NCBI GenBank assembly: GCA_040880525.1
Contig: JBBDIG010000016.1
Coordinates: 62,001 to 126,000, forward strand
Reading direction: 5' to 3'
Length of the DNA: 64,000 bases
Origin: Bacteroidia bacterium
GTDB taxonomy: Bacteria > Bacteroidota > Bacteroidia > CAILMK01 > JBBDIG01
Position numbers and translations under genes: made by a program. Numbering within the stretch: position 1 is the first letter of the stretch; each line of letters begins with the position of its first letter. Under the pieces are notes generated by a model that saw only the letters and a list, made by a program, of their open reading frames with translations, was not told the origin of the DNA and did no database searches. This document shows positions 1-64,000 of this stretch, piece after piece.

Positions 1-471
1 ACCGAAGCCAAAAACTCTCCTTTGGCTGAAATGCTTTTCGGATTTTCATTCGTGAAAGGCGTTTTCATTATGAATAACTTCATCTCCGTTACCAAGGATC
101 CCGCATATAAATGGGTGGACCTGATCCATACGCTGCGTCAAAGCATCAAAGATTTCGTGGAGGAAGGAACTGAGATCATCAGCCAGGAATATTTAGATGC
201 GCAGGAAGCGACTGGCGAAGATGGAGCGGCAGACGAAGACAATGCTGTAGTTATGATCAAGCAAATCCTGAACAGCCAGGTTAAGCCCGCAGTGGAGATG
301 GATGGGGGATTCATTGAATTTAAATCATTTGAAGAGGGAAAAGTGACGCTCATCCTGCGGGGTGCCTGTAGCGGCTGTCCGTCTTCTACCGTTACCCTGA
401 AAGCAGGAATTGAAGGATTGCTGAAAAGATTTGTTCCCGAGGTAAAAGAAGTAGTGGCCGAGGCGATGTAA
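1..471 (+). CDS. nfu: Nfu/NifU-like Fe-S cluster scaffold protein (5' end outside window)
   Basis: The reading frame is open back to base 1, so the true start lies upstream and only the last 156 codons are visible. The first visible residues (SPLAEMLF, VKGVFIMNNFISVTK) match the end of the Nfu N-terminal domain. The last ~75 residues are a NifU C-terminal domain with the cluster-binding CxxC (GACSGCPSST, near residue 123 counted from base 1). Nfu proteins carry a [4Fe-4S] cluster between subunits and deliver it to apoproteins in the cytoplasm. An acidic linker joins the two domains. The TTG at 22 and ATG at 31 fall inside the N-terminal domain and should not be taken as starts. Confidence 0.9.
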   Translation, partial: TEAKNSPLAEMLFGFSFVKGVFIMNNFISVTKDPAYKWVDLIHTLRQSIKDFVEEGTEIISQEYLDAQEATGEDGAADEDNAVVMIKQILNSQVKPAVEMDGGFIEFKSFEEGKVTLILRGACSGCPSSTVTLKAGIEGLLKRFVPEVKEVVAEAM

Positions 472-575
472 TTGCCAAAAAAGTTCAGGTTCAGCTTTTC
501 GTTGTATATTTCTGCGGTTTTAATGATCAGGGATTAGGCCCTCTTAGATAGTATTCATTTTAACAAATCATAATC

Positions 576-3515
576 ATGAAGAAGATTAACCGCCTGCTGA
601 TGGCAGGGCTCCTGTTGCCTTTCGCACTTATGGCGAGCAACCTGCCGGAACATCATCATTCCCACGAAAACGAAAAGCCCCTGGCGGCTGAAGCTAGGGC
701 CAATCCTGCAACCCAGGCGCTGCTGAGAAATGCTGCTCCCTGGCAAAAATTTGAGCAGCAGCATGGAAACTGGAATGTTGTGTTCAATGAAACGACCGGC
801 ATCCCTTCCCGTGCTTTTGGCAGCCCTATAGCCGTGCCCCTGAATGCTGACAATGTAAGCCGTGCGCGCTACTTCCTCCGCAATGCTCTTTCTGATTATC
901 CTGTTCCGGCAGATGATCTTGAACTGCGGAGCAATGTCAGCACATCAAAATATACGTATACCAAATTCTCCCAATATCATAAGGGATTGAAAATACTGAA
1001 TAGCAACGCGCAGGTCAGATTCAATGCTGAAGGAAATGTTACGCTTTTCCAGCTTTCGGTTTATCCTGATGCTGATGCCGCAACCTCACCGGAGATATTG
1101 AAAGAAGCGGTTTCCGGCCACCTCGAAAAGTTCTTTGATCACCCGGTGAAACGCATTGAGGCGGATGATGAACTTGCATTTCTGGCAGTTCCGGGTAGCG
1201 AAGGAAACGATCTGAAATTGGTATACCAGCTAAAAGTGTATACGCAGGAATCAGGAAGGCCCGAGGGAGAATTCAAGGTTTTCCTGGATGCACAATCCGG
1301 AGCGGTACTTTACAGCCAGAGCCTGGTGCATAACGCGAATTCGTCAATGAACCTGACAGCAACGGTTCACGAAACGAATCCATTGCAGGCAGCGGCAGAA
1401 TTCCCGGTTCCGCATGCAGAAGTGGAGATTAATGGAACCACATACCATACGGATGAGAATGGAAATCTGGATATTGACCTTTTCTCAGCTACACAAGCCA
1501 CTATCAAGCTTTCGGGAAAATGGAGTACGGTTTACACCGGCAACAGCAGCAACACAGTTTCTTCCTTTACAACTACACTGCAACCAGGAACCAACGCTAT
1601 TTCTTTTGACAGCGATGCCTCTCTGAGAGAGCTTTCTGCTTATTACCACGTCAATAAGATCCATGATTTTCTGAAGCTAAGCATTCCTGCTTTTGACGGT
1701 ATGGATTTCTCGCTCGCAACCAGGGTAGACCGTACAGATGGAAGTTGCAATGCATTTTATAACGGAAGTTCTATCAATTTCTACACTCCGGGAAATGGCT
1801 GTCAGGCATTTTCGCTGCTGGCAGATGTAGTTTATCATGAATATGGTCATGCCATTAATTACGAGTTTTACGACTGGTTAGGCGAAGACTTTGAGAACAG
1901 GGCATTGGGAGAAGGATATTCTGATATCTGGGCCCTGGCGATTACCGGGGAAGCGGTTCTGGGCCTTGGCCGCAGCCTCACCAATAATAATTCCTATGTC
2001 CGGAGGTATGATGCTGATCCTAAAGTTTATCCCCAGGATTTAACAGGAGAAGTACATGACGATGGAGAGATAATAGCCGGTGCCTGGTGGGATCTGGGCG
2101 TAAACCTCAACTCGCTGGAAGATATGTTTGACATATTCCTGGAAGCCTATCATGCTACGCCCAATGCTTTTGCCGGGGATGAAGGACGGCTTTATCACGA
2201 TATACTTATAGATGCACTGATGGCCGATGATGACGATGGTGATCTAACCAACGGCACACCCAATGAAATGGACATAATTGATGCTTTTGCCCGGCATGGT
2301 ATCACGATGCTGGCCCTTGCAGAACTGGAACATAATGAGATGCAAAGGGTAGAAGCCAATACCGGAATTACGATCGAAGCCACACTTGAAACTGACTTTA
2401 CCTCCTATGTGAAGGACCTGGAGGTATATTATTCGGTAGGCGATACCGGCAACTGGCAGGCGACTACAATGACCAATACAAGTGGAAACTTTTATTCAGC
2501 GGCCATTCCTTCACAGTCCCAGGGAACTATAGTAAATTATTACCTGCGCCTCCGGGATACTTATGACAATGTAACACAAGTGCTTCCCGCTGAAGCAGAT
2601 CTTGCAAACTCCAATATTCCCTATCAGATACTGGTGGGATACAACCGATTCCATATTGAGGATTTTGATGAGAATGAAGGCTTTTGGATGATAGGGCAGC
2701 CGGAGGATAATGCCAGCACCGGAGAATGGGAAATCGGTTATCCGCAGGCATCCTATCTGAATGTGGGCAGCGCATCCCCAAGTTCACAGGTGCAAACCGG
2801 AGAAGATCACACCACAGGCTATGGGAGATGTGCCATAACGGGGAATTCGAGTACAGTTACCGCAGCAAGCGTTCATGATGTGGATAATGGTATTACCACG
2901 CTGATATCCCCGGTGTTTGACCTTTCGGAATATGATGATCCTGTGATCGGGTATCATCGCTGGTATACGAACCGGCAGGGCGCCAATCCCGGAAATGATT
3001 ATTTTGAGGCAGCGATTAGCGATGATGGCGGATCAACCTGGAAGGATGTGGAGAATACAAATGTGCCAGACAAAAGCTGGAGACGCTACGCCTTTAAAGT
3101 CAAAGATTACATTGACGAGCTGGCCATTGTGCGCGTGCGGTTTATCGCGGCTGATAAATCAATTTCGGGTCCCAACAGCGGACAAAGCCTGGTGGAAGCT
3201 GCAATTGATGATCTGGAAATATTTGACACAAGGGTAAATACAGGTATTACCAGTCATTCTTCCGGAGATCTTGCGTTGCAGGTTTTTCCAAACCCTGCAA
3301 CCGGTAACCTGCGCATCTCCTGCAACAGCGACATGAGCAAGGGAACCCTTCGATTCATCTCGGTTTCAGGCAAAATATTGGAGCAGATCCCTTTGGCTGA
3401 AAGCAATCCGGGTATACTCGAAATGAATGTTTCGCACCTGCCTGCCGGTCTCTATCTTGTAGAACTTTCTGATGGCACACATATTAAACGGGTAAAATTA
3501 TCCGTAGTAAAATAA
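576..3515 (+). CDS. Secreted thermolysin/fungalysin-like metalloprotease with T9SS type A sorting domain
   Basis: This 979-residue protein has a signal peptide (MKKINRLLMAGLLLPFALMA), an FTP/PepSY-type propeptide (about residues 85-250) and a gluzincin catalytic domain. The zinc site is HEYGH (H421 and H425) with the third ligand at about E446 in ALGEGYSDIWA, close to thermolysin spacing. Beyond the catalytic domain are an Ig/FN3-like segment and a beta-sandwich of the type found in secreted proteases (about 690-890). Residues 905-979 are a type A sorting domain (VFPNPATG, GLYLVEL, ending KRVKLSVVK). It is probably made as an inactive zymogen, exported by Sec and T9SS, and used for extracellular protein breakdown. 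A terminator-like hairpin follows. Assignment to M4 or M36 is uncertain. Confidence 0.88.
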   Translation: MKKINRLLMAGLLLPFALMASNLPEHHHSHENEKPLAAEARANPATQALLRNAAPWQKFEQQHGNWNVVFNETTGIPSRAFGSPIAVPLNADNVSRARYFLRNALSDYPVPADDLELRSNVSTSKYTYTKFSQYHKGLKILNSNAQVRFNAEGNVTLFQLSVYPDADAATSPEILKEAVSGHLEKFFDHPVKRIEADDELAFLAVPGSEGNDLKLVYQLKVYTQESGRPEGEFKVFLDAQSGAVLYSQSLVHNANSSMNLTATVHETNPLQAAAEFPVPHAEVEINGTTYHTDENGNLDIDLFSATQATIKLSGKWSTVYTGNSSNTVSSFTTTLQPGTNAISFDSDASLRELSAYYHVNKIHDFLKLSIPAFDGMDFSLATRVDRTDGSCNAFYNGSSINFYTPGNGCQAFSLLADVVYHEYGHAINYEFYDWLGEDFENRALGEGYSDIWALAITGEAVLGLGRSLTNNNSYVRRYDADPKVYPQDLTGEVHDDGEIIAGAWWDLGVNLNSLEDMFDIFLEAYHATPNAFAGDEGRLYHDILIDALMADDDDGDLTNGTPNEMDIIDAFARHGITMLALAELEHNEMQRVEANTGITIEATLETDFTSYVKDLEVYYSVGDTGNWQATTMTNTSGNFYSAAIPSQSQGTIVNYYLRLRDTYDNVTQVLPAEADLANSNIPYQILVGYNRFHIEDFDENEGFWMIGQPEDNASTGEWEIGYPQASYLNVGSASPSSQVQTGEDHTTGYGRCAITGNSSTVTAASVHDVDNGITTLISPVFDLSEYDDPVIGYHRWYTNRQGANPGNDYFEAAISDDGGSTWKDVENTNVPDKSWRRYAFKVKDYIDELAIVRVRFIAADKSISGPNSGQSLVEAAIDDLEIFDTRVNTGITSHSSGDLALQVFPNPATGNLRISCNSDMSKGTLRFISVSGKILEQIPLAESNPGILEMNVSHLPAGLYLVELSDGTHIKRVKLSVVK

Positions 3516-3531
3516 TAATTATTAAATAAAT

Positions 3532-3570
3532 AAAAAGAGGGGTTTTCAAAAAATGAGAGTCCCTTTTTTT
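3532..3570 (+). terminator. Probable rho-independent terminator after the metalloprotease gene
   Basis: AAAAAGAGGG (3532-3541) can pair with CCCTTTTTTT (3561-3570), with one G-T wobble, across a ~19-base loop, and the downstream arm doubles as the T tract. It begins 16 bases after the stop codon. The stem is A/T rich, so this is moderate evidence. The rest of the 3516-3831 gap holds only the promoter described separately. Confidence 0.5.
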
Positions 3571-3800
3571 ATTTCCTCTATCCGGGCCGAACGAAGAAAT
3601 GTAGTTTCAGCAATTGCAAGTTTAAATTGAAAATCCTATTTTATTTTCCGGTTTATTATTTTTTATTTGCGTGCTTTAAAAATCACTCAATATTTCCTGC
3701 GGAAAGCAGAGCGATGGCCGGAAGACGATTTTTTTTTGACAACTTGATAAGTACCTGCGAATGCACGGAAAAGCACCAGAATCACACAGGTGTTTTTCTT

Positions 3801-3808
3801 TATTTTTG
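3801..3808 (+). promoter_or_regulatory. Bacteroidota -7 promoter element for the aminotransferase gene
   Basis: TATTTTTG fits TAnnTTTG and lies 23 bases before the ATG at 3832. No good -33 TTTG is visible. A longer reading frame starting at 3790 would overlap this element, which supports 3832 as the real start. Confidence 0.5.
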
Positions 3809-3831
3809 CCGGTCTTTTTGAAAATATCATA

Positions 3832-5031
3832 ATGAAGCGTGGACTCACTCAACGTATAAGTGAATTACAGGAAGCGGAAACGCTGAAGATGGCGCGCATG
3901 TGCCGTGAACTTCAGGAGGGCGGTAGCAAAGTGATCAGCCTGAGCCTGGGGGAGCCTGATTTCGCTACTCCGGAACATATCCGGGAAGCGGCCATTCAGG
4001 CCATTCGCGATGGATACAGCAGCTACCCGCCCGTTCCCGGATATTCTGACCTGCGCGAGGCCATAGCGGCTAAATTCAGGCGCGATAATAATTTGGATTA
4101 TGGGGCATCGCAGGTAATGGTGAGCACAGGCGCAAAGCAATCTTTGATGAACCTGCTTCTGGCGCTGGTGGAGAAAGGGGATGAGGTGATTCTGCCCGCT
4201 CCATATTGGGTCAGTTATCCGCAGATGGTGCAGTTTGCGCAGGCCACGGTTGTTCCCCTCAACACTAGCATTGAGAACGATTATAAAATAACACCGGAGC
4301 AACTTGAGGCAGCCATCACTGACAAGACCCGTGTATTTCTTTTTAATTCACCATGCAATCCGACAGGGAGTGTTTATTCAGAGGCAGAGCAGCGCGCGTT
4401 GGGAGAAGTGCTGGCAAGGCATCCGGAGGTGCAGATCATTTCAGACGAGATTTACGAATACATTACTTACGGAGAAAAGCATTTTTCGCTGGCGCAAATT
4501 CCTGAGCTGAATGAGCGAACTACGGTGGTAAATGGCGTCTCCAAAGGATTTGCAATGACCGGCTGGCGGATAGGCTACATGGCCGGCCCCGAATGGCTCA
4601 TCAAGGGTTGCGAGAAACTCCAGGGGCAATTCACCTCAGGGGCATGTTCTATCTCGCAACGGGCCACGCTTGCCGCGCTCACCAGCTCCCTGGAACCAAC
4701 CCGCCAAATGGCCACGAGCTTTGCGAAACGCAAAAAGCTTGTTGTCGAAAAGCTGAGCCAGATAAACGGCATTAAAGCCAACGATCCCAAAGGCGCATTT
4801 TATATTTTTCCCGAAATAAAACATTACTTCGGAACCCATACCAACAACCAGAGAATCCAGACCAGCAGCGAACTGTGCATGTATCTGCTTCAGGATGCGC
4901 ACGTATCGCTGGTAGCCGGAGAGGCTTTTGGCAGCCCCAACTGCATCCGCCTTTCCTTCGCTGCCTCAGAAACCGACCTTATTACAGGTTTGGAAAACAT
5001 CAAAAATTCACTTGATAAACTGGAGGTATGA
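3832..5031 (+). CDS. aspC: Class I pyridoxal-phosphate aminotransferase, aspartate aminotransferase-like
   Basis: A 399-residue fold-type I aminotransferase that likely moves an amino group between aspartate and 2-oxoglutarate in the cytoplasm. Visible landmarks are SLGEPDFATP near the N-terminus, SPCNPTGSVYS, the SDEIYE segment that contacts the cofactor ring, the Schiff-base lysine at about K238 in VSKGFAMTGWRIGY, and the C-terminal substrate arginine in NCIRLSFA. The ATG at 3832 gives the family's usual N-terminus (RGLTQRISEL); an upstream in-frame ATG at 3790 adds hydrophobic residues encoded over the promoter. The end overlaps the kinase gene by ATGA, suggesting translational coupling. 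Substrate specificity within the family cannot be fixed from sequence alone. Confidence 0.9.
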   Translation: MKRGLTQRISELQEAETLKMARMCRELQEGGSKVISLSLGEPDFATPEHIREAAIQAIRDGYSSYPPVPGYSDLREAIAAKFRRDNNLDYGASQVMVSTGAKQSLMNLLLALVEKGDEVILPAPYWVSYPQMVQFAQATVVPLNTSIENDYKITPEQLEAAITDKTRVFLFNSPCNPTGSVYSEAEQRALGEVLARHPEVQIISDEIYEYITYGEKHFSLAQIPELNERTTVVNGVSKGFAMTGWRIGYMAGPEWLIKGCEKLQGQFTSGACSISQRATLAALTSSLEPTRQMATSFAKRKKLVVEKLSQINGIKANDPKGAFYIFPEIKHYFGTHTNNQRIQTSSELCMYLLQDAHVSLVAGEAFGSPNCIRLSFAASETDLITGLENIKNSLDKLEV

Positions 5032-6041
5032 TTACAATGAAAGAACGGCTGGACGAAAAGAAGCTCAACTCAATTTTCGAAGATTTTACAACCAAGCGCG
5101 TGCTCATCGTGGGAGATGTGATGTTGGATGCTTACTGGTGGGGAAACGTAAACCGAATTTCTCCGGAAGCTCCGGTTCCCATAGTGCTGGTAAAGAAGAA
5201 AGAACACCGGCTGGGCGGAGCAGCCAACGTAGCGCTTAATGTAAAAGAACTCGGTGGGAACCCAGTACTTTGTTCGGTAATAGGTAAGGACTATGATGGC
5301 GGACACCTCACTGACTTGCTGGAATTGAGAGGTATTTCATCAGATAATCTCATCAGGTCTAAAGATCGTCCTACCACGGTGAAAACACGGATCCTGGGGA
5401 ATAACCACCAGTTGCTGCGTGTGGACAATGAACTGGATTTGCCGCTCACAGAAAAGGACAAGCAGCACCTGGAAAAAATGGTGGATGACCTCCTGACCAA
5501 TATTGATGTCGTGGTATTTGAAGATTATGACAAGGGTCTTCTTGCGCCAGGTATCATTAGTTTCATTACAGGCCAGGCACGTAAACTGAACATCCCGATC
5601 GTAGTGGATCCAAAGAAGAGCAACTTCAACGAGTACCATCATGCTACGCTGTTTAAGCCCAACTTCAAGGAGCTTACTGATGGGCTGAAGCTGGATGTCT
5701 CGCGTGAGTTTAATATTGATGAGGTGCGTGAAGCTGCGCGGGTGTTGCGCAAGCGGCTTTCACTGGATATGGCGATGATCACACTGTCAGAGCATGGCGT
5801 CTTCATCATGTCAGAAACCGAGGAGCACCTCATACCCGCGCATTACCGCGACATATATGATGTTTCAGGAGCCGGAGATACCGTAAGCAGTGTAGCAGCC
5901 CTTGCCCTGGCTTGCGGCCTTTCACCTTACGTGCTGGCCGAATTATCCAATCTGGCCGGAGGCATCGTCTGCGAACATGTAGGCGTAGTCCCCATCCAAA
6001 AGGAAAAACTGTTGGAGGAAAGCATCAAGGTTTTTGGGTAG
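5028..6041 (+). CDS. rfaE1: D-glycero-beta-D-manno-heptose-7-phosphate kinase (RfaE1/HldE kinase domain, stand-alone)
   Basis: A 337-residue PfkB-family kinase matching the first half of HldE. It opens with VLIVGDVMLDAYWWGNV and RISPEAPVPIV, has RLGGAANVALN, and ends with the catalytic DVSGAGDTV (Asp near 284) and the family tail AGGIVCEHVGVVPI. It phosphorylates heptose-7-phosphate at C1 on the way to ADP-heptose for lipopolysaccharide core. The nucleotidyltransferase half is absent, so a separate RfaE2 is expected elsewhere. A GGAGG at 5022-5026 is too close to the ATG at 5028 but about 10 bases from an ATG at 5037, so translation may start at 5037. The upstream aminotransferase gene overlaps it by 4 bases. 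Confidence 0.9.
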   Translation: MITMKERLDEKKLNSIFEDFTTKRVLIVGDVMLDAYWWGNVNRISPEAPVPIVLVKKKEHRLGGAANVALNVKELGGNPVLCSVIGKDYDGGHLTDLLELRGISSDNLIRSKDRPTTVKTRILGNNHQLLRVDNELDLPLTEKDKQHLEKMVDDLLTNIDVVVFEDYDKGLLAPGIISFITGQARKLNIPIVVDPKKSNFNEYHHATLFKPNFKELTDGLKLDVSREFNIDEVREAARVLRKRLSLDMAMITLSEHGVFIMSETEEHLIPAHYRDIYDVSGAGDTVSSVAALALACGLSPYVLAELSNLAGGIVCEHVGVVPIQKEKLLEESIKVFG

Positions 6042-6080
6042 AGAAGGAATAAGCGAAATACTAATAACGGATACTAATTC

Positions 6081-6210
6081 GGCCAATGGAAAATTGGCCA
6101 GGTTGTAAAAAACCGTTGAAACGGTTGTTGTCTTATTTTCAATTGCCCTCCGGTTGAAACCGGAGGCTATGTGCTCGTGTTTTTTCAATTGCTCCCGGTT
6201 TCAACCCTAT
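6081..6210. repeat. REP-like cluster of short palindromes
   Basis: Several compact hairpins lie in a row: GGCCAA/TTGGCC (6081-6099), AACCGTT-GA-AACGGTT (6111-6126) and CCTCCGGTT-GA-AACCGGAGG (6147-6166). A fourth segment at about 6192-6207, CCCGGTTTCAACCC, is the inverse complement of the same GGTTGAAACC core. The shared core and alternating orientation resemble the REP/BIME units that RAYT transposases spread in Bacteroidota. No RAYT gene is in the window. Downstream 6211-6240 shows nothing further. Confidence 0.55.
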
Positions 6211-6240
6211 CGTGTGGACACATCTTTTTAACATAACTTT

Positions 6241-6429
6241 ATGCAGAAGAGAGAATTTACAAAATTAAAAGACCATCGCTTAGAAGAAAGAGGCAACCGG
6301 ATCTTGGGAGATTTATTCTGGAAAAGCATTCATTCTATCCGGCAGCTTACAAAAAATGATGCAGATGCAGATGCAAAAGGATTTTATCGCTTTTTGCAAA
6401 ACGACAGAGTAAGAGTTTTATTAAAATAG
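6241..6429 (+). pseudogene. N-terminal remnant of an IS4-type transposase
   Basis: The 62 codons read like the transposase DNA-binding domain found at the N-terminus of many IS4-family enzymes: an RLEERGNRILGDLF helix followed by KGFYRFLQNDRV, compared with the family pattern of RL.kR...a..l then atkGaYRF..N..V. Full transposases are about 400-470 residues, so the DDE catalytic part is missing. A GCAGAT direct repeat makes an in-frame DADADAK stretch that looks like slippage. REP-like palindromes lie on both sides. From 6430 to 6602 no continuation was recognised. It could instead be a tiny expressed DNA-binding protein, but the isolated position favours decay. Confidence 0.6.
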
Positions 6430-6603
6430 AACCTGTCAAGGATGATAGCCTGATCCAAACGAACAACTATTTTGTGGATATTTAAGTGATGATGCCCCGT
6501 TCCATTTTGGGTCAAGGGGAGCTGGGGAATGACGTTTTATTCCTTTAATTCTCTGAAAGTTCCTCTGTTTATCCAAATTTTCGGTGCGTGGCTACGTTTT
6601 ACA

Positions 6604-6652
6604 AAACGTTTGAAATGGTTGTTCTCCGAAGTAACCCTGGTTTAAACCGGGG
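6604..6652. repeat. Second, degenerate REP-like palindrome pair
   Basis: AAACGTTTGAAATGGTT (6604-6620) is a decayed version of the hairpin at 6111-6126, with a similar GTTGTT following it. CCCTGGTTTAAACCGGGG (6635-6652) is a palindrome with one wobble pair. The order and spacing repeat the arrangement at 6111-6166. Lying 75 bases past the stop of the minus-strand giant gene, the second hairpin could also slow transcription there. Confidence 0.45.
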
Positions 6653-6726
6653 TAATGCAAGCAAAATCCATTAATGGCTTAGCTATTATGATTTGCCCAT
6701 TTCCATGTTGGATTTTGTTTAGATTA

Positions 6727-9700
6727 TTAAGGAGCACTATTTAATATCACTACCCGCTTCTGAATAACACCTTCATCAGCCATCACTTTTACCAAATAAA
6801 CTCCTGCCGCAAGATTCGAAGTATTGAGGACTTCCTTACCCTCCACCGTGAAGTCTGCACTCCTTAACTTTTTAACAAGCATTGTCCTTCCCCGCAAGTC
6901 GAGGATTTGAATCTCATTTACATGAAGTCCGGTGAAGTTTACGCTAACCTCATCTTTGGTAGGATTAGGATAAATAACCACACGGTTATAAATATATGTT
7001 TTGGCTATGCCAGTAACAAACCGGATAGAATCACCTTCTAAATTATACGGTAAAGGAGTTTCTGTAGCATTTATTAGCAGTACATCTTTTAGTTCGACCT
7101 TCAGGTGCGAAAGTGCTGTTTGTGGTAGCGGATCTTTTAGACGGAACTGGATCACACCTATTTTTCCAGAACCGGATACATTGCTGTGATTGATTCTGCT
7201 AATGGCCGTTTCCACTTCACCGTTTCCATTAAAAGATTTGTTTAAGTAAATCAATTCACTTCCTACATTACCAAGCCAACTATTGTGATAATTCAGCATT
7301 AAGCTATTCGGCTCAATGAATTCTGCTGGTACAGATACAGTGTATGCAATTCCATATACATCTTCTGCTTCTTGAATATCTGAACCAAAGTGAATATCCG
7401 CTTTCATTAACATTCCGGCAGTTAAGGAATCTTGTTGAAATTTTACTGACAGCACAGGATCATCCGGTCCTCCTAATTTGCTCAAACCCGTTTTATTATG
7501 GGTTTTATTATAATTAACTGAAACGGCTGTGGTATCAGCGGCAGATATAGTTCCACTACCATCGCAATCTGCATGTTTAATATTTGCTCCATTGGCAAGT
7601 GTATCGCTCCAGTCAGAGGCATGTTGTGCCGTCCAGGAAATTGAGCTATTGGCCCTGGTGGGGCCGGTTTTGCTGTATTGTGTGCCTATGGCGAGGATGT
7701 CAAAATTATTTGCCACTCCATCACTATTAGCATCTCCCGGCCAAACGCAGTCGCTGTCCAAAGTCAGGTTAACAGAAATTATGCTATCGCATCCTATAAA
7801 ATTTGGAATTGTATCGGTGTAATTTCCTGTGGTTGTCCAAACATATTTTCCACTTGGGGAAACAAAGCTGTCGCAAACAACCGGGCTAATACTGCTGAAA
7901 GTGGAATTCGTTATTGTTAAATATAATTTGATGATGGAGTCACATCCAATGGCGTTTTGAAATACTGCCATCAGAGTGTCACTAGAATAATAGGTAATGC
8001 CTGTAACCGGCCAATATAAGCTATCACAGGCTACAGTGCTGTAACTATCTATGCTGCTATTGTTAATGGTTAGCCCAATGGTGATAATACTATCACAACC
8101 ATAAAAATTTGGAATTGTATCGGTATAGCTACCATTGCTTTTCCAAATGTACCTGTTACTAGGGCTGATAAAACTATCACACACAACGGGATTAATGCTG
8201 TTATAGGAGCTTCTAATGGTAAGATTAATCGTTATCACGCTATCACAGCCCAAAGCATTTAGCAGTGTGTCGGTATATGTCCCGCTGCTATTCCAAATAT
8301 ACTTACTACTTGGACTAATAAAGCTGTCGCAAGCTGTGGGGTGTATTGCACTAGTAGTGCGAGGAATAATCGTAAGGTTCACAGAGATGACACTATCGCA
8401 ACCCAAAGCATTTAGCAGTGTGTCGGTATATATCCCGCTGCTATTCCAGATATATTTATTGCTGGGGCTAATAAAGCTGTCGCAAAAGAAAATTTGTATA
8501 CTGCTATCCGTAATTTGATTAATGGTTAGATTAACTGTTATAATGCTATCGCAACCAGATGAATTGAGTAAAGTATCAGAATAAACACCGCTGGTTGTCC
8601 AAATATATTCACCGCTTGGACTAATGAAACTGTCACAGCCATTCGCAAAAATGTTGTTTTGAGAAATTTCACAATTAGTGTATTTCGCGAGGAAAATGCT
8701 TGGATATACGTTTGGGGTAACAAAGTTTGCAATTCTTGGAGATGCGCTAAAATCAACGGTATGAGTAAATAGCCCTGTCAAATAAATAATGCCGGTATCC
8801 TGAACCACAATAGCTCTTGCTTCCTGATAACCGTAAATCACTCCAATTGGTTTAGCCCACATATAATTAGCGGCTGAGTCATATTTTGCAAAATACATGT
8901 CGTTATTCGATTTCGAGGTAATATAAGCATTATTTCCAGAAGGATCGAAATCCACGGTACCGCGAAACCCACCAGTTAAGTATATATTATCTTTTTGATC
9001 AGTGTATATGGCGTTATTGCTACTATGTATTTCCATGTGTTTACTACCTATATCCATTTCCATGTTTCTTCCCCATATATAATTCCCTGTACTATCATAT
9101 TTAGCCATAAAATATGAGTAAAAGTAGCCGCCTGCAGGAGAATAGAAACTTGCAATTACAGGAGAAGGATCTATGTCAGTAGAATCAGTGAAATGTCCAT
9201 ATAAATAGATATCTCCGTTAATGCCAATAGTGGAACCTATTGCCTTATCATCTTTATCTCCACCCACAATCTTAGCCCAAAGGTATTTTCCTGCGGTATC
9301 ATACTTAGTTATAAAAATGTCCTGGGCATTTGACGTAAACTGGGCTGAATTTACAGAAGGGTCAAAATCCAATGTTCCATTAAAAGTGCCAACTATATAT
9401 ATTCCAGAACTACAGTAGTACATTGAACGTATTTCCTCTTCACCCACTCCATTTAGTTGATGTGCCCATTGATACTGTCCCGAGGAGTTATACTTAGCTA
9501 AAAAAATATCAGCACCATTTCCAGTGGGTGCTGTCAAATTTGCCACGGCAGAAGAAGGGTCAAAGTCTTTTGTTCCCCTAAAGTTCCCTGCAACATAAAT
9601 ATTATTATCATCATCCATTGCGAAGCCTTGGGGCCGGTTATGGTTAGAGTAATCAGGCAAGTTTCCGCCTATTAATATGGACCAAATAAAATTTCCCGAA

Positions 9701-11514
9701 GTATCTAATTTTTTTATAAACATTCTTCGAGTATTATCAATGCTGTCGTGAAGATACCCACCCAGATATACATACCCGCTATCATCAAAAGCTATATTGA
9801 CGACATAATCATTCCATATATTGCCCATTCTTTTCGCCCATAGCAATTCTCCTGATGAAGTATATTTACCGATATACGCATCATGCCTTCCCATTTGTGT
9901 TTCTTCGGACATAAGGTAATGCGTTTTTAAGGAGGGATCAAAATCAATCATTCCGCTAAATGCTCCGGCAATGTAAACATTTCCTTCTGCATCAGTTGCT
10001 AATGCATCCCCACTACTCTGGTTGTAACCGTACTCTTTGACACTCCATGCGGCTTCACATAATCCGTTTAAGGAATACTTCGCTACAAATGGGGAGAGTT
10101 GTTGTCCCTTTAACTGAACAAAATGAGCCGAATTATCAAATCTCATAGCTGCACCAAAACCGGTATAATACACGCTGTTTTTACCATTAAAAATAATAAA
10201 CTGACCTACGTCATTTTTATCAGTTACCGGTCCTCTCATCCAAACGAATGCACCTGCGGAGTCATATTTAGCCAAGAATGTCCTTCCGCTTCCAAACATA
10301 TGACTGGTAAGCGGAGCGGGGTCAAAATCAACCTTTCCACTTGATCTGCCTGTTATATAGTAACTCCCTATGTCGTCACTTGCTATGGACAATCCGGTAA
10401 GAGATATAGTTGATAATGAACTAATACTTCCAATTCTTTCAGCAAAAAAATAATTTCCAGCAGTATCATACTTCGCAAAAAACATATTCTGATTCCCCCA
10501 TGAAGTGAGGAGGGCAGAGGCCCCTGAAGGATCAAAATCCGAAGTTCCCCCAAAGCCGCCTGTCATGTATATATAGCTTTCTCCATAGAAAGTAATAGAG
10601 TGGCTCGAATCTGCTCCGCTGCCGCCCATTTTTTTAGCCCATGTATAATTACCTGCAGTATCATATTTAGCCAAAAAAATATCGGTATTTCCTGAAGAAA
10701 TAAGATTTGCTGTAGCTATTCCTGGATTGAAATCGGCCGTATCTTCAAAAACCCCTGTTAAATACAAGTACCCATTGGAGCCGTAAATCATGGAGTACGA
10801 AAGATCATTTCCCTGGCCCCCTATGCCTTTAGCCCATATTGAATTGCCTGATGTATCATATTTGGCTATAAAAAAATCTTTACCTCCGGCTGAACTAAGT
10901 CCTGAAGGGATTCCATTATTTACAAAAATCAAAGAATCACTAAAGTATCCTGAAAGATAAACATAACCATCATTGCCTATGACAATAGATTTCCCAACAT
11001 CCTCACCAGTGCCTATGATGCTACTGGCCCAGATCAAGTTTCCCGAAGAATCATATTTGGCAACAAAAACATCTGAACCCGTTGATGCAACCATGCTTAT
11101 CGAATTGTAAGGATAGTCGAAATAAGCAGTATCTTGAAAAGACCCGGTTACATAGATATTATCTGCATTATCTATAGCTATTGCCAACCCCTCGTCATCA
11201 AACTTGCCTCCTAAACTTTGTGACCAAATATGATTGCCAACAGAATCATATTTGATAAGAAAGACATCATTCATCCCAACTGAAATAAGTGGATCTACAG
11301 GGGTAGTGGTTCCAAAACTTACGGTACTCTCAAATTTTCCTGTTATAAAAATATTACCGGAGTGGTCATTTGCTATGCAATAGCTTTTTTCATTTGTGTT
11401 TCCCGCATCTCCAAGCCCGATTGCCCAGCGATTACTCACCTCTTGAGCCGAGGCTGAAAATGTGAAAAGTAAGGTTATAAGTAAGTTAATGCAAGAAGGT
11501 AATAAGTTTTTCAT
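6727..11514 (-). CDS. Giant T9SS-exported protein: SBBP propeller, CDSF repeats, dockerin-like, cohesin-like, sorting domain
   Basis: A 1595-residue secreted protein. After a signal peptide (MKNLLPSCINLLITLLFTFS) come about 930 residues of SBBP-type beta-propeller repeats (AKYDSSGNLIWA, IYVTGSFQDTA, DFDPSG). From about residue 958 there are six repeats of ~51 residues of the form CDSFISPSGKYIW..GCDSIITVNLTI. Residues ~1255-1345 look dockerin-like, with two calcium-loop motifs (DANSDGVANNFD and DCDGSGTISAAD). Residues ~1350-1500 resemble a cohesin fold, and 1515-1595 are a type A sorting domain (VVIYPNPTKDEV). It is expected on the cell surface or released, perhaps in adhesion or matrix formation; function is unknown. 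Its closest relative is the adjacent gene at 11689-16455. Confidence 0.85.
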   Translation of the reverse strand: MKNLLPSCINLLITLLFTFSASAQEVSNRWAIGLGDAGNTNEKSYCIANDHSGNIFITGKFESTVSFGTTTPVDPLISVGMNDVFLIKYDSVGNHIWSQSLGGKFDDEGLAIAIDNADNIYVTGSFQDTAYFDYPYNSISMVASTGSDVFVAKYDSSGNLIWASSIIGTGEDVGKSIVIGNDGYVYLSGYFSDSLIFVNNGIPSGLSSAGGKDFFIAKYDTSGNSIWAKGIGGQGNDLSYSMIYGSNGYLYLTGVFEDTADFNPGIATANLISSGNTDIFLAKYDTAGNYTWAKKMGGSGADSSHSITFYGESYIYMTGGFGGTSDFDPSGASALLTSWGNQNMFFAKYDTAGNYFFAERIGSISSLSTISLTGLSIASDDIGSYYITGRSSGKVDFDPAPLTSHMFGSGRTFLAKYDSAGAFVWMRGPVTDKNDVGQFIIFNGKNSVYYTGFGAAMRFDNSAHFVQLKGQQLSPFVAKYSLNGLCEAAWSVKEYGYNQSSGDALATDAEGNVYIAGAFSGMIDFDPSLKTHYLMSEETQMGRHDAYIGKYTSSGELLWAKRMGNIWNDYVVNIAFDDSGYVYLGGYLHDSIDNTRRMFIKKLDTSGNFIWSILIGGNLPDYSNHNRPQGFAMDDDNNIYVAGNFRGTKDFDPSSAVANLTAPTGNGADIFLAKYNSSGQYQWAHQLNGVGEEEIRSMYYCSSGIYIVGTFNGTLDFDPSVNSAQFTSNAQDIFITKYDTAGKYLWAKIVGGDKDDKAIGSTIGINGDIYLYGHFTDSTDIDPSPVIASFYSPAGGYFYSYFMAKYDSTGNYIWGRNMEMDIGSKHMEIHSSNNAIYTDQKDNIYLTGGFRGTVDFDPSGNNAYITSKSNNDMYFAKYDSAANYMWAKPIGVIYGYQEARAIVVQDTGIIYLTGLFTHTVDFSASPRIANFVTPNVYPSIFLAKYTNCEISQNNIFANGCDSFISPSGEYIWTTSGVYSDTLLNSSGCDSIITVNLTINQITDSSIQIFFCDSFISPSNKYIWNSSGIYTDTLLNALGCDSVISVNLTIIPRTTSAIHPTACDSFISPSSKYIWNSSGTYTDTLLNALGCDSVITINLTIRSSYNSINPVVCDSFISPSNRYIWKSNGSYTDTIPNFYGCDSIITIGLTINNSSIDSYSTVACDSLYWPVTGITYYSSDTLMAVFQNAIGCDSIIKLYLTITNSTFSSISPVVCDSFVSPSGKYVWTTTGNYTDTIPNFIGCDSIISVNLTLDSDCVWPGDANSDGVANNFDILAIGTQYSKTGPTRANSSISWTAQHASDWSDTLANGANIKHADCDGSGTISAADTTAVSVNYNKTHNKTGLSKLGGPDDPVLSVKFQQDSLTAGMLMKADIHFGSDIQEAEDVYGIAYTVSVPAEFIEPNSLMLNYHNSWLGNVGSELIYLNKSFNGNGEVETAISRINHSNVSGSGKIGVIQFRLKDPLPQTALSHLKVELKDVLLINATETPLPYNLEGDSIRFVTGIAKTYIYNRVVIYPNPTKDEVSVNFTGLHVNEIQILDLRGRTMLVKKLRSADFTVEGKEVLNTSNLAAGVYLVKVMADEGVIQKRVVILNSAP
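6796..7203. repeat. 408 bp tract identical to 11761-12168 (copy 1)
   Basis: Read side by side, this segment matches 11761-12168 base for base (constant offset 4965). It encodes the end of the cohesin-like region and most of the sorting domain of the giant protein. Differences resume at both edges, so the boundaries are sharp. Confidence 0.9.
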
Positions 11515-11688
11515 TTTTTGATTTCTTAGGGTAATTTGATTTGACGCAGGCAGGTCAAGTTCAACTTAGCAAAACTGCGTCTCAAAGAAACTGAAATTCT
11601 GTGACTATAAAGCAGAACTTCACATTTTTTGTGGGTTAAGTTTCTCGTGGAACCAACAGTTGAGCAGTTTTATGAGTTTCGCGACAGA

Positions 11689-14600
11689 TTAGCGGTGAGC
11701 CGTATTTAGTTTCACCACTCGCCTCTGAATAACTCCCTCTTCAGCTATAATTTTTACGAGATAAACTCCTGCCGCAAGATTCGAAGTATTGAGGACTTCC
11801 TTACCCTCCACCGTGAAGTCTGCACTCCTTAACTTTTTAACAAGCATTGTCCTTCCCCGCAAGTCGAGGATTTGAATCTCATTTACATGAAGTCCGGTGA
11901 AGTTTACGCTAACCTCATCTTTGGTAGGATTAGGATAAATAACCACACGGTTATAAATATATGTTTTGGCTATGCCAGTAACAAACCGGATAGAATCACC
12001 TTCTAAATTATACGGTAAAGGAGTTTCTGTAGCATTTATTAGCAGTACATCTTTTAGTTCGACCTTCAGGTGCGAAAGTGCTGTTTGTGGTAGCGGATCT
12101 TTTAGACGGAACTGGATCACACCTATTTTTCCAGAACCGGATACATTGCTGTGATTGATTCTGCTAATACCCGTTTCCACTTCACTATTTGCGTCAAAGT
12201 ATTTGGTTAGAGAAATCAATTCACTTCCAACGTTTCCAAGCCAACTATTCTGATAAAACAACAGGAAACTATTCGGCACAATGAATTCTTCAGTTACCGA
12301 TACCGTATATGCAATTCCATAAATATCTTCTGCTTCAAGAATGTCTGACCCTAAGTGAATCTCGGCAGTCATTAGCGCTCCGGCTGTCAATGAATCTTGT
12401 TGAAACTTTACCGTCAGCAGAGGATCATCAGGGCCTCCGAGTTTGCTCAATCCCCTTTTGTTATGCGATTTGTTATAGTTAACTGAAACAGCAATGGTGT
12501 CAGAGGCAGATATAGTTGCATCACCATCGCAGTCTGCATGTTTAATGTTAGTTCCATTAGCCAAAGTATCACTCCAGTCAGGGGCATGTTGTGCAGCCCA
12601 GGAAATGGATGCATTAGTCCGGGCAGGGCCGGTTTTGCTGTATTGGGTACCTATAGTAAGGATGTCAAAATTATTTGCCACTCCATCACTATTAGCATCT
12701 CCTGGCCACACGCAATCATTGTCCAATGTCAGATTTACAGTTATCACACTATCACAACCTGTAGCATTAGGGATTGTATCCATGTAAGTTCCATTGCTAG
12801 TCCAAATATATCGTCCACTTGGCGAAGCAAAGCTGTCACAAACAACCGTGTTAATACTGCTGAAAGTAGATTTTTTTACTGTTAGGAATAATTTGATTAT
12901 AGAATCGCAACCTGTAGCGTTTTTTAATACAGCGGATAAAGTATCACTTGCGGAATAGGTGATGCCGGTAACCGGCCAGAAAAAGCTATCGCAGGCGGAG
13001 GTGTTGAAAGTATCCATGCTGCTGGTATTAATGGCTAACCCTATTGCTATTATACTATCGCATCCTTGAGCATTTGGAATAGTGTCAGTATAATTTCCGC
13101 TGCTTTTCCAAGTAAATCTACCGCTAGGGCTAATGAAACTGTCACATGCCATAGGGCTTATGTTGCTATAGGAAATGCTCTTAACAGCGAGCATTACAAC
13201 TAACACACTATCGCAACCCATTGAGTTTTGCAGCGTATCTGAATATGTGCCACTTTGATTCCATACATATCGTCCGCTTGGGGAAACAACACTATCACAA
13301 GTTGAAATAAAAATGTTGCTATCTGTAGTTCGATTAATGGTTAGATTAACTGTTATTATACTGTCACAACCCCATGAACTGAGCAGCGTGTCCGAATAAA
13401 TACCATTCGTTTTCCATACGTATTTTCCGGAGGGACTAACAAAGCTATCGCAAGTTGTAGGGCTTATTGCATTTGTGTCATGAGGAATAATTGTAAGATG
13501 GACTGTTATTACACTGTCGCAGCCCACAGCATTTTGGAGTGTGTCAGAATATAATCCAGTAGCTGTCCAAATATATTTATTACTTGGACTAATAAAACTA
13601 TCGCAACCCATAACCATAATATCAGCATACGTCCCGCAATTCGTATAATGAGCAACGAACATTGATCCATCAAAGACGTAGGCAGTGCTCGGTGAGGGAT
13701 CAAAATCAACTGTGTCAGCACCAAGGCCGTTAAGAATACCAGTAATAGAGACATCGTTCTGGCTATTAAGAGAAAGGGTAGTTCCACGGCTGGCGTTCGG
13801 GCCGCTCATGATTTTTACCCACAGATAATTACCAGAGGAATTATACTTGGCTAAATATATGTCTGCATATCCCCCCTTTGAACTAAAAATTGCACTATCT
13901 CCTGAAGGGTCAAAATCCACCGTCCCTTCAATTCCACTCGTTATAAAAATATTATCCATCGCATCCGTTTTTAAACCATTATTAACATAGCCTAAACCCA
14001 TGCTTTTACCCCATTGGTAGGTGCCCGTGCTATCATATTTGGCTAAAAAAGCGGAACCGCCAGGAGCATATAAAGGGGCAATGGCTGGTGAGGGATCCAA
14101 ATCAGTGGAGTCTATAAAAACGCCATACATATAAATATCACTGTTTACTCCCAGTGCTGTAGCAAATAAGTCATCCATATTTACCCCTCCAATAGTTTTT
14201 ACCCATTTATAATTTCCTGATTTGTCATATTTCGCAATAAAGATGTCCAGAGAATTTGCTGTGTCACGGGCCGTATTTGCGGACGGATCAAAATCGATAG
14301 ATCCAGAATAATCTCCAGTTAAATAGATACCAGAGCTATCGGCCATAAGTGTTTGTAAGTATATTCTATTATTTCCTATCTGCCGCGCCCATTGATATTG
14401 CCCTTGATTGTTATACTTAGCAAAAAAAAGTGCCCTCCCCCCCCATGCTGTTAAATTTGCGGTGGCAAAAGAAGGGTCAAAATCCTTAGTATTGATAAAT
14501 TCATCTGAAATGTAAAGGTCATTATTTTCATCAATAACAAAACCTAGTATTCGTCTCGTGTATCCTAATCCAGCACTCCCTCCTAATTTTATTGACCATT

Positions 14601-16455
14601 TATAATTACCGGAAGAATCAAATTTTGTTATAAAAACCTTATCACCGCCATCCGCGGTCATGGTATCTAAGGCCGGTGAGGGATCAAAATCTACGGTATC
14701 TTCAAAACATCCTGCTATATACACATTACCGCTATCATCAAGCTGCACATTGACGGCATAGTCTGCCCTAATGCCGCCCATGCTTGCTGCCCATTTAAGT
14801 TGTCCTCTTGAATCATATTTTGCCAGAAAGGCGTCAGCTGCGCCTTTTGAAAAAAGGTTATATCTCTCAACAGATGGGTCAAAGTCAACTGTTCCTGAAA
14901 ATTCTCCGGCAACATAAACATTTCCTTGTGTGTCACTTATTATCGCCCGCCCTACACTTGCATCTCCAGTGTGCTCTTCTACGCCCCATGCGGAGTTAAA
15001 GTCTCCTGATGCTGAAGAACATTTCCCTACAAAAACTGAAGAAATTTTACCTCTTATAATACCAGCATTTGGAAAATATGCCGAGCCAGATTGGGTGCCA
15101 GTAATGAAAATCCTATCGGTACCATCAAAGGCTATGGATTGCTCGTATGTCGTACCGCCTTGATAAACAATACTTACCCATTGATATATTCCTGAAGAAT
15201 CATATTTAGCAACAAAAACAGTTTCGTAGCCGGCTGCTGTGTGTATTGCTGTTCCAACAGAGGGGTCAAAATCAACCGTATTACCAAATCGCCCGATGAT
15301 GTAAAAATTACCCACACTATCCGTAACAACATCTTGTCCTGAGCAATATGCATCGTTGCCTTCACCTACAGCCTTAGCGAGGACAAAGGCTCCAGATGTA
15401 TCATATTTCGCCAGGAACATAAAGGAGTTCCAAAATTTATCAGAATAGACATATATATTAAAAGTATTAGGTGATGGATCAAAATCAACAGAATCTTGAA
15501 ATTCACCTGTGACATATAAGTACTGACCATCAAATGCCAAGGACTCACCCTTCGCCTGAGAAGTTCCCCCAAGTCGTTTGGCCCACACATAGTTTCCGGC
15601 CGTGTCATACTTTGCCAAAAAAATATCAGTGCTGCCGGAAGCTGATAGATTAGCTGTCGTTGATCCCGGATCAAAATCAGTAATACCTTCAAAATACCCA
15701 GTTAGATATAGGTATCCTCTTGGGTCTACCACCATGGATTGGGCGAAATCGTCATTTGCCCCACCAATACCTTTGCTCCATATATAATTACCCGAAGTGT
15801 CATATTTAGCTATGAAAAAATCTATTCCTCCTGCTGATTTAATTTCAGCAGTGCTACCGGCAGGATTAAACATCAAAGAGTCTGTGAACGATCCTGAAAT
15901 ATAAAGGTCTCCGCTGTTTCCTACCACAATAGATTTCCCCATTCCTTCTCCTGGCCCTCTAATACTCCTGGCCCATTGATGTTGTCCAGAAGAATTATAT
16001 TTAGCTATGAATACATCGGAACTATCAAACGAAGCCAGCTTCGCTGTGTCATAGGGAGTAGCAAAATCAGCAGTATCCTGAAAAAATCCGGTTACATATA
16101 TATTATTAGCGCTATCCACGGCCAAAGCCATTCCGCGGTCATTCAGTCTGCCTCCCATGCTCTGAGTCCATAGACATTTGCCAGTTGAATCATATTTTAC
16201 CAGAAAAACATCATACTCACCTGCTGAAATGACGGGATTTATTTCTCCAGTTGAAAAGCTAACTCTCCGATCAAATTCTCCGGTTATATAAACATTCCCA
16301 TTGTGGTCAGTAACAACACTATGGGCTTTTTCACTTTCACTTCTTTCGTCTCCAAAACCGTGAGCCCAACTATAATCAACATCTTGGGCAAAGGCTGGAA
16401 AAGCGAAAATCAATGCAACCAGTGTGGTAATGCAGAAAGGTAATAGGGTTCTCAA
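11689..16455 (-). CDS. Second giant T9SS-exported paralogue of the 6727-11514 protein
   Basis: A 1588-residue protein with the same order of parts as its neighbour 174 bases downstream: signal peptide (MRTLLPFCITTLVALIFAFP), SBBP propeller repeats to about residue 940, six CDSF repeats, a dockerin-like block (DANSDGVANNFDILTIG, DCDGDATISASD), a cohesin-like domain and a type A sorting domain. The propeller and repeat regions have clearly diverged, whereas about 135 residues near the C-terminus are identical. The fifth repeat in both proteins carries the same atypical WPVTGITY variant, so the repeat array predates the duplication. Probably a surface or extracellular structural protein; ligand unknown. 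A TAnnTTTG element lies upstream. Confidence 0.85.
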   Translation of the reverse strand: MRTLLPFCITTLVALIFAFPAFAQDVDYSWAHGFGDERSESEKAHSVVTDHNGNVYITGEFDRRVSFSTGEINPVISAGEYDVFLVKYDSTGKCLWTQSMGGRLNDRGMALAVDSANNIYVTGFFQDTADFATPYDTAKLASFDSSDVFIAKYNSSGQHQWARSIRGPGEGMGKSIVVGNSGDLYISGSFTDSLMFNPAGSTAEIKSAGGIDFFIAKYDTSGNYIWSKGIGGANDDFAQSMVVDPRGYLYLTGYFEGITDFDPGSTTANLSASGSTDIFLAKYDTAGNYVWAKRLGGTSQAKGESLAFDGQYLYVTGEFQDSVDFDPSPNTFNIYVYSDKFWNSFMFLAKYDTSGAFVLAKAVGEGNDAYCSGQDVVTDSVGNFYIIGRFGNTVDFDPSVGTAIHTAAGYETVFVAKYDSSGIYQWVSIVYQGGTTYEQSIAFDGTDRIFITGTQSGSAYFPNAGIIRGKISSVFVGKCSSASGDFNSAWGVEEHTGDASVGRAIISDTQGNVYVAGEFSGTVDFDPSVERYNLFSKGAADAFLAKYDSRGQLKWAASMGGIRADYAVNVQLDDSGNVYIAGCFEDTVDFDPSPALDTMTADGGDKVFITKFDSSGNYKWSIKLGGSAGLGYTRRILGFVIDENNDLYISDEFINTKDFDPSFATANLTAWGGRALFFAKYNNQGQYQWARQIGNNRIYLQTLMADSSGIYLTGDYSGSIDFDPSANTARDTANSLDIFIAKYDKSGNYKWVKTIGGVNMDDLFATALGVNSDIYMYGVFIDSTDLDPSPAIAPLYAPGGSAFLAKYDSTGTYQWGKSMGLGYVNNGLKTDAMDNIFITSGIEGTVDFDPSGDSAIFSSKGGYADIYLAKYNSSGNYLWVKIMSGPNASRGTTLSLNSQNDVSITGILNGLGADTVDFDPSPSTAYVFDGSMFVAHYTNCGTYADIMVMGCDSFISPSNKYIWTATGLYSDTLQNAVGCDSVITVHLTIIPHDTNAISPTTCDSFVSPSGKYVWKTNGIYSDTLLSSWGCDSIITVNLTINRTTDSNIFISTCDSVVSPSGRYVWNQSGTYSDTLQNSMGCDSVLVVMLAVKSISYSNISPMACDSFISPSGRFTWKSSGNYTDTIPNAQGCDSIIAIGLAINTSSMDTFNTSACDSFFWPVTGITYSASDTLSAVLKNATGCDSIIKLFLTVKKSTFSSINTVVCDSFASPSGRYIWTSNGTYMDTIPNATGCDSVITVNLTLDNDCVWPGDANSDGVANNFDILTIGTQYSKTGPARTNASISWAAQHAPDWSDTLANGTNIKHADCDGDATISASDTIAVSVNYNKSHNKRGLSKLGGPDDPLLTVKFQQDSLTAGALMTAEIHLGSDILEAEDIYGIAYTVSVTEEFIVPNSFLLFYQNSWLGNVGSELISLTKYFDANSEVETGISRINHSNVSGSGKIGVIQFRLKDPLPQTALSHLKVELKDVLLINATETPLPYNLEGDSIRFVTGIAKTYIYNRVVIYPNPTKDEVSVNFTGLHVNEIQILDLRGRTMLVKKLRSADFTVEGKEVLNTSNLAAGVYLVKIIAEEGVIQRRVVKLNTAHR
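11761..12168. repeat. 408 bp tract identical to 6796-7203 (copy 2)
   Basis: Counterpart of the tract in the downstream paralogue. The sequence just outside, such as the last sorting-domain codons and the start of the cohesin-like domain, differs at many positions, so the identity reflects recent exchange rather than overall youth of the duplication. Confidence 0.9.
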
Positions 16456-16507
16456 AATATTGCTTTTTAGAGTTAAGGCTATCAGACCACTTTGTAAATA
16501 GTCAAAA

Positions 16508-16515
16508 CAAAGATA
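16508..16515 (-). promoter_or_regulatory. -7 promoter element for the giant gene at 11689-16455
   Basis: On the minus strand TATCTTTG fits TAnnTTTG and lies 52 bases before the ATG. A GTTG about 24 bases further upstream is a weak -33 candidate. The remaining intergenic bases to 16719 show nothing else. Confidence 0.4.
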
Positions 16516-16719
16516 CTATTTGAAACACTTTGTTAGAGGCAACTCGAATTATTAAAGTGCTGCAAGGAAGATTACAAAATGGTTTCTCCTCCCAACTTTT
16601 TTGCTATCCATCCGAAAGCGGGATTAGTCTTCTGCCCAAATATTTAAGGGTGGCGATGCGATGCGCTTGCGGCCCATGCAGTGGCAACGTTTTTTGGAAG
16701 TGTTCACGCAGGTTGCTTT

Positions 16720-17520
16720 TCAAAGTTTAGCAGCCTGAATATGCATCCAATCGAAATTGCGTTGCTGGCCCAGGCTCACCCAACCTTCTTCTTCCCAGAA
16801 TTTCCACCACATGGCGTATTCAGGTTTTGCGAATGAGGCCCGGTCGCGTCCCCATTTCAGTTGGTTTCTTTCCGGGTCGTAGTCTACTGCCATGCCCCAA
16901 CTATGTGTAGAGTACCGCGAACCTCCGCGCATCTTTCTCACGTTGAGGCATCCTCCCCATAAATCTAACCGGAGCCGCTGGATTTCGTCCAGGCCGTAAT
17001 GGTTGAACACCTTAGTGAGAACCCTGAGCATGCTATCATGCACTTTTTCATGGCAGGAAAAGCGATTGATCACCTTGCTCTTGTCCCACGCCAGTTTGTG
17101 CGGGTAAGGGACATTGATCGTGGTTTGCCTTTGACCCACCTGGCCATAGAAAGCAATTATTTCCGATTCAGGCGTCTGCTTCGGCCATTGATTGGGATTA
17201 ACTTCAACCAACTCCTCCGGACGCCAAATCTCGGGTTCCTTATGCTCCACCAAAACCCTGATCAATGCATCGAGGGCAAATCGAGTTTGCGGCCCGAGGA
17301 ATCCGTCAACAGGCCCTGCTTCAATATTGTGCTCGCGCGCCAACAATTGGATGAATCCCACTACTTTCCGCGCATTTGCCCAATCTCTGGGAAGATCAGG
17401 AATGTTGCTGAGCGCACTCATGGTTTTTGAGCCGAGCATACCGTCAACAGGCCCTGCATTGTACCCTTTCGCGTTTAGTTGCTGCTGTACGAACCTGATA
17501 TCTTTTTTTGTAATGGCCAT
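16720..17520 (-). CDS. M15-family peptidase with two peptidoglycan-binding repeats (endolysin-like)
   Basis: A 266-residue protein. Two short peptidoglycan-binding repeats occupy residues ~5-95, each with a GPVDG(M/F)LG motif and a family-typical helix. The C-terminal half looks like an M15 D-Ala-D-Ala or L-Ala-D-Glu peptidase: STHSWGMAVDYDPERN supplies the zinc His and Asp, and NFDWMHIQ the final His. There is no signal peptide or membrane segment, as in phage endolysins or enzymes released by lysis. No other phage genes are nearby, so it may be a domesticated lysin or an enzyme exported in another way. It cleaves cell-wall peptides by family inference; the exact bond is not predictable. Confidence 0.75.
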   Translation of the reverse strand: MAITKKDIRFVQQQLNAKGYNAGPVDGMLGSKTMSALSNIPDLPRDWANARKVVGFIQLLAREHNIEAGPVDGFLGPQTRFALDALIRVLVEHKEPEIWRPEELVEVNPNQWPKQTPESEIIAFYGQVGQRQTTINVPYPHKLAWDKSKVINRFSCHEKVHDSMLRVLTKVFNHYGLDEIQRLRLDLWGGCLNVRKMRGGSRYSTHSWGMAVDYDPERNQLKWGRDRASFAKPEYAMWWKFWEEEGWVSLGQQRNFDWMHIQAAKL

Positions 17521-17656
17521 GGTTTTGAGAATTGGATGAAGTTCAAAGGTTGCTAAACTTGGGGGAATTGCAATGGTTGATGGGCTACCCCATTAGGAAA
17601 CCCGCTTTATCTTTTAAATTCTATTTGGGCACTAACCCTGAGTATTTTACTCAGTA

Positions 17657-18282
17657 TCAGTTCATTATTACTTCCAATTCAAAAAGCCCGCTCACAATGT
17701 CGTTTACATTATTGATTGAGTAGTCATTGGATAGTATGATTTTATTGCTTATTTCTTTTATGTTGTTTAATGGTGGAAATCTCATTTCTCTTAATTCTGT
17801 TGCACTTACATTTAGATTACCGTAAAAAATTGGAAGTAAGTATTAAATAATTCGGAGTTGAGCAATGCACAAAGGCCAACAACTTCGTCACGGTCTAAAT
17901 GTCCGTCTTTTCTGTATATGTAGTTTACTTTATTTTCAACTCCGATATAATCCGATTTGGCATAGTTACAGAAATAAGGGGCTGCAATTAATCTGCTCTT
18001 GTCATCTTTGGTGCTAAATCGTCTTAAAAGAATATAATTCTTATTGGGAAGCAACAAAGATTTTGAGCCGCTTTCTATTTTTATAAATTGCCCTTTTTCT
18101 TTCAGTTGTTTTGGCCATTTCATTATCATTTTGTTTATGTTGAGTAACCAAAATAATGGAGCTAAAAATACTGTCCCGTTTTCGTAATTTTTTTGAATAA
18201 AATCTAACGCACGGAAGGAAACAACGGGTACTGTTGAAACTTTTATATTAAAACCTGTCAAAACATTTTCCCAAATTTTCTT
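17657..18282 (-). pseudogene. C-terminal remnant of an Eco57I-type restriction-modification methylase, frameshifted
   Basis: The first part (18282 down to about 17820, preceded by an in-frame stop) reads KIWENVLTGFNIKVSTVPVV, later YIGVENKVNYIYR and GLCALLNSELFNTYFQFF, which fits the target-recognition end of Eco57I-like methylases. At a run of six T's (minus strand) near 17820 the frame is lost to TVI-stop. Adding one T restores FQFFYGNLNVSATELREMRF and a further ~50 family-like residues ending at the TGA at 17657-17659. The catalytic methylase motifs (such as NPPY) and endonuclease are missing, so it is truncated as well as frameshifted. The patch is AT rich compared with its flanks. A phase-variable homopolymer is conceivable but moot without the 5' part. 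Confidence 0.75.
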
Positions 18283-18353
18283 TTATAAGGAGGCATTGCA
18301 GGTGCGGTCCGGAGATTTCAGGATGAATCAGCTGCGTTGTTGAAATTAAAAAT

Positions 18354-18385
18354 TTTGGAACTAAAGCAGCTTTGAGTTAGGTTTG
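18354..18385 (+). promoter_or_regulatory. Bacteroidota promoter (TTTG-N20-TAnnTTTG) for the delta-60 repeat gene
   Basis: TTTG at 18354-18357 and TAGGTTTG at 18378-18385 are separated by 20 bases, close to the consensus for the primary sigma factor of this phylum. The ATG at 18410 follows 24 bases later. The element overlaps an alternative upstream start at 18383, which argues against that start. Confidence 0.65.
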
Positions 18386-18409
18386 GTGGCTGAATTAAAA
18401 AATAAACTC

Positions 18410-19957
18410 ATGAAAGAATTATTAACAGCGCTGGCAATGGTGATGAGCTTAACCGTCTTAGCGCAACCCGGCACTCTTGATAGCAGTTTTGGCACGGATG
18501 GAATAGTGACGACATCAATAGGAGCGGAGAATGACCAGGCTTATGCCGTGGCGGTGCAGGATGATGGAAAGATAATCCTGGGCGGCAGCAGCTATGTCGG
18601 CAGCGTTTCTGATTTCACTATGGTGCGATATAATGCGGATGGCTCACTGGACCAGAACTTTGGGAACGGTGGCAAAGTTATTACCACCTTTTCTCCGAAT
18701 GCCTTCAGCGTAATCAGGGCATTGACCATTTTGCCGGATGGGAAAATCCTGGCAGCCGGGCAAACCCCGGATCAAGGTAATTATCATATTACTGTGGTGC
18801 GATACAAGGAGGATGGAAGCCTTGATGCAGGTTTTGCAACTGGTGGAAAACAGGTACATAATATCGCCTCTGTCAGCGATAGCTATGTAAATGGAATGGC
18901 AGTGCAGGATGACGGAAAGATCGTGGTGGGCGGATATGTATCAGGCTTCGATTTTATGCTGGCGCGCTTCAATGAAAATGGTTCAGTGGATGCCGGATTT
19001 GGCAGCAACGGCAGCTTCATCACTGAGGTTGGTGATGGTATTGCTCTGGGTAGCGATGTAGCTTTACAGAGCGATGGAAAAATTCTGCTGGCCGGACGTG
19101 CGATAAATGTCGCGGTAAACAATTTCGCGTTGATTCGCTGCAATACGGACGGTACGCTGGATGCTGGATTTGGCGATGCCGGCCAGGTGATGATGCCCAT
19201 CAGTACCGGCTTTGAGGAAGCAAAAAAGGTGATAGTGCAGCCTGATGGAAAAATTCTGCTGGTAGGGCATGCGGAGGCAGGCAGCGGGTTTGAGTTCGCC
19301 ATTATGCGTCTCAAAGCTGATGGCACTTTGGACAACAGTTTTGGCAACAGCGGCTCCGCTCTGGTTTCGTTCGGTACACCCGATGCATTTGCAACAGCAG
19401 TAGTGTTGCAGTCTGACGGAAAAATGGTGGTGGCAGGATATACCGGCAGCAGCAATACTACCTGGAAATTCGCGCTGGCCAGGCTCAATGCGGACGGTAC
19501 GCTGGATCAAGGCTTCGGGATAGGTGGGAAACTCACCACCGCTGTGGGAACCACCTTCGACTATTGCCAGGCGGTAGCTATGCAGCCTGACGGAAAAATT
19601 GTGGCGGCAGGCTATTCCGACAGTGGAGCGAATTTCGACTTCGCTGCAGCCCGCTATCTTTCGGGACTTAACGTGGGAATTGTGGATTTTTCTATTTCTG
19701 AAAATTCAGTGCTGATTTATCCCAATCCTGTAAATCAAAATTCAATTTTTAAATATACACTGACAAGCACTGAAAGAATAACCATTGATTTGGTGGATAT
19801 CAATGGGAAACGGCTCCAGCGTTTTGTTGACCAGGAATGGAAAGAAGCCGGGCCGCATCAACAACCGGTCAGGATCTCGGAGGAAATCCCGTCAGGCAAT
19901 TATTTCCTCATTTTGTCAAATTCCAAAGGACAGGTTGCCATTAAAATTTTCAAATGA
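18410..19957 (+). CDS. Secreted delta-60 repeat beta-propeller protein with T9SS sorting domain
   Basis: A 515-residue protein with a signal peptide (MKELLTALAMVMSLTVLAQ) followed by about seven tandem delta-60 repeats of ~55-65 residues. Each repeat combines GTLDSSFGTDG, a small polar strand, VQPDGKILLVG and (L/M)(V/A)R(Y/L)NADG. The last ~75 residues form a type A sorting domain (VLIYPNPVNQNS, ending QVAIKIFK). The repeats probably build one beta-propeller displayed at the surface. Function is unknown; family members are usually annotated only by the repeat. The start at 18410 is chosen because it begins the signal peptide and lies downstream of a good promoter. Confidence 0.85.
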   Translation: MKELLTALAMVMSLTVLAQPGTLDSSFGTDGIVTTSIGAENDQAYAVAVQDDGKIILGGSSYVGSVSDFTMVRYNADGSLDQNFGNGGKVITTFSPNAFSVIRALTILPDGKILAAGQTPDQGNYHITVVRYKEDGSLDAGFATGGKQVHNIASVSDSYVNGMAVQDDGKIVVGGYVSGFDFMLARFNENGSVDAGFGSNGSFITEVGDGIALGSDVALQSDGKILLAGRAINVAVNNFALIRCNTDGTLDAGFGDAGQVMMPISTGFEEAKKVIVQPDGKILLVGHAEAGSGFEFAIMRLKADGTLDNSFGNSGSALVSFGTPDAFATAVVLQSDGKMVVAGYTGSSNTTWKFALARLNADGTLDQGFGIGGKLTTAVGTTFDYCQAVAMQPDGKIVAAGYSDSGANFDFAAARYLSGLNVGIVDFSISENSVLIYPNPVNQNSIFKYTLTSTERITIDLVDINGKRLQRFVDQEWKEAGPHQQPVRISEEIPSGNYFLILSNSKGQVAIKIFK

Positions 19958-20100
19958 TGTAAACTGCCGGTTTTGCCGAAAAAATGTAGCTGTGGCGTGC
20001 GCTTTGGGAGTTTAAAATACCTGGCTTTCTTCGGGTTGAACTGTTTTAAAGTTGAAGGTGTTCATTTTTGTAATGTATTTAAAATTGATAATCTTAGGTA

Positions 20101-20170
20101 CTTAATTGAACATCCTCATCAGTTTTAATCACAGTAGTTGCATCTTCCTTAAAACATAAATTTTCCCACT
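20101..20170 (+). repeat. 70 bp upstream region duplicated before the second paralogue (copy 1)
   Basis: This stretch up to the ATG at 20171 recurs at 22156-22225 with three differences. It includes TAAATTTT about ten bases before the ATG, a one-mismatch -7 element. The paralogues were therefore duplicated with their promoter and probably share regulation. The preceding bases 19958-20100 show no feature. Confidence 0.8.
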
Positions 20171-21889
20171 ATGAAAAAGCTACTCGGCACCTCTGGCATT
20201 TTGTTTTGTATATGCATGCTCCCACAGATTCATGCACAACCCGGTATAGCCGGTGGTTACATTGATTATTCCTGTGTCGGTCAGGATAGCTTCTCTATCT
20301 CCCTCCACGTAATTGCTGACTGCAATGGCTCGCTCGCATTCAGCAAAACATTTACTGCCACTCCAGGATGTACTTCTGCTTCGGCAGTATCCATTCAGCT
20401 TGCCTTGCAGGATTCTGCAGATCGCACCCAACTTTGCGAGGGCATTTGCAACAGTTGTAGCGATTCTGCTTGCTCAACGCCTTATGGATTTAAAGAATAC
20501 AGGCTTACTGGACTTCTTGATCTTAGCCAGCAGGTATGTGATAACTGGACCTTTAGCTGGCAGGAAAGCAAGCGTTCAGGAGCTATCACCACCGGCCCGG
20601 CAAATGATGGTATTTACTTGTATGCCACCATTGACAAATCGGTAGCGCCCTGCAACTCCACCTCTACGCTACGTCCTTTTGAAAGCACGCTCAGGTGTCC
20701 GGGCCAATGCTTAACGTTTTTTGATGATGCCAGGGATCCGGATGGCGATTCGTTGGTATATTCTATAGTTTCAGCAAAATCATCTCCCACGTTGAATGTC
20801 ACTTATACCACACCTTACAGCTCTGAGAAACCACTTTACTTCAATGGTTTTCCCAACACTAACCTCCCATACAATCCTCCACTTTGCAGAGGATTTCATC
20901 TTTATGCTAACAATGGTGTGTTGGCCTTTAAGCCCCTGCAGGCACAAGGCACTGTCATCAGCTATAAAATTGAGGAATATCGTAACACGGTTAAAGTAGG
21001 TGAACGTGTAAGGGATTTGATGGTATTAATGATGAATTGTCCACCAAACAACCTTCCCACCCTCTCCGGAATTAACGGAGGGAATAGCTTTAGCACTGAA
21101 ACTTGTGCGGGTCAAACTATTTCATTTAATGTACACAGTGACGATCAGGATAATGACTCAGTGAATTTGGACTGGAATGGAGGAATCCCCGGTTCGAATT
21201 TTACGGTTGGTACTGGCCGGACACCTATGGGAACATTTACATGGACTCCCCGGGAATCCGATGCAAATGCGGTCCCTTATTTCTTTTCGGTTCAAGCCTC
21301 GGACAACGCTTGTCCGCTTCCCGGCTATACAGTTCGTTCATACCGGATCACGGTCCGTCCTATTCCCACGGCAAATTATACAGTTACCAATCTGGGAATG
21401 GGATTGTATGAATTTGCCATAACCAAAACAAATCCTCCGAACGCTCTTGTAGAATGGAGTGGCGAGGATGGCATTGGAAGCGGCAACGGTGGTGCCGATG
21501 CCGAGAAGCGGGTGTTTACACATCAATTTTCCCGGGAAGACACCGTGGCGTTTCAATTAAGGGTAATTTCAGATTGCATCAATATTTATAGAGACACCTT
21601 GATCGTGGAATTTACGGTTGGAATGACCGAACCTCTGGCCAGTAATCCTAATATCCGTCTTTTCCCCAACCCGGCAAAAGGCCATGCAGTCTTGTTATTT
21701 GACAAAGATGGATTTGCTCCAACTGAAGTGGAATTAATAAGCCCCGAGGGCAAGATCGTTGGGAAATGGAAACAGGATAACCCAGGTGAATTGAGAATTG
21801 AGAGAGACGGCCTGGCCAGCGGGATCTACCTTTTGCGGCTTCAAAATAATAGGGGGCAGAGCTGGCAGTCTAAATTAATATTTGAATAA
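20171..21889 (+). CDS. Secreted T9SS cargo protein, tandem paralogue 1 (Ig/cadherin-like modules)
   Basis: A 572-residue protein with a signal peptide (MKKLLGTSGILFCICMLPQI) and a cysteine-rich N-terminal domain. Three regions resemble the calcium-binding Ig/cadherin-like modules of Bacteroidota surface proteins: DARDPDGDSLVYSIVSA, HSDDQDNDSVNLDWNG and ASDNACPLPGYTVRSY. The last ~80 residues are a type A sorting domain (IRLFPNPAKG, GIYLLRLQNN). It aligns over its full length with the protein at 22226-23917. It is expected to be exported and anchored on the surface; no enzymatic motif was seen. Confidence 0.8.
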   Translation: MKKLLGTSGILFCICMLPQIHAQPGIAGGYIDYSCVGQDSFSISLHVIADCNGSLAFSKTFTATPGCTSASAVSIQLALQDSADRTQLCEGICNSCSDSACSTPYGFKEYRLTGLLDLSQQVCDNWTFSWQESKRSGAITTGPANDGIYLYATIDKSVAPCNSTSTLRPFESTLRCPGQCLTFFDDARDPDGDSLVYSIVSAKSSPTLNVTYTTPYSSEKPLYFNGFPNTNLPYNPPLCRGFHLYANNGVLAFKPLQAQGTVISYKIEEYRNTVKVGERVRDLMVLMMNCPPNNLPTLSGINGGNSFSTETCAGQTISFNVHSDDQDNDSVNLDWNGGIPGSNFTVGTGRTPMGTFTWTPRESDANAVPYFFSVQASDNACPLPGYTVRSYRITVRPIPTANYTVTNLGMGLYEFAITKTNPPNALVEWSGEDGIGSGNGGADAEKRVFTHQFSREDTVAFQLRVISDCINIYRDTLIVEFTVGMTEPLASNPNIRLFPNPAKGHAVLLFDKDGFAPTEVELISPEGKIVGKWKQDNPGELRIERDGLASGIYLLRLQNNRGQSWQSKLIFE

Positions 21890-22155
21890 TTGAGGTAGCA
21901 CCCGCTACAGGAAGGACAGCGTACGGAAAGGAAGTTTAGATGCACGGGGATCTATAACAATATGTAAAATTGAGTTTAAATTCGGAAAATTCTGAAACAC
22001 ATATTTCAAATAATACTTACTTCCGGTTCTGCCAAAAAAACTTGCCTCCCGGGTACCATTGATGAGCTTTAAATCTTTGGTTCGCTATAGCGTGAACTAT
22101 TAAAAAATTCAAGATGTTCATTTTAAAAATGTGCTAAAATCAGCAATTAGAACCT

Positions 22156-22225
22156 CTTAATTGAACATCCTCATCAGTTTTAATCACAGTAGTTGCATCT
22201 TACTTAAAACATAAATTTTCCCGTT
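22156..22225 (+). repeat. 70 bp upstream region duplicated before the second paralogue (copy 2)
   Basis: Matches 20101-20170 with three substitutions. The rest of the 336-base gap (21890-22155) contains only weak resemblance to the gap before the first paralogue (for example a ccggttctgcc/ccggttttgcc segment) and no gene. Confidence 0.8.
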
Positions 22226-23917
22226 ATGAAAAAGCTCCTCGGCATCTCTTGTATCTTGTATTGTCTGTGTCTGCTCTCTCAGGTTAATGCACAACCCGGT
22301 ATAGCCGGTGGTTATATTGACTATTTCTGTGTGGGGCAGGATAGTTTCTCCATCTCCCTTCACATCTTAGCTGAGTGCAATAGCTCGCTGACGTTCAGCA
22401 AAACCCTTACTGCCACACCGGAATGCAGTTCTGCTTCACCTGTTTCTATCCAGCTTGCTCTGCAGGATTCTGCAGATCGCACCCGCACACAAAATTGTGA
22501 GGGTGTTTGTAATCGCTGTATTGATACTTCGTGTACGGAACCTTTCGCATTCAGTGAATACCGTTTTAAGGGAATTATAGACCTTAGTCAACAGGTATGT
22601 GATAAATGGACTTTTAGTTGGCAGGAAAGCCAGCGTTTCGCAGAAATTACTACCGGCCCGGCCAATGAGGGCATCTACTTATATGCCACCATTGACAAAT
22701 CAGTAGCGCCATGTAACTCAACGTCTACGCTTAGTCCTTTTGAAAATACGATTAATTGTGCGGGTAAATGTCTTTCGTTTTACAATAATGCCTTGGATCC
22801 GGATGGTGATTCGCTGGTATATTCGATAGTCTCGGCAAAATCATCTCCCACGCAGGATGTCACTTATCTCTCACCTTACAGTGCTGAGAGACCCCTTTAC
22901 TTTAATGGTTTTCCAAAAACAGACCTGCTATACCATCCTCCGCTTTGCCGGGGATTTCATCTTGATAGTACCAGTGGCGGGTTGCATTTCAGACCTATGC
23001 AGGCGCAAGTCACTATCATCAGCTACAAGATTGAAGAATATCGTAATAACATAAAAGTTGGTGAACGCGTCAGGGATTTAATGGTAGTAATGGAAAATTG
23101 CGAATCAAATGAACCGCCCACCCTCAGTGAAAAAAACTTTAATAACTATGTTTGTTCGGGTCAAAATATTTCTTTTACTATACACAGTGACGATCAGGAT
23201 AATGATTCAGTGAAATTAACCTGGGACGGAGGCATCCCTGGTGCGAATTTCACCGTTGGTATGGGCCGGACCCCTACAGCTACCTTCTCTTGGACTCCCC
23301 GGGACTCTGATATAAGTGTAGTTCCTTATGTCTTTAAAGTTCAAGCCTCTGACAATGCATGTCCTCTTCCCGAACATACCGAGAAAACTTACCCCATCAC
23401 TGTAAGGCATACTCCCACCGCAGATTACGCAGTTACGAACCTGGGTATGGGATTGTATGAATTCGCCATAACCAGAATTGATCCTGCGAGCGCTTCGATG
23501 CAATGGAGCGGTGATGACAGTATTAGTAGCAACTATCCGAAATTTACACATCAATTTTCTCAGGAAGACACCGTGGAGTTTGAATTAGCGTTAGGTGGGT
23601 ATTGCCACAATATTTATAAAGACACCCTGATTGTAGAATTTACGGTCGGAATGAACGAACCTCTGACCAGTAATCCTAATATCCGTCTTTTCCCCAACCC
23701 GGCAAAAGGCCATGCAGTCCTGCTATTTGACAAAGATGGATTTGCTCCAACTGAAGTGGAATTAATAAGCCCCGAGGGCAAGATCGTTGGGAAATGGAAA
23801 CAGGATAACCCAGGTGAATTGAGAATTGAGAGAGACGGCCTGGCCAGCGGGATCTACCTTTTGCGGCTTCAAAATAACAGGGGGCAGAGCTGGCAGTCTA
23901 AATTAATATTTGAATAA
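22226..23917 (+). CDS. Secreted T9SS cargo protein, tandem paralogue 2
   Basis: A 563-residue protein with the same layout as its neighbour: signal peptide (MKKLLGISCILYCLCLLSQV), cysteine-rich start, DALDPDGDSLVYSIVSA, HSDDQDNDSVKLTWDGG, and a type A sorting domain whose last ~80 residues are identical to paralogue 1. The middle of the protein differs at many positions, while the sorting-domain DNA (21640-21895 against about 23668-23923) differs at only about three bases. It is likely surface-exposed and redundant or partner to paralogue 1. Confidence 0.8.
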   Translation: MKKLLGISCILYCLCLLSQVNAQPGIAGGYIDYFCVGQDSFSISLHILAECNSSLTFSKTLTATPECSSASPVSIQLALQDSADRTRTQNCEGVCNRCIDTSCTEPFAFSEYRFKGIIDLSQQVCDKWTFSWQESQRFAEITTGPANEGIYLYATIDKSVAPCNSTSTLSPFENTINCAGKCLSFYNNALDPDGDSLVYSIVSAKSSPTQDVTYLSPYSAERPLYFNGFPKTDLLYHPPLCRGFHLDSTSGGLHFRPMQAQVTIISYKIEEYRNNIKVGERVRDLMVVMENCESNEPPTLSEKNFNNYVCSGQNISFTIHSDDQDNDSVKLTWDGGIPGANFTVGMGRTPTATFSWTPRDSDISVVPYVFKVQASDNACPLPEHTEKTYPITVRHTPTADYAVTNLGMGLYEFAITRIDPASASMQWSGDDSISSNYPKFTHQFSQEDTVEFELALGGYCHNIYKDTLIVEFTVGMNEPLTSNPNIRLFPNPAKGHAVLLFDKDGFAPTEVELISPEGKIVGKWKQDNPGELRIERDGLASGIYLLRLQNNRGQSWQSKLIFE

Positions 23918-24001
23918 TTGAGGTAGTACGAGGTACGGGATTACAACAAGGCAGAAGTACTGCCATACCTTGCTTTTCTACGAGGCACTTGCCAACCTGC
24001 G

Positions 24002-24389
24002 GGAATATTTCCTGGCGTAACAAGAAAGTTAGCTCCAAAACATGGTAAATTGGTATTTGTAGAATTTCATCCTGTTTGTTTGGATGTTTGATGATAATTT
24101 TGATAAAATTAGTTTCCGTTATTTTAATACCGGTGCAGTTATAGAAACCGAAACTTATGCAGACCGAAATGTTCCCATCACTCAGGAATATGTAATGAGG
24201 AATCACGGAATTAGCGAGGCTTTAAGCAGCTTAATTAAAAACGGAATTGAAATAAACTCATTTGACGAATTTGATTGCTCACCTTACAATTGTTTTAAAG
24301 AAGCTGTAGAATTTAGAACAGGAATGTATCGCATAAAATATCTTGACAATAAAATTCCAATGGTATATGCAGTTGGGGCGACTAAGTGA
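24002..24389 (+). pseudogene. C-terminal remnant of a class I SAM-dependent methyltransferase, frameshifted
   Basis: Bases 24084-24389 encode an open stretch (MFDDNFDKISFRYF, ITQEYVMRNHGISEALSSLI, CSPYNCF, IKYLDNKIPMVYAVGATK) typical of the C-terminal third of a small-molecule methyltransferase family. Just upstream, in another frame, KLAPKHGKLVFVEFHPV supplies the preceding strand and motif, then runs into stops. A frame change near 24075-24083 would join HPV to WMFDDN. The SAM-binding glycine motif is missing. This is therefore a truncated, frameshifted gene rather than a small protein. The 3' flank (24390-24553) has no recognised gene. The AT-rich composition resembles the antiporter gene that follows. 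Confidence 0.75.
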
Positions 24390-24553
24390 GACAAATAGCT
24401 AACAGCACCTACCCGCGAGCTATAGACGGCTTTAATACCGCTCCGGTTGGGGTTTTACGGTGAACAAAGAAACACCTCGTGCTTTTATAGCACAACCGAC
24501 AATGCTTCTCTACGTTTATTCAGACCAGAATGGAAAACTAACGCAACTACAGT

Positions 24554-25507
24554 ATGATAACTCAAATTTTATTATTGATACTGGGATTTGGAATCTTGAT
24601 TAAAGGTGCTGATTGGTTGGTAAGTGGGGGATCCGCATTAGCCAGGAAATATAAGATATCTGAGTTAGCGATTGGCTTAACTATAGTCGCATTTGGAACA
24701 TCAATGCCTGAATTGGTTGTAAATGCTTTTGCTGCTTATCAATCACATGCAGACATTGTATTTGGTAATATTATTGGGAGTAATATTTTTAACTTATTTG
24801 CAATACTTGGCATAGCAGGATTAATTGCCCCCTTAATAGTGCAATCAAGCACCGTATGGAAAGAAATTCCTATTTCTTTTCTTGCAGCTTTATTGCTGTT
24901 TTTTCTTACTAATAGCATTATCTCTGAATACGAAGTTTTGTCAAGGATGGATGGTGTTATTTTATTAATATTCTTTTGTTTATTTCTCTATTATGTATTT
25001 AAACAATTGAAAAGTGAAAATATGCCGCTTGATCTTAAACGAATAGAATTGTCCAACTTTAAAATTTGGATGTTTATTTCATTGGGCCTGGCATCTTTAA
25101 TTGCAGGTGGCAGACTTGTAGTTATTAATTCAGTAAATATAGCCGAAGATTTAGGCATCAGCCAGACAATAATTGGATTAACCATTGTTGCTGCAGGTAC
25201 TTCACTTCCGGAACTTGCTACATCAGTAGTAGCAGCGATAAGGAAAAATAGCGATATTGCTGTTGGCAATATAATTGGCTCCAATATATTTAACATTTTC
25301 TTTATTCTTGGAGTAAGTACGCTTATAAAACCAGTTGAGTATAACATTAGATTCAATTACGATTTATATTTATTATGATTTGGTACTATTTTGCTGTTTA
25401 TCGCTATGTTTTCGGGAAAGAAAAAGAAACTGGATAGATGGGAAGCCGGGATTTTACTTTTAATCTATGTAGGATATACTATATTTTTGATTACCAAGGA
25501 AATGTAA
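24554..25507 (+). pseudogene. Ca2+/Na+ antiporter (CaCA family) interrupted by in-frame TGA at 25376
   Basis: The first 274 codons encode a YrbG-like exchanger with both inverted alpha repeats: GLTIVAFGTSMPELVVNAF with GNIIGSNIFN, and GLTIVAAGTSLPELATSVV with GNIIGSNIFN. After DLYLL a TGA stops translation, but the same frame continues without further stops for 42 codons to a TAA at 25505 (FGTILLFIAMFSGKKKKLDR, then WEAGILLLIYVGYTIFLI). This is the normal loop and last membrane helix of the family, and the full length would be about 317 residues. The upstream part is intact, suggesting a recent nonsense mutation (for example TGG to TGA), a sequencing error, or a shortened but still folded protein. 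The product would exchange Ca2+ at the inner membrane. Confidence 0.8.
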
Positions 25508-25729
25508 ACGATACCTTACTGCCAACCACAACAAAGCCAATTAGGGCGGACAGGAGTTTCTGCAAGGTTTGTTCTCCCTGGCGGCCATTATTTAAAGCAG
25601 ACAATAATGACCTTCAAAAACTCCACTAACGTATAGCAAACCGTTAGTACAGTTGAATCCTTTTCCGTCATCTTTCCGCTCACGTTAAGCATCCCGTTCT
25701 GACACTTCTGCCAAAACCCTAAGCTGCCT
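25508..25729. other. Gap with inverted repeat after the antiporter gene
   Basis: No gene is seen. ACTAACG (25625-25631) and CGTTAGT (25642-25648) form a 7-bp stem with a 10-base loop. The sequence before it is G/C-mixed, unlike the AT-rich antiporter gene. The hairpin has no T tract, so it is a poor terminator; its resemblance to integron-type recombination sites is only suggestive. Confidence 0.35.
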
Positions 25730-25737
25730 TACCTTTG
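25730..25737 (+). promoter_or_regulatory. -7 promoter element of the pssA-purS-M28 operon
   Basis: TACCTTTG fits TAnnTTTG exactly, and TCTG at 25707-25710 is a weak -33 match 19 bases upstream. Transcription would begin near 25743. This rules out the in-frame TTG at 25735 as a start and points to the ATG at 25792. Confidence 0.6.
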
Positions 25738-25791
25738 CGGCCCTTTAATCAGCTAGAAACGGTAAACCAAGCGATAAGCAACTCTGCGCAC

Positions 25792-26538
25792 ATGACCCGC
25801 CACATTCCCAACCTCCTTACGATAGCCAACCTCTTTTGCGGATTCTTTGGCATTGTAGCCGTCTTTAACGGAGAGATGGTGCTGGCCGGATGGATGGTCA
25901 TTGTTGCGGCTATTTTCGATTTCCTCGATGGAATGGCAGCCCGGATGCTGAAAGCGCACAGCGACTTGGGTGCCGGGCTCGATTCGCTGGCAGATATGGT
26001 GAGCTTCGGAGTGTTGCCGGGAATGATTATGATGGTGCTTATGATGCGATCTCACACAATGCCCCTGAACGATTTCTTTGCCGGACCGGTGCCGGTAGTG
26101 AGCTTGCTGGCTTTCCTCATTCCCGCTTTCAGTGCGGTGCGCCTCGCAAAGTTCAACATTGACACCCGCCAAAATGTGAACTTCATTGGCCTGCCGACAC
26201 CGGCCAACGCGCTTTTCTTTGCCGCCCTGCCCCTCATTCTGAGATATGATATTGTGATGATCGGGATGGATACTTTCTATCTCTCACCGCTCATCCTCAA
26301 TCCCTGGTTCCTGATCCTGACAACACTTATTTTCAGTTACTTGCTAATATCTCCCCTTACGCTGTTCTCTCTTAAAATGAAACACTTTGGCTGGAAAGGA
26401 AATGAGGTACGCTATATTTTTCTGATCGTTTCGCTGGCCCTTTTCATCGCTTTATTGTTTACGGCTATTCCCATCATCATTATATTCTACATAGTTTTGT
26501 CAATGTTAATGAAAAAGCAAATTGCACATGAAGTTTAA
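25792..26538 (+). CDS. pssA: CDP-diacylglycerol--serine O-phosphatidyltransferase
   Basis: A 248-residue inner-membrane CDP-alcohol phosphatidyltransferase. The catalytic motif of the form DG-AR-G-D-D is present as DFLDGMAARMLKAHSDLG followed by GLDSLADMVSFG. About eight hydrophobic segments follow, which is typical of the family. It makes phosphatidylserine from CDP-diacylglycerol and serine, the precursor of phosphatidylethanolamine. The ATG at 25792 (MTRHIPNLLTIANLFCG) matches the family N-terminus and lies 54 bases after a promoter element. It overlaps purS by 11 bases. Confidence 0.9.
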   Translation: MTRHIPNLLTIANLFCGFFGIVAVFNGEMVLAGWMVIVAAIFDFLDGMAARMLKAHSDLGAGLDSLADMVSFGVLPGMIMMVLMMRSHTMPLNDFFAGPVPVVSLLAFLIPAFSAVRLAKFNIDTRQNVNFIGLPTPANALFFAALPLILRYDIVMIGMDTFYLSPLILNPWFLILTTLIFSYLLISPLTLFSLKMKHFGWKGNEVRYIFLIVSLALFIALLFTAIPIIIIFYIVLSMLMKKQIAHEV

Positions 26539-26779
26539 GGCTGAAATTGACGTAATGCCCCTGGAGGAATTGCTTGATCCTCAAGGAAAAGTAGTGCAGG
26601 GAAACCTAGACAAACTGGGCATTACTCACGTAGGTAAAGTGCGGATTGGAAAGCACATCCGGCTGGAACTGGAGGCAGACAGCGAAGCTGAAGCAACGGA
26701 AAAAGTAGAAGCGGCTTGTAAAAAATTTCTTGCTAACCTAATAATGGAAAACTATGCGTTTACGATTCATAAGTCTTGA
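26528..26779 (+). CDS. purS: Phosphoribosylformylglycinamidine synthase, PurS subunit
   Basis: An 83-residue protein with the PurS pattern: MKFKAEIDVMP, LLDPQGKVVQGNLDKLG, VGKVRIGKHIRLELEAD and a C-terminal ANLIMENYAF. PurS dimers bridge small PurL and PurQ in the fourth step of purine synthesis (FGAR to FGAM). Its presence implies the three-subunit enzyme rather than the single long PurL found in many Gram-negatives. It overlaps pssA by 11 bases and the M28 peptidase gene by 26, a tight but metabolically mixed operon. No purQ or purL lies in the window. Confidence 0.88.
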   Translation: MKFKAEIDVMPLEELLDPQGKVVQGNLDKLGITHVGKVRIGKHIRLELEADSEAEATEKVEAACKKFLANLIMENYAFTIHKS

Positions 26780-28109
26780 TTTCACCAACTTTCTCACTCT
26801 TCTCTTATTTGTCATTGCAGTTCCAGGAACTGTGCACGCACAGGATACGGCTTTCGCAAGGTCGGTGATTGACACCCTCACCAGCGAATATATGGGAGGG
26901 CGCGGCTACGTGGAACAGGGAGATATGAGGGCGGCACAATACCTTGCAGCATGGTATAAAGAAATTGGTCTCGCGAGTTACAAACCTATAGTAACGCCTG
27001 ATGGAAGATCAGTACACAATTATTTCCAGGATTTTGAACTGCCCGTAGTGACTTTTCCAGGAAAAATGGAGGCCCGTATCAACAAGAAAAAGCTGGTACC
27101 CGGGAAAGATTTCATTCTTGATCCCAACTCTTCAGGAACTTCCGGGAAGATGAAAGCGAGAATCGTAGAAATGCCAAGGGAGGCGCTAAGAGACCTCACC
27201 AGTTTTGCCGATTTTGCTTCGCAGAAAAAAATGCAAAAACGGGCAGTTTTAATTGATGAAAAAAAGTTTGCCAACCTGATAGATGATGAAATGCTGGTAA
27301 GCGCTAAGGGAAATGTTTTCGATGCCAGGGCACTGATCATCATTCCGGCCAATAACCGGCTAACATATGGTGTCGGCACGCAGCCACTCAACTATCCCGT
27401 CATTATAGTCGACTCCAATGCGGTGCCCGAGGATCCCAAAAAGCTGAAGCTGAAGATCGAATCCGAGTTTGTGCCGCGCTACAAGAGTCAGAATGTGATC
27501 GGGTACATATCAGGGCGGAAATATCCTGATTCGGTGATCGTATTCACTGCGCATTACGACCATCTGGGCCGAATGGGAAGCGATACCTATTTCCCCGGTG
27601 GGAATGACAACGGATCCGGGATCGCGCTGATGCTGGACCTGGCCCGTCATTTCGCCAGCTACGAAAACCGCCCGGACTACTCTATCGCATTTATGGCTTT
27701 TGGCGGTGAAGAAGCCGGCCTGGTGGGTTCTAAATATTACACAGAAAATCCGCTTTTCCCTTTGAATAACATTGCCTTCCTCATCAATATAGACCTAATG
27801 GGAAGTGGAGAAGATGGTGTTATGGTAGTGAATGGAGCCGTATTTAAAGAAGAGTATGAAAATTTTGAAAGGATAAACGATGAAAATGAATACTTGCCGG
27901 AGGTGAAGAAACGTGGGAAAGCAGCCAACAGCGACCATTACTTTTTCACCGAAGCGGGAGTTCCTGCTTTCTTTTTATACCTCATGGGTTCTTATAAAGA
28001 ATACCATACTATTTATGACAAGAATGAAATGACCCTGAAGGGATACCACGGCACTTTTAATTTGCTGGAAGATTATACGGACTGGCTCCAGAATCGTTTC
28101 GTCCGGTAA
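26754..28109 (+). CDS. Secreted M28-family zinc aminopeptidase
   Basis: A 451-residue protein with a signal peptide ending at about VHAQ. It has a PA-like insert and an M28 metallopeptidase domain with two-zinc ligands visible: TAHYDHLG, GNDNGSGIA, FGGEEAGLVGS, INIDLMGSG and the final His in EYHTIYD. The family removes N-terminal amino acids; Bacteroidota members usually act in the periplasm or on the outer membrane. There is no T9SS tail. The gene starts inside the end of purS, so it is co-transcribed with pssA and purS. Substrate is unknown. Confidence 0.85.
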   Translation: MRLRFISLDFTNFLTLLLFVIAVPGTVHAQDTAFARSVIDTLTSEYMGGRGYVEQGDMRAAQYLAAWYKEIGLASYKPIVTPDGRSVHNYFQDFELPVVTFPGKMEARINKKKLVPGKDFILDPNSSGTSGKMKARIVEMPREALRDLTSFADFASQKKMQKRAVLIDEKKFANLIDDEMLVSAKGNVFDARALIIIPANNRLTYGVGTQPLNYPVIIVDSNAVPEDPKKLKLKIESEFVPRYKSQNVIGYISGRKYPDSVIVFTAHYDHLGRMGSDTYFPGGNDNGSGIALMLDLARHFASYENRPDYSIAFMAFGGEEAGLVGSKYYTENPLFPLNNIAFLINIDLMGSGEDGVMVVNGAVFKEEYENFERINDENEYLPEVKKRGKAANSDHYFFTEAGVPAFFLYLMGSYKEYHTIYDKNEMTLKGYHGTFNLLEDYTDWLQNRFVR

Positions 28110-28267
28110 ATCCAATGCTCTGAAACGAGGGATTTAAACCCCAAAGGGCCAGGGGCACTGGTTGTAAAAAAATTTCGGTTAATAATTTTCCTGAAGAGGT
28201 ACGGGGCTATTGAAGCTTCTTCCAAATGGTGTCTATCAGTAAATGCATGAGACCATAATGGCCTCTC

Positions 28268-29725
28268 TTATTTCATTATTGTAAAAATAAATTCTGAACC
28301 CTTTCCCGGTTCGGATTTCACCTTGATAGCACCACCATAGCCGGCTATTATTTTCTTCACCAGGGCGAGTCCAATACCGGAGCTGTCCGGCATGCTATCC
28401 TTATCCAGCGTCTCGAACATTTTAAATATAGATTGATGGTATTTCGGATGAATGCCCTTGCCATTATCCAGTACGCTGAATTCATGAAACGAGGGCAGGT
28501 CCTTATATTTTATCTCAATTAATCCATGTGGCTTATCATTATACCGTATCGCATTGCTGATGAGATTGCTGAACACCTGTAACAATTTGGTGCGTTCGCA
28601 TTGCATGACCGGTAGCACCTCCGGTATTTTCAGCGTAATATTTTTCGGAACAGTGATCATGGTAAGGGTATTTTCCAGGATAAGCCTTACATCACAAGGT
28701 TCTTTCTTTCCGGCTGCCGCACCGGCACGGGAATATTCAAGGATGCTTTCAATCAGGCGGTGCATTGCCTGTGCTTTATTGATGATAAGCTTTAAATGTT
28801 CCTGGCCTTCTTTTCCGAGGGCGGTATAATTATCATCATAAAGCCACTGAGCGAGATTGCTGATAGCGCGCAGTGGCGCTTTCAGATCGTGCGAGGTAAC
28901 GTGGGCAAATTCTTCCAGGCTCTGATTGGTTTGCTGGAGTTCGCGGTTTTTATCCTTTATCAGCGCTTCTGCATTCTTCAGGTCGGTTACGTCCTGGGCT
29001 GTGCCTATCAGCCCGGTGGGTTTACCTTTGTCATCCACCACGGTCTCTCCCAGCGAATGCAGCCACCGTACCTCTCCCCTCGTATTGATAATTCTGTGAT
29101 GGAATCTATAAGGCCTTTGGTGTGTGATGGCAACGCGAATGGTTTCTTCCACGCGCTCCCGGTCTTCCGGATGCAAAAAGCTGGTATAGCGGGAAAAGTC
29201 CACTGGCGTTCCGGGTGCCAATCCGAAAATCTGGAAAAGCTCATCTGACCAGACCACCTGGTCTTTCTCCATATCCCATTCCCAGCTTCCTACATTTGCA
29301 AGGTGCTGAGCGGCTATCAGTTGCTTCTGGCTCAGCGCCCTGTGTTCTGTCGCTTGCTTTCTGTCAGAAATGTCAATCAGAGAACCGGCAAACCCGATAA
29401 ATTCTCCACTTTCATTATAACGGGGCCGGCCCAGGTTCTGCATCCACCGGTAGGTTCCGTCTTCCCTTTGCAGACGGCATTCACAGTCGAAAGGTGTTCT
29501 TGTTTCCAGGTGTTCAAGCAATTGCGACAAACAGGCTTCTTCATCATCCTGATGAATTCCCTGGATTCCTTTGCTTCCGGTTTCCTCCTTCATTGAGCGC
29601 CCGCGAAACTCAAGCAGAGTTTCATTTACATATATAATTTTCCCATGAGTATCGCTCGCCCATATCAATACCGGTAAATATTGCAATAATGATTCACCTA
29701 GTTCCTCTGTTGCCATATCAGTCAT
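28268..29725 (-). CDS. PAS-domain sensor histidine kinase
   Basis: A 485-residue soluble kinase without a signal peptide or membrane helix. Two PAS/PAC domains (about residues 10-125 and 135-255, with GFAGSLIDISDRK and GLIGTAQDVTDLK as PAC ends) are followed by a short coiled region and a HisKA domain. The phosphorylated His is about H279 in SHDLKAPLR. The ATPase domain shows the N box (NLISNAIRYND), G1 (VLDNGKGI) and G2 (SSGIGLALVKKI). It presumably senses a cytoplasmic signal such as redox state or a small ligand. No response regulator is adjacent, so its partner is encoded elsewhere. Confidence 0.9.
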   Translation of the reverse strand: MTDMATEELGESLLQYLPVLIWASDTHGKIIYVNETLLEFRGRSMKEETGSKGIQGIHQDDEEACLSQLLEHLETRTPFDCECRLQREDGTYRWMQNLGRPRYNESGEFIGFAGSLIDISDRKQATEHRALSQKQLIAAQHLANVGSWEWDMEKDQVVWSDELFQIFGLAPGTPVDFSRYTSFLHPEDRERVEETIRVAITHQRPYRFHHRIINTRGEVRWLHSLGETVVDDKGKPTGLIGTAQDVTDLKNAEALIKDKNRELQQTNQSLEEFAHVTSHDLKAPLRAISNLAQWLYDDNYTALGKEGQEHLKLIINKAQAMHRLIESILEYSRAGAAAGKKEPCDVRLILENTLTMITVPKNITLKIPEVLPVMQCERTKLLQVFSNLISNAIRYNDKPHGLIEIKYKDLPSFHEFSVLDNGKGIHPKYHQSIFKMFETLDKDSMPDSSGIGLALVKKIIAGYGGAIKVKSEPGKGSEFIFTIMK

Positions 29726-30073
29726 AAAAAATAAATTTTAAGAAATATGCTAACTCTCTAATTGTTTGAAAATAAGAAAATTTAATACGGAATAATGAAG
29801 TTATGGAATGCTCTCAGGTAGAAGTGCGGGGAAAACAAGTAGGCTGCGTTTAGCAGCAATTTCTCACAAAGCCGTTAACTACTAACCGGAGGTAAAGATT
29901 TTTTGTTGAAATTATTTTTAACACCGGGTTCTTTGCTTTAAAATATGCTGATACCTGACGGATCGGAAATTTTGGAGCTTTGTTTCTCAAAAAGTAAAAC
30001 AGTCTTGCTATTATTGCCGAAAATGGCAGTGGCGGTTGTGAGCTTGGAGTTCTAAATTTACGGCTCATTTCCA
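29726..30073. other. Divergent intergenic region between the kinase and the ECF sigma gene
   Basis: The 348 bases hold the promoters of both divergent genes. TAAATTTA at about 30054-30061 is a one-mismatch -7 element for the sigma gene. No gene, RNA or clear hairpin was seen. Confidence 0.4.
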
Positions 30074-30676
30074 GTGAGATCATTAAACCTGATACGGTTG
30101 TTCGGAAGCAAAAATTATAAATCTTTTACTGATGCGAACCTTGTGGAGCGGTTTCGCAACTCGCATGATAATGCGTTTATAGGAGAACTCTACCAGCGCT
30201 ATACCCATCTTGTATATGGAGTTTGCCTTCAATACCTCAAAAATGAGGAAGAAAGCAAAGATGCAGTAATGGAGATATATGAGCATATTATCTCCGCATT
30301 GAAAAAGCACCGGGTAGGCAATTTTCGTTCATGGCTCTACAGCGTTTCAAAAAATCATTGCCTGATGAAGTTAAGGAAGGATAAAAGCCTGGACCGCCAG
30401 CGCGATGAATATGAGCGATTTCTGATGGGTTTTATGGAAATAGATGAACAAACGCATCTGCTCAATGGCGAAGAAAAGGAGATTAAACTACAGCACCTTA
30501 CTGAAGGATTGACAAACCTAAATGAGGGCCAGCGACAATGCCTGGAACTGTTTTATTTTTATAATAAAAGTTATGAAGAAATAGCAGATGATACAGGACT
30601 GAACCTGAAGCAGGTAAAGAGCCACCTTCAGAATGGAAAGCGCCAGTTAAAGATATATATGGATAAGAATGCCTGA
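30074..30676 (+). CDS. ECF-type RNA polymerase sigma factor
   Basis: A 200-residue sigma-70 family protein. Region 2 (about residues 25-95) contains LYQRYTHLVYGVCLQYLKNEEESKDAVMEIYE and FRSWLYSVSKNHCLMKLRK. Region 4 (about 135-195) ends with the helix-turn-helix NKSYEEIADDTGLNLKQVKSHLQNGKRQLK. It would redirect RNA polymerase to genes for envelope or stress functions. The start is the GTG at 30074, as no ATG precedes region 2. Its last 8 bases overlap the anti-sigma gene, so the two are translated together and the neighbour is probably its regulator. Confidence 0.88.
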   Translation: MRSLNLIRLFGSKNYKSFTDANLVERFRNSHDNAFIGELYQRYTHLVYGVCLQYLKNEEESKDAVMEIYEHIISALKKHRVGNFRSWLYSVSKNHCLMKLRKDKSLDRQRDEYERFLMGFMEIDEQTHLLNGEEKEIKLQHLTEGLTNLNEGQRQCLELFYFYNKSYEEIADDTGLNLKQVKSHLQNGKRQLKIYMDKNA

Positions 30677-31772
30677 ATCTAAGCATATACCGCGCAGCCC
30701 GAAATCGGGAAAATGTCTTACGCTGGAAAGTATCAGAGGATACATAGAAGGCCGGTTGAGCACGGATGGCAAAGCTCGTGTGGAACAGCACATAAAGGGT
30801 TGTCCTCTCTGTGCCGATGCTGTGGAAGGATACCGGTCTTTCAACTTCAATCGCTCGGCAGCGAATGTCGCTGAGCTGAACCAGCGCATTACAGGAAAGC
30901 AGCCGCAACGGCTACGGCAGGGCATTGATTGGGCTCCCATTCTGCGCATTGCGGCTGTAGTTGCCGGGCTACTGGTGCTCGTGGGAGGTAGCTGGCTGGT
31001 TTGGCATTTTACTGATGGTTTCCAATCTGCTGACCAATCCACGGTTCAAACTGCCGGAGAGGAGACGCAGCAAGATGCCAAAAGATCTGCGCCAGAACCA
31101 AGAATGGCTGCCATACCTGACACGGCCGGGCCGGATACTTCGGAATTGGATGAAACCGGGAATGAACTGGCTTCAGCCTTAAATGAACAGGATCGTGTTG
31201 TTCGCAGGGAAATAAAGCCTGAGGCTCCCCGTGAAGAACCGGAGGATAAAGAAGAAATTAGTAAGAAAAGTATAGAACCTTTAGCAGAGGAATCTCCATT
31301 GGTTGTTCAGGAATCTGATGACAACGCAGATGGGTATTTTGATACAGCGCTAAGAAATAATGCAGCCCCTCAGAGCAAGAACGAAAGCGATAAAGATGCA
31401 TCTTCCGGGCAGATGATGGAAGTGGAAAGGGAAGCTGAAGCCAAAGACTTTTATTCGACAAATGAAGTAGATGCACCTCCGGCATATCCCGGTGGGAACC
31501 AGGCTATGCAGCAGTATATCAGCAATAATATCCAGCATCCCTCTGGCGATGAAAATGCTGCCCTGGCAGGTACGGTTACGGTCAGGTTTAGTGTGAACGA
31601 AAAGGGTAAAGTAAAGGATGAGGAAGTTGTAAGTGGCATCAATGCCGATTTCAATAAAGAAGCTTTGCGGATAATAAAGCGAATGCCCAAATGGACTCCC
31701 GGTAAACTAAACGGACACGATGTAACCGTAAAAATGACAGTTCCGGTAAGATTCCCGCCTTCACAGAAATAA
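30669..31772 (+). CDS. Zinc-finger anti-sigma factor fused to a TonB C-terminal domain
   Basis: A 367-residue protein with three parts. The cytoplasmic N-terminus carries HIKGCPLC (H41, C45, C48), the H-x3-C-x2-C motif of zinc anti-sigma domains. Residues ~91-113 form one membrane helix. The periplasmic part is a long acidic, disordered linker (~115-270) ending in a TonB-C domain (PPAYPGG, GTVTVRFSVNEKGKVKDEEV, KMPKWTPGKLNG-type strand, VPVRFPP). It would bind the overlapping ECF sigma factor and release it on a periplasmic or outer-membrane signal. The TonB-C domain suggests it listens to, or pushes on, an outer-membrane receptor directly. Which receptor is not evident here. Confidence 0.8.
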   Translation: MPESKHIPRSPKSGKCLTLESIRGYIEGRLSTDGKARVEQHIKGCPLCADAVEGYRSFNFNRSAANVAELNQRITGKQPQRLRQGIDWAPILRIAAVVAGLLVLVGGSWLVWHFTDGFQSADQSTVQTAGEETQQDAKRSAPEPRMAAIPDTAGPDTSELDETGNELASALNEQDRVVRREIKPEAPREEPEDKEEISKKSIEPLAEESPLVVQESDDNADGYFDTALRNNAAPQSKNESDKDASSGQMMEVEREAEAKDFYSTNEVDAPPAYPGGNQAMQQYISNNIQHPSGDENAALAGTVTVRFSVNEKGKVKDEEVVSGINADFNKEALRIIKRMPKWTPGKLNGHDVTVKMTVPVRFPPSQK

Positions 31773-31904
31773 TATTTACCTGGCAACTAATAATTCCAGG
31801 ACCTTCAATTTTATCAAAGTAAAAATATTACAAAGAAAAACCGGGAGGATTGAGACTCAACAAACCATTATGTTTATTCTTTTCAGAATTATATTTTTAA
31901 CAAA

Positions 31905-31936
31905 AAAGGATTGCCCCTATGACAAGGCAATCCTTT
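31905..31936 (-). terminator. Rho-independent terminator for the minus-strand propeller gene
   Basis: A perfect 11-bp stem (AAAGGATTGCC at 31905-31915 with GGCAATCCTTT at 31926-31936) and a 10-base loop. On the minus strand it is followed by a run of T's and lies 40 bases beyond the stop codon of 31977-33824. It may also block read-through from the anti-sigma gene on the other strand. Confidence 0.8.
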
Positions 31937-31976
31937 CAACTAAATCACGTCCAAATAAAAAACCTAATAAAAAAAC

Positions 31977-33824
31977 CTAATGAGCAGGCGGTGCTGCTAT
32001 CACGATACGACCATTTTTAGCAGGAACACCGTCTGCGCATATCGAATATATATAGACTCCGGAACTCAGATCTTCGCGCTGTACCGCCACCTTAGAGCCG
32101 GTACCGGAGAGATGTCTCACTTCGTTACCAAGGAGATTGTACAGCCTGAGGTCGTAATCTGATACGGAGGGAAAGTCAATGTAGAAAATGTCATGGGCGG
32201 GATTCGGATAGGGGCCGGAAGCGGATTGAACCTGAGCGGGTTCAGCCACTGACGAAGGAAGCGCCTGATAGAAAAGTCCTCCCGGAGCCATCCATTCGTC
32301 TGAAAGCAGCGAATCTAGCGCACCACCAAAATAGAGTGCATCCCTGAAAACGATACCGGTATTAAGGCTTCCTTTCATCGATGCCATGCCTTCACCATAG
32401 CCGGCTTTATTATATTCAATGATATTTTGGCCATAGTTTCCGATGCCTGGGAAAAAATTGAAATCACCGATAATATAAAGATGATCCCCGTGTTGGAGAA
32501 ACCTGTTGATCCTTTGTCCGGAAATGGATTGACGGGTGTGCTCAGTTTCCCAGTTATCACCATCCCATGAGGCAAATCCTTCAATGTCTGCCTGATGTTC
32601 ATCCTTCAGTTCTCCTCCTGCATAGATTTTTCCATCATACTCCGCTAGTGCGTTTACCGGGCCTTCAATTCCACCATCCATTGCCTGCCATGTATGGGAG
32701 CTGTAAAGGGCAATGTGCTTTGCCGCGGTGGTGCCTGCCATTGTGAATTCACCCGCTACCACCAGATCGCCCTCAGAGGTTGATATCAGTGCATTCACGG
32801 GTCCGTTCACCTGTTCAGGCAAGGAAATCCAGTTACCGAAACCCAGCCGTGACAAATACAAATTCGACACAGTGCCGGATGCGGTAAATGAACCTCCTGC
32901 GTAAAGTGTATTGTCGTGAACGGCCAATGTCCTTACAGGAGCGTTGAAACCGTTGCCAACTGCTTCCCACTTGGAACCTGTCCAGCGGGCCACGTATGCA
33001 GCAGGTTCTCCGTCTGCCAGGGTGAATTCTCCCCCCACGTACAGCGTGTTGGTGTAGATTGTCATTGCACTGACGCGGCCATTTAGTCCATCGCCCAGTT
33101 TCATCCAGTTGTTGCCATCAAATGCTGCAATATTATTCATCCCTTCCATTCCTTCCACTTTATCAAATTCGCCTGCCACATAAAGCATTTCCTTTCCACC
33201 TACCATCGTGGATAGAAATACTTCGATCTCTCCTTCCACCTTTGCACCTTCTGTTGTCCAGCTATATTGAGGTTGGTAAGCCGGTTGTATCCAGGCGAGT
33301 TCATCCATAGTAAATCCTGACTGCTTCACCCAGTCGTTAAGTTCAGGAAAATGCATTTGGCGGAGGTAAGCATAGTTGTCTTCGCGGCTGACCATCTCCG
33401 CCAGTTCGCGGTGGCCACTGCTGATAATGAGCTGGCCTACAGCGCAAGGCGTGCCATGAACATCAATAAAATAAGGAATGCGATGCTCGTGGAATGTGTT
33501 AACGGGAAATTCCCCGCGATTCTGGTAGCGGTGCAAATCATCCAGTGATTCAGCGCGGTGGGCTGCAAAGGCGGGCGCGATAGCCGGAGTATGTGCCCTG
33601 AGATGCTGCTCCACCAGGCGTAAATGTGTTTGGATGCGGGCAATATCATTCTCAAAGCTGACTTCTTCTGAGAGTGAATGAGGACTTACTTTCAGCCATT
33701 CTTTATTGACTTCGCAGAGGTGTGCATAAAGAGAGGCTTTTTTTTGAGGTTCCAACGCGTTGATGCTGCCGGCAACCAAAAGAAATACGGTGATAAAAAT
33801 TGAATGCTGAATTAAAGTTTTCAT
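31977..33824 (-). CDS. Secreted beta-propeller protein with T9SS type A sorting domain
   Basis: A 615-residue protein with a signal peptide (MKTLIQHSIFITVFLLVAGS). Residues ~30-190 form a conserved-looking helical domain (FEHRIPYFIDVHGTPCAVGQ-like segment, DELAWIQPAYQPQYSW). Residues ~195-530 hold tandem blades of the form LYVGGEF..A..VARWTGSKWEAVGNG, as in Kelch/Rax2-like propellers. The last ~80 residues are a sorting domain (PYPNPAHDIFYIDF, GVYIYSI). It is predicted to be on the surface or secreted. The N-terminal domain recurs upstream of such propellers in Bacteroidota but has no function I know. A strong terminator follows. Confidence 0.78.
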   Translation of the reverse strand: MKTLIQHSIFITVFLLVAGSINALEPQKKASLYAHLCEVNKEWLKVSPHSLSEEVSFENDIARIQTHLRLVEQHLRAHTPAIAPAFAAHRAESLDDLHRYQNRGEFPVNTFHEHRIPYFIDVHGTPCAVGQLIISSGHRELAEMVSREDNYAYLRQMHFPELNDWVKQSGFTMDELAWIQPAYQPQYSWTTEGAKVEGEIEVFLSTMVGGKEMLYVAGEFDKVEGMEGMNNIAAFDGNNWMKLGDGLNGRVSAMTIYTNTLYVGGEFTLADGEPAAYVARWTGSKWEAVGNGFNAPVRTLAVHDNTLYAGGSFTASGTVSNLYLSRLGFGNWISLPEQVNGPVNALISTSEGDLVVAGEFTMAGTTAAKHIALYSSHTWQAMDGGIEGPVNALAEYDGKIYAGGELKDEHQADIEGFASWDGDNWETEHTRQSISGQRINRFLQHGDHLYIIGDFNFFPGIGNYGQNIIEYNKAGYGEGMASMKGSLNTGIVFRDALYFGGALDSLLSDEWMAPGGLFYQALPSSVAEPAQVQSASGPYPNPAHDIFYIDFPSVSDYDLRLYNLLGNEVRHLSGTGSKVAVQREDLSSGVYIYSICADGVPAKNGRIVIAAPPAH

Positions 33825-34107
33825 AATGTGATTATTTTTAAGTTAGCGGTACCGGGTTTTTCAAAATGACGACAGGAACCCAAAAGAAGTTGCCTGTAAA
33901 TTCGTCCGGATACCGGTGTACATGATGACGATTTGAGAGTCAAAAGGTCTATTCTCAGTTCATATTTGAAATGAAATAAAATACAAGCGGGCGTTGCTGT
34001 TTATAAATGGCGGGCGGCTTATCAGGACAAACAAAAAGATTGACAGAAAAAATATTTTTAATATTGACATTTGCCGGGAGGCCGGAACACAATCTTAAAA
34101 GGCTTAA

Positions 34108-35130
34108 ATGGATTCGATAACGCAAATAGCTTTGGGAGCCGCAGTGGGAGAAGCCGCACTTGGAAGAAAGGTGGGAAACAAGGCGGTTTTATGGGGGGCG
34201 GTGGCAGGCACCATCCCTGATCTTGACGTGATTCCCGGCCAGTTTCTCTCTACCCTGCAGGAGTTGGAGTTCCATCGCGGAGCGAGCCATTCCATCGTTT
34301 TTTCGGTAATAATGGCTCCCATCCTCGGATACCTTGTTTACCGCCTTCATAAAAATAGCGGAGCTTCATGGCGCGGATGGACGCTGCTGTTTTTCCTGTC
34401 ACTCATAACCCATCCGGTGCTGGATTGCCTCACGACCTGGGGAACGCAGTTTTTCTGGCCGCTGGATTATCGAGTAGACCTTAAGTCCATTTCGGTGATT
34501 GATCCACTCTACACCCTGCCATTGCTCATCACCACAATATGGCTGATGTTTAAGAGTCGCTCCGGCCGGGGGCGCAGGGTGCTTAATGTAATTGGTATCA
34601 GCCTCAGTTCCTTTTATTTAATTTTCACATTAGGAAATAAGGCAATGATCCACCAGATATTTGAAGAGGAACTGGAGCGGCAGAATATCAGCTATAACCG
34701 GTTTGATACACGGCCAACTTTGTTTAATAATATTCTCTGGACCTCCAACGTGGAAGCCGATTCCGGTTATTACCTCGGTTATTATTCCTTTCTTGATCCT
34801 GATGAAAGCATACACTTCAGGTATATTCATAAAAATGAAGAACTGCTGGGGGAAGTGGAAAACGAGCCGAAAGTGAAACGCCTTCTGAAAATTACGCAGG
34901 ACTGGTACACGCTGGAAAAAGAGGGTGAGCTGCTCCTGGTAAACGATCTGCGTTTTGGGCAAACTATGATCTGGCCGGATGAAAATGAGCGATTTGTCTT
35001 TACCTATACCATCGAAAAGGATAATGGAGAAGTCATCATCGGCCAACGGGAAAATGACTTCAGTCAGGGAACCGAATTGCTGAGCCAGCTTTGGCACCGC
35101 CTCAAAGGCCATAAAAATCCACCCCGTTAA
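34108..35130 (+). CDS. DUF457/YdjM-type membrane-bound metal-dependent hydrolase
   Basis: A 340-residue protein starting MDSITQIALGAAVGEAALG, characteristic of the YdjM/DUF457 family. The metal-binding residues appear as GTIPDLDVI, FHRGASHSI and THPVLDCLTTWGTQ. Several membrane helices lie between residues ~60 and 180, and a soluble C-terminal region follows. Relatives are inner-membrane phosphatase-like or hydrolase-like proteins of uncertain substrate. The stop is followed 15 bases later by an M28 peptidase gene, so the two may be co-transcribed. Confidence 0.8.
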   Translation: MDSITQIALGAAVGEAALGRKVGNKAVLWGAVAGTIPDLDVIPGQFLSTLQELEFHRGASHSIVFSVIMAPILGYLVYRLHKNSGASWRGWTLLFFLSLITHPVLDCLTTWGTQFFWPLDYRVDLKSISVIDPLYTLPLLITTIWLMFKSRSGRGRRVLNVIGISLSSFYLIFTLGNKAMIHQIFEEELERQNISYNRFDTRPTLFNNILWTSNVEADSGYYLGYYSFLDPDESIHFRYIHKNEELLGEVENEPKVKRLLKITQDWYTLEKEGELLLVNDLRFGQTMIWPDENERFVFTYTIEKDNGEVIIGQRENDFSQGTELLSQLWHRLKGHKNPPR

Positions 35131-35145
35131 TATTACAGTTATTAA

Positions 35146-36078
35146 ATGAGCAAAACAGATATTGAACAAATCGAGCTGTTGCTAAAGTATATAAAGCCTG
35201 AAGCAGTGAGGACGCATTTGCAGGCGATAGCCGGTGAACGCCACCGCATTTCAGCACCCGACCACCTGGAAAAAGTCAGGGAATACATCAAGCGGGATTT
35301 TATCCGGTGGCTTAGTAAAAGTGATTCCAATAAATTCTCAACAGCGGAAACTGCCGGAGAAAATTTATGGAGTCATATTGCCGGGGAGGCTCCGGAAGGC
35401 ACTTGGCTCCTTACAGCCCATTACGATTCTGTAGCAGGTTCTCCGGGAGCTGATGACAATGCTTCAGCCGTGGCTGGAATGCTCTGTGCATTACGTGCGC
35501 TGAGCCATTTCCGGTACAGGGATAATATTGTTTTTGTAGCATTCGACCTTGAGGAGGCTTCCCTGGCGGGCAGCGAGGCTTTTGTGCAGCAGCTTAACGA
35601 TTGGCCGCTCCAGCCTGTGAAAGGTGTGATAAACCTGGAGATGATAGGATATACCGCAGAGGAGGAGAATTCACAGTTTTTCCCGCCAGGGATGGAACAG
35701 CTTTTTCCGCAGCAGATAAGGGAGGTGGAGCAGCGGGGACGCAAGGGCGACTTCATCACCAATGTGGCCAATGCCGGTTCCCTTTCATTGATGTCGAAGT
35801 TTGAAGCTACGGCAAAGGAACTGTTGCCGGACCTGCCCGTGGTTTCCATTGCCGTTCCGGGAAATGGAGAGATGGCGCCCGTTCTCCGGAGGAGTGACCA
35901 TGCTCCATTCTGGGATGCCGGCATCCCTGCTCTGATGCTGACGGATACCTCCGAATTCAGAAACCCGAATTACCATCTTTCCACGGATACGCTTTCTACC
36001 CTGAATATTGACTTCATTACAGTTGTAACCAAAGCCGCCACCGCCACTATTGCCCGCCTTGCAGGTTTGCGCATTTAA
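35146..36078 (+). CDS. Cytoplasmic M28-family peptidase
   Basis: A 310-residue protein without a signal peptide. It carries the M28 zinc-peptidase core: LLTAHYDSVAGSPGADDNASA (first zinc His and bridging Asp), VAFDLEEASLAGS (Glu-Glu), NLEMIGY and a late His in PNYHLSTD. It lacks PA and signal regions, unlike the secreted M28 enzyme at 26754-28109, and the two are only distantly similar. It probably trims peptides or aminoacyl conjugates. It sits 15 bases after a DUF457 gene. Confidence 0.82.
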   Translation: MSKTDIEQIELLLKYIKPEAVRTHLQAIAGERHRISAPDHLEKVREYIKRDFIRWLSKSDSNKFSTAETAGENLWSHIAGEAPEGTWLLTAHYDSVAGSPGADDNASAVAGMLCALRALSHFRYRDNIVFVAFDLEEASLAGSEAFVQQLNDWPLQPVKGVINLEMIGYTAEEENSQFFPPGMEQLFPQQIREVEQRGRKGDFITNVANAGSLSLMSKFEATAKELLPDLPVVSIAVPGNGEMAPVLRRSDHAPFWDAGIPALMLTDTSEFRNPNYHLSTDTLSTLNIDFITVVTKAATATIARLAGLRI

Positions 36079-36163
36079 AGGAGGCGTAAAAACAGATGTA
36101 TTACTTTGGTTGGAGACCAAAATTTATTTAGAATATTCCTTCATTTGTTCCTGAGGTTTCACG

Positions 36164-36619
36164 TTATAGCCTTTCCCACTCCTCCCGTTCAATGCGATAA
36201 ATATAGACCGGCATTTCCTTGAAGGTTGTGCGGGCGCCTCTTTTCATGCCGTTCCTCACGGCTACAGCTTGTGAAGGAATATTATTAATATTAATAATTG
36301 AAATAAGAGAGTCAGCGATGTGATTATTAAATGCATAATTGCGAAGGGCTGAAGCTGCTTCTGTTGCATATCCGTTTCCCCATGCGCTGGGGATCAAGTG
36401 GTAGCCGATCTCAATTTCCGGGCGGCCATCTACCGTTTGCTCAAGGAGTCCGCACTGCCCGGCCATCTTCCCGGTTTCTTTATTCACCACGCCATAGAGG
36501 GCAAAGCCTGTTTGCCCATAGCGCAGTACTTGGCTGTCAATCCAGCGTTTGCAGGTGTCCTCACTCCCCAACTCCCAATTTGAAAAGCGCAGGGCTTCCG
36601 CAGAATTGAAATATTCCAT
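36164..36619 (-). CDS. GNAT-family N-acetyltransferase (RimJ/RimL-like)
   Basis: A 151-residue acetyltransferase. The central GQCGLLEQTVDGRPEIEIGYHLIPSAWGNGYATEAA gives the GNAT strand and the acetyl-CoA pyrophosphate-binding loop (WGNGYATEA corresponds to the Q/RxxGxG/A motif). A typical IININNIPSQAVAVRNGMKR follows. Members acetylate ribosomal protein or other amino groups, or small amines. The exact substrate cannot be read. The first ~30 residues of a usual RimJ/L protein are short here, so the true start may be slightly different. Confidence 0.75.
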   Translation of the reverse strand: MEYFNSAEALRFSNWELGSEDTCKRWIDSQVLRYGQTGFALYGVVNKETGKMAGQCGLLEQTVDGRPEIEIGYHLIPSAWGNGYATEAASALRNYAFNNHIADSLISIININNIPSQAVAVRNGMKRGARTTFKEMPVYIYRIEREEWERL

Positions 36620-36745
36620 CCATATTTCAAAATCCCCTTTTTACAATTCCCGGAACCGAAGGCGGGGTGTTTCCAACCCACGTAATGAGATTCTCTTCAT
36701 TTTAAAAGTTTGTTTTATTGAAAGTCAAGATAAAAATTCAAATAT

Positions 36746-36951
36746 ATTAGACACAAAGGCACAAAAACTCAAAGGGTCACGAGGTTTATTTTTAACTCAT
36801 TTTTTTGAGGATTATTAGACACGAAGGCACAAAGTCTCGAAGGAGCACGAAGCCATTATTTAAACACATTTTTGCTGAGATAAATAGACACGAAGGCACA
36901 AAGGCACGAAGAAGCACTATGTGGTTATTTGAACGAATCAGGGGTATTTTA
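36746..36951. repeat. Three tandem 68-69 bp repeats upstream of rsmA
   Basis: Units at 36746-36813, 36814-36882 and 36883-36951 each start near (A/T)TAGACAC(A/G)AAGGCACAAAG and include a second GGCAC/AGCACGAAG-type half and an AT-rich spacer. Copies 1-3 differ by scattered substitutions. They are direct, not palindromic, and carry no gene. The surrounding 36620-37040 gap contains nothing else recognised, and the last ~90 bases precede rsmA. Confidence 0.75.
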
Positions 36952-37040
36952 ACCTTGAATTCAAAGTTTATGAGCAGCCCTGGAAGGCTGAACCCGGAAC
37001 TCGGAATCTGGAACGGTATTAAACCTTAAATTTGAAGGTT

Positions 37041-37841
37041 ATGAACAATAGCGGTATCAAAGCAAAAAAGCATCTGGGCCAGCACTTCTTAAAAGATCAG
37101 GAGGCAGTGGAGCGAATAAGCCAAAGTCTCCTGCTGGCCGGCAAGAGTTACGAGAAGGTGCTCGAAATAGGTCCGGGGCTGGGTGTACTTACCAAATCTC
37201 TTTTGCAGCGTTTCGGAGAGCAATTATATGTGGTGGAGATTGATGCTGATATGGTGCAGTACTTAAAGAAAAATTTCCCTGCACTCAATGGTCGCCTGCT
37301 GCACCAGGATTTCCTGAATGCCGATCTGAGGGCGCTTTTCGGACAGGAGCAATTCGGAGTTACCGGCAATTTCCCTTACAATATTTCCAGCCAGATTCTC
37401 TTTCGCGTGTTGCATTACCGCGATCAGATCCCGGAGTTGACAGGGATGTTTCAGCGTGAGGTGGCAAAGCGGGTGGCGAGCGGACCCGGAACGCGGGACT
37501 ACGGCATTCTCAGTGTGCTTGTTCAGGCATTTTACGAAACTAGCTATCTCTTCACGCTGGATGAAAACGCTTTTTCTCCTTCGCCAAAAGTGAAGTCGGG
37601 AGTACTGCGGATGGAACGAAAGGCAACGGGGCCGCTGGATTGCGATGAGAACTTCTTTTTTCGCGTGGTAAAAACGGCCTTTAACCAGCGAAGAAAAACG
37701 TTGAGAAATGCATTGAAGATTTTTGGCGAAAAGCTGGACTACATTGAAACTGCGGTGTTGCTAAGGCGCGCTGAGCAGTTGGAGGTGGAGGATTTTATTG
37801 ATCTTACAAAACGATTGCAGGACACGCCACCTTCCGGATAA
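37041..37841 (+). CDS. rsmA: 16S rRNA (adenine(1518)-N6/adenine(1519)-N6)-dimethyltransferase
   Basis: A 266-residue KsgA/RsmA enzyme. It begins IKAKKHLGQHFLKDQ, contains the SAM-binding VLEIGPGLGVLTKSLL, a Glu in VVEIDADMV, and the NPPY-type motif as GNFPYNISSQ. It dimethylates two adenines in the 3' helix of 16S rRNA late in 30S assembly. The ATG at 37041 is chosen over an in-frame TTG at 37032. It is followed by mgtE 138 bases later, an order that recurs in Bacteroidota. Confidence 0.95.
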   Translation: MNNSGIKAKKHLGQHFLKDQEAVERISQSLLLAGKSYEKVLEIGPGLGVLTKSLLQRFGEQLYVVEIDADMVQYLKKNFPALNGRLLHQDFLNADLRALFGQEQFGVTGNFPYNISSQILFRVLHYRDQIPELTGMFQREVAKRVASGPGTRDYGILSVLVQAFYETSYLFTLDENAFSPSPKVKSGVLRMERKATGPLDCDENFFFRVVKTAFNQRRKTLRNALKIFGEKLDYIETAVLLRRAEQLEVEDFIDLTKRLQDTPPSG

Positions 37842-37979
37842 TACGGAGCCGCAATTTCCATTTACATCAATTATCCCATACACCGTATAAAAGCCGCAGA
37901 GGATTTTGAACCTTTGCCGGAGCCAACTGATCTTCTCCGCGTCCTTCTGGCGATGTAGGGAGGATAAACCTGAAAGAAT

Positions 37980-39341
37980 ATGTATTCGGAATTCACTAAT
38001 GAACTGTATAGCGATATAGAGGCAGCGCTCCGGGAGCGTGACGAGGCGCTGCTGCGCGAGTACCTGCGAAACCTGCATCCGGCTGATATTGCTGAACTGA
38101 TGAAGGAGCAGGAGATGGAGGATGCGAAATACATCTTTTCACTCATCACTCCTGAAAAGGCGGGCGATGTGCTGGCTGAACTCGAAGATGACATGCGTCA
38201 GAAATTTCTGTCGTCTCTGCAGCCGCGCGAGATCGTGGACCGCTTTATAGGCGAGATGGAGACAGATGATGCGGCAGACGTGATCAATGAGTTGCCTCCT
38301 AAAGTGCGGGAGGAGGTGATCCGCCAGTTGTCTCGTGACAAAGTAGTTTCAGAGGATCTGGTTTCGCTGCTGGATTACCCTGAGGATAGTGCCGGTGGCC
38401 TCATGGCAAGGGAACTTGTGAAGGTGAACATCAACAGCGATGTAACCCAATGCATCGAATCCATACGCGAGCAGGGAAGTGATCTGGAAATGATCTATGC
38501 CGTTTACGTGGTGGATGATAACGGAGTGCTGAAAGGAATGATCCCCCTGCATAAACTCATCGTTTCTCCATCCACAGCTAAAATTGAAGACATTTATTTT
38601 AAGGAGATCATCTGCGTTTTGGCTAATGAGCCTGCTGATGAAGTTGCCCGGATGATGGACAAATACGACCTTCCCGCTGTGCCGGTGGTGAACGATCATC
38701 AGGAACTGGTGGGGCGCATTACCATTGATGATGTGGTGGACTTTATCCGCGAAGAAGCTGAGGAGGACATGCAGTTAATGAGTGGTATTTCTGAAGATGT
38801 GGAATATTCTGACCGCATTTTCAAGATCAGCCGTGCTCGGCTTCCCTGGCTTTTGCTCGGCCTGCTGGGGGGCATTGCAAGTTCCAAGGTCATTGCCAAC
38901 TATGAATACGAACTGGAGATTTATCCTGAGATGGCCATTTTTATCCCGCTGATTGCTGCGATGGGGGGGAATGCAGGAGTGCAGTCTTCTGCGATTGTGG
39001 TACAGAGTCTTGCCTCCAAAACGATGGGCCAGGGCGGGTTGGCTTCCAAAATATTCAAGGAGGTGGCGGTGGCGATGCTCAACGGCCTGTGTTGTGCCGT
39101 GCTGCTTCTGGGCTACGGTTTTATTTCAGGAGAGGCCCTGCCGCTGGCTTATACCATTAGCATTTCGCTGTTGTCAGTCATTCTTATTGCCTCCCTCTTG
39201 GGCCTGTTGATTCCCCTGATGCTCAATTCTCTGAAGGTGGATCCGGCCCTAGCCACCGGCCCGTTTATTACCACATCAAATGACCTCATTGGCCTGTTCG
39301 TCTACTTTATGCTCGGAAGGCTGATGTACGGCATGTTTTAA
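37980..39341 (+). CDS. mgtE: Magnesium transporter MgtE
   Basis: A 453-residue protein with the full MgtE layout: an acidic helical N domain (residues ~1-130, including LHPADIAELM), two CBS domains (~135-255, ending LVGRITIDDVVDFI), a connecting helix and five membrane helices (~280-450) with the pore motif AAMGGNAGVQSSAI and PFITTSNDLIG. It imports Mg2+ and is gated by cytoplasmic Mg2+ binding to the N and CBS domains. GGGAGG about 18-20 bases upstream of the ATG is too distant to be a firm ribosome-binding site. Confidence 0.95.
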   Translation: MYSEFTNELYSDIEAALRERDEALLREYLRNLHPADIAELMKEQEMEDAKYIFSLITPEKAGDVLAELEDDMRQKFLSSLQPREIVDRFIGEMETDDAADVINELPPKVREEVIRQLSRDKVVSEDLVSLLDYPEDSAGGLMARELVKVNINSDVTQCIESIREQGSDLEMIYAVYVVDDNGVLKGMIPLHKLIVSPSTAKIEDIYFKEIICVLANEPADEVARMMDKYDLPAVPVVNDHQELVGRITIDDVVDFIREEAEEDMQLMSGISEDVEYSDRIFKISRARLPWLLLGLLGGIASSKVIANYEYELEIYPEMAIFIPLIAAMGGNAGVQSSAIVVQSLASKTMGQGGLASKIFKEVAVAMLNGLCCAVLLLGYGFISGEALPLAYTISISLLSVILIASLLGLLIPLMLNSLKVDPALATGPFITTSNDLIGLFVYFMLGRLMYGMF

Positions 39342-39410
39342 AAATAATATGCCTGATGATAAAAAAAATGCAAGGAGTTGTAAAATGTTAGTCATTAGAA
39401 ATTCTGAATA

Positions 39411-40400
39411 ATGTCGCAAGAACAAGTATTGGTATGTGATGAAGTTCCTGAATTTTTTCTGTCAGCGCTAAGGGAGATGAACTTCGCTGTGGATTATCAG
39501 CCGGGTATTTCTTATGAATCGGTGCTCAAGGAAATAGGCCGCTTTAATGGGGTAATGATCCGCAGCAGTTTGCTTATTGATGCTGCGGTAATAGAAAATG
39601 CCGAAAAGCTGAAATTCATTTTGCGGCCTGGCTCAGGGCTGGACAATATTGATGTAGAGGCTGCAACACATTCCGGCATCACGATCATTAATTCACCTGA
39701 GGGAAACAGGAATGCAGTAGCAGAGCACACTGCGGGCTTGCTGCTTTCGCTGCTGAACAACATCAGCCAGGCAAGCAGGGAGGTGAGGCAAATGAAGTGG
39801 CAGCGCGAAGAAAACCGGGGCTGGGAGCTGGCTGGCAAAGTAGTGGGCCTGGTGGGCTACGGAAATACTGGCTCTTCCTTTGGCCAAAAGCTTATGGGGT
39901 TTGATGTAGAGGTAATAGCTTATGACAAATACAAAAGCGGCTTTTCTGACAGCGTGGCCCATCAGGTAGATCTGGAGGATATTTTTGAACGGGCGGATGT
40001 GCTGAGCCTTCACATACCGCTGAACCGCGAAACTTATCACTTCATTAATGCGGAGTTTATTGCTAAATTTAAAAAGCCCTTTTATTTGTTGAATACCTCA
40101 CGGGGCAAGAACGTGAATACCAAAGACCTCCTGGACGCAGTAGAGCAGGGAAAGGTGTTGGGAGCCGCGCTTGATGTGCTGGAGAATGAAGATTTGGAAA
40201 GCTATTCGCAAGAGGAGAAGGCGCTCCTGCAAAGGGTGATCAATAACGGAAAGATCCTGATCACGCCCCACATTGCCGGATGGACTTTCGAATCGAAACA
40301 AAAAATATTTTCCACGCTTATTGACAAATTAAAAATTCATTTGGCGAACCCGGAGGAGGTGAAGGAAATAATGATGAATCCTGGAGAAGATGATGCTTAA
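39411..40400 (+). CDS. D-isomer-specific 2-hydroxyacid dehydrogenase (phosphoglycerate dehydrogenase-like)
   Basis: A 329-residue NAD-dependent dehydrogenase. The N-terminal catalytic half has ILRPGSGLDNIDVEAAT. The Rossmann half has VGLVGYGNTGSSFG, ADVLSLHIPLN, LLNTSRGKNVN (substrate Arg) and the catalytic His in ITPHIAGWT. The expected Glu appears in ALDVLENEDLES. It resembles SerA without the ACT domain, so it may oxidise 3-phosphoglycerate for serine synthesis or a related hydroxyacid. It follows mgtE by 69 bases. Substrate assignment is by family only. Confidence 0.8.
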   Translation: MSQEQVLVCDEVPEFFLSALREMNFAVDYQPGISYESVLKEIGRFNGVMIRSSLLIDAAVIENAEKLKFILRPGSGLDNIDVEAATHSGITIINSPEGNRNAVAEHTAGLLLSLLNNISQASREVRQMKWQREENRGWELAGKVVGLVGYGNTGSSFGQKLMGFDVEVIAYDKYKSGFSDSVAHQVDLEDIFERADVLSLHIPLNRETYHFINAEFIAKFKKPFYLLNTSRGKNVNTKDLLDAVEQGKVLGAALDVLENEDLESYSQEEKALLQRVINNGKILITPHIAGWTFESKQKIFSTLIDKLKIHLANPEEVKEIMMNPGEDDA

Positions 40401-40555
40401 CCTCCAAGGTACCCGGATTATAGGCTTTGTTTTCTTATGATAAATATTGAAAAGCATGTTTAAAACAACCTTAATTAAAAGCCTGGGTTGGATATGAATT
40501 CAGAACCGGTATTTTTATTTGAATGAAAGACTTTTTAAACCGGTACTGTATAAAG

Positions 40556-40563
40556 TATTTTTG
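40556..40563 (+). promoter_or_regulatory. -7 promoter element for folE
   Basis: TATTTTTG fits TAnnTTTG, with a T-rich stretch (40532-40536) at the -33 position. It lies 18 bases before the ATG at 40582 and inside a longer frame that starts at 40519, which supports 40582 as the true start. Confidence 0.5.
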
Positions 40564-40581
40564 AAGTCAAATTTTTTTGAA

Positions 40582-41271
40582 ATGAAGGAAGAAGAAAAGA
40601 GTGCGACAAATGGTGATAATCATGATCTGACGCAGGAATTGGTGGACTTTGACGGTCATCAATCTACTTCTGTTGATACGCCTTTGCGTGAAGGTGCATT
40701 TGAACTGGATGATGAAGAAAAGATGCTTTATATAGAAAAGCATTTTCGCGAGATCATGCTGCTGCTGGGCCTTGACCTCACAGATGACAGCCTGAAACAT
40801 ACGCCTAAGCGGGTGGCAAAAATGTACGTGCAGGAAATTTTTTCCGGCCTTAGCCCGGAAAACCGCCCCAGGATCACGCTGTTTGACAATAGCTTTAAAT
40901 ATGGACAAATGCTGGTGGAAAAGGATATTACCTTTTATTCCACATGCGAGCATCATTTTCTGCCTATTCGCGGCCATGCTCACGTAGCATATATCTCCAC
41001 AGGAAAGGTGATCGGCCTCAGCAAAATTCACAGGATCGTGCATTATTTCGCTAAGCGGCCACAGGTGCAGGAACGGCTTACCCGCCAGATTGCCTGCGCC
41101 ATGAAGAAAGAGCTGGATACCGAAGATGTAGCCGTTTTGCTCCAGGGACATCACATGTGTGTTTCAGCGCGCGGCATCAGGGATGAAGACAGCTTTACCG
41201 TAACCTCGGAATATTGCGGAAAATTTAAGGAGCGTGATGTAAAAAATGAATTTTTAACATATTTAAAATAA
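40582..41271 (+). CDS. folE: GTP cyclohydrolase I (FolE)
   Basis: A 229-residue enzyme that converts GTP to dihydroneopterin triphosphate for folate or pterin synthesis. A ~50-residue acidic N-terminal extension precedes the conserved core. Core landmarks are HTPKRVAKMYV, the zinc site CEHHFLPIRGHAHVAY, LSKIHRIV, RPQVQERLTRQI and the distal GHHMCVSARGI. It folds as a toroidal decamer. The start at 40582 is preferred over 40519 because of the promoter element; the extension is not a signal peptide. Confidence 0.95.
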   Translation: MKEEEKSATNGDNHDLTQELVDFDGHQSTSVDTPLREGAFELDDEEKMLYIEKHFREIMLLLGLDLTDDSLKHTPKRVAKMYVQEIFSGLSPENRPRITLFDNSFKYGQMLVEKDITFYSTCEHHFLPIRGHAHVAYISTGKVIGLSKIHRIVHYFAKRPQVQERLTRQIACAMKKELDTEDVAVLLQGHHMCVSARGIRDEDSFTVTSEYCGKFKERDVKNEFLTYLK

Positions 41272-41290
41272 GGCTCCGGGCTGCAAGATG

Positions 41291-41839
41291 TTATGGTTCG
41301 TCCGGAATTTCTTCTTCTGACTTATCTGTTTCTACGCCTTGCTTCTTTAGTTTTCTGATTTTCTCTTCTTCCAGCGCCTTATATCCTGAGTAAAAATTTA
41401 TGCCCATCTGGTATCCCAGGTCACGGTGATCGCCATAGTAGCGGATGAAGGCGGTGAGAAATGCCGCAGTCATATAATCATCCAGTTGTGTAGCGATCTT
41501 TTCCAATAATTCGGCAAGTTCAGCATTGTAAGAGTAGTTGTTGTCATTACCGGGAATTGGAATGGCAAGGAAATAAGTGCGACCGCTAACTCCTGAGAAG
41601 GCTTTTACAATAATTCCTACCAACCCCTGATCAGGGTTCCTGTACACCTCCGTAAAATGAAAGCGATAATTTGTCACTTTGTAATCCCCCATCTCAATTA
41701 CCCGGTTGTCACCTTTAAAAATGGAATCTGCATATAATTCATAAATATCCTCACTTTCCGAAGTATCAGTGCCGGGCGTCTGGGCATTTATAAATAAGCT
41801 GCAAACCAGGAACAGGGAGAGTAACAGGAATTGTCGCAT
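41291..41839 (-). CDS. Unrecognised secreted protein (182 residues)
   Basis: A 182-residue protein starting with a signal peptide (MRQFLLLSLFLVCSLFINAQ). The mature part is acidic, with no membrane helix, cysteine pair or known motif seen; it ends in a charged KKQGVETDKSEEE tail. The start at 41839 is chosen because it begins the signal peptide; an in-frame upstream start at 41878 would add 13 residues. The gene is convergent with folE, 20 bases from its stop. Confidence 0.6.
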   Translation of the reverse strand: MRQFLLLSLFLVCSLFINAQTPGTDTSESEDIYELYADSIFKGDNRVIEMGDYKVTNYRFHFTEVYRNPDQGLVGIIVKAFSGVSGRTYFLAIPIPGNDNNYSYNAELAELLEKIATQLDDYMTAAFLTAFIRYYGDHRDLGYQMGINFYSGYKALEEEKIRKLKKQGVETDKSEEEIPDEP

Positions 41840-42174
41840 AAATAAGTTTTGTAATGATAACGCGTGTTTGTTTATCAAGGTTGCAGGAAACTAAAAACCC
41901 GCTGCCTCTATTCCTTGCTTTTGGGCTGTCTTCTATTCGATCAGCAGGCGGCAAAGCTCCACTCAACTTTTTAATGATTTTATATAAATTATAAAAAAGG
42001 AATATAAATTTAGAACATTAGGTAAGTTTTAAAAAACAAAACCCGCTATGTTGGCAATTAAAAAGCTAATTATAAAATGAGCTCTTTCAACACTTTTTGT
42101 TCAGGTCAATGACTCCAATTCCAAACTGTATCATTTTATCAAAGTAATAGTCCTGTATTATATATCGAAAGAAG
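41840..42174. other. Intergenic region without a recognised feature
   Basis: The 335 bases lie between the starts of the minus-strand secreted protein gene and the end of the type B T9SS gene, and are AT rich. No gene, terminator hairpin or promoter consensus was found. Confidence 0.4.
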
Positions 42175-45100
42175 TTAAAAAACGGTAACGGTCCCTTCCA
42201 AGTTAACGGCACGTTCCCCGTAGCAAGGCTGGTCTATAATCATTCTAATACTATAGACAAATACGCCTGGTGGGACTGTTCTACCATCTCGTTTTCCATC
42301 CCAATGCTTTTCAATATCCGTGGTGGTATATAAGATCTCTCCCCAGCGATTCGTAATTAACATCTTAAATTCTAGAACATTTAATATATCCGTGTCCACT
42401 ATAATTCCGAAGCGATCATTTATTGCATCATCAAGGATTGGTGAGAACGCATTGGGGATATAATAAAAATTACCCTCCTCAACCGCTACATTAATGTTAT
42501 ATTCTTTAGACAATGTTTTCCCACAAGCTACAGTGGTTACAGTATAAACACCTTCGTTAAATACCGTGAAATCATCGCCCTGTTCTCCTCCCTCCCAGTT
42601 GTAAGTTATTCCCGGCAGAGCGGGTAAGCTGAGCGTTACACTGGAACCCTGGCATATCTCAATGGTTTGAGGCTGAGAGAATGCAGACTCATCAAAAATG
42701 CCCACTTCGATAGTATCACGGTAGGTACAGCCGATTGAATCCGTCACCATTACATGATAGGTTCCACTTTGGTCAACAGGGAAAATTCGTTGAACAAGGG
42801 AGTCTTGCCAGATGATTGTGGGAAACGGGCCAGGATCTAATGTTAGCGAACTATTGTCACAAAGTGTGGTATCCGGCCCAAGAGACAAACTATCCATGCT
42901 TGCTATGGCAACAATGATTGTATCGTACGCCAAACAGCCATTGCCGTATGTTGCCATTACGGAATATGTATCTGGTACAGACACGGAGATGGAGTTTGTG
43001 TCCAGGCTGGAAGACGACCAGCTATAACTCAGTGCAGCAGGATTGACTGTCAGCACTACGGTTTCACCGGCACAAAGCAGCGTATCAGACCCTATACCCA
43101 GTTGGAGTTGTGGTGCGATGGAAATAACAACAGTATCGCGGAAAGTACACCCACCTGAAACAACCTCTACCCAAAAGGTATCAGCAACCTTTGCATAAAT
43201 TGTGTCGCTGTTTTGGCCGGTACTCCAACTATAAGTGGTAAAGCCATTACCTGGGGTGAGTGCGATACTATCGCCATCACATATCGTGGTATCATTTCCA
43301 AGTGTAATTGAGGATGGGACAAGCGTCACTCGAATAGTATCACTGGCACTGCAACCTACGCCATCAGTAACCTGAACCCAGACCAATCCGCTGTCCTTTA
43401 CTGTAATAGAATCAAGGATGTTATTGGTGGACCACAAGTAGGTCAGGCCGGGTGTATCTACAGAGAGAATCAGGCTGTCGCCCGGACAAATAGAAGTATC
43501 GTTACCTAAATTAATGTTTAGATCGCCTGTCTGACCAATCACAACTGAATCAGTAGCCATGCAGTTTCCAATGGTTACCGAGACCCAATACGTTCCGGGA
43601 GAATCAATGGTAATAGTTTCAGAGGTATCCCCTGTTGACCAGGTGTATGAAGAAAAGTTACCTGGCGAGAGGGTGATGCTGTCCCCTTTACAAATTATGG
43701 TGTCAGGCCCCAGAAAGAGCGAACTTGTATTGAAGATGTTGACCCTTACCGTATCAGAAATGACACAACCATGAGGGAAATAGGCATCTACATAATACAC
43801 CCCGGAGTCTTTTACTGTAATGCTTTGGGTGGTCTCACTGGTAGACCATAGATAGTTAATATCCGAGCTATCCACTGTCAGGGTAATGGAATCTCCAGGG
43901 CATATAAGCGTATCGGATCCAAGATTTATCAGAGAATCGTGATAGAATGTTACATTCAACGAATCAAAGTATGTGCATTCTGCTGTTTTTACTCTCACCC
44001 AGTATGTATCGGTTTCATTTACCCAAATGCTGTTGGTGGTGTCTCCGGTAGACCAATATATCTCGTCATAAGAATTGTCTATCCTAAGTTCAATGCTATC
44101 TGATTTACAGACGAAAGAGTCCGTTAATGTAGAATCCCCGCCCAAATGTGGTATAGGAACAAATGCCACAGTTACAGTGTCCGAGAGTTTACAATTTGTT
44201 GCAGTAGTAGCTACGAGGATGTAGGTTCCAGTGTCGTTGAGATAAATAGATACTGTTGTATCTCCTGTTGACCATTGGTAAGTATAAATAGGAGTATCCG
44301 CCATTACGAATAAAGAATCTCCGAAACATAACTGAATATAGCGATTGATGGGAACCATGGCTGAGTCCACAATTGATATTTTTCTTCTGGGGGTTAAAAA
44401 AGTAGGCAGGGTGGAGTTTACAGGCGTAGTATCAATGGCATAATCACTCCTTACAAACTGGCATAAATTACCAATAGCAGTACTGTCAGGACTTTTGATT
44501 GCATGCAAAGAATCGAGATTGTGTTGTGCTACATACAAATATCCATTAGGAGCCAATCTTATCCCGTTTATATAGTTATCACCGCTGGGGGTAGTATGGA
44601 TAGTGGTATGCGTTGAGGTGTTCAGGTCAAACTGCCTTAGCCTGACCGTAACGTTAGGAATATTGCCAGTGGTTTCACAATAGTATAGTTTGCTTCCATC
44701 GGGAGAGAATGACATACCGTATGAAACCATGAAGGTACTATAGACCAACTGCCGGTTAGTTACTTCTCCGTTAGTATCATCAAAGTCGTAGGTGTATACA
44801 CCCTGCAGGCCGGAGCTCAGCCTCCGCGCATTTAAGGCCAGCTTCTTTGAAGCAATGGAATAGGCGCTGTTGTAGGCAAGGTCAAACCTACCGCTCCCCA
44901 AGGCAAAAGGGGAGGTACTGATTTCATAAATGCCCGTGTCGGTTACATCAAAAACATGTATGCGGTTAGAGTTTTGTTCGGCATTCACCAGCCAGAATTC
45001 ATCACTACAGGGTTTTGCAACAAGCATGGTAGCTTCAGTAGATGAATAGGGAGCGTTTCCGTATGGGTTTCCTGAAGCATTGATGGGTGTGTTTTTGGTT

Positions 45101-45546
45101 GATGCCACAACATCACCATTTGTCCCCAGCCGCATATCCACAATAGAGAGATAGAGATGTCCTCCTGATAAATAGTTTCCAGAGTTTGAGATCACATAAA
45201 ACAGGGAAAAATCTTCATTGCCAGGTTTTTGGCAACTGACAACCGTGTTAGCACCCGATGCATTCCCGTTCAATCCATTATCAATTGAATTGTGGGTTTT
45301 GTCATATACCTTAATTCCATCAGTATAATAGAGGAGTTCTCCTGACCTCGGATGGGTCGCCACAAAACAGCCCTCAGTCCCCAGCGGCTGGGACACGTTA
45401 TATGGAGAAGGTTGCTGGGTTGATAAATCGAATTTTACGCCTGCCGAACCAGGACTCCAGAACCAAATTGAGGATTCATATTGTGCATAGGAAGCAGTTT
45501 GCACTAAAACTATTAGCAAAATACAGAGGAAATAATTAGGCTTCAT
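42175..45546 (-). CDS. Large T9SS type B (gliding-motility C-terminal domain) surface protein
   Basis: A 1123-residue protein with a signal peptide (MKPNYFLCILLIVLVQTASY). Residues ~30-400 read as a WD40/quinoprotein-like propeller (LYYTDGIKVYD, SPDGSKLYYCE). Residues ~400-1000 are eight or nine Ig-like modules with the pattern LG.DT..C.GDS..L....Y.WSTG, each ending in a DTV strand. The last ~90 residues are the CHU_C/type B sorting domain (FYYIPNAFSPILDD, ITNRWGEILY, WDGK..G..VPPGVFVY). It is likely a surface adhesin or matrix protein released or retained through T9SS. It is the only type B cargo in the window. Confidence 0.88.
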   Translation of the reverse strand: MKPNYFLCILLIVLVQTASYAQYESSIWFWSPGSAGVKFDLSTQQPSPYNVSQPLGTEGCFVATHPRSGELLYYTDGIKVYDKTHNSIDNGLNGNASGANTVVSCQKPGNEDFSLFYVISNSGNYLSGGHLYLSIVDMRLGTNGDVVASTKNTPINASGNPYGNAPYSSTEATMLVAKPCSDEFWLVNAEQNSNRIHVFDVTDTGIYEISTSPFALGSGRFDLAYNSAYSIASKKLALNARRLSSGLQGVYTYDFDDTNGEVTNRQLVYSTFMVSYGMSFSPDGSKLYYCETTGNIPNVTVRLRQFDLNTSTHTTIHTTPSGDNYINGIRLAPNGYLYVAQHNLDSLHAIKSPDSTAIGNLCQFVRSDYAIDTTPVNSTLPTFLTPRRKISIVDSAMVPINRYIQLCFGDSLFVMADTPIYTYQWSTGDTTVSIYLNDTGTYILVATTATNCKLSDTVTVAFVPIPHLGGDSTLTDSFVCKSDSIELRIDNSYDEIYWSTGDTTNSIWVNETDTYWVRVKTAECTYFDSLNVTFYHDSLINLGSDTLICPGDSITLTVDSSDINYLWSTSETTQSITVKDSGVYYVDAYFPHGCVISDTVRVNIFNTSSLFLGPDTIICKGDSITLSPGNFSSYTWSTGDTSETITIDSPGTYWVSVTIGNCMATDSVVIGQTGDLNINLGNDTSICPGDSLILSVDTPGLTYLWSTNNILDSITVKDSGLVWVQVTDGVGCSASDTIRVTLVPSSITLGNDTTICDGDSIALTPGNGFTTYSWSTGQNSDTIYAKVADTFWVEVVSGGCTFRDTVVISIAPQLQLGIGSDTLLCAGETVVLTVNPAALSYSWSSSSLDTNSISVSVPDTYSVMATYGNGCLAYDTIIVAIASMDSLSLGPDTTLCDNSSLTLDPGPFPTIIWQDSLVQRIFPVDQSGTYHVMVTDSIGCTYRDTIEVGIFDESAFSQPQTIEICQGSSVTLSLPALPGITYNWEGGEQGDDFTVFNEGVYTVTTVACGKTLSKEYNINVAVEEGNFYYIPNAFSPILDDAINDRFGIIVDTDILNVLEFKMLITNRWGEILYTTTDIEKHWDGKRDGRTVPPGVFVYSIRMIIDQPCYGERAVNLEGTVTVF

Positions 45547-45725
45547 GGGTTCATCAATAAGGGCTAACGCATCTGTCTATTCTAATTCTAAACTATTCAA
45601 ATCTATTATAAATTGGATTAAAACCTTGTTAAGATTGATGAGTATAGAAAAAAAGCAACTCAATTTTATTACGATTTTAGTGCAATATAGCACAATCAGC
45701 TCCTGCCCCGTTTTAGCCAGGCAGC

Positions 45726-46021
45726 CTAAAAATTAGTCACCAGCCTCAACCAAACCACCACATCGCTGAGGGCATTTTGTGGCCGATGGCAGGAAGCACA
45801 GCTCACGGAGCCATCTTTCGACAGAATTGGATCGAAAAACAGTTTCTTCCTAACTGCCACCATTCGGCTGTAAAAGAGTTGTCAGGGGGAAATTGCGGTT
45901 CAGGAAATCCCTTGGTACACTGCAATAGCGATTCAGGGTGGGTAGTCTCTATTGGCTCCTCAATACAGGAAATACAGCATGTAAGACAAAAAAAGAGATA
46001 TAATGGAAAGGCTGCGCTCAC
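45726..46021 (-). pseudogene. N-terminal remnant of a dihaem cytochrome c peroxidase (MauG/CCP family), frameshifted
   Basis: From a GTG at 46021 the frame reads a lipoprotein-like signal (LYLFFCLTCCISC) and [16 protein letters not shown], then drifts out of frame. Restoring one base at about 45840 continues as [21 protein letters not shown], with a haem-binding CxxCH, then NALSDVV before a TAG at 45726-45728. This is the start of bacterial cytochrome c peroxidases, which reduce periplasmic peroxide; the second haem domain is gone. Upstream 45547-45725 contains no further part of it. Confidence 0.8.
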
Positions 46022-46031
46022 AAGTTGTTTC

Positions 46032-46229
46032 CTATCGTATGACCAGCTTTGAAGTAGTCATCCGGCTACCTTCTTTCATGACATGTACCAGGTAAACTCC
46101 ACTGGTGAGTTGTGGCATCTTCATCCATTCCAGTTCCGGTTGCACAGGCATAGAAATAAGTTCCCGGCCATTCAGGTCAGTTATCACAACCGTTCCATTT
46201 TGCAAGTCCCGAAAGTTTCTAAAATTCAA
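46032..46229 (-). pseudogene. Detached T9SS type A sorting-domain tail
   Basis: A 65-codon open stretch ends VVITDLNGRELISMPVQ, SGVYLVHVMKEGS and TTSKLVIR, which is the second half of a type A sorting domain. The usual YPNP-containing first half is missing, as is any cargo domain. It probably derives from a deleted T9SS gene. It lies just upstream of the peroxidase remnant on the same strand. Confidence 0.65.
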
Positions 46230-46332
46230 TCTCTCTCCATCTTGTCGTCTTCAACTTCGACATCAGAGGTAACTATTGTTTGCATAAAATAATCGGTGCC
46301 CTGTTATCTTCAAATTTGGATACCGGAATAGC

Positions 46333-46340
46333 TATTTTTG
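46333..46340 (+). promoter_or_regulatory. -7 element just upstream of the thioredoxin-like gene
   Basis: TATTTTTG fits TAnnTTTG. It ends only 6 bases before the ATG at 46347, so the transcript would be nearly leaderless, or translation may begin at the ATG at 46365 instead. Confidence 0.4.
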
Positions 46341-46346
46341 CCAATT

Positions 46347-47108
46347 ATGTCCAAAATTTTTTTAATGATTCTGATTTGGGTTTCTTTACCGATCAGTGCT
46401 TTCAGCCAGCAGAAAGCGCCTGATTTCACGATAACCACCACAGGGCAGGAGCAATTCCACCTCTACACCAATATTGTTGCAGGTAAAGTGGTGCTGCTTG
46501 ATTTTTTCTTTGCCGATTGCGTGCCCTGTCAGAGCCTCTCGCCAATGGTGGATGAACTTTATAGGGATTACGGCAGCGGCTCAGGACGAGTCAGGGTGAT
46601 TGGCATCAGTGATCGGGATGATAATCTGCGGTTAAAGACTTTCGACAGCACCTATAATATCACCTACCCATCAGCCGGAGAAGAAGGTGGTGCCGACACA
46701 ATTACTGCTCTTTATCAGGCTGAGTTCAGTTTCCTGGGCTGGCCCACCTATGCAGTGGTTTGCTCCGATACAGGGATTGTCTGGAACATTAGGCCCCTTA
46801 CCAACGGGATTCCTGAAATCCGTAAAGTTATTGATAGTTGCCTGATAGTCAGTGGAGTGAAAAATCAGGTTACTCCCTCCCTGGCTGTATTTTTCCATGA
46901 TGGGCAGGTTATCATCAGGTCTGAAAAAATTCTTGAAATATCTGCTGGGGACATTTACAACATGCAGGGCCAGCATCTCCTCAGGTCTCATCCAGCAACA
47001 GGAACTGAATTTTTTATTCCTGTTCCGCCCCGGATGGAAAAGGAAATTATTATCTTGATTATACAAGGACCTCAAATTAATTTCCGAAAGAAAATTCTAA
47101 TAAGATAA
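46347..47108 (+). CDS. Secreted thioredoxin-fold (TlpA-like) protein
   Basis: A 253-residue protein with a signal peptide (MSKIFLMILIWVSLPISAFS). The thioredoxin domain (about residues 20-160) has VVLLDFFFADCVPCQSL with an active-site CxxC and a later cis-Pro in GWPTYAVV. The last ~80 residues resemble a degraded type A sorting tail (LRSHPATGTEFFIPV, FRKKILIR) rather than a clean one. It probably reduces or carries out thiol chemistry in the periplasm or at the surface. The next gene starts 5 bases after its stop, so the pair is an operon. Confidence 0.7.
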   Translation: MSKIFLMILIWVSLPISAFSQQKAPDFTITTTGQEQFHLYTNIVAGKVVLLDFFFADCVPCQSLSPMVDELYRDYGSGSGRVRVIGISDRDDNLRLKTFDSTYNITYPSAGEEGGADTITALYQAEFSFLGWPTYAVVCSDTGIVWNIRPLTNGIPEIRKVIDSCLIVSGVKNQVTPSLAVFFHDGQVIIRSEKILEISAGDIYNMQGQHLLRSHPATGTEFFIPVPPRMEKEIIILIIQGPQINFRKKILIR

Positions 47109-47112
47109 CATT

Positions 47113-48543
47113 ATGAAGTACGCCCTTACACTTTTTGTGCTTCTCACATGGAGCGTTTTAATCAGCGCACAGAACCTGGATTTCAGTACGCCTGGCGCTG
47201 TTGCTGATGATGATTACGGTTACACCCGTCCGAGGGTGGTTATGGCCAATATGATTCCGCTGGTAGTTCTCAACAACCAATCAACTGGGGAAATTTTTGT
47301 AGCCCGGTGGAATGGAAGCAGTTTCGATCAGCCTGTGAAAGTTACACCTGAAGGAGTGAAAGCGGCTATTGACAACTGGATGGGACCTGACATTGCTTCA
47401 AATGGGGACGATGTTTACGTTATTTTCAAAAGCGAACCTGAGGCCAGCGGCTACATATATGTGGTGCATTCAAGTGACGGTGGGAAAACCTTTGGTGATA
47501 CCATGCGGGTGAATGGTGATGTGAATACCCGGTTGCCCTCAATAGCTGTACTTGGTGACGGCAATCCGGTGGTGATGTTCATGCAGTTTCAGCCGAACTT
47601 TTTGGAACCTGAATACGTGGTTGCCGTCAGCACCGATAAAGGTAGAACCTTCAGCGACTTTTTAACGGTTAGCGATAACGCTCCGGGAGAGGTTTGCGAT
47701 TGCTGTCCGGCAGCACTGGTGGCATCGGGTGATACCATTGCTGCCTTTTACAGAAACAATGATAACAACATCCGTGATGCGTGGATAGCGCTCTCAACAG
47801 ATGGTGGCAAGACTTTCCCAATGCAGCAGGATATTGACGAGAATAACTGGAACATCTTCAGTTGTCCATCCACCGGACCTGATGCTGTATTCAGTGGCGG
47901 TAAAGTGATAACTTCCTGGATGAGTGGTGCAGCAGGCAATCCACGGATAAATTTTCTTGAATTTGACCTTGGAACACAACAGACCTCAGCTACCGCCATG
48001 ATCCATACTGAAGGGCAAGGTACTTTCAGCCAAAACTACCCGCGACTGGCAGCCTTTGGAAGCCACAAGATTATGGCTTGGCAGGATAACCGCAACAACG
48101 GCTGGGATGTCTGGATCAGCCATACTACCAACAGCCCCTTCATCACGAACAAAAACGTTCAGCAAGTCACCAATGAATCCGGCTTCCAGTTCAACCCTGA
48201 TGTAGCCATAAACAACGAAAAGGTTTTCCTCGTATGGCAGGAACCAAAAGCGAAGGAAGTGAAATACGTTACGGCACCCTTAGCTGCTCAGTCAGGCATA
48301 TCTTCGCCCACGGTAAACCTGAGCTTTTATCCCAATCCAGCAGAACCTGGCTCTCTAATTCAATTTGAGGGAGCAGCGATTTTGAGCACAACTATTTTCG
48401 ATGCCCGGGGAAAGGTGGTTTGGTCGTCAGAAAAGTCTGATCACCCTGGTGTTATTCCAACTCCTGAGCATCCGGGGATTTATATTTTGCGAATAAAGTT
48501 CAGAGACGATGTTGTGGCTCGGCAGAAGTTAGTGGTGAGGTGA
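47113..48543 (+). CDS. Secreted BNR/sialidase-like propeller protein with CDCC motif and T9SS domain
   Basis: A 476-residue protein with a signal peptide (MKYALTLFVLLTWSVLISA). Four or more BNR/sialidase-type Asp-box repeats (SSDGGKTFGD, STDKGRTF, STDGGKTFP) form a propeller. Between them, EVCDCCPAAL places three cysteines in a row of four positions, unusual for an enzyme and suggestive of metal binding or disulfide exchange with the thioredoxin-like protein encoded upstream. The sialidase Arg triad and FRIP motif are not obvious. The last ~75 residues are a type A sorting domain (SFYPNPAEPG, GIYILRIK). Confidence 0.75.
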   Translation: MKYALTLFVLLTWSVLISAQNLDFSTPGAVADDDYGYTRPRVVMANMIPLVVLNNQSTGEIFVARWNGSSFDQPVKVTPEGVKAAIDNWMGPDIASNGDDVYVIFKSEPEASGYIYVVHSSDGGKTFGDTMRVNGDVNTRLPSIAVLGDGNPVVMFMQFQPNFLEPEYVVAVSTDKGRTFSDFLTVSDNAPGEVCDCCPAALVASGDTIAAFYRNNDNNIRDAWIALSTDGGKTFPMQQDIDENNWNIFSCPSTGPDAVFSGGKVITSWMSGAAGNPRINFLEFDLGTQQTSATAMIHTEGQGTFSQNYPRLAAFGSHKIMAWQDNRNNGWDVWISHTTNSPFITNKNVQQVTNESGFQFNPDVAINNEKVFLVWQEPKAKEVKYVTAPLAAQSGISSPTVNLSFYPNPAEPGSLIQFEGAAILSTTIFDARGKVVWSSEKSDHPGVIPTPEHPGIYILRIKFRDDVVARQKLVVR

Positions 48544-48912
48544 TAATCAACCCTTAACATTATAGTAGCGTATTCACACCTGAATAAACCTGCTTCATAT
48601 TGGGAGCGCTCCACAATTTCTGCTCCTCCTACCCTTTATTACAGCGTTTTATACAAAGTTCTGCGAAACACTTTTCCAAGAGTTGTTTGTACCAATAAGC
48701 ACATTTATTTTACCCAAAGTACCCCTATGCTTTAAACAGACCTTACAATGGTGGAGACTGGTGTGATTGACTTGGTTTTTTAAACTGCTCCCATTAAAGG
48801 GATGGTAGTATCATAAAAATTTAATAAATCAATTATTAAGACGAATTAAAATTATTTAAATATTTAGTTTAACATTTAAATAATAAAACCGGAATTTGTT
48901 ATTCCGTAGCGC
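48544..48912. other. Intergenic region with no recognised feature
   Basis: The 369 bases separate convergent genes and are AT rich toward 48900. No hairpin with a T tract, promoter or gene was seen. Confidence 0.4.
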
Positions 48913-50010
48913 TCACTTCCAATGAATTTTACAGAATACAGGATAATGATCAGACAGGTTTTTCCTGATCACCTCGAAATCGGAGACGGCAAATACCGTA
49001 TCCGGTAGAATATAGTCAATGCGGAGGAGCGGAATGCGGCCAGCATACGTAATGCCGAGGCCCAGTCCGTCCTTTATAAAGGCATCCTGGAGGTGTGAAC
49101 GGAATTTATTATAGGTATAAGATAGAGGTGTATCATTGAAATCGCCAGCCAGCACCACGGGATATGGAGACTGGCGTATAATTTCGAGCACACGATCAGC
49201 CTGGCGGGCACGCTGCACAAATGCAGTAGCCAGCCTACGCCTGTTTTTATTGATCTGCTCTTGTTCATCCATGCCGGCTTCTTTTTTCCCGTCTGTAAGA
49301 TTAATGGACTGCAGGTGGACGCTCATCACACGAATGGTGTCATTGTCCTTCACCATATCTGCGTAAACGCAGCTATTGGTGCTGTTCTCGGGGAAAGGAA
49401 CCACGCCAGGGTTTATGAGCGGATAGCGGGAAACGATACCCGTTCCCCCAACTTTGAGCGAAAAATCATCTCCGTTCATAAAATAAAAATCCGTGTAGCC
49501 TAAGGAATCCAGCAAAGGACTCAGGATGTTTGTCCGATTTTCCTTTTTAACGTTATAAGCCACGAATTCCTGGAAAAATAAAACATCCGGATTTTTCGTG
49601 GCGATCAACTTCAGGATGGCACTTTCCTTTTCATCGCTATAAAATTTCTTGACGTTGTAGGTCATCAGCGCCAGTTCCTTTCCCTCCGGGTTTTTGTCCC
49701 TGAAATGGAGCGCTACCGTTTTGTTAAGCTCGTTGGTGCTGATAAGAATGGCCACAAGCGGATAGATAAACCGGAGGCGCCTGCGCAGCATCCAGTAGAC
49801 GATGCAACTCACCAGGCCAATCATCGTGGCAGGGAAGATAAGGTTGCAGAAAGCGGGAATGGTGGTAACACCAGGATGGATGCGCGGAGCAAACAGGGCG
49901 ATGATCGTGAGGCCAATCAGCAGCCAGGTGGCGACAAAGCACAGGCGGTCAAGGACCAAAAGAAAAAAGGGCCGCGAATTATTCTCAGGGACTTCTGGTG
50001 CCTTAGCCAT
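48913..50010 (-). CDS. Membrane-anchored endonuclease/exonuclease/phosphatase-family protein
   Basis: A 365-residue protein with about three membrane helices (residues ~15-100) and a C-terminal EEP domain. The EEP motifs are LALMTYNVKKFY, VLFFQEFVA, GTGIVSRYPL, VRVMSVHLQS, VVLAGDFNDTP and SDHYPVFCKI. The domain faces the cytoplasm or periplasm depending on topology. Such proteins may be nucleases or phosphodiesterases; substrate unknown. It lies 46 bases downstream of the rhomboid gene on the same strand. Confidence 0.82.
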   Translation of the reverse strand: MAKAPEVPENNSRPFFLLVLDRLCFVATWLLIGLTIIALFAPRIHPGVTTIPAFCNLIFPATMIGLVSCIVYWMLRRRLRFIYPLVAILISTNELNKTVALHFRDKNPEGKELALMTYNVKKFYSDEKESAILKLIATKNPDVLFFQEFVAYNVKKENRTNILSPLLDSLGYTDFYFMNGDDFSLKVGGTGIVSRYPLINPGVVPFPENSTNSCVYADMVKDNDTIRVMSVHLQSINLTDGKKEAGMDEQEQINKNRRRLATAFVQRARQADRVLEIIRQSPYPVVLAGDFNDTPLSYTYNKFRSHLQDAFIKDGLGLGITYAGRIPLLRIDYILPDTVFAVSDFEVIRKNLSDHYPVFCKIHWK

Positions 50011-50056
50011 TACGGATGGTATCTGTAAAATTTATAGGTTGGATAGAGCAATGTCA

Positions 50057-50962
50057 TCAGTCTTTGTTGCTGGCTTTAAAGAGGATGTCCTTTTCCTTTT
50101 TGGTTAGGCTGTCGTATCCTGACTTTGCAATTTTATCCAGGATTGCGTCAATTTGTTCCTGGCTCACTTCGCTGAGGCCTCCGGATTTTTTGGGTTGGGA
50201 GCGGTCACCCATATCTGACACCCGCAGGTTCGGCCCTTTCCGGAAGAATCCGCCAAGCCAGTCCACCAGCAAGTTCACCCACTGGCCGATGTCTCGGCCG
50301 CTCTGGAGCTGCCGGATATAAATAAAGCCATACGCAGCCCCGCCCAGGTGGGCAATGCTGCCACCTGCATTGGAGCCGGCCATGCTCAGGAGATCAATGA
50401 TAACCAGGAACAAGGCAATATATTTAAGCCGCACCGCGCCAATAAGGATAAGCCGTATACTATAGTCGGGCAGCAAGGTGGCTGTGGCTACAAGAATTGC
50501 GAGCACGCTTGCAGAGGCGCCATACAGAATCGAAATATCGGATACTCTCTGGAAGAGCGGAACAAGATTATATATTAGAATATAAAGCAAGGCCCCGGCA
50601 ATGCCACCAGCCAGATACACGCTCAGTAGCTTGCGGTTGCCAAGGTATTCCATAAATATCCTTCCGAACCAGAAAAGAATGAGCATATTAAAGATGATGT
50701 GCAGCCATGAATCCATGCTGTGGATGAACTGATACGAAACCAAGGTCCAGGGTCGGGTGAGCAGCGTGAGTGGATTGGAAGGCACGGCCAGCCAGCGGTA
50801 TAGCTCATCAAACCAGCCGGGGCTGAGGAGGAACCAACGGAAGAGGACATATAATAACCCCGTTGCAACAAAAATTGCAAGGTTAATAAATATCAGGTGT
50901 AGGAGTGTATCATTGCTCCTGAGTACGCGGAGCTTGAATTCGTCCCAGATCGAATTGTTCAT
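50057..50962 (-). CDS. Rhomboid-family intramembrane serine protease
   Basis: A 301-residue membrane protein. It has six hydrophobic segments and the catalytic pair in ILYGASASVL (S150 by position; GxSx) and IAHLGGAAYGF (H205). The N-terminal part includes the family's WxxI...H..F region (SWLHIIFNMLILFWFG). The last ~60 residues are a soluble charged tail (LTKKEKDILFKASNKD) seen in Bacteroidota relatives. It cleaves single-pass membrane proteins within the bilayer. It probably shares a transcript with the EEP-family gene downstream. Confidence 0.88.
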   Translation of the reverse strand: MNNSIWDEFKLRVLRSNDTLLHLIFINLAIFVATGLLYVLFRWFLLSPGWFDELYRWLAVPSNPLTLLTRPWTLVSYQFIHSMDSWLHIIFNMLILFWFGRIFMEYLGNRKLLSVYLAGGIAGALLYILIYNLVPLFQRVSDISILYGASASVLAILVATATLLPDYSIRLILIGAVRLKYIALFLVIIDLLSMAGSNAGGSIAHLGGAAYGFIYIRQLQSGRDIGQWVNLLVDWLGGFFRKGPNLRVSDMGDRSQPKKSGGLSEVSQEQIDAILDKIAKSGYDSLTKKEKDILFKASNKD

Positions 50963-50983
50963 AAACCCGTAGGCGCTTTGTTT

Positions 50984-51652
50984 TTATTTCCTGTACGGAA
51001 ATTTTCGTGCAAATTTATTCGTAACAGATTGCAGTACTTCCTCCGGTGGATAATCCCACGAAGCCTGCCGGTCTACCGCTACCTTCCATAACAACGAACC
51101 ATCCGTTCCATTGAACAACGAAGTTTCTGCCTTAATGTCATAGGTTTTCTCAGCGTCAGGGGGAAGCGTTACATCCTCTAATAAATCTTCCAGTACCTCT
51201 GTTCCAAAGTCAATCCCGAAAGATTCAAGATCAGAGAGAAATCGCTTTTTGGAAATCCGTGTTTTTACTACAGCGTCCACTCCCAATGCCACCGCCAGTG
51301 ATTCCGCGGGCACCGACCAGGACTCGCGAATCCCGATCTCCTTTCCTTGCAGCAGAAATAGCGTTTTTTCTACCGGCTGTATTTCTACTTTGATCGCATT
51401 CTTGCCCCGGCCGGATTTGCGAAGAAATGAATTGTAGAGGGAAAGCTGGAACATCCGGCTTTCGGCTTCCTCAATCTGATTTGCATGTTCCTGGGTCATC
51501 TTTGCCGGCTGCCGGCCTGTGTTTTCTATTTGGCAGGGAATAATTGCTATAAGCTTGTGATTACTCGTTTGCGCATCAAACCGGGGCGAAACGTAATGAA
51601 CGCCACATGCCGACATCAAACAGAGACAAAAAACAAAAGTGAAAAATCGCAT
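50984..51652 (-). CDS. Putative outer-membrane lipoprotein of unknown function
   Basis: A 222-residue protein whose N-terminus MRFFTFVFCLCLMSACGVHY has a lipobox (MSAC). The mature part (LIAIIPCQIENTG, AVALGVDAVVKTRISKKRFL, DGSLLWKVAVDRQASW) resembles CsgG/LpoB-like or GNA1162-like lipoproteins in outline, but no exact family was recognised. The start at 51652 is favoured over 51760 because it begins the signal and lies 24 bases after a -7 element. The product is expected at the inner face of the outer membrane. Confidence 0.6.
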   Translation of the reverse strand: MRFFTFVFCLCLMSACGVHYVSPRFDAQTSNHKLIAIIPCQIENTGRQPAKMTQEHANQIEEAESRMFQLSLYNSFLRKSGRGKNAIKVEIQPVEKTLFLLQGKEIGIRESWSVPAESLAVALGVDAVVKTRISKKRFLSDLESFGIDFGTEVLEDLLEDVTLPPDAEKTYDIKAETSLFNGTDGSLLWKVAVDRQASWDYPPEEVLQSVTNKFARKFPYRK

Positions 51653-51675
51653 GTTTCCTTGTTTATCATTCCCAG

Positions 51676-51683
51676 CAAAAGTA
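51676..51683 (-). promoter_or_regulatory. -7 promoter element for the lipoprotein gene
   Basis: Minus-strand TACTTTTG fits TAnnTTTG, 23 bases before the chosen ATG. Confidence 0.5.
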
Positions 51684-51839
51684 CCCATATCGGCACTTCT
51701 GATTCTCCTGAAGGCGTAGGTCATTTGTCGTCCGAAAAAGGAGTTACAAAGTATTAACATAAAGGTTTCGGGAAATTTTTGATTGTTTTTAAAAGAATTC
51801 CGCTGAAAATTGCCGCCTTTAAAACATCGAATTATTAAA

Positions 51840-52196
51840 ATGAAAACACTTGTATTAGGAGCAACCAGTAATCCAGGCCGCTATGCGTTTACGGCAGTTC
51901 ACCGGCTCAAAGCGAATGGACACGAGGTGGTTCCGGTGGGAATCAAAAAGGACGAGGTGGCAGGTCTCAGGATCATCAATGATAAACCGCCTCTGGATGG
52001 AATAGACACCGTTACCCTCTACGTGGGTCCTCACAATCAGGCTGAATGGATTGATTATATCCTCTCTCTCAAACCCCGCAGGATCATTTTTAATCCCGGA
52101 ACAAATAATCCTGAATTCATAACAAAGGCGAAAGAACAGGGAATTGAAACCATACAGGCATGTACGCTCGTAATGCTCGCTTCGGGAACTTACTAA
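51840..52196 (+). CDS. CoA-binding domain protein
   Basis: A 118-residue single-domain protein starting MKTLVLGATSNPGRYAFTAV, followed by GHEVVPVGIKKDEVAG, RRIIFNPGTNNPEF and IETIQACTLVML. It matches the CoA_binding_2 fold (YccU-like) in length and pattern. The family binds CoA or acyl-CoA; its role is not established. The stop at 52196 is followed by the sugar nucleotidyltransferase gene after about 56 bases. Confidence 0.8.
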   Translation: MKTLVLGATSNPGRYAFTAVHRLKANGHEVVPVGIKKDEVAGLRIINDKPPLDGIDTVTLYVGPHNQAEWIDYILSLKPRRIIFNPGTNNPEFITKAKEQGIETIQACTLVMLASGTY

Positions 52197-52252
52197 AGCT
52201 TGCTATTTGCCAATCAGAAACCCAATTTCATTTACACAATTTTAAAATTTTT

Positions 52253-53248
52253 ATGAAAGCAGTAATCCCTGTGGCAGGTGTAGGAACACGCCTGCGGCCC
52301 CACACCCATACGCAACCCAAAGCACTGATCACTGTAGCTGGCAAGCCTATCCTTTCGCATATTATTGATGAACTGAAAGAAGCCGGTTTCTCGGAGTTCG
52401 TGTTCATTATCGGATACCTGGGAGAAAAGGTGCGGGATTTCATTACTGAAAAATATCCTGATCTGGATTCGGAGTTTGTGGTGCAAACCTCCCGCGAAGG
52501 AATAGGCCATGCGATTTGGCTGGCGAAAGATCAGATAGCAGGAGCGGACCAATTGGTGATTGCACTGGGTGATACCATTTTCGATATGGACATGCAAAAG
52601 CTGATCGCTATGGAACATTCCGCATTGGCCACTAAACCGGTGCTGGACCCAAGGCGGTTTGGCGTTGCGGAAATAGACCCGGAGGGATTTATCACCAAAC
52701 TTGTGGAAAAACCCTCAATTCCAAAATCCAATATTGCACTGGTGGGAATCTATAAGGTAAGGGAAGTGGATGAATTGCTCGCAGCGCTGAAATATATTAT
52801 TGATAATGACATCAGAACTAAGAATGAATTTCAACTTACGGACGCACTGATGCATATGATTGAGAAGGGCGTGAAATTCAAAAGCTTCAATATCAGCAAT
52901 TGGTTTGACTGCGGGAAAAAAGAGGCAGTGCTGGAAACCAATGCAATCCTGCTGAAGCGGGAGGAATACACTACTTCCGACCATAAGAATTTCGCCAACA
53001 CCATTATTATTCCTCCGGTAAATATTTCTGATGATGTGGATATCAAAGGTTCCATTATCGGCCCCAATGTTTCTATTGGAAGCAATGCCAGCATCGAAAA
53101 CAGCATTATTCGGGAATCCATTATTGGCCCTTATGCAAAGATCACCACCTCGTTGCTGCATAATTCTCTTATTGGCAATGATGCACAACTGCGGGGTATG
53201 AGCCAGAGCTTGAATATCGGGGACAGCGCTGAACTGAATTACGACTGA
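52253..53248 (+). CDS. Sugar-1-phosphate nucleotidyltransferase with left-handed beta-helix C-terminus
   Basis: A 331-residue cytoplasmic enzyme. The N-terminal NTP-transferase domain has the signature MKAVIPVAGVGTRLRPHT with QPKALITVAGKP, later IALGDTIFDMD (metal Asp) and VEKPSIP. The C-terminal ~80 residues show hexapeptide beta-helix repeats (IIGPNVSIGSNASIENSII). It makes an NDP-sugar, with glucose-1-phosphate or a mannose/heptose relative as possible substrate, for surface polysaccharide. The ATG at 52253 starts the signature; a longer frame to 52160 is an artefact. Confidence 0.85.
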   Translation: MKAVIPVAGVGTRLRPHTHTQPKALITVAGKPILSHIIDELKEAGFSEFVFIIGYLGEKVRDFITEKYPDLDSEFVVQTSREGIGHAIWLAKDQIAGADQLVIALGDTIFDMDMQKLIAMEHSALATKPVLDPRRFGVAEIDPEGFITKLVEKPSIPKSNIALVGIYKVREVDELLAALKYIIDNDIRTKNEFQLTDALMHMIEKGVKFKSFNISNWFDCGKKEAVLETNAILLKREEYTTSDHKNFANTIIIPPVNISDDVDIKGSIIGPNVSIGSNASIENSIIRESIIGPYAKITTSLLHNSLIGNDAQLRGMSQSLNIGDSAELNYD

Positions 53249-53298
53249 GAGTTTAGCAGGCCGCTTGGAGCAAAAGTCCAGGTGGTGAAATCAACAGA

Positions 53299-56200
53299 CT
53301 AATCCTGATCCTCAATAGCGTGGGTTTCCTGACGGGCATTATGCTGTGGAAACACGAGAATAAATACCGAACCTTTCCCCGGTTTTGAGCGGAACGTAAT
53401 GGTTCCCCCGGAGTTTTCCACGATCTTCTTTACGATAGGCAGCCCCAGACCCATCCCCGAAGTCTTTGTGCTGAAATTGGGAGTAAATATCTGTTCCTGT
53501 TTGTCCGGTGGAATCCCTACGCCATTGTCGGTAATTTCCAGCCGCACCAAAGCTCCATCCGTCCGCAACTGAAGGTGAATGATCCCCTCCCGGTTTTCCG
53601 GTATTGCCTGGAGAGCATTTTTCACCAGGTTATTCAGCACCCGCGAAAACTGATTTTTATCAGCGTAAATATAAACAGGATGTGGCTCAGTGGTGCAGGT
53701 TACGGTGATGCCCCTGGTATTTCCATAAAGCGCAGCAATGTCCCTTATTTCACGGTTCAGTTCCAGTTGCTCGTTGCTGCCTTCCGGCATTTTTGCAAAG
53801 GCAGAGAATTCAGTAGCGATTTGGGAAAGCGTATCAATTTGACTGATCAGGATTGCGGTAACCTTCGGCAACAGTTTGTCGAGGCTCTCAGGGTGGTTTT
53901 GCCAGGCCCTCTGCAATTGTTGAATATTAAGCTTCATTGGCGTGAGCGGATTCTTGATCTCATGCGCCACCTGCTTGGCCATTTCGCGCCAGGCGCCTTC
54001 GCGCTCTGTGCGTGCCAGTTTGTCGGCACTTATCTCCAACTCCTGCAGCATCGCATTATATTCCTGTACCAGTTGCCCGATCTCATCCTCGCCCTTGTAG
54101 TCAATCATTTCATTCCACTTGCCTATTTGGGTGCGCCTCATTTTTTCGCGGATGATGGCCAACGGACGCGTTACCGTAGAAGAGATCACAATTGAAATAA
54201 AACTCACGAGGATAAACAGGAACACATAGAGATTGATAAGCGTAACCAGAAAGGAGGATATTTCGGTCTTCAGCTCTGTTTCCTGTGAGAAGAACGGAAG
54301 GTTAAGAAAAGCGACCACCTTCCTTTCATTGTTTCGGATAGGCGCATAGGCTGCACGATACTCTAGGCGGTTAATATTTTCATTTTGAATAGCGATGGAT
54401 CTTTTGCGGTATTTAAGATCAAAATACGCCCGGCCATTCATTTTACCTGAGATCAGGTTGCGTTCAAAAATCACGGGTTGAGAGGAGGTAATGAGCGTGC
54501 CGGAGGTGTTATACAGATTAATATCGCTTTGATATAAATTGCTCAGATTCAAAACTTCTGCGAATAGCGCATCATTATCCAAAAAGGAAATCTTATGGTT
54601 ATTCAGCTCTGTTTCCAGGCGGTTCAGTACGCCCCGCGCTTTGTTGCTGAGCATCTCGTTCTGCTCTTCATTATAGCGGTAGCGGATATACCGGGAGGTT
54701 GCGAAACCAATGATCAACAATGAAATGAAAATAACGAAGATGGTGGCGATCCGGATCTTGGTGCTGAACAGCAAATTGCGAAACGGATGTATATCTCCTT
54801 TGCTGAAATCCCGGAACAGTTCCTTCCGCTCGCCAGGTTTCAGCGAAAGCAGAAAGGATAGGCCGAAGGTGACCAGTAACATGGCTGAAAACAGAAGGAA
54901 CAGAGAAGAAAAAGTAGCCAACGGGTAAAGCAGGTTTTTCTCTTCTACGCTCACAACCACGAAAGTATGAGGATTCACAGGGTGCAGGAGGTGAGAATAT
55001 CCATGCGAATTCCAGTGATTGAATGCTTCACCGGGATCATACGGCATATTGCTCTCTACCGGATAAGAATAGTTGCCTGATTGCGAAACCAGCTTGTTAT
55101 GATTATAAATGGCGGAGGAGTAATTCTGCAAATGCTCTTTTACAGTTGTGCGTTTTTCCAGCAATAATTCGGGGTAAATGCTTTCTTCGAAAAAAGCTTT
55201 TTGCTTGAGCAGGATCAGCATCTGTCCCAGTTCAGCAGGACCACGATACACAGGAATTGTGGCAATGTAGGAGGGCACGGCATTGAGATCATTAATAAAC
55301 CACAACCTGTTCGGAATTACGGGGGTAGCTTTTGCCTGCAGGTTTCGCAGGTAAGCCTGGAGTGGTAGAATGTTGGATTCTTTGAAGGGCTCACCTTCCT
55401 TTCCATAAGTCAGCACTTTTGCATCATACTTCCCGAAGTAGCCGCTGAAGTACAATTGCTGGAATCGCTTCGCAAGCATTTCCTTGCCCAGATGAAGACT
55501 GGTGAAGTAGCTCTTCACAAAGTTGTCGCTCGCCAGGCGGTCCAGCATATCCTGGAATACATATTCAGCGATCACGTCCCTTTCTGTAGCCAGAGAGGAG
55601 GCCAGTAGTTTCTGGTTCTCCAGTTCCTTTCGCTGGCTGAAGGCGGATAATTCGTAAGCCGCAAAGCTGGAAGTGAGGAAAAGCATCAGGATAATGAAGT
55701 TAAACTGATACACATGCCTTTCATAACGCACTACAAGCAATAGCGACAACCACATTGCAAGCGGGTAGATAAAAACGAAAATGTCAGGAAATCCGGTAAA
55801 AATGAGCACGAGCAGATAAAGGATTCCGGCACTGATGAAGTAGGCATAGCCGCCTTTTCTCCGGGCTACGGTTGCAGCATAGGAGCGATATACCCAAAGC
55901 GTGAACAGCACATAGTCCAGAAAAAGCAGGAACAACGCAGCAAAACCTGCAATGCTCAGCCAGTTAAGAGAATAAACATTGGATATATCAAAGGATATAT
56001 TAGAGTTTAAAATTAAACCTTCAAAAAGGAGGTAAATGCCATACACTCCCAGAAAGGAAATGAAAAGCAGGATGCTGAAGAGCAGGTAGTTTGTCCACCG
56101 GCTGGGGAAGTGCGGAAGCGGATAATACCTCACCAGCATATAGACGATCCAGGTGAGCATCAGGTTGAAAATAATGAGATCGCCCAATGATGCAAAAAGG

Positions 56201-57030
56201 AACGAACTGGCATAATACTGAGGACTGAAAATGGAAAGGCCGAAAACAGCTTCCGGCAGGCGAAAGACCTTCCAGAACAACACCAGTACAAAAAGCGAAA
56301 TAGAAAGAGACAACCATGCTTTCCCGAATTTCCCTTGAGAAAAGAGCCTTGAAATAAACCGGTAAACCATGAATAGTACCAGGCAGAAACCGAGGAAGTA
56401 AAGAAAGGCGATGAAGCTGTCAATATCCGGCCCTGCAATCTGTCGCAGATAAAATAAGTGTTCTCCCTCAATGGATTCAATGGTAAAATCACTTTCAGCA
56501 GCTTCAGTTGTGGTTTGGAACATCTGGTCATCCTTTACCACCACGATCTCGTTGCGGAGGTATTTATTCTCAATGGGAAAATTGAACTGAATGGGCGCCA
56601 GCAGTGAAATAGCAATCCCATCCTCCCGCAATAAAGATCGCTGCATATACAGGCCATTAGGATAGACCTGAACGGTGAAAGCACCGGTATCCTCGGCTGA
56701 CGGGGCTGGCGGAACCACCAGATTGTCGCTCCAGAGCTGGAGCTTGCCTTCGCGGTATACGAAGATCAGGAGATCGCTTGACCGTCCGATCCGGATGTAG
56801 CTGTCGAACTGGCGATAAAGGTCGCTTGCTCCTTTTGCCGCTAGTTCTGCCAGAAAGCTGCTGGAAATGCGCTCTTTATATAGCACCGCTTCCTGGATCT
56901 TCGCAGCCTGCACACTGGCCAGGGATGGAGATACAATATTGCTGCGGCCCAAATCCAGCAATATTGCCGTGAGCAGCAGCAACCCTCCCACAATGAGCAG
57001 GATGGTGTTATTTTTTAGTCGCTTAAGCAA
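53299..57030 (-). CDS. NtrY-like membrane sensor histidine kinase (1243 residues)
   Basis: A very long kinase. About 12 hydrophobic segments in the first ~800 residues alternate with two extracytoplasmic sensor regions. A HAMP-like linker (VTRPLAIIREKMRRTQIGKW, about 955-1000) precedes HisKA with the phosphorylated His at about H1023 (EMAKQVAHEIKNPLTPMKL). The ATPase domain has NLVKNALQAI, DNGVGIPPDKQEQIF and GMGLGLPIVKKI. The His-box form matches NtrY-type kinases, but no adjacent response regulator is present. The convergent neighbour ends 50 bases away. It probably senses envelope conditions; the ligand is unknown. Confidence 0.88.
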   Translation of the reverse strand: MLKRLKNNTILLIVGGLLLLTAILLDLGRSNIVSPSLASVQAAKIQEAVLYKERISSSFLAELAAKGASDLYRQFDSYIRIGRSSDLLIFVYREGKLQLWSDNLVVPPAPSAEDTGAFTVQVYPNGLYMQRSLLREDGIAISLLAPIQFNFPIENKYLRNEIVVVKDDQMFQTTTEAAESDFTIESIEGEHLFYLRQIAGPDIDSFIAFLYFLGFCLVLFMVYRFISRLFSQGKFGKAWLSLSISLFVLVLFWKVFRLPEAVFGLSIFSPQYYASSFLFASLGDLIIFNLMLTWIVYMLVRYYPLPHFPSRWTNYLLFSILLFISFLGVYGIYLLFEGLILNSNISFDISNVYSLNWLSIAGFAALFLLFLDYVLFTLWVYRSYAATVARRKGGYAYFISAGILYLLVLIFTGFPDIFVFIYPLAMWLSLLLVVRYERHVYQFNFIILMLFLTSSFAAYELSAFSQRKELENQKLLASSLATERDVIAEYVFQDMLDRLASDNFVKSYFTSLHLGKEMLAKRFQQLYFSGYFGKYDAKVLTYGKEGEPFKESNILPLQAYLRNLQAKATPVIPNRLWFINDLNAVPSYIATIPVYRGPAELGQMLILLKQKAFFEESIYPELLLEKRTTVKEHLQNYSSAIYNHNKLVSQSGNYSYPVESNMPYDPGEAFNHWNSHGYSHLLHPVNPHTFVVVSVEEKNLLYPLATFSSLFLLFSAMLLVTFGLSFLLSLKPGERKELFRDFSKGDIHPFRNLLFSTKIRIATIFVIFISLLIIGFATSRYIRYRYNEEQNEMLSNKARGVLNRLETELNNHKISFLDNDALFAEVLNLSNLYQSDINLYNTSGTLITSSQPVIFERNLISGKMNGRAYFDLKYRKRSIAIQNENINRLEYRAAYAPIRNNERKVVAFLNLPFFSQETELKTEISSFLVTLINLYVFLFILVSFISIVISSTVTRPLAIIREKMRRTQIGKWNEMIDYKGEDEIGQLVQEYNAMLQELEISADKLARTEREGAWREMAKQVAHEIKNPLTPMKLNIQQLQRAWQNHPESLDKLLPKVTAILISQIDTLSQIATEFSAFAKMPEGSNEQLELNREIRDIAALYGNTRGITVTCTTEPHPVYIYADKNQFSRVLNNLVKNALQAIPENREGIIHLQLRTDGALVRLEITDNGVGIPPDKQEQIFTPNFSTKTSGMGLGLPIVKKIVENSGGTITFRSKPGKGSVFILVFPQHNARQETHAIEDQD

Positions 57031-57115
57031 AAGTTGAATTTAGCACCTCGCGAAGTTAGAAAACGAGGTAAGATGACCGGCTCCGGCAAGGATAAAGCCG
57101 CAGTACATAAAGGAT

Positions 57116-57511
57116 TCACTCCCATATTCCCGGTTGCACAATTTCTACAACGTGTCGGTCAGGATCCCGGAAATACGCGGATTGACGCCCATTTTTCCAG
57201 TCTTGCTCGTGTTCTATCGTTATCTCCTTTTCTTGTAATAATTCTTTCCAGGCTTTGTAGTCTTTCGCTTTGCATTCAAAAGCAAAATGCTGATTCCCAC
57301 TTGCAAAATGGGGAGGCAGATTTTCTTCATTCCTGGTGGCTCCTGCAATAAAGCACAGCAATACAGAAGCACCTGCCCTGAAGAAGATGTGGCGGCCTTC
57401 CACGCGGCTGATCACCGGCAAGCCCAGCTTTTTATGATAAAAATCCCAAGCGGCATCCAGATCAGAAATATACAGGCAGGTTTCTTTTATTTGAGTAAAA
57501 TGTAAAGACAT
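57116..57511 (-). CDS. VOC-family (glyoxalase-like) protein
   Basis: A 131-residue protein with two beta-alpha-beta-beta-beta modules: TCLYISDLDAAWDFYHKKLGLPVISRVEGRHIFFRAGASVLLCF and HFAFECKAKDYKAWKELL..IEHEQDW..GRQSAYFRDPDRHVVEIVQPG. Metal-ligand His and Glu positions are plausible. Relatives include glyoxalases, dioxygenases and antibiotic-binding proteins, so no reaction is assigned. Confidence 0.8.
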   Translation of the reverse strand: MSLHFTQIKETCLYISDLDAAWDFYHKKLGLPVISRVEGRHIFFRAGASVLLCFIAGATRNEENLPPHFASGNQHFAFECKAKDYKAWKELLQEKEITIEHEQDWKNGRQSAYFRDPDRHVVEIVQPGIWE

Positions 57512-57574
57512 AATTTCAAAACATTAATAATTGAAATTTTTAAACCGGTTTTAAATACCAGAATCTAAAAAAGA

Positions 57575-58180
57575 TCACCGGGCGGGGCTGGTCCATTTGC
57601 AGTCCTTTATCCTGAAACGCCAGGGCCATGAGGCATGTTCTGCGGCATAGGCTACGCCAACACGGGCACTGGAAATGATTTGATTTTCGATTATAGTTTC
57701 GCCTTCTGCAATCCACAGTTCGCTGCTCCGCAAAGAAATTCCGGTGTGGCTGCGGTTAATGCCCAGCGCCTGAGATAAAGCTCCGGGTCCGGAGGTGAGC
57801 GTGGTTTCCAGCTTTTCTTTACTACGTCTTTGCAACATCACGGAAATCCCGGCCAGCGGATCAACCGCCCGAACCAGCACAGCATGTGGAACGCCCTCCC
57901 TATTTGTAACAATATTAAAGAGGTGATGAATACCATAGCATAGATAAACATAGGCCACGCCTCCTTCAGCATACATGATCCGGGTGCGGTTGGTGAGCCG
58001 CCCATTCCAGGCATGAGAAGCACGGTCAATTTTTCCGGCATAAGCTTCGGTCTCCACGATCTTTCCGGTTGTCAGCTTGCCGTCAAACCGGGTACACAGG
58101 ATTTTCCCAAGCAAATCCTTGCTTACCTGCACCACATCTTCTCTCAAATAAAAATCTGTTGGCAGCGGTGGTAAATTCAA
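57575..58180 (-). CDS. DNA-3-methyladenine glycosylase (AAG/MPG type)
   Basis: A 201-residue alkyladenine DNA glycosylase. Landmarks are LLGKILCTRFDGKLTTGKIVETEAY, SHAWNGRLTNRTRIMYAEGGVAYVYLCYGIHH, the catalytic-pocket Tyr and Glu in that stretch, and AVLVRAVDPLAGI. It removes 3-methyladenine and other alkylated or deaminated purines to start base excision repair. Its ATG overlaps the stop of the ComB-like gene by 4 bases (ATGA), so both are translated from one message. Confidence 0.9.
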   Translation of the reverse strand: MNLPPLPTDFYLREDVVQVSKDLLGKILCTRFDGKLTTGKIVETEAYAGKIDRASHAWNGRLTNRTRIMYAEGGVAYVYLCYGIHHLFNIVTNREGVPHAVLVRAVDPLAGISVMLQRRSKEKLETTLTSGPGALSQALGINRSHTGISLRSSELWIAEGETIIENQIISSARVGVAYAAEHASWPWRFRIKDCKWTSPAR

Positions 58181-58887
58181 GCCACTACAATTTTTCCATC
58201 TAAAAAAACGGGAACGACCTCTGTCTGGTCAGGCGTGAGGCAGTAGCGAATATCCTTCTCAAGATCAAGGTGGCGCAGGCGGTAGGCATGGGAGGATTTC
58301 AGTAGAGCGCCATACAGATCCGCTTTTGAATGCAGGTAGAGTTGTTCGGCAGCAATGGCCGAATCGCAGTGTTCCATGTAGAATTCATCTTTGAGCCTGT
58401 GGACGAGGGAGCCGGCAAACAGCGTATCTTCAAGATTGAATTTATTCTTCCAGCCGGCACAGAGTAATATCGTATCCTGATGGCCCTTTTCCAGGTGCCG
58501 GATAAGCGCTTCCTGATTAATGAAGGAACCCATAATGCGCTCCTTGGCTTGGGTAGCTTTCAGCAATGCCCGTGTACAATTAGAGGTAGTCAAAACAATG
58601 GTCTGGTTCCTGAGATGGGCCTGCCGGAACATCAGCGGGGAATTTCCCAGATCAAATCCTTTTACGATCTCACCGCCTCTTTCGGCTGCAGCCAGGTATC
58701 CCTGAGCTTTGTATGCCAGTGCTTGCTGTACTGTCTTTACCGGAATAATGGCTTCTACTCCATAGTCCAGAGCAGCACATATCGCAGTGCTGGCGCGGAA
58801 AATATCTATTACCACCACGCGCTTTCCTGCTAAATCATAAAATGGAAGGAGCGCTGGTGTAAAAATAACTTCGAGTTTGCGGGGCGT
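58177..58887 (-). CDS. comB: 2-phosphosulfolactate phosphatase-like protein (ComB family), non-standard start
   Basis: The open ATG/GTG frame begins only at the GTG at 58818 (VVVIDIFRASTAICAA), giving 213 residues. Family N-termini start about 20 residues earlier, and the same frame continues upstream with TPRKLEVIFTPALLPFYDLA followed by GKR. There is no ATG, GTG or TTG before a TAA. The coding frame therefore most likely begins at the ACG at 58885-58887, where ATG would fit, or at an ATC or ATT just upstream. The protein is then 236 residues. ComB removes phosphate from 2-phosphosulfolactate in coenzyme M synthesis; its role in Bacteroidota is unclear. Other landmarks: AAERGGEIVKGFDLGNSP, VLTTSNCTRALL, LLCAGWKNKFNLEDTL. 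Confidence 0.75.
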   Translation of the reverse strand, partial: TPRKLEVIFTPALLPFYDLAGKRVVVIDIFRASTAICAALDYGVEAIIPVKTVQQALAYKAQGYLAAAERGGEIVKGFDLGNSPLMFRQAHLRNQTIVLTTSNCTRALLKATQAKERIMGSFINQEALIRHLEKGHQDTILLCAGWKNKFNLEDTLFAGSLVHRLKDEFYMEHCDSAIAAEQLYLHSKADLYGALLKSSHAYRLRHLDLEKDIRYCLTPDQTEVVPVFLDGKIVVA

Positions 58888-58928
58888 CTCGATAGAAGGA
58901 ATATTTTAAAAACGATTGAACGGCAAAA

Positions 58929-59303
58929 TTAACCCGCCTGAGTTGAAGAGGAGGAGCGCTTGTAATATTTGATAAAACCAAATAACAACCGTCTGCTCGT
59001 ATCAAGAGATTCTATGATCTCCTCAAGTTCCTGCTCGTTTATGTAACGTAGCTTTTCGGCCAGGTAAAGCAGCGTTTCAGTTTCATAAAGAAACGCTTTG
59101 GCCTTGGATAGATATTTCAGAGATTCCTTGCCATACTTCCGGCTGGCGGCTGCGGCAATATTGGAAGGTATATAAGTAACGGCTCTCCGGAGCTGAAAGC
59201 TCAAGCCATTCGATTCATTTGCAGGAAACTTTTCGGAAAGATCAAAAACGCTCTTTGAAAGATCCAAACCAGCTTTCCAGACTTCAAGTTCGGTAATTTT
59301 CAT
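58929..59303 (-). CDS. Four-helix bundle protein (S23/IVS-encoded family)
   Basis: A 124-residue helical protein matching the family first seen inside 23S rRNA intervening sequences: FELSVWKxGLDLSxxVF-like opening (LEVWKAGLDLSKSVFDLSE), GLSFQLRRAVTYIPSNIAAAASR, then KAKAFLYETETLLYLAEKL. It forms a four-helix bundle that assembles into a pentamer. Here it is free-standing with no rRNA nearby, as is common in Bacteroidota. Function is unknown. It lies 17 bases downstream of gcvT on the same strand. Confidence 0.82.
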   Translation of the reverse strand: MKITELEVWKAGLDLSKSVFDLSEKFPANESNGLSFQLRRAVTYIPSNIAAAASRKYGKESLKYLSKAKAFLYETETLLYLAEKLRYINEQELEEIIESLDTSRRLLFGFIKYYKRSSSSTQAG

Positions 59304-59320
59304 AGATCCAACGGAATTAG

Positions 59321-60412
59321 TTACGGCCTGTAAAAGGGCAATTTTACAACCACCGCATTAATCCATTTGTTGCGCACTTTAATTCTAATTTTCGTTCCAG
59401 GCTCTCCATATCCTTTATCTACATAGCCCAGGGCAATGGGTTTATCCAATGATGGGGAATGGGTGCCGGAAGTAATTTCCCCGATGAGCCGGTCGTCCTC
59501 GCCAAAAATCTCGTATTGCTGGCGGGCAATGCTTTTGCCCTCAATTTCAATGGCCACGAGTTTGTTTTTTGTGCCTTCCAGCTTCTGTGCTTCAAGCCAG
59601 TCCTTTCCCACAAAGTCATCTGTTTTCAGCTTTGTGATCCAGCCAAGACCTGCTTCCAGGGGAGAAGTCTCATCCGTGATGTCATTTCCATACAGGCAAA
59701 ATCCCATTTCCAGCCGAAGCGTATCGCGAGCGCCCAGCCCTATCGGTTTTATTCCTGCGCCTTCCCCGGCTTTCATTATAGCGTCCCAGATTTCAGGAGC
59801 TGCATTATTGGAACAGTATATTTCAAAACCTCCGGAACCTGTGTATCCGGTGGCGGAAATGATCACGTTGTCATGCCCTGCAAATTCACCTACTTTAAAA
59901 TGGTAATAAGGAATTTCTTTCAGATCCAGGGGCGTCAATTCCTGCAGGGTACCTAAGGCTTTTGGGCCTTGTACTGCCATCAGCGACATTTTTTCTGAGA
60001 TATTCTTGAGCGTTACATCCTCAAATGTGTTGTGCTCATTTATCCAGTTCCAGTCTTTCTCAATATTAGAAGCATTGACCACCAGCAGGTATTTGTCTCC
60101 ACCCATGCAATACACCAGCAGATCATCCACTATACCGCCACGGGTATTGGGCAGGCAGCTATATTGCGCTTTGCCGGGCTCCAGCTTCTTCACGTCATTG
60201 CTCGTTACGTACTGAACAAGGCGCTGGGCATCCTTTCCCTCCACAATAAATTCGCCCATGTGGGAAACGTCAAAAATGCCCACGGCACTCCGCACCGTTT
60301 GGTGTTCATTTTTAATACCGCTGTAGGAAACCGGCATAATATAACCTGCAAAAGGAACCATCTTAGCTCCCAGATCAATATGTTTTTGGTAAAGGGCTGT
60401 CTTCTTGTCCAT
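59321..60412 (-). CDS. gcvT: Glycine cleavage system T protein (aminomethyltransferase)
   Basis: A 363-residue enzyme with tetrahydrofolate-binding and C-terminal barrel domains. It opens TALYQKHIDLGAKMVPFAGY and has VGIFDVSHMGEFIVEG, LLVVNASNIEKDWNW, SATGYTGSGGFEIYCSN and LGARDTLRLEMGFCLYGNDI. It transfers the methylene group from the lipoyl H protein to tetrahydrofolate in glycine breakdown. No other gcv gene is in the window. Upstream of the ATG is a long A/T-rich gap without a clear -7 element. Confidence 0.95.
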   Translation of the reverse strand: MDKKTALYQKHIDLGAKMVPFAGYIMPVSYSGIKNEHQTVRSAVGIFDVSHMGEFIVEGKDAQRLVQYVTSNDVKKLEPGKAQYSCLPNTRGGIVDDLLVYCMGGDKYLLVVNASNIEKDWNWINEHNTFEDVTLKNISEKMSLMAVQGPKALGTLQELTPLDLKEIPYYHFKVGEFAGHDNVIISATGYTGSGGFEIYCSNNAAPEIWDAIMKAGEGAGIKPIGLGARDTLRLEMGFCLYGNDITDETSPLEAGLGWITKLKTDDFVGKDWLEAQKLEGTKNKLVAIEIEGKSIARQQYEIFGEDDRLIGEITSGTHSPSLDKPIALGYVDKGYGEPGTKIRIKVRNKWINAVVVKLPFYRP

Positions 60413-60767
60413 CGGTTGTTGGTGGCTTTATGAATTTTGTGCGAAGTAAAGGAGAAATTAAAATACCTGAAAAGAAAAGCAAGGGATCAGAGACAATTCT
60501 GCGGCAGTTGTAGCAGAAAAATTGTTATGTTTTAAACTAAAATTTGCGGGGGTGAAAACAGATTTGCCTTTTAATAAACAGGTAATTTTGTAAAGTCTTC
60601 TTTTATTCCGCCAGCAATCCGAACGAGTTCCCCGCAATCTACACGGGAGGATGAAAGATCATTTAAAAGCAAATTATTCCAATGGAAGTTGTGTATTTTT
60701 TTTTAATAAAAACAAAAGTTTATGGGACTACTAGTGCTCATTTTCCATTTTTTGTGAATTTTCAATT
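60413..60767. other. Divergent promoter region between gcvT and the YheT-type gene
   Basis: The 355 bases contain TAATTTTG (60583-60590), a TAnnTTTG match on the plus strand with TTTG 16 bases upstream, a slightly short spacing. It lies far (177 bases) from the next ATG. No gene, RNA or terminator was seen. Confidence 0.35.
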
Positions 60768-61778
60768 ATGCCGGTAATCTCATCTACTTATAAAGCTCCG
60801 CGCCTTTTTCGGAATGGCCATCTTAATACCATTGTTGCTGCGCTTTTTCGCAAGGTAAAGGGCGTGGTATACGAGCGGGAGCGGATGCAAACCGGGGATT
60901 CCGATTTTATTGACCTGGACTGGCACCGGCATGGAAACCGGAAGCTGGTACTGCTCTGCCACGGCCTCGAATCCAGTGCAAACGAAATGTATATGCGCGG
61001 CCTTGCCCAAGCTTTTCGTAAGCGCGGCTGGGATGCGGTGGCGATGAATTTCAGAGGGTGCAGCGGAGAACCCAACCGGCAATTCCGCTCATATCACAGT
61101 GGAGCCACCGATGATTTGCATGAGGTATTGGAGCATATTCGTAAACGGCAGGAATACCGGCACCTTGCATTGGTGGGCGTGAGCCTTGGAGGAAACGTGG
61201 TGCTGAAATATGTTGGGGAGCAGGGGGAAGAAATTGCGTCAGACATTGTGGCTGCAGCCGGACTCTCCGTTCCCTGCGACCTGAAGGCTGCTGCATTGAA
61301 CATGGCCCGCCCAATCAATCGCATTTATATGAACCGGTTTTTGAAACGGCTCAAACGAAAGATCCTGGAAAAAAATGCAGCCCATCCTGGAAATTTGAAT
61401 ACTTCACAGGTTCACTTGATTACCGATTTTCGCGGTACGGATGATCTTTATACCGCCCCCGCACATGGTTTTGCAGATGCAGAAGATTATTGGGCAGCGT
61501 GCAGCAGCAAATTTTTTGTTGAGGAAATAGCCATTCCAGCTTTGCTCATCACTGCGGCTGACGATCCTTTCTTTACGCCCGCCTGTTTCCCCTTTGTAGC
61601 CGCTGAAAAAAAACCAAATTTCTACCTGGAGATTCCTGAGCACGGAGGCCATGTAGGTTTTGTAACCAGGAACTTTCCGGAAGAATGGTGGCATGAGACG
61701 CGTATTGCAGAATTCATAGAAAAATGCTTTTCAGAAAGAAATGCTTTTATAAATAAAACGGTTAAAAATATTAAATAA
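60768..61778 (+). CDS. YheT/EMB8-type alpha/beta hydrolase
   Basis: A 336-residue cytoplasmic hydrolase. The nucleophile is the Ser in ALVGVSLGGNVVLKY, the oxyanion region is LLCHGLESSANEMYMRG, the acid appears in ITAADDPFF and the final His in IPEHGGHVGFV. The Arg-Gly-Cys-Ser-Gly segment (MNFRGCSGEPN) is characteristic of the YheT branch. Substrates are probably short-chain esters or lipids. It overlaps the cupin gene by one base (TAATG), so they are expressed together. Confidence 0.85.
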   Translation: MPVISSTYKAPRLFRNGHLNTIVAALFRKVKGVVYERERMQTGDSDFIDLDWHRHGNRKLVLLCHGLESSANEMYMRGLAQAFRKRGWDAVAMNFRGCSGEPNRQFRSYHSGATDDLHEVLEHIRKRQEYRHLALVGVSLGGNVVLKYVGEQGEEIASDIVAAAGLSVPCDLKAAALNMARPINRIYMNRFLKRLKRKILEKNAAHPGNLNTSQVHLITDFRGTDDLYTAPAHGFADAEDYWAACSSKFFVEEIAIPALLITAADDPFFTPACFPFVAAEKKPNFYLEIPEHGGHVGFVTRNFPEEWWHETRIAEFIEKCFSERNAFINKTVKNIK

Positions 61779-62137
61779 TGGAAAAAATAAATTTGAAGGA
61801 AAAACTCGAACAATTTCAGGAACAATGGAATCCTAAGATTATTGGAGAATTGGACGGAATGCAAATAAAGATTGCAAAGCTAAAAGGGGAATTCGACTGG
61901 CACAGCCATGAAAATGAGGACGAAATGTTCCTTGTGTTAAAAGGTCAATTGCAGATACGATTCCGCGACAGGGAGGAGCGATTGAAAGAAGGTGAAATGA
62001 TCATCATCCCCAAAGGCGTTGAGCATCTTCCCATAGCAGGAGAGGAGGTACACGTAATGCTGATTGAAAAAGCAACGACAGTCAACACCGGAAATTTACG
62101 TAATGATCGAACGCGGAATAATTTGGAGAGAATATAA
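61778..62137 (+). CDS. Small cupin-domain protein
   Basis: A 119-residue single-cupin protein. The first cupin motif is FDWHSHENEDEMFLVLKGQL (the usual metal His, His and Glu), and the second is GEMIIIPKGVEHLP with the final His. It shares its start with the stop of the hydrolase gene. Cupins of this kind may be isomerases, dioxygenases or sensors; no further assignment is made. Confidence 0.82.
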   Translation: MEKINLKEKLEQFQEQWNPKIIGELDGMQIKIAKLKGEFDWHSHENEDEMFLVLKGQLQIRFRDREERLKEGEMIIIPKGVEHLPIAGEEVHVMLIEKATTVNTGNLRNDRTRNNLERI

Positions 62138-62241
62138 AGAAATAGCAGATCCAGATTGGTTCTTCGCTATTTGCAGAACTGTTCTTTTTATTTTAAATTA
62201 ATAAAGCTATATATTGTTAAATTAAAACTGGAATTGAAGTA

Positions 62242-62772
62242 ATGGAGATTAATATCCGGCAGGAAATACCTGCTGACTATCGCTCAGTTATTTTGGTAAT
62301 TGGAAGTGCATTTAAAAATGCAGAATGGAGCAACCAAAAGGAGCATTTGATGGTGCAGCGTCTGAGGAACTCTGCGGCATTTATTCCGGAGCTATCGTTG
62401 GTTGCAGAAACGGAAAACAGGGTCATCGGCCATATATTATTGTTTCATATAAAAATTAAGCGTAATCAAAATGAATATCCGGCCTTGGGGCTTGCACCTG
62501 TATCGGTGCTGCCGCAATACCAAAGAAAAGGAATAGGCGGAAGGTTAATAAGGAAGGCGCATAGCATTGCCTCGAAGATGGGATTTAATGCTGTAATTTT
62601 GGTGGGTCATGCAGGCTATTACCCTCGTTTTGGCTACCGGAAAGCGAGGGATTTTGGAATTTATTTGCCCTTTGAAGTGCCGGATGAATATTGCTTCGTG
62701 ATAGAATTAAAGGAAAAAGGATTGGAAGGCGTTTCGGGCATGGTGGAATACCCGGATGAATTTTATCAATAG
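62242..62772 (+). CDS. GNAT-family N-acetyltransferase
   Basis: A 176-residue acetyltransferase with the YitI/Eis-like arrangement: ELSLVAETENRVIGHILLFHIKI, LGLAPVSVLPQYQRKGIGGRLIRKAH (acetyl-CoA loop) and NAVILVGHAGYYPRFGYRKARDFGI. It transfers an acetyl group to an amine. It begins 105 bases after the cupin gene and its stop overlaps the region before the next gene. Substrate is unknown. Confidence 0.8.
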   Translation: MEINIRQEIPADYRSVILVIGSAFKNAEWSNQKEHLMVQRLRNSAAFIPELSLVAETENRVIGHILLFHIKIKRNQNEYPALGLAPVSVLPQYQRKGIGGRLIRKAHSIASKMGFNAVILVGHAGYYPRFGYRKARDFGIYLPFEVPDEYCFVIELKEKGLEGVSGMVEYPDEFYQ

Positions 62773-62842
62773 TTCAGGGTTATTAAATTGCGCATATTAT
62801 TTAAAAATTAAGATAGAATTTTGGGCTCAAATTTATTCAGTT

Positions 62843-63208
62843 ATGATGCAGATTGATGAGGTAAGGGATTTTTGCCTGGCGCTTCCGGGTACAACGGAGG
62901 ATTTTCCTTTTGACCGCGAAACGCTGGCTTTTCGGATTGGCGGGAAGATTTACGCGCTGATGAATATTGAGGTACGTCCGCTTCGCATTAACCTGAAGTG
63001 CACGCCTGATCGGGCTGAGGAGTTGAGAGCTGAGCACCCGGAGATTATTCCCGGTTATCACATGAATAAGCGTCACTGGAATACTGTAGGTCTGGAGGCA
63101 GGGCTGGATGATGAATTGTGCAGGGAGCTAATTCGCCATTCCTATGAGTTGGTGCTGGCAGGCTTGCCGAAGAAACTGCAGGACGAGATAAGCCGGGAAA
63201 CGTCCTAA
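62843..63208 (+). CDS. MmcQ/YjbR-family DNA-binding protein
   Basis: A 121-residue protein of the CyaY-like/MmcQ-YjbR fold: VRDFCLALPGTTEDFPFDRETLAFRIGGKIYALMNI, INLKCTPDRAEELR, PEIIPGYHMNKRHWNTVGLEAGLDDELCRELIRHSYELV. Family members are annotated as DNA-binding by structure, without a known biological role. The start at 62843 (MMQIDEV) is chosen because the longer frame from 62756 adds a hydrophobic stretch not typical of the family and overlaps the GNAT gene. Confidence 0.8.
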   Translation: MMQIDEVRDFCLALPGTTEDFPFDRETLAFRIGGKIYALMNIEVRPLRINLKCTPDRAEELRAEHPEIIPGYHMNKRHWNTVGLEAGLDDELCRELIRHSYELVLAGLPKKLQDEISRETS

Positions 63209-63222
63209 TTTCCTGGATTTTA

Positions 63223-64000
63223 TCAGGGGTCCTTTGAAAGATGCTCCATTCGGTGCTTATGATTCCCGATCACGTTTTCCAGTCGCCATTCCAATCTTTC
63301 CACATAAGGATGCTGCCGGACTGCGCAATCGCTTTTTTCGCATAGCGGGCAGGATGAGGGAACGCAGGGATCGGTATGAATGAACAGTTCCACGGAGGTG
63401 CTCATCTCGCTGTTGACGAGCGCCTCTATTTTGTCAACGGAATGATGTACCATTTTCAGTTCATAGTACCAGGGCAGGGTCATGTGGCAATCAATGTGAA
63501 GATTAGAGCCGTATTGAATGATGCGCAGGTTATGGAAATCTATCCAATCCTCCTCCCGGTTTTCGTTCAGTATCCTTATTACTTGCTGAACAAGTTTTTT
63601 GTCGGCTTCATCCATTACGCCAGAAACGGATTTGCGCAGCAGCTTATACCCGGACCAGATCAAGAGGAGGCCGAACAGGACAGCAATCAGGCTGTCAAGC
63701 CAATGCAGGCCGGTAAAATAAATTACGGCCAGTCCTGCTACCAGTCCGGCACTGGTCCAGGCATCACTCAGCAGGTGCTTACCGTCAGAGGTAATGGTGA
63801 TGGAATTCCATTTTCTGCCATTATTTATCAGGATGAGGCCCATCGTCAAGTTTGCAGCACCGGCAAAAACTGAGATGATGATCCCGGTATCCAGGTGCGT
63901 AAGAGCGGTTGGTTCAAGCAAGTTATAGATTGATTTTCCTGCCATAGCCAGCCCTGCTACCAAAATAAGGAGCCCTTCCAGGCCAGCCGAAAGAAATTCG
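63223..64000 (-). CDS. Cation diffusion facilitator transporter (5' end outside window)
   Basis: The frame is open to the window edge; the TTG at 63963 is internal (LSAGLEGLLILVAGLAM continues it), so the N-terminus is missing. The visible 259 codons hold the later membrane helices, with the zinc-site residues in LLSDAWTSAGLVAGL, and the C-terminal domain (DWIDFHNLRIIQYGSNLHID, VELFIHTDPC). The tail HTDPCVPSSCPLCEKSDC is Cys rich and may bind metal. CDF proteins export Zn2+, Fe2+, Co2+ or Mn2+ in exchange for protons. Confidence 0.88.
   Translation of the reverse strand, partial: EFLSAGLEGLLILVAGLAMAGKSIYNLLEPTALTHLDTGIIISVFAGAANLTMGLILINNGRKWNSITITSDGKHLLSDAWTSAGLVAGLAVIYFTGLHWLDSLIAVLFGLLLIWSGYKLLRKSVSGVMDEADKKLVQQVIRILNENREEDWIDFHNLRIIQYGSNLHIDCHMTLPWYYELKMVHHSVDKIEALVNSEMSTSVELFIHTDPCVPSSCPLCEKSDCAVRQHPYVERLEWRLENVIGNHKHRMEHLSKDP

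Follow-up and report, generated by a model that had tools for sequence, protein, structure and literature searches.

Near-identical 3' ends of neighbouring T9SS cargo genes in a Bacteroidia genome: a probable new example of gene conversion between tandem paralogues

Several described systems are close to the locus analyzed in this work. The KLIKK proteases of Tannerella forsythia are clustered T9SS cargo proteins with virtually identical C-terminal domains, each following a short A/T-rich tract, and the origin of this identity was left open by the authors (PMC4404884). In Porphyromonas gingivalis, the T9SS surface proteins encoded by rgpA, kgp and hagA exchange segments by homologous recombination, and their adhesin and catalytic domains vary between strains (PMC5266723). 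The third relevant process is interlocus (ectopic) gene conversion, which produces patches of near-identity in diverged paralogues and depends on local identity and distance; its tracts were estimated, mostly in eukaryotes, at roughly 10 to 100s of bp (PMC3924818).

The tandem genes described here, termed A and B, share with the KLIKK cluster the near-identical C-terminal domains of clustered T9SS cargo. However, A and B are homologous over their whole bodies, and near-identity is seen at the DNA level and between neighbours only, whereas the KLIKK bodies, compared from the publication alone, represent different protease families. As proposed below, segments of T9SS surface proteins would again be exchanged by homologous recombination, but unlike in rgpA, kgp and hagA, it is the export end that is homogenised, and within one genome. 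The patches of near-identity and the dependence on local identity and distance are those of interlocus conversion; the differences are that the host is a bacterium, that the 3' ends of secreted-protein genes are affected repeatedly, and that the tracts span 176-1205 bp.

Genes A and B and their identity profile

The genome under study is a 3.80-Mb draft in 60 contigs, and the window, the whole 64,000-nucleotide stretch of DNA that was analyzed, corresponds to C16:62001-126000. Gene A (20171..21889, forward strand) encodes a 572-aa T9SS type A cargo protein with an apparent signal peptide, an N-terminal family region of ~400 aa including an Ig-like part, and a C-terminal sorting domain. Gene B (22226..23917, forward strand), arranged head to tail with A and homologous to it throughout the body, encodes a 563-aa paralogue with 75% protein identity. 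The sorting domain was recognized in both proteins by PF18962 (33.6 bits in A and 33.9 bits in B, cut-off 27) and TIGR04183 (33.4 and 33.1 bits, cut-off 23), and Pfam/NCBIfam profile searches gave weak Ig-like matches for both; the signal peptide-like N-terminus, MKKLLGTSGILFCICMLPQIHAQ..., was judged by eye only. The genome also encodes the T9SS translocon SprA (C50, 2549 bits) and a PorU-type sortase (C36, 1358 bits). By sequence, A and B are type A T9SS cargo (Por_Secre_tail), and their sorting-domain-dependent export is predicted.

In total, ~150 sorting tails were found in the genome (150 of 180 candidates scored). The N-terminal part of A falls into a family of about 20 paralogues in the genome, mostly of 800-1400 aa. 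One further full-length relative, C6:36639-38354, is 72% identical to A. Sequence searches found no solved structure related to A or B, and modelling of A with AlphaFold on an alignment of two sequences gave no usable structure (mean pLDDT 32). The adjacent T9SS cargo gene at 18383..19957 (forward strand), which has an unrelated body with delta-60 repeats, served as an internal negative control: its tail shows no homogenisation with either A or B.

The first-pass annotation had described A and B as genes with near-identical ends and a divergent middle, and both this description and its gene coordinates were correct, with 3 differences in 260 bases of the tail and 3 in 70 bases upstream. The 3' identity tract occupies 21639..21898 in A and 23667..23926 in B (forward strand), and extends from -248 to +11 relative to the stop, that is, over the last ~248 nt of coding sequence (~82 codons) and on to ~11 nt beyond the first base of the stop codon. 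It covers the sorting domain, which begins 228 nt before the stop. Between the two ends, the bodies align at ~70-85% DNA identity with in-frame indels. The score of the A/B 3' fragment was 189, whereas none of 2000 column shuffles scored above 35, and the observed score was reached in 0 of 2000 shuffles for each of the six pairs tested.

The excess of identity at the ends over the middle, specified beforehand as the feature to look for, was also present at synonymous sites: dS between A and B falls from 0.75 in the body to 0.06 over the last 82 codons (Fisher p = 1.4e-9). Conserved ends with a variable middle would also be produced by a recent duplication followed by fast diversifying change of the body. 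However, body dS from 0.75 to saturation is as in old duplicates, and body dN/dS of 0.16-0.24 indicates purifying selection, the opposite of positive selection. In the first gene pair of the window and the C7 and C19 clusters, described below, the bodies are near synonymous saturation (dS ~1.7 or more), which rules out recent duplication for these genes. On the body dS and dN/dS values, we rejected this scenario and regard it as extremely unlikely, except in the case that entire bodies were acquired from distant strains. Nothing supports the proposed role of such genes in generating surface variants, since conversion makes the genes more alike and the bodies are under purifying selection.

The end identities could also reflect constraint on the DNA or RNA sequence, such as a regulatory element or an mRNA structure, instead of copying. 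The C6 relative speaks against this possibility for the 3' end. Its dS to A is 1.30 in the body and 1.29 in the tail, and its dS to B is 1.15 and 1.25, respectively; hence C6 is fully diverged at synonymous sites over the 3' tract, and the absence of a tail drop indicates that synonymous sites in the tail are not specially constrained. A and C6 are 70% identical in the body and only 76% in the tail, and homogenisation is confined to the neighbours A and B. No Rfam family matched the A/B region. Constraint is more plausible for the 70-base 5' block, for which there is no synonymous yardstick, and C6 keeps weak similarity just before its ATG. As an account of the end identities, we consider constraint very improbable.

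The 5' block itself, at 20101..20170 upstream of A and 22156..22225 upstream of B (forward strand), is 96% identical (3 of 70 positions differ), and farther upstream, at 19970-20100, the identity is merely 56%. This weaker homology suggests that the promoter region was part of the unit duplicated long ago. The block exceeds chance expectation (1-2 of 5000 shuffles), although it is a far weaker signal than the 3' tract. In a genome search it was found in A and B alone, and a promoter scan gave no excess over shuffles. The block may represent a second, short conversion tract, or else a promoter or leader under constraint.

Tail identity across the genome and the edges of the tracts

The DNA of the 150 sorting tails was compared all-vs-all at a threshold of 90% identity; the DNA retrieved across the genome consisted of stretches around sorting tails. 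A C5 'pair' with identity 1.00, which is one ORF, and values of 8/9, which are artefacts of a 9-base fragment, were left out. Only four groups of tails were at least 0.90 identical, and all of them are tandem neighbours: A/B (0.987), the first pair of the window (0.933), C7:29719/33630 (0.910), and the trio C19:9277/18188/25443 (0.90-0.94). The first pair comprises a gene for a 1595-aa SBBP-repeat T9SS cargo protein (6727..11514, reverse strand) with a tract that starts 474 nt and ends 67 nt before the stop, and a gene for a 1588-aa paralogue (11689..16455, reverse strand) with the matching tract. The suggestion that this pair is a like case holds for the tail, with its 408 identical bases, but not for the promoter, which is not shared. 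Upstream regions are likewise not shared in C7 and C19, which leaves A/B as the only one of the four groups with a common promoter. Both genes of the first pair also contain arrays of 153-nt (51-aa) repeats of the CDSFISPSGKY... type, at 7778-8656 and 12743-13624.

Gene pairs were also listed by body homology, with a tandem link defined as a distance within 12 kb. Tails at least 90% identical were observed in five of the seven tandem homologous links and in none of the 144 other homologous pairs (Fisher p = 3e-8). C19:25443/9277, with a tail identity of 0.94 at a distance of 16 kb, is placed among the 144 in the table to which this p value belongs; when it is counted as tandem, the numbers are 6/8 and 0/143, with the same conclusion. 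The two tandem homologous links without a near-identical tail are C6:20551/22853 and C22:11558/12796.

It had been proposed that the export tag and the promoter behave as conserved modules and the cargo body as the variable part. In a stronger form of this idea, module capture or domain shuffling would place the same mobile sorting tag and promoter on different bodies. The ends of A and B are indeed conserved beside variable bodies, and tails are shared in several clusters. Parallels exist elsewhere: near-identical domains are found on unrelated proteases in T. forsythia (PMC4404884), and in another genome of the class, G057, the tandem cargo genes at C10:40488-40702/44229-44443 have tails that are 85% identical over 215 nt on bodies that essentially cannot be aligned, and are closer to the module idea than A and B. 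In the genome studied here, however, near-identical tails occur only between neighbour genes with homologous bodies, and none was found on non-homologous bodies among the 150 tails. Similar tails, which the first-pass annotation expected in other genes, do occur as pairs in other clusters, but the A/B tail DNA itself is not reused: the genome contains no dispersed near-identical copy, the best other match being 74%, and the promoter is common to A and B alone. The module reading also fails on the tract edges, which do not match the sorting domain. With no unrelated bodies sharing a tail among the 150, module capture was rejected for this genome, and we judge it very unlikely.

The edges vary among clusters. 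Relative to the stop, the first-pair tract extends from -474 to -67 (408 bases, 0 mismatches), the C7 tract from -1287 to -182 (1106 bases, 0 mismatches), the C19:18188/9277 tract from -1233 to -29 (9 mismatches), and the C19:25443/18188 tract from -204 to -29. With A/B included, tract starts range from 204 to 1287 bases ahead of the stop and tract ends from 182 bases ahead of it to 11 bases past it, and the sorting domain starts 216-246 bases before the stop across the tract genes. The sorting domain thus does not set the edges: the C7 identity tract stops 46 bases into it, and in C7 and C19 the copied DNA consists mainly of body sequence. The 1.1-kb perfect identity in C7 could partly reflect repeat assembly in this draft genome. 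The unequal mismatch counts indicate that the events differ in age.

In the first pair, C7 and C19, the tract is bounded on both sides inside homologous sequence, which is the signature of a patch and not of a duplication; the 3' end of the A/B tract coincides with the end of detectable homology. Background identity climbs toward the tract in the first pair, C7 and C19, as expected if conversion needs local homology. These boundaries also bear on a scenario in which a divergent homologue from another strain took the place of a body segment, with recombination anchored in the conserved ends (allelic exchange), thereby making surface variants. Such an outcome would resemble the surface-protein exchange of P. 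gingivalis (PMC5266723), and it could account for the likeness of both A/B ends. However, separate imports would be needed in four clusters, the tracts of the first pair, C7 and C19 stop again inside homologous sequence on the 3' side, and promoters are not shared in the other clusters. Allelic exchange thus appears very unlikely.

Gene conversion between neighbours and its position bias

In our view, the A/B tail identity is very probably due to gene conversion between tandem paralogues, a known process of which this would be a new example. This assignment is based on the observed paralogy, the synonymous drop, the tandem-only pattern, the tract ends and the lack of tail constraint. An old tandem duplication of a promoter region with a T9SS cargo gene would have given rise to A and B, which then would have accumulated differences under purifying selection. 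Homologous recombination, which presumably depended on RecA, would later have copied at least the last ~250 bp between the neighbours, including the sorting domain, the stop codon and a few bases beyond. Such copying would be interlocus gene conversion, a form of concerted evolution, and most other tandem cargo paralogue clusters in the genome may have been affected likewise, at differing times and with differing tract ends. From this pattern we infer the recombination machinery and the non-reciprocity of the copying, in which either neighbour may have been the donor, as well as the reason for its 3' bias.

All five tracts overlap the sorting domain, for which the probability is ~2e-5 under random placement in each gene with one tract per cluster, a value to be read with the fact that the clusters were first found via tail identity. 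This ascertainment toward tails was lessened, not removed, by the body-based list and by a search of the fetched stretches for any near-identical stretch. One older tract was detected in the N-terminal part of C19 (350 bases, 93%). The 3' preference probably arises from neighbour copies staying most alike there, so that they can still pair; in addition, a copied sorting domain would be functionally neutral, whereas copying the body would remove what sets the paralogues apart.

More tentatively, the 3' ends of tandem T9SS cargo genes in this lineage may undergo recurrent, position-biased conversion, by which sorting domains are kept alike and bodies diverge (concerted evolution of an export signal); this broader reading is possible but doubtful. 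Two scans of the GTDB genome collection, with searches by order and relatives, provided no orthologues near enough for a test of concerted evolution. Among tandem T9SS paralogues of other genomes (G057, G048 and G012), a partial tail drop was seen in one of 14 comparisons, namely in G057:C14 (pS 0.36 vs 0.60); tails are mostly not homogenised in these genomes, and the process is thus not general. In the same G057 contig, a 479-base stretch close to the 5' end is 92% identical between tandem T9SS genes (C14:42194-42672 and 44708-45186), so tracts resembling conversion also occur away from the 3' end.

If the process is real and also acts elsewhere in the Bacteroidota, it could account for the identical C-terminal domains found in clustered cargo, for example in the KLIKK proteases. 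Export tags that are alike on neighbouring surface proteins can come from ordinary DNA copying between paralogues, and such copying is to be excluded before modular tags or antigenic variation are claimed. The 3' bias, concentrated in one genome, offers a testable model for the concerted evolution of secretion signals.

Two further repeats were noted. At G000:C29, a 1.54-kb direct repeat (1017-2554 and 4002-5539, 99.9% identical) flanks a T9SS cargo gene; it contains an ORF for a 248-aa PKD-like lipoprotein and, on the opposite strand, a Y1-type transposase, as read by eye. In the window, two copies of a 69-nt repeat with GACACGAAGGCACAAAG are located at 36790-36927 and possibly belong to an intergenic repeat family.
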